Source: a virus
Strand: one strand, 5' to 3'
IMG/VR virus record: IMGVR_UViG_3300007512_000181
Location: 1 to 25,728 of that record
Length of the DNA: 25,728 nucleotides
The notes beneath the pieces were generated by a model. That model had not been told where the DNA came from and made no database searches. It saw only the letters and a program-made list of their open reading frames with translations. Each line of letters starts with the position of its first letter. The stretch's first letter is position 1. The position numbers were made by a program, and so were the translations under genes. Positions 1 through 25,728 of the stretch are shown in pieces.

Positions 1-1
1 A

Positions 2-1699
2 ATGTGTTACCTCAAAAATCGACGTTCAGGATTCTCTTTCATGGCGTCAGCAGAACTTGTTAACAATGCAACTATGTCAAGCGACTCTAGATTCGGCGTA
101 CTATCTAAAACAGGGGCTGATGCTAAAAAAATGTTTACAGACAAAGTCGTACCGATCTCAGTTAATTATCCATTCTTCTTCAAACCGATCCAGGATGGTA
201 TGGATCGCCCTAAAACCGAATTGGCTTATAGAGTCCCAGCTTCTAAACTCACCAGAAGAAAGCTCGATACTGGGGAGCAGGTGGAAGAGCTTGATGGACT
301 CGACACGACAATAGATTGGAAGAATACTGGAGACAATAGTTATGATGGTGAAAAATTAAAACTATTAGCTCACGATGAAAGCGGTAAGTGGGAGAGACCT
401 GATAATATTAAGAATAACTGGAAAGTTACAAAAACTTGTTTAAGATTAGGTAGTAAGATTGTTGGTAAGTGTATGATGGGTAGTACTTCAAATGCACTTG
501 ACAAAGGAGGGCAAAACTTTAAAGATATATTTTATGGATCAGATGTCACCAATAGAAATCGCAATGGCCAAACAGGCTCGGGACTATATTCTTTATTCAT
601 ACCTATGGAGTGGTCCTACGAAGGATTCATTGATTCTTTTGGAATACCTGTATTCGATACACCAGAAAAACCCGTACTTGGCATTGATGGGGAACTTATA
701 GAAGTAGGTGTTATAGAACATTGGCAAAATGAAGTTGATGGTTTAAAGAATGATCAAGACGCATTAAACGAATTATACAGGCAATTTCCTAGAACAGAGC
801 AACACGCCTTCAGAGATGAAACAAAGGAGAGTCTATTTAACCTTGTTAAAATATATGAGCAGATAGATTACAACGAAGATATAAACAACGCTGCTAATAT
901 AACAGAAGGTAACTTCCAATGGGAGAATGGGATTAAAGATACAAGGGTTGTTTTTCACCCTGTAAAGAAAGGTAGATTTAAAATATCGTGGGTTCCACCT
1001 AAAAATCTACAAAATCGAGTGATACTAAAGGATGGGTTTAAATATCCTGGTAATGAGCATATTGGGGCTTTTGGTTGTGATAGTTATGATATTTCGGGAA
1101 CTGTTGATGGGAAAGGATCCAAAGGAGCACTTCATGGATTGACTAAGTTTAGTATGGAAGACGCGCCACCAAATCACTTTTTTTTGGAATATGTGCAAAG
1201 ACCTCCAACAGCTGAAGTGTTTTTTGAAGATATGCTAATGGCGATAGTTTTCTACGGAATGCCAATATTGATCGAGAACAACAAACCAAGATTGCTTTAT
1301 TACTTAAAGCGTAGAGGTTATAGAGGGTTTTCGATGAATCGTCCAGATAAAACTTGGAATAAGTTATCAGTTACAGAGAAAGAAATTGGTGGTATACCTA
1401 ATTCGAGTGAAGATATTAAGCAAGCTCACGCTGCTGCTGTAGAGTCTTATATAGAAAATTACGTTGGTTTTTTTAATGATCAATATGGAGATATGTATTT
1501 CCAAGAAACATTAGAAGATTGGGCTAGATTTGATATAAATAGTAGAACAAAGTTTGATGCTACTATAAGTTCAGGTTTAGCTGTTATGGCATGCAATAGG
1601 AATCTATACAAGCCAGTTGCTGATAGAACAGTAAAGAAAATTAATTTAGGTATAAAAAGATACGACAATAAAGGTTTTGTTTCAAAAATAATAGAATAA
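2..1699 (+). CDS. terL: Phage terminase large subunit, 5'-partial
   Basis: This is the DNA-packaging motor: an ATPase that pumps DNA through the portal, joined to a nuclease that cuts concatemers. The frame is open to the window edge, so the first visible Met is probably not the start; a short N-terminal part lies upstream. Near residues 5-13 a deviant Walker A (KNRRSGFSF) has Phe where GKS/T would have Lys, a variant known in terminases. Walker B is LKLLAHDE at 119-126 (D125, E126), and a coupling-like MGSTSN follows at 159-164. The nuclease half has three acidic candidates: D360 in GCDSYD, E425 in ILIENN and D519 in KFDA. The visible 565 residues therefore cover nearly all of both domains. 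The portal ATG follows the TAA stop directly. The first 300 bases are richer in G+C (about 43% by hand count) than the portal gene (about 34% in a sample). The motifs are seen; the function follows from the family. Confidence 0.9.
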   Translation: MCYLKNRRSGFSFMASAELVNNATMSSDSRFGVLSKTGADAKKMFTDKVVPISVNYPFFFKPIQDGMDRPKTELAYRVPASKLTRRKLDTGEQVEELDGLDTTIDWKNTGDNSYDGEKLKLLAHDESGKWERPDNIKNNWKVTKTCLRLGSKIVGKCMMGSTSNALDKGGQNFKDIFYGSDVTNRNRNGQTGSGLYSLFIPMEWSYEGFIDSFGIPVFDTPEKPVLGIDGELIEVGVIEHWQNEVDGLKNDQDALNELYRQFPRTEQHAFRDETKESLFNLVKIYEQIDYNEDINNAANITEGNFQWENGIKDTRVVFHPVKKGRFKISWVPPKNLQNRVILKDGFKYPGNEHIGAFGCDSYDISGTVDGKGSKGALHGLTKFSMEDAPPNHFFLEYVQRPPTAEVFFEDMLMAIVFYGMPILIENNKPRLLYYLKRRGYRGFSMNRPDKTWNKLSVTEKEIGGIPNSSEDIKQAHAAAVESYIENYVGFFNDQYGDMYFQETLEDWARFDINSRTKFDATISSGLAVMACNRNLYKPVADRTVKKINLGIKRYDNKGFVSKIIE

Positions 1700-4123
1700 A
1701 TGATTTATACTAATATCAATAGCTCTTTTCCAGATCAGGTGGTACCAGATGTAGAGAAACAGAGTTTAGAGTACGGTAAACAAGTTGGGAGAGCCATAGA
1801 ATACGAATGGTTCGGTGGTAGTGGCAATGGATCTTACGGTAGAACCGGTGGGAGATTTTCCACTTACTACAACGATTTCCATCAAAGAAGATTATACGCT
1901 AGAGGAGAGCAATCAATACAAAAATACAAAGATGAATTATCTATAAATGGAGATTTATCTTATTTAAATTTAGATTGGAAACCTGTACCTATTATACCTA
2001 AGTTTGTAGATATAGTGGTTAATGGTATGTCTGATAAAGTATATGATATCAAAGCTTATGCCCAAGATCCAGAATCAATATTCAAAAGAACTCAATACGC
2101 TGACGGTTTATATAGAGATCTAAAGCAGAGAGAACTTATAGAGATGATAGCTCAGAATACGGGTATAGATTTAATGAGTGCTCAAGGGAGAGATTTAGAC
2201 ATAAGGACAGAAGAAGAACTATCTGTCCACATGCAGCTTAATTACAAGCAAGCTATAGAAATAGCTGAAGAAGAAGTTATAAACGATACATTAGATAGGA
2301 ACAAATACGAGTTAACTAAAAGAAGAATTAATTACGATTTAACCGTATTAGGTATTGGAGCAAGCAAAACCTCTTTTAATAGAGCTAATGGAATAACGGC
2401 TGAATACGTGGATCCAGCTAGCATAGTTTGGTCATATACTGAGGATCCAAACTTTGAAGATCTGTATTACGTAGGAGAAGTAAAACCTACAACAGTACCA
2501 GAATTAGTTAAAAGATTTCCTCATCTAACGCCTGAGCAAATAGAGAAAATACAAAAATACCCCGGCAACTCTAATTACACAAGGAATTGGAATGGTAGAG
2601 ACAGTAACGATACCGTTCAGGTATTATATTTTGAATATAAAACATACACTAACCAAACATGGAAAATAAAAGAAACTCCATACGGTTTAGAAAAAGCATT
2701 AGAAAAACAAGACACGTTCAATCCACCGGAAGCTGACTCTTTTAAGAAGGTAAGTAGATCAATAGAAGTTTTATATACAGGAGCTAAAATATTAGGGCAC
2801 GACGACATGTTAGAGTGGAAGATGTCAGAGAACATGACAAGACCATTTGCTAATTCTACTAAAGTTAATATGAACTACAATATATGTGCACCTCGAATGT
2901 ATAAAGGTAGAATAGAATCTTTAGTTGGTAGAATGATGAGTTTTGCTGATATGATACAAATAACTCATTTAAAGCTACAGCAAGTGTTATCTAGAATGGT
3001 GCCTGATGGTGTTTTCTTAGACGCTGATGGTTTAGCTGAAGTTGATCTTGGTAATGGTACTAATTATAATCCAGCTGAAGCGTTAAACATGTACTTCCAA
3101 ACTGGTAGTATAGTTGGTAGATCAATGACTCAAGACGGTGACCTGAATAGAGGTAAAGTGCCAATACAAGAATTGCAGACCTCTGCTAGTGGGGCTAAGA
3201 TACAAGCTTTAATACAAACGTATCAGTACTATTTACAAATGATGCGAGATGTGACTGGACTTAATGAAGCTAGAGATGGTAGTATGCCTGATCAAGATGC
3301 CTTGGTTGGTCTACAGAAACTTGCGGCGGCTAATTCAAATACTGCTACAAGACATATATTAAAGTCTAGTTTGTACTTAACACTAAGAACTTGTGAGAAC
3401 ATAGCCTTAAGAATAGCTGATTGTTTACAGTTTCCACTATTAAGAGATTCAATACAATCTAGTATATCAAGGTATAACGTTGGGACATTAGACGAGTTAA
3501 TGGGTTTAAATTTACATGATTTTGGTATATTCTTAGAGTTAGAGCCAGATGAAGAAGAAAAAGCTACGTTAGAACAAAGTATACAAATAGCATTACAACA
3601 ACAGTCTATATATTTAGAAGACGCTTTAGACATAAGAGAAGTTAAGAATCTAAAATTAGCTAATCAACTATTAAAGCAAAGAAGATCAAGGAAATTAGAA
3701 CAAGATCAAGCTGCTCAACAAGCTAACATACAAGCGCAAGCACAAGCCAACGCTGAACAAGCGGAGAGAGCAGCGATGAATGAAGTTCAAAAACAGCAAG
3801 CAATAGCTGAAACAACCTTACAAGTTGAGCAAGGTAAATCTCAATTTGAGATTCAAAAACTACAACAAGAAGCTGAAATTAAGAAACAACTAATGGAGTT
3901 GGAGTTCCAGTTCAATATGCAATTAGCACAAGTGGAAGCTAATGCTAAAATGAGTGCAGAAAGCAGTAAGGAAGATAGGAAAGACGAAAGAACTAAAATG
4001 CAAGCAAGTCAACAAAGTGAGTTGATAGATCAAAGACAAAATAATTCATTACCTAAGAATTTTGAATCTGCGGGTAATGATGTAATGGGTGGGATTGACT
4101 TAGGTCAGTTTGAACCAAGATAA
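1700..4123 (+). CDS. Portal protein
   Basis: This is probably the dodecameric portal at the unique capsid vertex, the channel through which the terminase packages DNA. It has 807 residues and starts at the ATG directly abutting the terminase stop. The N-terminal part contains LYARGEQSIQKYK (about residue 65) and LDWKPVPIIPKFVDIVVNG (about 90-108), which resemble the portal family of crAss-like and marine Bacteroidota podophages. The middle region holds DVTGLNEARDGSMPDQDALV (about 518-537), a helical stretch typical of portal stem and crown regions. From about residue 645 to 770 the protein is rich in Gln, Ala, Glu and Lys with heptad-like spacing, and reads as a long coiled coil projecting into the head (barrel). 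At 807 residues it is at the long end for portals, mostly because of this tail. The position between terminase and scaffold-like gene supports the call. No signal peptide or membrane segment is visible. Confidence 0.87.
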   Translation: MIYTNINSSFPDQVVPDVEKQSLEYGKQVGRAIEYEWFGGSGNGSYGRTGGRFSTYYNDFHQRRLYARGEQSIQKYKDELSINGDLSYLNLDWKPVPIIPKFVDIVVNGMSDKVYDIKAYAQDPESIFKRTQYADGLYRDLKQRELIEMIAQNTGIDLMSAQGRDLDIRTEEELSVHMQLNYKQAIEIAEEEVINDTLDRNKYELTKRRINYDLTVLGIGASKTSFNRANGITAEYVDPASIVWSYTEDPNFEDLYYVGEVKPTTVPELVKRFPHLTPEQIEKIQKYPGNSNYTRNWNGRDSNDTVQVLYFEYKTYTNQTWKIKETPYGLEKALEKQDTFNPPEADSFKKVSRSIEVLYTGAKILGHDDMLEWKMSENMTRPFANSTKVNMNYNICAPRMYKGRIESLVGRMMSFADMIQITHLKLQQVLSRMVPDGVFLDADGLAEVDLGNGTNYNPAEALNMYFQTGSIVGRSMTQDGDLNRGKVPIQELQTSASGAKIQALIQTYQYYLQMMRDVTGLNEARDGSMPDQDALVGLQKLAAANSNTATRHILKSSLYLTLRTCENIALRIADCLQFPLLRDSIQSSISRYNVGTLDELMGLNLHDFGIFLELEPDEEEKATLEQSIQIALQQQSIYLEDALDIREVKNLKLANQLLKQRRSRKLEQDQAAQQANIQAQAQANAEQAERAAMNEVQKQQAIAETTLQVEQGKSQFEIQKLQQEAEIKKQLMELEFQFNMQLAQVEANAKMSAESSKEDRKDERTKMQASQQSELIDQRQNNSLPKNFESAGNDVMGGIDLGQFEPR

Positions 4124-4147
4124 CCAATAATTTTATAATATTATATT

Positions 4148-5314
4148 ATGTCAATAAAAGAAGATGTAGAGGGTTTAAAAGTTAAAAAGAAACCTAAAAA
4201 ACTAGCTAATAAAAAAGCACCTGAAACAATAAAAGTAGATCTTTCTAAAAAGAAAGATGAAGTGGAAAAAGTAGAAATAAAAGAAGATGCCACTCAAGAG
4301 CCAACAACAGAGAAGGTGGATGTACAAGAACTTCACGCAGATGGCGAAAAAGTGGGAGAAACACACCTCAATGAAGAAAAAGTTGCCGAAGAGGGTAAAA
4401 AAGAAGAAATAAGTGTAATACAAGAGATTACAGGGGAAGAAGTGAGTGAATCCACTGCCACTGGAAACATAAACAAAGAAATTAAAGAAGATCCACAATT
4501 AAATTTACCAGAGAATGTTGAAAAGTTAGTTAACTTCATGAACGAAACTGGTGGAACAATTGAGGACTATATTCGATTAAACGCTGATTACTCCAATGTG
4601 AGTGATGAAGCTTTGTTAAAAGAATATTATAAAAATACTAAACCTCATCTTGATAATGAAGAAATAGGTTTCATCATGGAAGACAATTTCCTATTTGATG
4701 AAGATTATGATGATGAGAAAACTATACGTAAAAAGAAACTTGCGTATAAAGAAGAGATTGCTAAAGCCAAAGGATTTTTGGACGATTTAAAGGGTAAATA
4801 TTACGATGAGATCAAGTTGAGACCAGGTGTTACCCAAGATCAACAAAAAGCTATGGACTTTTTCAATAGATACAACGAAGAACAAGAAAGAGCAAATCAG
4901 CAACATAGTGATTTTAAAGCTCGAACTAAACATTTTTTCTCAAATGAATTCAAAGGTTTTGATTTTAATCTAGGAGAAAAGAAATTTAGATACGGAGTAC
5001 AAAATCCAAATGAGGTTGCGGATGTTCAAAGTGACATAACCAATTTTGTAAAGAAGTTCTTGAACGAAGACGGTAGTGTTAATGACCATCAAGGTTATCA
5101 TAAAGCTCTCTACACCGCACGTAATGCGGACACTATAGCTAAACATTTTTACGAGCAAGGTAAATCCGATGCTACTAAAGATATAGTTGCTAAATCTAAA
5201 AATATAAGCAATGAACCAAGGACTACGTCCACTGGTGATGTTTATTTAAATGGTTTAAGAGTGAAAGCAATAACAGGTGTTGACAGTTCTAAACTACGAG
5301 TTAAGAAAAAATAA
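4148..5314 (+). CDS. Probable capsid scaffolding protein
   Basis: This 388-residue, highly charged protein lies between the portal and the major capsid-like gene, the usual place for a scaffold. Residues 1-125 are low complexity, made almost entirely of Lys, Glu, Val, Asp and Thr, beginning with a Lys-rich patch (VKKKPKKLANKK) and turning acidic. Residues 125-310 are predicted by eye to be helical, with many acidic and aromatic positions (for example FIMEDNFLFDEDYDDEKT near 176-193). The C-terminus is basic, ending LRVKKK. Scaffolds often have a basic C-terminal tail that binds the coat protein, so this fits. No protease motif is visible, so a protease-scaffold fusion is not supported. The start is the ATG after an A/T-only leader that ends in ATTATG, with no Shine-Dalgarno. 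The function is inferred from position and composition only; a minor head protein is the main alternative. Confidence 0.6.
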   Translation: MSIKEDVEGLKVKKKPKKLANKKAPETIKVDLSKKKDEVEKVEIKEDATQEPTTEKVDVQELHADGEKVGETHLNEEKVAEEGKKEEISVIQEITGEEVSESTATGNINKEIKEDPQLNLPENVEKLVNFMNETGGTIEDYIRLNADYSNVSDEALLKEYYKNTKPHLDNEEIGFIMEDNFLFDEDYDDEKTIRKKKLAYKEEIAKAKGFLDDLKGKYYDEIKLRPGVTQDQQKAMDFFNRYNEEQERANQQHSDFKARTKHFFSNEFKGFDFNLGEKKFRYGVQNPNEVADVQSDITNFVKKFLNEDGSVNDHQGYHKALYTARNADTIAKHFYEQGKSDATKDIVAKSKNISNEPRTTSTGDVYLNGLRVKAITGVDSSKLRVKKK

Positions 5315-5333
5315 ATTACAAAAATTATAAATT

Positions 5334-6815
5334 ATGGGAAGTTTTCAAACGGGATTAGGCAATGCCTTTCCCCCAAGTTTAATACCTCACCAAAAAAAGG
5401 CTGCTTTAGAAAGCAACTACTTGTCTTTTAACGGTGGGTCTGGTACAGGAGATAGCGACTCCTTTGCTCAACAATATTTGCCAGAGCTTTACGAAGCTGA
5501 AGTTGAGAGATATGGTAATAGAACCGTATCTGCATTTTTAAGAATGGTCGGCGCTGAAATGCCGATGAGTTCTGATCAAGTTATTTGGTCTGAGCAAAAT
5601 AGATTGCATATTTCTTATGCTGATTGTACCGTTACTAACGGAACAGATATAGCTATTGCTTTAGAAGACAACAAGGAGTGTGTCATAAGAATTGGGGCTA
5701 CTATTGTAGTGTCTGATGGAATAAACACCGTTAAAGCTTATGTTGTTGACGTAGATGCTGCTACGGGCGGTCCTCCTACAGACACTTGTAGCATAGAAGT
5801 TGATACATATCAAGTTGCTGATCTAGTTACTGGCACTGGTTTATCAGCAACAGATGCTGTTAAGGTATTTGTATATGGTTCTGAGTTTGGTAAAGGTACT
5901 GAAGGAATGGAGACTCTTCAAACTGGAGGAGCTAATGTAAAAGCAATTTCACCTGATTTCACTCAATTCAGCAATTCACCAATAATCCTTAAAGATTTCT
6001 ATGAAGTTAATGGATCTGATACCGCTCAAATTGGTTGGGTTGAAGTTGCCACTGAAGATGGTACTTCTGGATATCTGTGGTATTTAAAAGCTGAATCTGA
6101 AACAAGATTGAGATTTGAAGATTATCTTGAGATGTCAATGATTGAGAGTGAAAAAGTAGGTGCATCTGGAACTGCACCAAAGGGAACTGAAGGTCTTTTT
6201 GCTGCTATCGAATCTAGAGGAAATGTTTATAACGATTTTTCTGGCGCTGCTGCTCCTGGTTCAGGCGCAATGGGTGATTTCGATACTATCCTTAAGCAAT
6301 TAGATACACAAGGTGCAATTGAAGAAAACATGTTGTTCTTATCTAGGTCAACAGCTCTTGATTTTGATGACATGATTGCTGCTATGGCAGGTGGAGGTTA
6401 TTCTTCTACTCAATCAGCATCTTACGGTCTTTTCAACAATGAAGCTGAAATGGCATTAAACTTTGGGTTTTCTGGGTTTAGAAGAGGTTCTTACGACTTT
6501 TACAAGACTGATTGGAAATACCTAAATGATCACGCTACTAGAGGTTTAATTGGTGACATTGATGGTGTTATGGTTCCTGCTGGAACATCTACAGTTTATG
6601 ATCAAATGTTAGGTCAAAACATCAGACGTCCTTTCTTACATGTAAGATATAGAGCTTCTGAAGCTGATGACAGAAGAATGAAATCATGGGTTGTTGGTTC
6701 CGTTGGTGGAGCTTACACTTCAGGATTAGATGCGATGCAAATCCATTTCTTATCTGAAAGATGTCTATGTGTACAAGGGGCTAATAACTTCGTGTTAATG
6801 AAGTCAACTGTATAA
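5334..6815 (+). CDS. Major capsid protein
   Basis: This is probably the major coat protein that forms the icosahedral head; an HK97-type fold is expected but cannot be seen directly. It has 493 residues and follows the scaffold-like gene by 19 bases. The N-terminal region (about 40-75) carries an acidic helix followed by a basic one (QQYLPELYEAEVERYGNRTV), then a beta-rich, Thr/Val/Asp-rich insertion from about 75 to 185 (DGINTVKAYVVDVDAATGG) that could be a surface domain. The C-terminal half contains FGFSGFRRGSYDFYKTDWKY and ends in a compact beta region (HFLSERCLCVQGANNFVLMK). It is immediately followed by a strong terminator, which fits a highly expressed coat gene. Codons such as GGT, GCT and CTT look commoner here than in neighbouring genes, by impression only. 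The start context is ATTATG without Shine-Dalgarno. Identity is inferred from order, size and sequence character. Confidence 0.83.
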   Translation: MGSFQTGLGNAFPPSLIPHQKKAALESNYLSFNGGSGTGDSDSFAQQYLPELYEAEVERYGNRTVSAFLRMVGAEMPMSSDQVIWSEQNRLHISYADCTVTNGTDIAIALEDNKECVIRIGATIVVSDGINTVKAYVVDVDAATGGPPTDTCSIEVDTYQVADLVTGTGLSATDAVKVFVYGSEFGKGTEGMETLQTGGANVKAISPDFTQFSNSPIILKDFYEVNGSDTAQIGWVEVATEDGTSGYLWYLKAESETRLRFEDYLEMSMIESEKVGASGTAPKGTEGLFAAIESRGNVYNDFSGAAAPGSGAMGDFDTILKQLDTQGAIEENMLFLSRSTALDFDDMIAAMAGGGYSSTQSASYGLFNNEAEMALNFGFSGFRRGSYDFYKTDWKYLNDHATRGLIGDIDGVMVPAGTSTVYDQMLGQNIRRPFLHVRYRASEADDRRMKSWVVGSVGGAYTSGLDAMQIHFLSERCLCVQGANNFVLMKSTV

Positions 6816-6825
6816 CAACTAATTT

Positions 6826-6853
6826 AGCAGGGTGGTTCGCTACCCTGCTTTTA
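6826..6853 (+). terminator. Rho-independent terminator after the capsid gene
   Basis: The inverted repeat AGCAGGGT / ACCCTGCT is closed by a G-T and a G-C pair around a TTCG loop and is followed by TTTT. It begins 11 bases after the capsid stop codon. It probably ends most transcripts that cover the capsid gene, with some read-through into the 96-aa gene. Confidence 0.87.
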
Positions 6854-6874
6854 TAAATCTTTAAAAATAAGAAA

Positions 6875-7165
6875 ATGAATATACCTTATATAAAACTAAA
6901 AGTAGGTACAGCTTATAAACTTATCAATTGTGACAACATTTTAGATATTGAAAGAGCTAGTGCAACTACTACTACTATAGATTATTCTGCTATCGTTGGC
7001 GCTGGAAATGACTTATTAACTATAACTCACGCTACAGACGGTGGTTCTGGAGCTGGTATTGTTGAAGAGCTTTTAAACGCTGTAGTAAAGCAAGCTGAAC
7101 AATCTGAAGGTAAAGTTATTGAACTAAACCCTTCATTAGCAGTAAGCGGTATTGTTTATAGCTAA
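6875..7165 (+). CDS. Small probable virion protein (96 aa), function unknown
   Basis: This is a 96-residue protein that I do not recognise by function. It begins NIPYIKLKVGTAYKLINCDN, continues through a Thr-rich stretch (SATTTTIDYSAIVGAGNDLL, about 30-49) and ends with a helix (IVEELLNAVVKQAEQ) and a short strand. There is no signal peptide or membrane helix. It lies between two strong terminators directly after the capsid gene, so it sits in its own short transcription interval and is likely made in quantity. That context suggests a small capsid-associated or decoration protein, though this is inference. The start is the only suitable ATG after the terminator, preceded by an A-rich leader (AATAAGAAA). 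Confidence 0.6.
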   Translation: MNIPYIKLKVGTAYKLINCDNILDIERASATTTTIDYSAIVGAGNDLLTITHATDGGSGAGIVEELLNAVVKQAEQSEGKVIELNPSLAVSGIVYS

Positions 7166-7176
7166 AATAAATAATT

Positions 7177-7209
7177 AAGATCCCACTTCGGTGGGGTCTT
7201 ATTTTTTTT
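7177..7209 (+). terminator. Rho-independent terminator with TTCG tetraloop
   Basis: The arms AAGATCCCAC and GTGGGGTCTT form a ten-pair stem (one G-T pair) closed by C(TTCG)G, the classic very stable tetraloop. An A and a run of eight T follow. It lies 11 bases after the 96-aa gene and separates it from the next gene. Confidence 0.92.
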
Positions 7210-7228
7210 AATTATATTATATTATATC

Positions 7229-8005
7229 ATGGAAGAAACAAAAACAAAATCTCCTAAAGTAAAAAAAGATACTTGGGAGTACAAAGATAGATTTTACCAT
7301 TTATCACATGGTAAATCACCATTAACGTTTACTATTTCTAGTAGACATTCAAATAGAAAACCTTTACTTTATTTTGATGAAGAAAAAGGTTATAATAGAG
7401 AACTTAGATACGCAACTAATCAAAAGAGTTGTTTTGCGGATGAGCAAGTTGGGCCAGTTACGATTGGTAGGATAGTTTTTCAAGATGGCGTACTTAGAGT
7501 ACCTAAAGAAAACATTGTCTTACAAAAGATGCTATCTCTTTTTCACCCAAATAAAAACAAACTTTACTCTGAAAGAGATGAGATTGTCGTTGCTACAGAT
7601 CAGTTAGATTATTTAGAAATGGAAATGCAAGCATTAAATGCTGCTTTTGAAATGGATGTTGATCAAGCTGAGGCAATACTAAGAGTTGAACAAGGAACGA
7701 GCGTTAGTGGATTAAGTTCAAAAGAACTAAAAAGAGATTTAATATTATTTGCTAGAAGTAATCCAGAGTTATTTATTGATTTAGCTAACGATGAGAATGT
7801 AGAATTAAGGAATGTTGCTATTAAAGCAACTGAAGCGAATATAATAAGTTTATCACCTGATCAAAGAACATTTAATTGGGCAAGTAATGGTAAGAAGTTA
7901 ATGACTATACCATTTGACGAAAACCCATTTTCTGCGATGGCGGCTTTCTTCAAAACAGATGAAGGCGTAGAAGTTTTCAAGTCTATACAGAAAAAGCTCA
8001 AATAA
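7229..8005 (+). CDS. Conserved-looking phage structural-module protein (258 aa), unknown function
   Basis: This 258-residue soluble protein has no function I can assign. The N-terminus is Lys-rich (about 1-17). Residues about 18-100 look beta-rich, with KSPLTFTISSRH (29-40), YATNQKSCFADEQVG and a strand pair (TIGRIVFQDGVLRVP). Residues about 125-200 look helical and contain MDVDQAEAILRVEQG and SSKELKRDLILFARSNPELF. The C-terminus has FNWASNGKKLMTIPFDENPF, then TDEGVEVFKSIQKKLK. I have an impression of similar proteins in marine Bacteroidota phages next to the capsid gene, also without a function, but cannot verify it. A terminator lies on each side, so it forms a one-gene unit. The leader is A/T only with no Shine-Dalgarno. 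A role in head completion or as a head-tail joining factor is possible but not shown. Confidence 0.7.
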   Translation: MEETKTKSPKVKKDTWEYKDRFYHLSHGKSPLTFTISSRHSNRKPLLYFDEEKGYNRELRYATNQKSCFADEQVGPVTIGRIVFQDGVLRVPKENIVLQKMLSLFHPNKNKLYSERDEIVVATDQLDYLEMEMQALNAAFEMDVDQAEAILRVEQGTSVSGLSSKELKRDLILFARSNPELFIDLANDENVELRNVAIKATEANIISLSPDQRTFNWASNGKKLMTIPFDENPFSAMAAFFKTDEGVEVFKSIQKKLK

Positions 8006-8020
8006 TATGTGACTATATAT

Positions 8021-8049
8021 AAGGCGGCAATTACGCCGCCTTTTTTTTT
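8021..8049 (+). terminator. Rho-independent terminator, G+C-rich stem
   Basis: The arms AAGGCGGC and GCCGCCTT surround a six-base loop (AATTAC) and lead straight into nine T. The six G+C pairs stand out sharply from the A+T-rich surroundings. It lies 15 bases after the 258-aa gene and 12 bases before the next ATG, so it ends or attenuates the capsid-region transcripts before the tail genes. Confidence 0.92.
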
Positions 8050-8061
8050 AAAACTATTATT

Positions 8062-8844
8062 ATGGCAATTAGCGTAGATGACGTATATAAAACTGTATTG
8101 CTAATACTAAATAAAGAACAAAGAGGTTACATAACACCAGCCGAGTTCAATAAATTAGCTACTCAAGTTCAATTAGAAATATTTGAGAATTATTTTCAAT
8201 ATGAAAATAGACAATATCGCTTACCAGATAACGAATCTGAGTATAGTGATAGATATAAGAATGTGGATGAAAAAATTGCCATATTTAAGAAATTAAGTGA
8301 CGGGTTAGTTAAACCCGTAGGTGAAGATTATTTTGAACAACCAACAGATCTTTACAAATTAGGTACTGTTATCTATACAGATGCTAAAGGAAATCAAATA
8401 GAAGTCCAGAAATCACAACAAAACGATTTCCTATATGTTGACATGTCTCCGTTAACAAAACCCTCAGAGAAATATCCTATTTATTTATACAGGAATAACA
8501 GAATATATGTTAAGCCGAATGACAATATTTTAGATACAGAAATAAAAGTAAGTTATTTAAGGAAACCAAAAGATCCTAGATGGGGTTACAAAGTTGATGG
8601 CGGCACTGGTGGATATATTTACGATGACACTGAGTATGACCCAACTGGAATTCCACCTTATCCTGACCCTAGTATTCCTAACCCTACTTATTGGGGTTCA
8701 ACCGACTTTGAACTACACGAAACAGAGCAAACAGAGTTAATTATAAAAATACTAATGTACAGTGGTGTAGTAATACGCGATCCAAGTATAGTTCAAACCG
8801 CTGGTCAAATGGATCAACAAGAAACAGCACAGGAAAATTCATAA
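8062..8844 (+). CDS. Probable head-tail connector or ring protein (260 aa)
   Basis: This 260-residue protein begins with a helical region (SVDDVYKTVLLILNKEQRGY, residues 4-23) followed by TPAEFNKLATQVQLEIFENY (25-44). It continues through a mixed region ending in VSYLRKPKDPRWGYK (about 164-178). Next comes a Pro/Gly/Asp/Tyr-rich insertion (about 179-214) and then an acidic helix (about 216-235, ETEQTELIIKILMYSGVVIR). I associate proteins with this N-terminal pattern with the connector and tail region of Bacteroidota podophages. It is the first gene after the third terminator, and the next gene starts three bases after its stop, so the two are translationally linked and probably work together at the portal. 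The exact ring position cannot be told from sequence. The start has an ATTATG context. Confidence 0.6.
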   Translation: MAISVDDVYKTVLLILNKEQRGYITPAEFNKLATQVQLEIFENYFQYENRQYRLPDNESEYSDRYKNVDEKIAIFKKLSDGLVKPVGEDYFEQPTDLYKLGTVIYTDAKGNQIEVQKSQQNDFLYVDMSPLTKPSEKYPIYLYRNNRIYVKPNDNILDTEIKVSYLRKPKDPRWGYKVDGGTGGYIYDDTEYDPTGIPPYPDPSIPNPTYWGSTDFELHETEQTELIIKILMYSGVVIRDPSIVQTAGQMDQQETAQENS

Positions 8845-8847
8845 AAT

Positions 8848-9984
8848 ATGGGACTATTAACAGAAAATAACGCACAATATTACAATGGTCAACAAACGTT
8901 TCAAGGTGACGCTATTGTTGATAAATTTACTTGCACATTTAATACTGATCTCACAGTAGACACATCGACAACTAACGCAAACTTTGAAGCGAGTGTATTA
9001 AATATTATTACAAACGTTACAACTCCATTAGTCGAAGCTACTGATTACACCTTATTACCGGGTAATATAGTTAATTTAAATGGTCTTTATGGCGCTCCGT
9101 CTGTTCAAGAAAAATTAATAATAACTCTCACTCAACCAGCAATAAACAACAACTATGGAAGTTACGAATACATATCTCTACATGATGTTATTAATAACTT
9201 TATTGTAGCATACGTAGGTAAAGATAAGATAATACCAGATATAAAAAGAACAGATGTAATGTTTCACGCAAAGCGTGGATTACAAGAATTTAGTTACGAT
9301 ACTTTAAAGAGTATAAAATCTCAAGAATTAACAGTGCCACCTAGTTTATCAGTGGTTATACCTCAGGACTATGTTAATTATGTTAAGTGCTCTTGGGTTG
9401 ATGATGTAGGAGCTAAACACATTGTATACCCAACTAGAGTTACTTCTAATCCTACAGAGTTACCAATACAAGATGCAGCTGGTATACCAACTCAAGATTC
9501 AGTTGGAAGTAACGTGGAAGATCCTAATTCTGTAACAGAACAAAGATGGGCTGAACAAAACAATACAGCTTATGACGGTTTTGATGATTACAGATATCCT
9601 GAAGCAGAGTTTGTTTTTGGTCAAAGATACGGGTTGGAACCGGAAGAAGCTCAAATAAACGGCAAATTCACTATTAATGAGAGATTAGGTAAGATGTCTT
9701 TTAGTAGTGACCTTAATGGTAAGTTAATCATACTAGAATATATATCTGATGGTTTAGCTACAGATGAAGATATGAAAATACCTAAATTCGCTGAAGAAGC
9801 TATATACATGCATATTGCACATGCTATCTTATCCGTAAGATCAAATATACCTGAATATGTGATAAACAGATTTAAGAAGGATAGAAGAGCAGCTCTTAGA
9901 AATGCTAAAATTAGATTATCTAATATTAAGATAGAAGAAATAGCTCAAGTATTCAGGAATAAATCTAAAATAATCAAACACTAA
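8848..9984 (+). CDS. Probable tail tubular / portal-adaptor protein (378 aa)
   Basis: This 378-residue protein has two parts. Residues about 1-105 are beta-rich and Thr/Asn-rich (DKFTCTFNTDLTVDTSTTNA), perhaps an outward domain. Residues about 110-378 resemble head-proximal ring or tail-tubular proteins. That part has an N-terminal helix (HDVINNFIVAYVGKDKIIPD), then HAKRGLQEFSYDTLKSI, a strand-rich core with PQDYVNYVKCSWVDD, and a C-terminal helical arm rich in Arg and Lys (NRFKKDRRAALRNAKIRLSN). The pattern of helix, core and basic helix fits adaptor rings that bind the portal, but the fold is inferred. It starts three bases after its upstream neighbour. Its TAA overlaps the next ATG by one base (TAATG), which indicates translational coupling with the 1192-aa tail protein. 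Confidence 0.62.
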   Translation: MGLLTENNAQYYNGQQTFQGDAIVDKFTCTFNTDLTVDTSTTNANFEASVLNIITNVTTPLVEATDYTLLPGNIVNLNGLYGAPSVQEKLIITLTQPAINNNYGSYEYISLHDVINNFIVAYVGKDKIIPDIKRTDVMFHAKRGLQEFSYDTLKSIKSQELTVPPSLSVVIPQDYVNYVKCSWVDDVGAKHIVYPTRVTSNPTELPIQDAAGIPTQDSVGSNVEDPNSVTEQRWAEQNNTAYDGFDDYRYPEAEFVFGQRYGLEPEEAQINGKFTINERLGKMSFSSDLNGKLIILEYISDGLATDEDMKIPKFAEEAIYMHIAHAILSVRSNIPEYVINRFKKDRRAALRNAKIRLSNIKIEEIAQVFRNKSKIIKH

Positions 9985-12900
9985 TGCCAGAAGTTAAAAA
10001 TACCTTTCTTAAGTCTAAGATGAATAAAGACTTAGACGCTAGGATATTACCTAATGGAGAATATAGAGATGCTGAAAATGTTAATGTAAGTAAATCTGAA
10101 GGAGATGATGTTGGTTCATTAGAGAATGTTCTTAGTAATATACAAGTATCAGATATAAAAACAGATGTAGTTCAAGCGGAATTGAATTACGCGAACAGTG
10201 ACTCTACTATAGTCACTAAGCCAACTGAGACTCAAATAGAACAATCTTTATATGGTTTAGAGATAATAGGTCAGTTTATGGATGTCAAGAATAATAGGAT
10301 ATTCATAATGCTAACAAATTACACTGATACCTCAGCTAACAGACTTTCTAACTTCGCAAACCCAGATCATTATGAAGAGGTTTCTCCTGGTTCTATAAAT
10401 ACAGACTTTGTTTACAAAGGCGCTGGGTGTTATATATACATGTTAGATATAAACGGTAATACCACCTCGGTTCTCGTTGGTGGTAACTTCTTAAACTTTT
10501 CCAAAACACATAAAATATTAAACATAAACTTACTTGAGGATTTATTATTCTGGACTGACGATAGAAATCAACCAAGAAAAATAAATATTAATAGAGCTTA
10601 TAATCAACCTTTTTCATCTGGTGATCCTTACTATTACAACGAAGATCATATATCCGTAGCTAAGTTCGCGCCTGTGCTTCCTATATCATTAATCGAGGAA
10701 GTAGCTAGTAACATATGGGAAAGTACAATGCAATCTGTCACTCAAGAACATTTACCAATACATTTAATAGATACTATAAGCGTTGGTAAGGTAGTGGGTG
10801 ATATAGGTGTAGAATTAAAAAGATCCTTTAGCCTTGGAACTAATGATTCGATGATAAACGTTGGAGATAAAGTTATTATAGAGGATAACAGTGGTAATGA
10901 GTATGATCATGAAATAATAGCTGTAGTTGGAGCAAATCAATTCAACATAACTCCAGCTTTCACTGTAGACGTAGAGGTTGGGTGGACCGTTAAAGTACAA
11001 AGACCAAACCCTTTTTATGACACTAATTACATAGGCGACGAGAATGTATTAAAAGATAAATTTACTAGATTTAGTTATAGATTTAAGTATGACGATAACG
11101 AATATTCATTATTTGCCCCGTTCACTCAGGAAGTATTTATACCTAAACAATTTGGTTATTTCGTAGATGACGATGAAGAGAAAGCTGGTAAGAGTGGTAT
11201 AGTTAGTTTTATGGAAAACCTAGTTGATAAAGTTAAATTCAACATAAGACTTCCTTACGTCGGTACTAACATAGAAGATATACTAAAAGTAAAAGAAATA
11301 CAAATAGTATCTAAAGCTTCTAATGAACAAGCCGTGAAAGTTATAGAGGACATTCCAACAAGTGACTTAACAAACACTCAAGATTATATTTATGAATATA
11401 ACTCTATAAAACCATATAAAACACTTCCAGAAAACGATTTAACTAGAGTACATGATAAAGTTCCTATAAGAGCTAAGTGTCAAGAGGTTACTTCTAATAG
11501 AGTCTTGTATGGTAACTTTGTGGATAAGCATACTTCTCCGGATTTTCTAGATTATCAACTAAAAATCAACAGAAAAAACATATTAAACGTTGGACCCACA
11601 CCGAGTGATCCCACTGATGTCTTTAGTCAAGTAAGAAGAGAATATCCAACACATACTTTAAAACAAAACAGGAGTTACACTGTTGGTGTAGTTTTAGTTG
11701 ACAGATACGGTAGATCATCTAATGTTATATTATCTAAACAAAATGTTACAGTTAATTCAGATAAAGTCTCAACTATATACTCTGGTTACACTAACTTTGG
11801 AACTGACGACGTTATTGATTGGCCTGGTAATGTTTTAGAAATACAATTTAACAATCCAATAAGCAATAGCGGACCAGAAGGATATCCTGGTTTATATAGT
11901 GAAACAAATCCTCTTGGTTGGTATAGCTACAAAATAGTTGTTAAACAGCAAGAGCAAGAGTACTATAATGTTTACTTACCTGGTATATTAGCTGGTGAAA
12001 TAACTTGGACTACTACACCACTTGGTCTAAACGGAGGTAGAGATGATTATGATGTAATTGCAGGTGAAACAGCTACTAATCAACCAATGTATATAAATAG
12101 CACAAAAACTTCTTTAATATCTTTATTTGGTGATAACATAAATAAAATACCTAGAAATCTAAATGACGTAGGGGCAACTGATATAGATTTTGGTAGCAGC
12201 GTCGAGTTGTTTAATAGAGTAAATCCAAATAGTTGGGATAGCGAAATTGTTGACGCTAGCGGCGCGTTAGTTAGTGGATTACCATATAATACTCAATCAA
12301 GTGTTAATAACACTTCAGATACTATAGACTTTATAAAACCATTTAAACAACTTGGGAAATGGACGACTACTAAAGGTAATGCCTATCCAGAGCAAAATAA
12401 CGTTCTTGGAGTTCCGCCTTTTGCTGACCCTTGGTACCCGTTTACAGGTGGAATTGACGCTAGTGGAGGCAGTGCGGAAGATATTATATTCAAGGATCCA
12501 CTGTATAAATCTAATGAGAATCCATTTATAGCGAGTATATCAACTCAATTTAAAACAGGAGTAAATCCTAAGCAGTCACAGAATGCAGGTAATTATTATT
12601 ATGTTAATACAGGTGAAAATAGATTAGGTGACACTACCTTAGGTGTGTACGAAACAAATCCAGTAGAATCTTTATTAGAATTATTCTGGGAGACATCTAC
12701 GGCTGGTTTGATAGAAAATGATGGATATACGTCTGGAACTAATCAATATGAAGCTTTAAATACTCTAATTGACAATGAAACTGGAAACAATGGTCCATTT
12801 TCTTTATCTGAACTAAACTTTGATCTAAAAGAGAGTGATCCTATAGGCACATTTGTAACTGATATATTTGAGATGCTTCAATCAGATGGTAATCCCTGTA

Positions 12901-13562
12901 ATGATACTGGAAATACCATGACAATTCTAAGTGTTCTAGATGGTAATGGGAATGAAAGAAAATTTGATTTTGAATTAAAACAAAACCCTAATGGTTCTAG
13001 CGACACTCTTTGGCAGATAAAAAGTAAAAAAGAATTTGTATTTTTATCAGATGCAAATACTAGAGAAAGATATGATTTTACTTTAGAAGGCACTGCTAAT
13101 GGACAAACTAACACGTTTGGATTTAAAGGGCAATTAAGTAACGAACCACCGGTAGCTCAAGTTAATTGGCCAGATGTAAGATATAATGGAGGAAGTATTA
13201 ATCCTCCAACGTTTCCAGCAGGTGATGCTTTTGAAATAGCTGGAAGATGGGGTGGAGGTTCAGGTTCTGTTGTTATAGTTGAAGCAAATGACTTTTTTAA
13301 TGGGTCTATAGCTAATAGTGAAAATTTTAAACAATTAGTATATAGTTGTGATTTTAGAACCAATATAGAAAATCCTCCAGGGTTTTTTGTAAATTATTCT
13401 CCAAACTTTTCACTAACTACTTCATCAAATGGAAGTGTAACATTAAATCTATTAAACATTGGTTTTTTTGAAGCAGAAGCTAATTTTACTTTAAAAATAT
13501 CAGATGCTAATGGTAATGGTGATTTTATAGAAAAAGACTTTAACGTTTCTGTTAAAAACTAA
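9984..13562 (+). CDS. Large tail protein resembling crAss-like 'stabilization' (muzzle-type) protein
   Basis: This 1192-residue protein opens with a signature I associate with the large tail protein of crAss-like and related podophages: FLKSKMNKDLDARILPNGEY (8-27), then RDAENVNVSKSEGDDVGSLE. Further in, LLFWTDDRNQPRKININRAY (about 187-206) and YTVGVVLVDRYGRSSNVILS (about 565-584) fit the same family, whose members form the outer tail. Residues about 610-1000 are Asn/Gly/Ser-rich and beta-like. The last 190 residues look like one or two immunoglobulin- or cadherin-like domains (NFTLKISDANGNGDFIEKDF near the end), a common surface-binding add-on in phage tails. There is no signal peptide. The start is fixed by the TAATG overlap. 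The next gene carries what looks like the remaining part of the same family, so the two may be a split pair. The exact structural name is inferred. Confidence 0.67.
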   Translation: MPEVKNTFLKSKMNKDLDARILPNGEYRDAENVNVSKSEGDDVGSLENVLSNIQVSDIKTDVVQAELNYANSDSTIVTKPTETQIEQSLYGLEIIGQFMDVKNNRIFIMLTNYTDTSANRLSNFANPDHYEEVSPGSINTDFVYKGAGCYIYMLDINGNTTSVLVGGNFLNFSKTHKILNINLLEDLLFWTDDRNQPRKININRAYNQPFSSGDPYYYNEDHISVAKFAPVLPISLIEEVASNIWESTMQSVTQEHLPIHLIDTISVGKVVGDIGVELKRSFSLGTNDSMINVGDKVIIEDNSGNEYDHEIIAVVGANQFNITPAFTVDVEVGWTVKVQRPNPFYDTNYIGDENVLKDKFTRFSYRFKYDDNEYSLFAPFTQEVFIPKQFGYFVDDDEEKAGKSGIVSFMENLVDKVKFNIRLPYVGTNIEDILKVKEIQIVSKASNEQAVKVIEDIPTSDLTNTQDYIYEYNSIKPYKTLPENDLTRVHDKVPIRAKCQEVTSNRVLYGNFVDKHTSPDFLDYQLKINRKNILNVGPTPSDPTDVFSQVRREYPTHTLKQNRSYTVGVVLVDRYGRSSNVILSKQNVTVNSDKVSTIYSGYTNFGTDDVIDWPGNVLEIQFNNPISNSGPEGYPGLYSETNPLGWYSYKIVVKQQEQEYYNVYLPGILAGEITWTTTPLGLNGGRDDYDVIAGETATNQPMYINSTKTSLISLFGDNINKIPRNLNDVGATDIDFGSSVELFNRVNPNSWDSEIVDASGALVSGLPYNTQSSVNNTSDTIDFIKPFKQLGKWTTTKGNAYPEQNNVLGVPPFADPWYPFTGGIDASGGSAEDIIFKDPLYKSNENPFIASISTQFKTGVNPKQSQNAGNYYYVNTGENRLGDTTLGVYETNPVESLLELFWETSTAGLIENDGYTSGTNQYEALNTLIDNETGNNGPFSLSELNFDLKESDPIGTFVTDIFEMLQSDGNPCNDTGNTMTILSVLDGNGNERKFDFELKQNPNGSSDTLWQIKSKKEFVFLSDANTRERYDFTLEGTANGQTNTFGFKGQLSNEPPVAQVNWPDVRYNGGSINPPTFPAGDAFEIAGRWGGGSGSVVIVEANDFFNGSIANSENFKQLVYSCDFRTNIENPPGFFVNYSPNFSLTTSSNGSVTLNLLNIGFFEAEANFTLKISDANGNGDFIEKDFNVSVKN

Positions 13563-13567
13563 ATATT

Positions 13568-15319
13568 ATGGCAGCTAGATTACAAATAAAATATTTTAAT
13601 TCATTTTGGTTGAAGAGAGCTTTGAATGGTAGGTTTGATTCTTCTGGAGATGAAAACACTGATATTCCATCTACGGTTGTAACTGGTATAGAGGCGTCTG
13701 GGTATAAACCAACTTGGCCTGGTGATCCAAATTACACTGGGTCTGATTACCCTTCGTTTGGAGCTGACGTATACACTGGCACTGACAGTATAGATAGAAA
13801 TTGGATTATTGAAGAATCTAGAATTAGAGGTGGTTATAATAACACATCGACTAGTTACGGCGCTAAGGCTTATTTAAAAGAAGATAAAAACGAACAATCA
13901 AGGTTAGATAGTAAACTAATCTACTCAGGTATCTATAACTCAACCACTTCATTTAATGAGACTAATGTTTTCTCAGTAGCCGATAATATCACTAAAGCTT
14001 TAGATCCAGCTTACGGATCTATACAGAGAATGTTTGCTGAAGATGCTAACATGATAATATTCCAAGAAAATAAAGTTAGCAATGTTTTAGTTGACAAAGA
14101 CGCTATATACTCAGCTGAGGGTGGTGGAACTGTCACCTCAACTAATTTAGTACTTGGGCAAATAACACCTTATTTAGGTGAATTTGGCATAAGTAAGAAT
14201 CCAGAGAGTTTCGCGTATTTTGGATTCAGAAAATACTTTGTAGATAGGTATCGAAATGTTGTTTTAAGGCTGTCTAGAGACGGTATTACTGAAATTTCAC
14301 AATATGGTATGGGGGATTATTTTAGAGACAGTCTAAAGCAGATTTCTGATGATTGGCAAAATTACACATCTTCTTATACTATAGTTACTTCTAGTGTAAC
14401 TTCCCCGTATTCTATAACATTAGACACGGTTGGTGAAGATTTAGATATAGGTATGCAAGTGGCTATTCAACAGAGTGGATCCCCTAAAGTTGTTAACGCT
14501 ATAGTCGTAGGTATGGATAGGAATGTAGTTTATATAAACATCGATCCAAAAAGTCCAGATTTAAACGAGAAGGTTGTCTTCACTAAGTTCGTGAAAGATC
14601 AAATAACAGGTGGATATGATACTTATGATGATTTCTACAAGTTATCGATGCAGAAAGTTTTATTAAATAAAGATAATCCAGAGGTGTTTTTACCATTTGA
14701 TCAAACTAAAATAATAGAAAGTGTAACTTACAATGGTAATACACAAACATTAGCATTTGACGAAAGTGTAAAAGGTTGGACGAGTTTCTATACTTATAGA
14801 CCTCTTTTTATGGATAGTTTAAGGAATAACTATTATACGTTTAAAACATCAGAGGTTTGGAGACACCATGACGAGACTAGTAATAATAGAACAACTTTCT
14901 ACGGTACTCAAAGCGATTCTAATATAACATTTATATTTAACGCTAATCCTTCTATAATGAAAAACTTTAACACTATAAATTATGAAGGTAATAATGGTTG
15001 GGAGATTGATTCAATAGAATCAGACTTAGAAAGTGGTATTCAAGATATTGCGAAAACAGTAAAAAGCTATGAAGAAGGTAAATATACCGATGGAGGTGTG
15101 ACTTATAACTCTGGGTTTGATCGCAAGGAAAATAGATATGTAGCTAACTTAGTTAATAACAGTCAGCAAAAGATTGGTGAAGTTGTTTTTGGAGATCAAA
15201 TGAGTGGAATTAAAGGTTACTATGTAACAGTAAAAATGTCGTTAGACACAACTACAGATCCAGGTGGAATGAAAGAATTATTCGCAGTTTCATCTAATTT
15301 TGTAGTATCATCATATTAA
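13568..15319 (+). CDS. Tail protein, probable partner of the 1192-aa stabilization-like protein
   Basis: This 583-residue protein starts five bases after the large tail protein, in a different frame. Residues about 70-100 contain SIDRNWIIEESRIRGGYNNT. Then come YSGIYNSTTSFNETNVFSVA (about 118-137), DPAYGSIQRMFAEDANMIIF (about 144-163) and ISKNPESFAYFGFRKYFVDR (about 205-224). The order of beta-strand segments with EDANMIIFQENKV and VVLRLSRDGITEIS resembles the C-terminal half of stabilization (muzzle-type) proteins in crAss-like phages. Such proteins often have a beta-propeller-like centre, but I infer that fold only from the repeated strand patterns. No membrane segment is seen. It probably assembles with the preceding protein at the tail tip. 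A receptor-binding role is possible but unproven. The start context is ATTATG. Confidence 0.63.
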   Translation: MAARLQIKYFNSFWLKRALNGRFDSSGDENTDIPSTVVTGIEASGYKPTWPGDPNYTGSDYPSFGADVYTGTDSIDRNWIIEESRIRGGYNNTSTSYGAKAYLKEDKNEQSRLDSKLIYSGIYNSTTSFNETNVFSVADNITKALDPAYGSIQRMFAEDANMIIFQENKVSNVLVDKDAIYSAEGGGTVTSTNLVLGQITPYLGEFGISKNPESFAYFGFRKYFVDRYRNVVLRLSRDGITEISQYGMGDYFRDSLKQISDDWQNYTSSYTIVTSSVTSPYSITLDTVGEDLDIGMQVAIQQSGSPKVVNAIVVGMDRNVVYINIDPKSPDLNEKVVFTKFVKDQITGGYDTYDDFYKLSMQKVLLNKDNPEVFLPFDQTKIIESVTYNGNTQTLAFDESVKGWTSFYTYRPLFMDSLRNNYYTFKTSEVWRHHDETSNNRTTFYGTQSDSNITFIFNANPSIMKNFNTINYEGNNGWEIDSIESDLESGIQDIAKTVKSYEEGKYTDGGVTYNSGFDRKENRYVANLVNNSQQKIGEVVFGDQMSGIKGYYVTVKMSLDTTTDPGGMKELFAVSSNFVVSSY

Positions 15320-15330
15320 AATAAAAAATT

Positions 15331-16044
15331 ATGAGTAACAGTTCTAAAATAGCAATGTGGTCAATGGGTGTAAGTGCTGGAACTTCAGCTGTTACTGCAG
15401 CGTGGGCACTAGGTAAAGCAAATCAAGCTAAAAATAATGCTAATACGTTAAAGCTGAGTCTGGAAGATATGGAGAAAAACAGACAATCTGTCATTAATCC
15501 ATACGCTAACATATCCAATGCTTATGAAAATATAGGTGTTGCTACTAAAGCAGCTGAGTTTGAAGCTGAGCAAATAGATATATCGTTAGCAAATACTTTA
15601 GATGCCGTTAAACAAACTGGAGCTGGTGGTGCAACCGCTTTAGCTCAAGCAGCGTTAAAAAGTAAACAAGGTATTTCAGCTGATATACAGAAACAAGAAC
15701 AAGCTAATCAGCAATTAAGAGCTAAAGGTGCTATGGATGTTCAGAAACTTAAAGCTGCTGGAGAAGAATGGAAGTGGACACAGCAAGAAGATAGAGAAAT
15801 GCAGCAATTAGATAGAATGCAAAATGAAATTGATCAAGAGAGAATGAATCAAATGCAATATAGGACAGCGGGTTTTGGAGCATTAACTGACATGGCTAGT
15901 AATTTAGCTTCATTCGCTGGCATGGGTAGTGAAGATAACAATTCTAATGATACTATGTCTTATTATGACTGGTCGGCAAAACAAGAATCAGCAGGATTCA
16001 CAGGAACAAGAGAAGATTACGACTCTTATGTAGAGAGTCTTTAA
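15331..16044 (+). CDS. Probable internal virion (ejection) protein, small
   Basis: This 237-residue protein starts with an Ala/Gly-rich, weakly hydrophobic segment (WSMGVSAGTSAVTAAWALGK, 10-29). A long helical stretch rich in Ala, Gln and Lys follows. In it are GAGGATALAQAALKSKQGIS (about 97-116) and a heptad-like region up to WTQQEDREMQQLDRMQNEID (about 149-168). A second Ala/Gly/Met-rich patch, GALTDMASNLASFAGMG, sits near 183-199. This composition is typical of small internal virion proteins such as T7 gp14 or P22-type ejection proteins, which can insert into the host membrane and help form the DNA channel. It is the first of three such genes and lies 11 bases after the tail gene. The assignment is by composition and context; there is no sequence-level proof. 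Confidence 0.6.
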   Translation: MSNSSKIAMWSMGVSAGTSAVTAAWALGKANQAKNNANTLKLSLEDMEKNRQSVINPYANISNAYENIGVATKAAEFEAEQIDISLANTLDAVKQTGAGGATALAQAALKSKQGISADIQKQEQANQQLRAKGAMDVQKLKAAGEEWKWTQQEDREMQQLDRMQNEIDQERMNQMQYRTAGFGALTDMASNLASFAGMGSEDNNSNDTMSYYDWSAKQESAGFTGTREDYDSYVESL

Positions 16045-16056
16045 TAGTAAGTAATT

Positions 16057-17166
16057 ATGAGTTATAGACAACCAAAGATAATAAAAGATACTAGCGTAGA
16101 AGCATTAAGGTCTGGTGCTACTAAGATAGCCGAAACAGGACTTAAAGCCGCCACCGAGGCTAAGAAGCAAGAGGAGTTACAAAAGATAAAACAACAAACT
16201 CTTAATGAATCATTATATGGTTTAGATTTAGATGTTTCTGCTTTACCTACAGCAGCTGATGATCAATTTGATGACGCTTTTAAATCTATGATGAATACTG
16301 AATTAGAAAGAATACACAAATTAGGTGCTGAAGCTTTAAGAACTGGAGACAACTCTACATACTTGAAAGAAAAAGCGAAGTTTGCGGCTATGGTTAAAAA
16401 AGCTCCAGCTCTGATTCAAATGATACAATCACAGGCAAAGCAAGTAAGGGAGAATGGTCCTAACCTGTTGAATGATACAAATATGAACGATCCTATGTTT
16501 TTAGAAGCTCTACGTAATTGGGATATTAAGAATGGAAAAGATATAACGCCTAGATATGTAGACGGCGAATTAATATTAGAGTTTAAAGAGGATGATAAAA
16601 CTGATCCTATTAGTAAAAGCGTAACTCCAGGAAAAGTATTTAATATAAATACAGGTAATAATTTTCAAAACGTAGAAAACGGTGGTGGATTACAATACTT
16701 GAATGTGGAACAAGTTGATAGTGGTCTTAAAAAATTCTTTGACGCAAATACTCCAACAGATTATGAAGGAACAAAATCTTCAACAAAAAAAGCTATAGAA
16801 AAAGATGATAAAAATTTAATCACACAAAATGTTGGAACTTCTTATAGAAGACAAAATGACGAACTAAGAGAAAACTTTAAAAAGCCAAAAGAAGGTTTAG
16901 ATCCATTAGATCGATATATGAACCAACAAAGCTGGCAAAGATTTGGTTTTGAAGGAGCTTGGTCTGATGCTACTGAAGAACAAAAAAAAGAACTTAGAAA
17001 AAAAATAGTTGACTTTATGATGAACACTTATGCTCACGATGATTGGGTTCAAGCTAGTTATGCTGAAGCACCAGCTGACGAAAAAATCGATGCTAGCAAT
17101 GCTTATATAAACAACACTAATGAAGGTGAAGATTGGACCATGTACCCAAGCGATAAAAAACGATAA
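16057..17166 (+). CDS. Probable internal virion (ejection) protein, medium
   Basis: This 369-residue soluble protein is rich in Lys, Asp, Glu and Asn. The first 50 residues are helical and charged (ATKIAETGLKAATEAKKQEE, about 21-40). A long helical segment extends to about 135 (TELERIHKLGAEALRTGDNS and APALIQMIQSQAKQVRENG), a mixed region follows, and the end is acidic (NAYINNTNEGEDWTMYPSDK). No catalytic motif or membrane helix is visible, and I do not recognise a specific family. It lies between the small ejection-like gene and the giant gene, and its stop is immediately followed by the giant gene's ATG with no spacer, so both are probably made from one message and assembled together. By position it parallels T7 gp15. 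The alternative is a tail-associated accessory protein. Confidence 0.55.
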   Translation: MSYRQPKIIKDTSVEALRSGATKIAETGLKAATEAKKQEELQKIKQQTLNESLYGLDLDVSALPTAADDQFDDAFKSMMNTELERIHKLGAEALRTGDNSTYLKEKAKFAAMVKKAPALIQMIQSQAKQVRENGPNLLNDTNMNDPMFLEALRNWDIKNGKDITPRYVDGELILEFKEDDKTDPISKSVTPGKVFNINTGNNFQNVENGGGLQYLNVEQVDSGLKKFFDANTPTDYEGTKSSTKKAIEKDDKNLITQNVGTSYRRQNDELRENFKKPKEGLDPLDRYMNQQSWQRFGFEGAWSDATEEQKKELRKKIVDFMMNTYAHDDWVQASYAEAPADEKIDASNAYINNTNEGEDWTMYPSDKKR

Positions 17167-20100
17167 ATGGACGAAAAATATATAAATATAATATACGATA
17201 TACTTTCTAATGATAAAAACTTTGTTAAAAATTCACCTGTAAGTGAGTTTGTAAACAAAATAAAAGATGAAGAGTACGCTAGAAATGTATATGATATAAT
17301 ATCTAATTGGGATCCTAATTTCTCGGAAAATACTAATTATGATCAATTTTTAATTAAAGTTGGCGCTTCTGAAACTGTTTCTACTTCTTCTCCTGGGAAA
17401 AACATGTTCATGAAAATGCGTGAAGATATGAATAAAAAATTCATACAAGAGCAAGAAGATAGAAGAGAAAATATACTAAAATTATCTGAATCAGAAACAA
17501 TAACAGATCAAAATGTTCTAATAACAGAAATGTCTAAACTCAGTCCTGAAGAGTTAAAAAAGAAAGAAGAAGAGGTTACATTAGAAAAATATTATGATTA
17601 CGAACGTGAAGTTGGTAGACTACAGGATAGAGATGATAAAGAGTCACCTTATTATGATTATTATCAAAAGATAAAAGAAGTACAAGGTTCTCCTGAAGAT
17701 TCTAAAATTACTGAAAACGAAGAACGTAAAAAGCTCAAAGAATCTATTATATTAGAACGAGGTTTTTCTAAAGAATTAGCTGACAAGTTATATAAAACTT
17801 TTTCCACTGAAGATTTATATGTAGAGAGTAGTAAATACGAAAGTAAAAGTGAAAAGATTTATAGAGATGCTTATGAAGATTTAGGTATAACTCCAAATCA
17901 ACTAGAGTGGGTATTAAAGCAAGAGGACGACGCGTGGATGCAGAAGGCTAATATATCAGAAGAAGGAAAGAAAATATTAAATACGTTTCTTGAAAAAGGG
18001 ATATCAGGAATTCCTAAAGGAGACCTAACCGACGCTCGTTTTTTTAAAGTTATGGAGAAAAAAATTAAAGAAACAAAAGAAAAATTAGGGAAAAATGTAG
18101 TTTCTAATAGGGCTAAATATGAAAGAGAATATGGATTATATGAAAAGAAAAAAACTTCTACGTTTAAAAACATATCAGATAATGAAATAGTAAAAGCTCA
18201 CGACGAAGATGAGTTGTATTATTTACACTGGTTTGACGATGAAGAGGAATTAATAACAAAAGGTTTAGAGGGTGGCTTATTAGAGTTAGCTAGTTACTAT
18301 AAGGAAGACGTAAAAAACAAAAAGAAAGAAAGAAAATCTAAAGAAGATAGTAAGCTTAAAACTGTTTGGGTAAATGATAATAGAGGTAAAGTAGAAGAAT
18401 ACGTCGATAATCTTGTTAGCGGACTAGAGAATAGAAATAGTTATGAAAGTGTTTTTTATCCCGGCGCAGACATTTCCCCGTGGAAAACTAAAGAAGATTT
18501 AGTTAACGATATATTAGAATTTGAATATTTAAAAAATGAATCTAATGTAATAAAAGATTACATAGGTGCGAGAAAATCTAAAAACCTAAATGAATATCAA
18601 AAGAAAATATTAAGTTTAGTTGATGGAGAAAGTAAAGTTAGTTGGTTAACTATGATGTATGATGGTGTTGGGGTGGATGTTGATTTTGTTTTTGATGAAA
18701 ATTCAACCATTGAGTTAGACAAAGATTTTAAAACATTGTCTTACAACATGGGTGATCCGGGTATAAAGGAAAATATTAAAACTAAATATCCTGAATTAAC
18801 ACCCGAAGAAATACAAGAAATAGCTAGAGACACTTATTTGATAGAGCAACAAAACAAGTTAAGTGAAATAAACAACGAATCGCTAGATAAGTATATCTCT
18901 GATTTTTATGGGATGGAAAAAGATATAGTTAGGGAAGCTAAAAGTGGTTATTTAACTAAAACTTTATTAAATAAACTAATAGATGATGATGTTTTCTTTG
19001 AAAGCACTTCTAGCACAACACCGGAAAATATAAGAGAAGATCTTGAGAGAAAATTATCACCTTGGGGTTATAGAGTTTATTTGAGTAGATTAGTAGATGC
19101 AGCTGAAACCTCCTTCCTTAGCACAAAAAGCCAACAATCTGGAGTCACTATAAAAGTAATTGCGCCTGATGGCATGGGTGAGTTTGAAGCTCCAGTACTA
19201 CAACAAGGTTTTGGTGGTGCTTTGTATATTAATAATGAAGATTATATTAGTAATGAGAAAAACGGTGTAAACTTTAAAGACTTTATAGCTAAAACTAGTG
19301 GTGGTAGGAAATTTAATTTAGCAAATATAGCTGATATAAAACCAAGTGATAGTTTATTTGCCACTCAACTCAAAACTAATGATCAAACATTAAGAACATC
19401 TATATATAGTCAAAATGCTTTAAAAAATAGGATAGAGGATGCTCAAAATAACTTAGATAGAGTTTCTAATCAAATGCTTCAAAATGTTTCTAATGAAGCT
19501 ATGAATATCGACTACTCTCCAATACTTGACATGTATAATATAAATACCACTGAATTTGAATCTACAAAGCAAAGTATAAACAATCAAATAGAAAAAATAA
19601 TACAATCAGGAGGTGGAAATGAAATATCTTCTATTCAAGATATTATAAATTCGTCTTTACAAGGTTTTATAGAAGGCAAACTTAAAACTAAAAGATATTC
19701 TGAAGATCAGTTAGCGAGTATCAAACAAAACAGTAATCAAGTTTTTGCTAACGTTTTTAATCAATTAGATAATTCCCTAAAAAATTCGTCTGAAACAATA
19801 AACGCTATGTCTAATGAAATTAGATATATGCAGGCTTTAGATACTAAGGCTAGTGAAGATTATTCATTAGCTTTAGCTGCTAAATATAGAAAAGATGCTA
19901 AAATGGGTACTAAACTTGGATCACTGTGGAACTCGTTTGTTAATGGTGCTGAAGCTACTTTTACAGGTATGGTATCTACAGGCTTAGATATAGCTACTTT
20001 AGCTTCTACTCCTTTTGTAGCTATTGAAGCTGCTGGGAAAAAGAAAAAAGTTTATGACGAAGAAACTGGTGAGTGGACTACTCAGGATGTAACATTCGCT

Positions 20101-23100
20101 GAAGAATGGGATGGCTTAAGTAAATCTGCCAAAGCACAAACACTACCTTTTTTAAGATCTTTCTCTGATGAGTTTGGAGTAGGAACTACAGATGAGTATT
20201 CAGCACAATGGGCTGAAGATAGTTTTTGGGGATTAGCTCTTCAAGGATTAGCGGGATCTGCGTTACCAATGGTTATGAGTATGTATACTGGTGGTGTAGC
20301 TGGTGTTCCTATGTTTTTTGGACAAGCTGTTGAATTTCAAGATCAAGAAATAATAAAAGCTCAAGAAAGAGGTTTACTACCTAAAGACATGAGTGAGTTG
20401 GAAAAATGGGCTACAAAAGCACCTATGGCAGTTATGATGGCTATATTAGAAAACTATGGTGCTAGATCATTCTTAACTAAAGGACATGTAGATAAAACGA
20501 ATCCGTTTCTAGTTGATTTATGTAGAAAAACGTTGAAAAAGTTACCTAAAAACTCAAGTTATGGCACTTTTTTAAAAGCTATAGATAAATCTTTAAGTAA
20601 CTCTTTCGCCAGAGGTAGTTTAAGATTAGCTGAAGGTTTTTTAAGTGAGTTTGAAACAGGGTTTGCCCAACACATGTCAGATGAAGCTATTAAGGAAATA
20701 TATGATATATTTAAAAGTGGAGATCAATCTGATATATTTACTACTAGTTTGCAAGAAGGTGTATTACCATTTATGAAGCAAGCTTTTATATCAGGTTTAG
20801 CTGAAGGTGTTGGGGGTGCGAAAATAGGTTTAATAGGTGGAATTCAGACAGGTATACAATACAACAAGTATGGTGAGTCTTTAAGTGATAGTCAATATGA
20901 ACTCATGGAAGCTATTGTTCAAGGTGCTCCAAGTAGGCAAGATTATATCAATATTTTGAATAATAGATTAAAAACTGATAAGAAGTATACTAAACAACAA
21001 TATAAGCAGGATTTAAGAAGATATGATATTGCTGAAAACACTATAAGTCAAATACCAAATTCAGTTACAGATTATGCTGATAGAAGGAAGATGTTTGATT
21101 TGATCAATGAAAAAAGAGCTGTAAATCAGCAAATAAAAGATAAAGATTCTTTATTTAATTCTGGAAAGAAAAATAGAATTAAAGAGATAGACGCGGAAAT
21201 GGAATCCATAAGAGAGTTTGGTAGTAAAACTGAATCTAAAATGTTTAACGCTGAAAGTAATCCAAATATATCAGCATACAACGCTAATAACAAAAGTAGA
21301 AAAAGAGTTGAACTAAATAGAATAATAAACAAAATACAGTCACACGAGAGTGGATTAGAGAAGTTAAGTCAAAGTGAAATAAATGATTTAATAAGTGAAG
21401 TAGAAGCTTTGCAAAAGACATTTAAGAAGGCAGATAATAAAATAACTAGAAAAGCTGCTGGAGAACTTCAAACAATCGTAAACAACTTAAAATCAGGCAT
21501 TACATCTAACACAATATCAATGAACCAAAAAATGGATCAAGCTACTCAAGAAAAGCTTTCCAACGAAAACATTGGTATGTATGGTAATAATAATAGAGAA
21601 ACTTACATTATCGATGATGAAGTTATACCTAGGAGAGAATTTGAAGAAAAACTAAAAAATCCTGAGTTTGTAGAAAAAGTAATGTCAGGAGAAATTTCTT
21701 ATTCTGTAGTAAACGCCTCTAGTAACACTGTCAATAATTTAAAAAAGCAATTTCCACAGTCTACATCTAAAGAAAAACCAGGGTATAAAATATATAAAGA
21801 TGGCACAGTACACTTAAATAAAGCGTCATTATCTGTTGCTAAAAACATAACTTTAGCTAAAAAAATAGCTAAAAAGATGGGTATTAATTTTGAAGTGTTA
21901 AATACAAAAGAATACGCGTTGGTTTTAATGAGTAAGGGTTATGATATTTCCAACACAGATGGTGGGTTGGATTTAGAAAAAGTCAATGCTTCTGAAGGGT
22001 TTTTTGCAGATGAAGATGGTGAGTTTGGTACTATATATATAAATGAAGCTACAATGCGTAGAAACACGTCGGTAGGTTCACACGAGTTATTACATGGTAT
22101 ATTCAAGAAAGCTTTAACTGATGGTGCTATAGTAACAGAGAATGGAATGAATGCCATCAATGAATTTAAAGATATTCTAAAAGAAGAAGGTAATTGGGAT
22201 ATTATTCAAGAAAGAATAGATCAAAACTATAGATTTGAAAACTTCGGAGGAGAAGGGTTGACTAAAGAGGAGTTTAATGAATGGAAAAAACAAAGTTTTC
22301 CAGGTGGAACAATAAATGGAAATCATATAGTAGAAGATAGCGTAAAACTAAACAGTAAAGGAAACGTTATTAGGGTAGAAAAGAATGAGAATACTTATGC
22401 TGATGAGTATTTAAATGCGTTTTCCGATGCTGTTGTTCAAAAAGAAATTAAATACAAGAAATCTATATTCGACAAGATATTAGACTGGTTTAAAAAGATT
22501 GGTGGTAATAAAGTATTTGAACAAGTTGATATAGAAAATGGTCGACAACTTTACGATTACGTTTTAGGTTATAGTGAACAATTCAAAGATATAGATGGTG
22601 ACATATTATTAGAAGAAGGTGATATAACTCCAGAGGTTAAAGTTAGTGAAGTAACTGAACCTGTTAAGAAAGTTGAGAAATTAAAAGAAAAAGCTAAAGA
22701 AGAAGTTGAAGAGGTTGAAGAAGAAAAAGTAAGTGAAGGTGGGGAGTCGTTAATAGAAATGATGAGTGTTGATGAGGGTGTTCAAGAGCGAGGTGGAGAA
22801 GATGTATCTCAAGAAGTTGAAGAAGAAGTGATAGAAAGTGAATTTCCTCTTCCACCTGAAAAAATAACATGGCCTAAAATTAAAGCTGGTATTCCTGATG
22901 GAAAAGGTGGAACTTTACAAACAACTGGAAAAACTGGGAATTATAAATTGATTAGAACTGATCAGGATGGCAAACCGGAGATCCTAGGGACGTTTAATAC
23001 ATTAGATGGGTCTATTGCAAGGGCTAATGAATATATCGGTTTAAAACCAATTAAAAAGACAACTGAAGAAAAAGTTGTTAAAGTTAAAGGTCAAAATGAT

Positions 23101-25443
23101 ATTGAAAAAAGTTTAAAAGGAGATATTAAGTTTGCTAATAAAGTTGTAAAAGAACTAGATAGACTCGAAAGTATAAAAGCCAGTGACGGTAATATGCTGT
23201 GGTATAATATTTTCGCTGGTGAAAAAGTTACTTTAGAGGGAATAGGGACGTTTAGTAAAGCTGATTTGACTGTTGATGCTATAAAAAGGATTAAAGAATA
23301 TGCGGTTGAAAAAGGGTGGATGAAAACTTTAAAACCGGGTGATAATATTAGAAAATCAATAAGTAAACCTGTTGATCCATCTATTAAAATTAGTGATTTA
23401 AGGTTTTCTAGGTCTACATCTAAAGATAGAAGAGTAGAGTACAAAAAGCAAAACAGAAACAACAAGGTAATATCTAAGTATAATGAAGATATAGTATACG
23501 AAATAATTAAAGAGTACGAGAGTTTAGTTGGTATACCAAAGCTTGACCAAATTATAGAAGGCAACATCCAGAAATTAAAAGGAGAGTTATATAACAACAA
23601 CATCGGAAGAATAACTATTGAAGCTAAAAAAGCTTATGATAAAGGTTTTGCTGTAGATCCTACTACTAGGATAACTATAGAAGAATTCATGTCTGGATTT
23701 TCTGTAGAATTTAATGAACTCATAAGAACCTATTTAAACAAAGTTTTAGATGGGCAACATCGTAATGTTCCTTTCGGCGCATATATTGCTGACAATTTAC
23801 CTAGAAGATACGGGCAGATATTAGATGCTCTCAAAAAGCAATTTGAAGGTGCTCAACTTACTGGAACTACAGAAGTAGCCGCTGAAAAAAGAGATTTAGC
23901 TGCAATAGAAGAAGATGTAGTAGTAGATAAAATAGAGAAGAGTTTAAGAAAAGAATTAGGTTTAGATGATGAGTTTAGAAATAGAGTTTTAGATAAAGTT
24001 AAAGCTATATTTAAAGGTAAGTTACCACACCCAAGTTCACCTGAGTTTAAGGCTAAATTAGAGAAAGAATTCGAGACAGCGCTGTTTGATGTTATTAGAG
24101 AAGATCTATTTGGCGCTAAGTTTAATGAAGAGAAGAATAGGTATATGTATGACTGGGGATTGATTCAAGAGAGACTTGATCAATACGCTGAGATTATATA
24201 TGATAAACTACCTATACAGACTTTAGTATCTCTAAATAGAACCACATGGAAGAAAGGTGAATTAATAATGAAGCCAGTTATTGATTCTAAGACTGGTGAG
24301 CAAAAAAGAATGCTACCTGAAGAATCTGATAGATCGAGAGAATTATTTGGTTATGAAGTTAAAGACAGAGAAGCTGGTAATTTAGTTTGGACTAAGCAAA
24401 ATTCTTCTGAAATAAAAGATGATTTTATAAACTTCTTCTTGAACCCAATAGTTAGTAGAAAAGCAATGAGGATGGAAGGATTGTTTAAAGTTCTCGCTAA
24501 AGAGATAGCTTTCGATGCTACTATGGAAACTGTTAATAATCCTGAAGTATATGAAAGAATGCAAGATCTTTACGAACTTCAAGGAATTAACCTACTTGGT
24601 AATGAACTAGAAGTTATAGCTAAAGAGATAAATCGTTCTCCTGGGTTGAGGTTTAGTAAAGCAAAAGAAGAATCTTTAAATATATCAATTGAAGCAATTA
24701 ATGAAGCTGCTAAGAAAACTTATAAGGGAGTTAGATTTAGTATAAGTGAGTTGATAAGAGATTTAGGTGAGATTACTAGTGATTTAATAAACGGTAAAAC
24801 GACTTTTGAAAAACTATTGAAAAGTAAAGATAAAACAAAGATTTTGTTTTTGAATATATATAGTGATTTTGATCCTACTGCTTTTATTAAACAAACTTCT
24901 GTAATGTTCAAAACGTTAGCGAAAAAAGCTGCATTAATTAGCGATAATCCATTTGTAAAAAAATACAGTGAAACTGCTAATAGCAATACAGTCGATCCAA
25001 AAACTAGAAGTAATTTCTTAACGTCATTAATTAATAATTTGCCAGTTTCAATTAAGACTGCAATTTCAAAAAACTTTTCAAGTAAAGGATTAAGAAACTT
25101 TATAGGTGCCGCTGAATCCTCTACGAAACAATGGAGATCTCTAGATGCTAGAATTAAACAAGAAGTTTCTACAGAATCTAAATTAAGTGAAAAAGCTATT
25201 AAAGCTAAGAAAAAGAAAGATTCCTTAAAGAGAACAAAAGAAAACACAGAGAGATCTTTACGAAGACTTCTAAATGGAGCAAAGCAATATGGTCACGCGT
25301 TTATTCAACACGAGGATAGAATATATGCTCTTCCCTCCGATAATGGTGAGTATAAACATTCTGACGGAACTGTAAATGAAATTAGTTTCTACGAAAATAG
25401 TTCTACCGAAAAGAAGATATATACGGATTTAAGAAAACACTAA
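17167..25443 (+). CDS. Giant polyvalent internal virion protein with zincin metallopeptidase motif
   Basis: This 2758-residue protein is probably packaged in the head and injected with the DNA. Residues 1-67 hold two tandem copies of a short motif (IYDILSNDKNF... and VYDIISNWDPNF...). Residues 70-600 are charged and helical. Residues 636-700 are beta-like. About 936-958, 1019-1052 and 1199-1225 are hydrophobic and Gly/Ala-rich, possibly membrane-active. Residues about 1545-1810 form a zincin-like domain with HELLH at 1639-1643 and a candidate third ligand E1747 in DEYLNAF. An acidic low-complexity linker covers about 1815-1895. A small beta domain (about 1895-1960) and a helical region follow. 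RFS motifs lie at 2079-2081, 2495-2497 and 2523-2525. Zincin domains inside giant phage proteins fit the known polyvalent-protein theme. The frame reaches TAA at 25441 and then remains open to the window edge, so the true protein may be longer. The HELLH function is inferred. Confidence 0.78.
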   Translation: MDEKYINIIYDILSNDKNFVKNSPVSEFVNKIKDEEYARNVYDIISNWDPNFSENTNYDQFLIKVGASETVSTSSPGKNMFMKMREDMNKKFIQEQEDRRENILKLSESETITDQNVLITEMSKLSPEELKKKEEEVTLEKYYDYEREVGRLQDRDDKESPYYDYYQKIKEVQGSPEDSKITENEERKKLKESIILERGFSKELADKLYKTFSTEDLYVESSKYESKSEKIYRDAYEDLGITPNQLEWVLKQEDDAWMQKANISEEGKKILNTFLEKGISGIPKGDLTDARFFKVMEKKIKETKEKLGKNVVSNRAKYEREYGLYEKKKTSTFKNISDNEIVKAHDEDELYYLHWFDDEEELITKGLEGGLLELASYYKEDVKNKKKERKSKEDSKLKTVWVNDNRGKVEEYVDNLVSGLENRNSYESVFYPGADISPWKTKEDLVNDILEFEYLKNESNVIKDYIGARKSKNLNEYQKKILSLVDGESKVSWLTMMYDGVGVDVDFVFDENSTIELDKDFKTLSYNMGDPGIKENIKTKYPELTPEEIQEIARDTYLIEQQNKLSEINNESLDKYISDFYGMEKDIVREAKSGYLTKTLLNKLIDDDVFFESTSSTTPENIREDLERKLSPWGYRVYLSRLVDAAETSFLSTKSQQSGVTIKVIAPDGMGEFEAPVLQQGFGGALYINNEDYISNEKNGVNFKDFIAKTSGGRKFNLANIADIKPSDSLFATQLKTNDQTLRTSIYSQNALKNRIEDAQNNLDRVSNQMLQNVSNEAMNIDYSPILDMYNINTTEFESTKQSINNQIEKIIQSGGGNEISSIQDIINSSLQGFIEGKLKTKRYSEDQLASIKQNSNQVFANVFNQLDNSLKNSSETINAMSNEIRYMQALDTKASEDYSLALAAKYRKDAKMGTKLGSLWNSFVNGAEATFTGMVSTGLDIATLASTPFVAIEAAGKKKKVYDEETGEWTTQDVTFAEEWDGLSKSAKAQTLPFLRSFSDEFGVGTTDEYSAQWAEDSFWGLALQGLAGSALPMVMSMYTGGVAGVPMFFGQAVEFQDQEIIKAQERGLLPKDMSELEKWATKAPMAVMMAILENYGARSFLTKGHVDKTNPFLVDLCRKTLKKLPKNSSYGTFLKAIDKSLSNSFARGSLRLAEGFLSEFETGFAQHMSDEAIKEIYDIFKSGDQSDIFTTSLQEGVLPFMKQAFISGLAEGVGGAKIGLIGGIQTGIQYNKYGESLSDSQYELMEAIVQGAPSRQDYINILNNRLKTDKKYTKQQYKQDLRRYDIAENTISQIPNSVTDYADRRKMFDLINEKRAVNQQIKDKDSLFNSGKKNRIKEIDAEMESIREFGSKTESKMFNAESNPNISAYNANNKSRKRVELNRIINKIQSHESGLEKLSQSEINDLISEVEALQKTFKKADNKITRKAAGELQTIVNNLKSGITSNTISMNQKMDQATQEKLSNENIGMYGNNNRETYIIDDEVIPRREFEEKLKNPEFVEKVMSGEISYSVVNASSNTVNNLKKQFPQSTSKEKPGYKIYKDGTVHLNKASLSVAKNITLAKKIAKKMGINFEVLNTKEYALVLMSKGYDISNTDGGLDLEKVNASEGFFADEDGEFGTIYINEATMRRNTSVGSHELLHGIFKKALTDGAIVTENGMNAINEFKDILKEEGNWDIIQERIDQNYRFENFGGEGLTKEEFNEWKKQSFPGGTINGNHIVEDSVKLNSKGNVIRVEKNENTYADEYLNAFSDAVVQKEIKYKKSIFDKILDWFKKIGGNKVFEQVDIENGRQLYDYVLGYSEQFKDIDGDILLEEGDITPEVKVSEVTEPVKKVEKLKEKAKEEVEEVEEEKVSEGGESLIEMMSVDEGVQERGGEDVSQEVEEEVIESEFPLPPEKITWPKIKAGIPDGKGGTLQTTGKTGNYKLIRTDQDGKPEILGTFNTLDGSIARANEYIGLKPIKKTTEEKVVKVKGQNDIEKSLKGDIKFANKVVKELDRLESIKASDGNMLWYNIFAGEKVTLEGIGTFSKADLTVDAIKRIKEYAVEKGWMKTLKPGDNIRKSISKPVDPSIKISDLRFSRSTSKDRRVEYKKQNRNNKVISKYNEDIVYEIIKEYESLVGIPKLDQIIEGNIQKLKGELYNNNIGRITIEAKKAYDKGFAVDPTTRITIEEFMSGFSVEFNELIRTYLNKVLDGQHRNVPFGAYIADNLPRRYGQILDALKKQFEGAQLTGTTEVAAEKRDLAAIEEDVVVDKIEKSLRKELGLDDEFRNRVLDKVKAIFKGKLPHPSSPEFKAKLEKEFETALFDVIREDLFGAKFNEEKNRYMYDWGLIQERLDQYAEIIYDKLPIQTLVSLNRTTWKKGELIMKPVIDSKTGEQKRMLPEESDRSRELFGYEVKDREAGNLVWTKQNSSEIKDDFINFFLNPIVSRKAMRMEGLFKVLAKEIAFDATMETVNNPEVYERMQDLYELQGINLLGNELEVIAKEINRSPGLRFSKAKEESLNISIEAINEAAKKTYKGVRFSISELIRDLGEITSDLINGKTTFEKLLKSKDKTKILFLNIYSDFDPTAFIKQTSVMFKTLAKKAALISDNPFVKKYSETANSNTVDPKTRSNFLTSLINNLPVSIKTAISKNFSSKGLRNFIGAAESSTKQWRSLDARIKQEVSTESKLSEKAIKAKKKKDSLKRTKENTERSLRRLLNGAKQYGHAFIQHEDRIYALPSDNGEYKHSDGTVNEISFYENSSTEKKIYTDLRKH

Positions 25444-25728
25444 GAAAAAGCTGTTAGTAAAACTAGGTCAGTTTTAGAAAAAGATAATATAACAGATACT
25501 GACATAAAAGAAGTTTCTAAACTCTGGGATACGTTTCAAGAAGCATTTAATAAAGCTGAGGAGCACTTCAAAGAAAATAAACCGGCAGAACATATAAATA
25601 ACAAAAGATTTAGACAGAGAAGTAAAATAACTCTTCCATTTAAAACTAGTGGTGCTGCTTTAGCTAGAGATCATAATAGAGCGATAGTTAACACTAAGGT
25701 AAATGAAAGAATATTAGAATTAAAAACA
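25444..25728 (+). CDS. Open continuation of the giant gene after an in-frame TAA, 3'-partial, no start codon
   Basis: From 25444 to the window edge the frame of the giant gene stays open for 95 codons, with no stop and no ATG. It begins EKAVSKTRSVLEKDNITDTD and contains KFKTSG-like basic, helical text later (LPFKTSGAALARDHNRAIVN). The codon use (AGA, GCT, AAA, TTA) matches the upstream part. The other two forward frames offer no gene either: the only ATG here, near 25698, hits TAG after four codons. The stretch therefore looks like the tail of the giant protein, cut off by one nonsense codon (TAA is one base from CAA, GAA or AAA), by a sequence or assembly error, or reached by stop read-through. 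It could also be a separate gene with a non-ATG start. Everything beyond 25728 is unseen. Confidence 0.45.

Follow-up and report, generated by a model that had tools for sequence, protein, structure and literature searches.

A described counterpart of the gene considered here is gp101 of Cellulophaga phage phi38:1 (Pervagoviridae, Callevirus), a protein of 1691 aa annotated as "structural protein", whose gene is likewise the last of a terminase-portal-capsid block; the terminase and another structural gene of this phage are homologous to those of the DNA we analyzed. Giant last genes of the structural module also occur in IMG/VR relatives (such as L149, L128, and L134), where they occupy the same place after the same structural genes and share with our gene a collinear middle block and the form of a very long single ORF. 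They run, however, stop-free into a C-terminal module of ~870 aa, whereas the DNA studied here has an in-frame TAA and ends before that module. In-frame stops in prokaryotic genes have been traced to annotation artefacts, sequencing errors, pseudogenes, and functional genes with a premature stop (PMC7918605). Those stops resemble the present one in lying within an otherwise intact coding frame, but they were counted only if found in two or more genomes, a rule meant to exclude errors, whereas ours is known from one contig.

The DNA examined (hereafter the window) is an IMG/VR virus record of 25,728 bases from an uncultured marine-type phage. Its giant gene (Table 1) follows genes assigned by PHROGs to terminase, portal, and several virion structural proteins, and both its position and the gene order are the same in the relatives and in phi38:1. 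A first-pass annotation had described the gene as coding for a "polyvalent virion protein", which is partly borne out, insofar as it is syntenic with the gene of the structural protein gp101; the C-terminal module of the family, on the other hand, has no detectable homology to gp101, and because of this we infer the virion role from gene position, which makes it probable that the giant protein belongs to the virion or is injected. A tblastn search of annotated phage records with the giant protein of the window returned no match. An identity as a crAss-like virion RNA polymerase was rejected, as the relatives do not conserve the DIDGD motif found at residue 1808. Beyond L149, parts of the middle block also align with L128, L129, L033, and L036. 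All 12 remaining genes of the window terminate in TAA and are separated by gaps of -1 to 63 nt, while the TAA of the giant gene is followed neither by an ATG-started gene after 25443 nor by a terminator-like site in 25300-25728, just as the first-pass annotation had stated. The preference for TAA extends to nearly all genes in window positions 2-25443 and is equally strong in close relatives (L142).

Table 1. Features of the giant gene and of its interruption in the window.
Feature	Position	Strand	Basis or character	Context
Giant gene, 5' part	17167..25443	+	ORF, ATG start, 2758 aa	Last gene of the terminase-portal-capsid structural module
Middle block, residues about 2149-2691	23611..25239	+	Collinear with L149 residues 1232-1727, 27% identity, blastp E 2e-37	
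In-frame TAA (codon 2759)	25441..25443	+	Premature relative to the family	Variable linker; 285 bases short of the contig end
Open tail, 95 codons, no ATG/GTG/TTG	25444..25728	+	Codon score, GC by codon position	

Giant-gene loci of relatives were located through a conserved structural gene together with a capsid-type gene and then lengthened to take in the giant gene, which in most of them is a single ORF of about 2,400-3,860 aa at the same position. Its C terminus is highly conserved, with about 60% identity across roughly 870 residues among three relatives. This module opens with an HAD-phosphatase-like motif (VFDFDDTLA), which is followed by a helical region; its profile matches, to HAD and polynucleotide-kinase, are both weak, and neither a search of solved structures nor tblastn against 50,697 annotated phage records turned up a match to it. 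Modeled with AlphaFold (mean pLDDT 66), the module shows an alpha/beta domain and, after it, long helices. A search with an HMM built from the last ~250 residues matched 23 of the giant-gene loci located in this way with E <= 4e-65, and the window, searched in every frame, gave nothing significant (best E 1.1); some other contigs, which are fragments (G020, G021, G023, G030, and G035), were without any module match. In IMG/VR the module is common, with at least 358 relatives confirmed among at least 599 candidates, and examples lie at L134:11383-13974, at L128:10695-13307, and in loci L143-L222. Other recognizable domains occur elsewhere in these proteins: residues 2325-2464 of the L129 giant protein, near the C-terminal module, form a P-loop kinase domain (AAA_33, E 3.9e-12; zeta-toxin-like), and HExxH-type metalloprotease-like motifs (HEITH, HELTH) are present in the N-terminal half, in the first ORF of L033 (1252-4938) and in the giant ORF of L141 (4445-8131).

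A scan with the C-terminal module yielded 80 further loci in 78 clusters, comprising 238,897 codons. Since this set was selected by the module, any break farther upstream would have entered the count. In all 80 loci the module and at least 1452 upstream residues lie in one uninterrupted ORF, and an in-frame stop between gene start and module occurs in none; full lengths range from 2331 to 3864 aa (median 2946), and the giant-gene ATG follows closely on the in-frame stop before it (median 2.5 codons, maximum 26). Homologs ending at the TAA of the window, which had been named as the observation that would speak against an interruption, were thus looked for and found in 0 of 80. The best-matching giant relative that we found, L149, continues past the point matching window residue 2691 for ~1,170 residues more without a stop, and its module begins about 300 residues beyond that point. 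The module is missing from the window as expected, because the contig ends only 162 codons past residue 2691; because the window lacks it, the giant gene most likely continues past base 25728. The TAA itself sits 68 residues beyond the last detectable homology. These findings support the claim that the TAA interrupts a continuing gene. When L149 and L171 are aligned with the window by profile, the result is unreliable beyond about residue 2691, and a 16-sequence global alignment of whole giants, which forced the termini together, was left out of the placement of the stop.

The region 25444-25728 is very probably coding DNA in the frame of the giant gene, because its codon-use score lies at the coding median, its GC content by codon position matches, and its open run is long. 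True coding stretches as long as the tail have a median score of 0.40 (95% range 0.23-0.57), and the tail itself scores 0.429, far above the 97.5th percentile of wrong-frame stretches (0.025), while GC by codon position is 0.40/0.34/0.16 in the tail and 0.42/0.31/0.20 in the giant gene. The 95 open codons are a lower limit, the frame being cut by the contig end; from base composition they have a chance of (1-0.0845)^95 = 2.3e-4, and just one of 2018 stop-to-stop runs in the wrong plus-strand frames of the window genes reaches this length. Both the similarity in codon use and the improbability of such a run by chance, noted in the first pass, are hereby confirmed. Furthermore, the five other frames of the tail carry 2-21 stops, and a gene in another frame with its own start spanning the tail, the second observation that would have spoken against an interruption, was looked for and not found. 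Peptide-pattern searches of viral contigs with the tail, with the 116, and with the 500 residues before the stop, a search of GTDB genomes with the tail pattern, and tblastn of the tail plus the last 500 residues against annotated phages found no relative, and the exact DNA pattern over the stop, with the first codon base left free, matched no other contig. Because no relative was found that aligns through 25240-25728, continuity across the TAA is drawn from codon use and family architecture. Most likely, the tail continues the linker of the giant gene, with the C-terminal module expected beyond the contig end.

We regard it as highly probable that the TAA is premature and stems from a single-base change, which either happened recently in the phage as a real nonsense mutation or reflects an assembly error or minor variant. 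According to this explanation, the intact giant gene would be one ORF, probably of about 3,800-3,900 codons, that runs past the right end of the contig and closes with the conserved HAD-phosphatase-like and helical module, and the TAA would have arisen in the variable linker ahead of it, either through a wrong base or minority variant entering the assembly close to the contig end or through a recent real nonsense mutation in the phage genome. The former, a base error or minor variant, is slightly favored over a real mutation and is a good possibility, if somewhat short of probable; the latter is a serious but more tentative one. We further infer that the module follows the TAA in the window's own genome and that the change at 25441 is a recent substitution. 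About 5.7% of all single substitutions in the giant gene create a stop.

Other giant genes, too, have isolated breaks of a kind that errors or mutations produce, namely a frame change at the module start in L136, a frame change at a poly-A in L141, and two N gaps in L033; as natural splits these loci were rejected, the breaks being apparent one-base frame changes in L136 and L141 and N gaps in L033. As for the phage itself, the sister contigs L026 and L027 agree with the window at every one of 10,155 bases (3568-13722). Upstream of that stretch, both carry differences in the portal gene (3128 and 3141), and L026 carries others in the terminase gene (47, 56, and 80), all of these changes altering residues; L026 also differs silently at 289 and 307. 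The differences at 3128, 3141, 47, 56, and 80 therefore indicate that assemblies of this phage do contain base errors or variants. At most of the residue-changing positions the family consensus sides with the window, and the clustered differences are probable base errors in the L026 and L027 records. These probable errors lie in other assemblies, and the changes go to G or C, not towards a stop. The two sister contigs carry different IMG/VR sample numbers and both end exactly at window position 13722, the last 15-21 bases before which are unique within the window; 13723-25728 is covered by one contig only.

Of the four causes offered in the first-pass annotation, nonsense mutation and sequence error remain, while gene split and stop read-through are without positive support. 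A real split would give two separate chains, with translation of the second beginning past the TAA, at a non-standard start codon or beyond the contig end, and a variable linker between two conserved blocks would be the least harmful place for it. Such a split, which had been suggested as possibly in progress, is nevertheless quite unlikely, as none of the 80 module-bearing relatives offers a precedent and the tail provides no downstream start, with ATG, GTG, and TTG absent throughout and ATA the only candidate. Moreover, a spacer that spans 285 nt or more and has perfect coding codon use does not resemble the gaps of the structural module, and if non-coding it would be out of character because gaps between window genes reach at most 63 nt. 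Contig ends are prone to misjoins, and no homolog of the tail was found in viral contigs, GTDB genomes, or annotated phages, so that the gene might truly end at the TAA, the last 285 bases belonging either to foreign DNA joined on in a chimeric contig or to another arrangement that begins there. This we hold to be extremely improbable: the tail shares strand and frame with the giant gene, which would happen about once in six by chance, its GC by codon position is the same, and the genes of relatives continue there, so that ending at the TAA would lose the most conserved part of the family.

Occasional passage of ribosomes through the TAA, giving a short and a long protein form, would account for the open and coding-like frame beyond it, and prokaryotic in-frame stops beyond which constraint is retained have been described, phage and mobile genes showing an excess of them (PMC7918605). 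Read-through is very improbable here all the same, since a stop is conserved at the 25441 position in none of the 80 relatives, TAA is the normal stop of all 12 neighboring genes, and RNA folding downstream of the stop is no stronger than in shuffled sequences (z -0.11); neither the window nor the parts of the sister contigs examined contain a tRNA gene, and thus no suppressor tRNA reading TAA was found in them. A code in which TAA is reassigned is excluded in practice, as TAA ends the 12 neighbors and no other in-frame stop occurs. It is likewise highly unlikely that the TAA is fixed and functional, the 2758-aa protein being accompanied by a minor read-through or separately initiated module product in a virion ratio set by termination. 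The interruption is real and was read correctly, and its cause is ordinary: one long gene, known in this state from a single contig, carries a premature stop. It does not need a new kind of gene expression and is most simply explained by a recent nonsense change or a sequence error.

The finding is chiefly a caution, as a gene caller would list a complete 2758-aa protein with no sign that the best-conserved portion is missing from it. In metagenome contigs, genes as long as these giants (8-12 kb) offer much room for frame breaks, N gaps, and erroneous single bases, all of which distort tallies of gene splits and pseudogenes. If the stop is real, translation would halt at residue 2758 and the product would lose the most conserved part of the protein; if it is both real and fixed, it raises the question of whether the conserved C-terminal module is dispensable.
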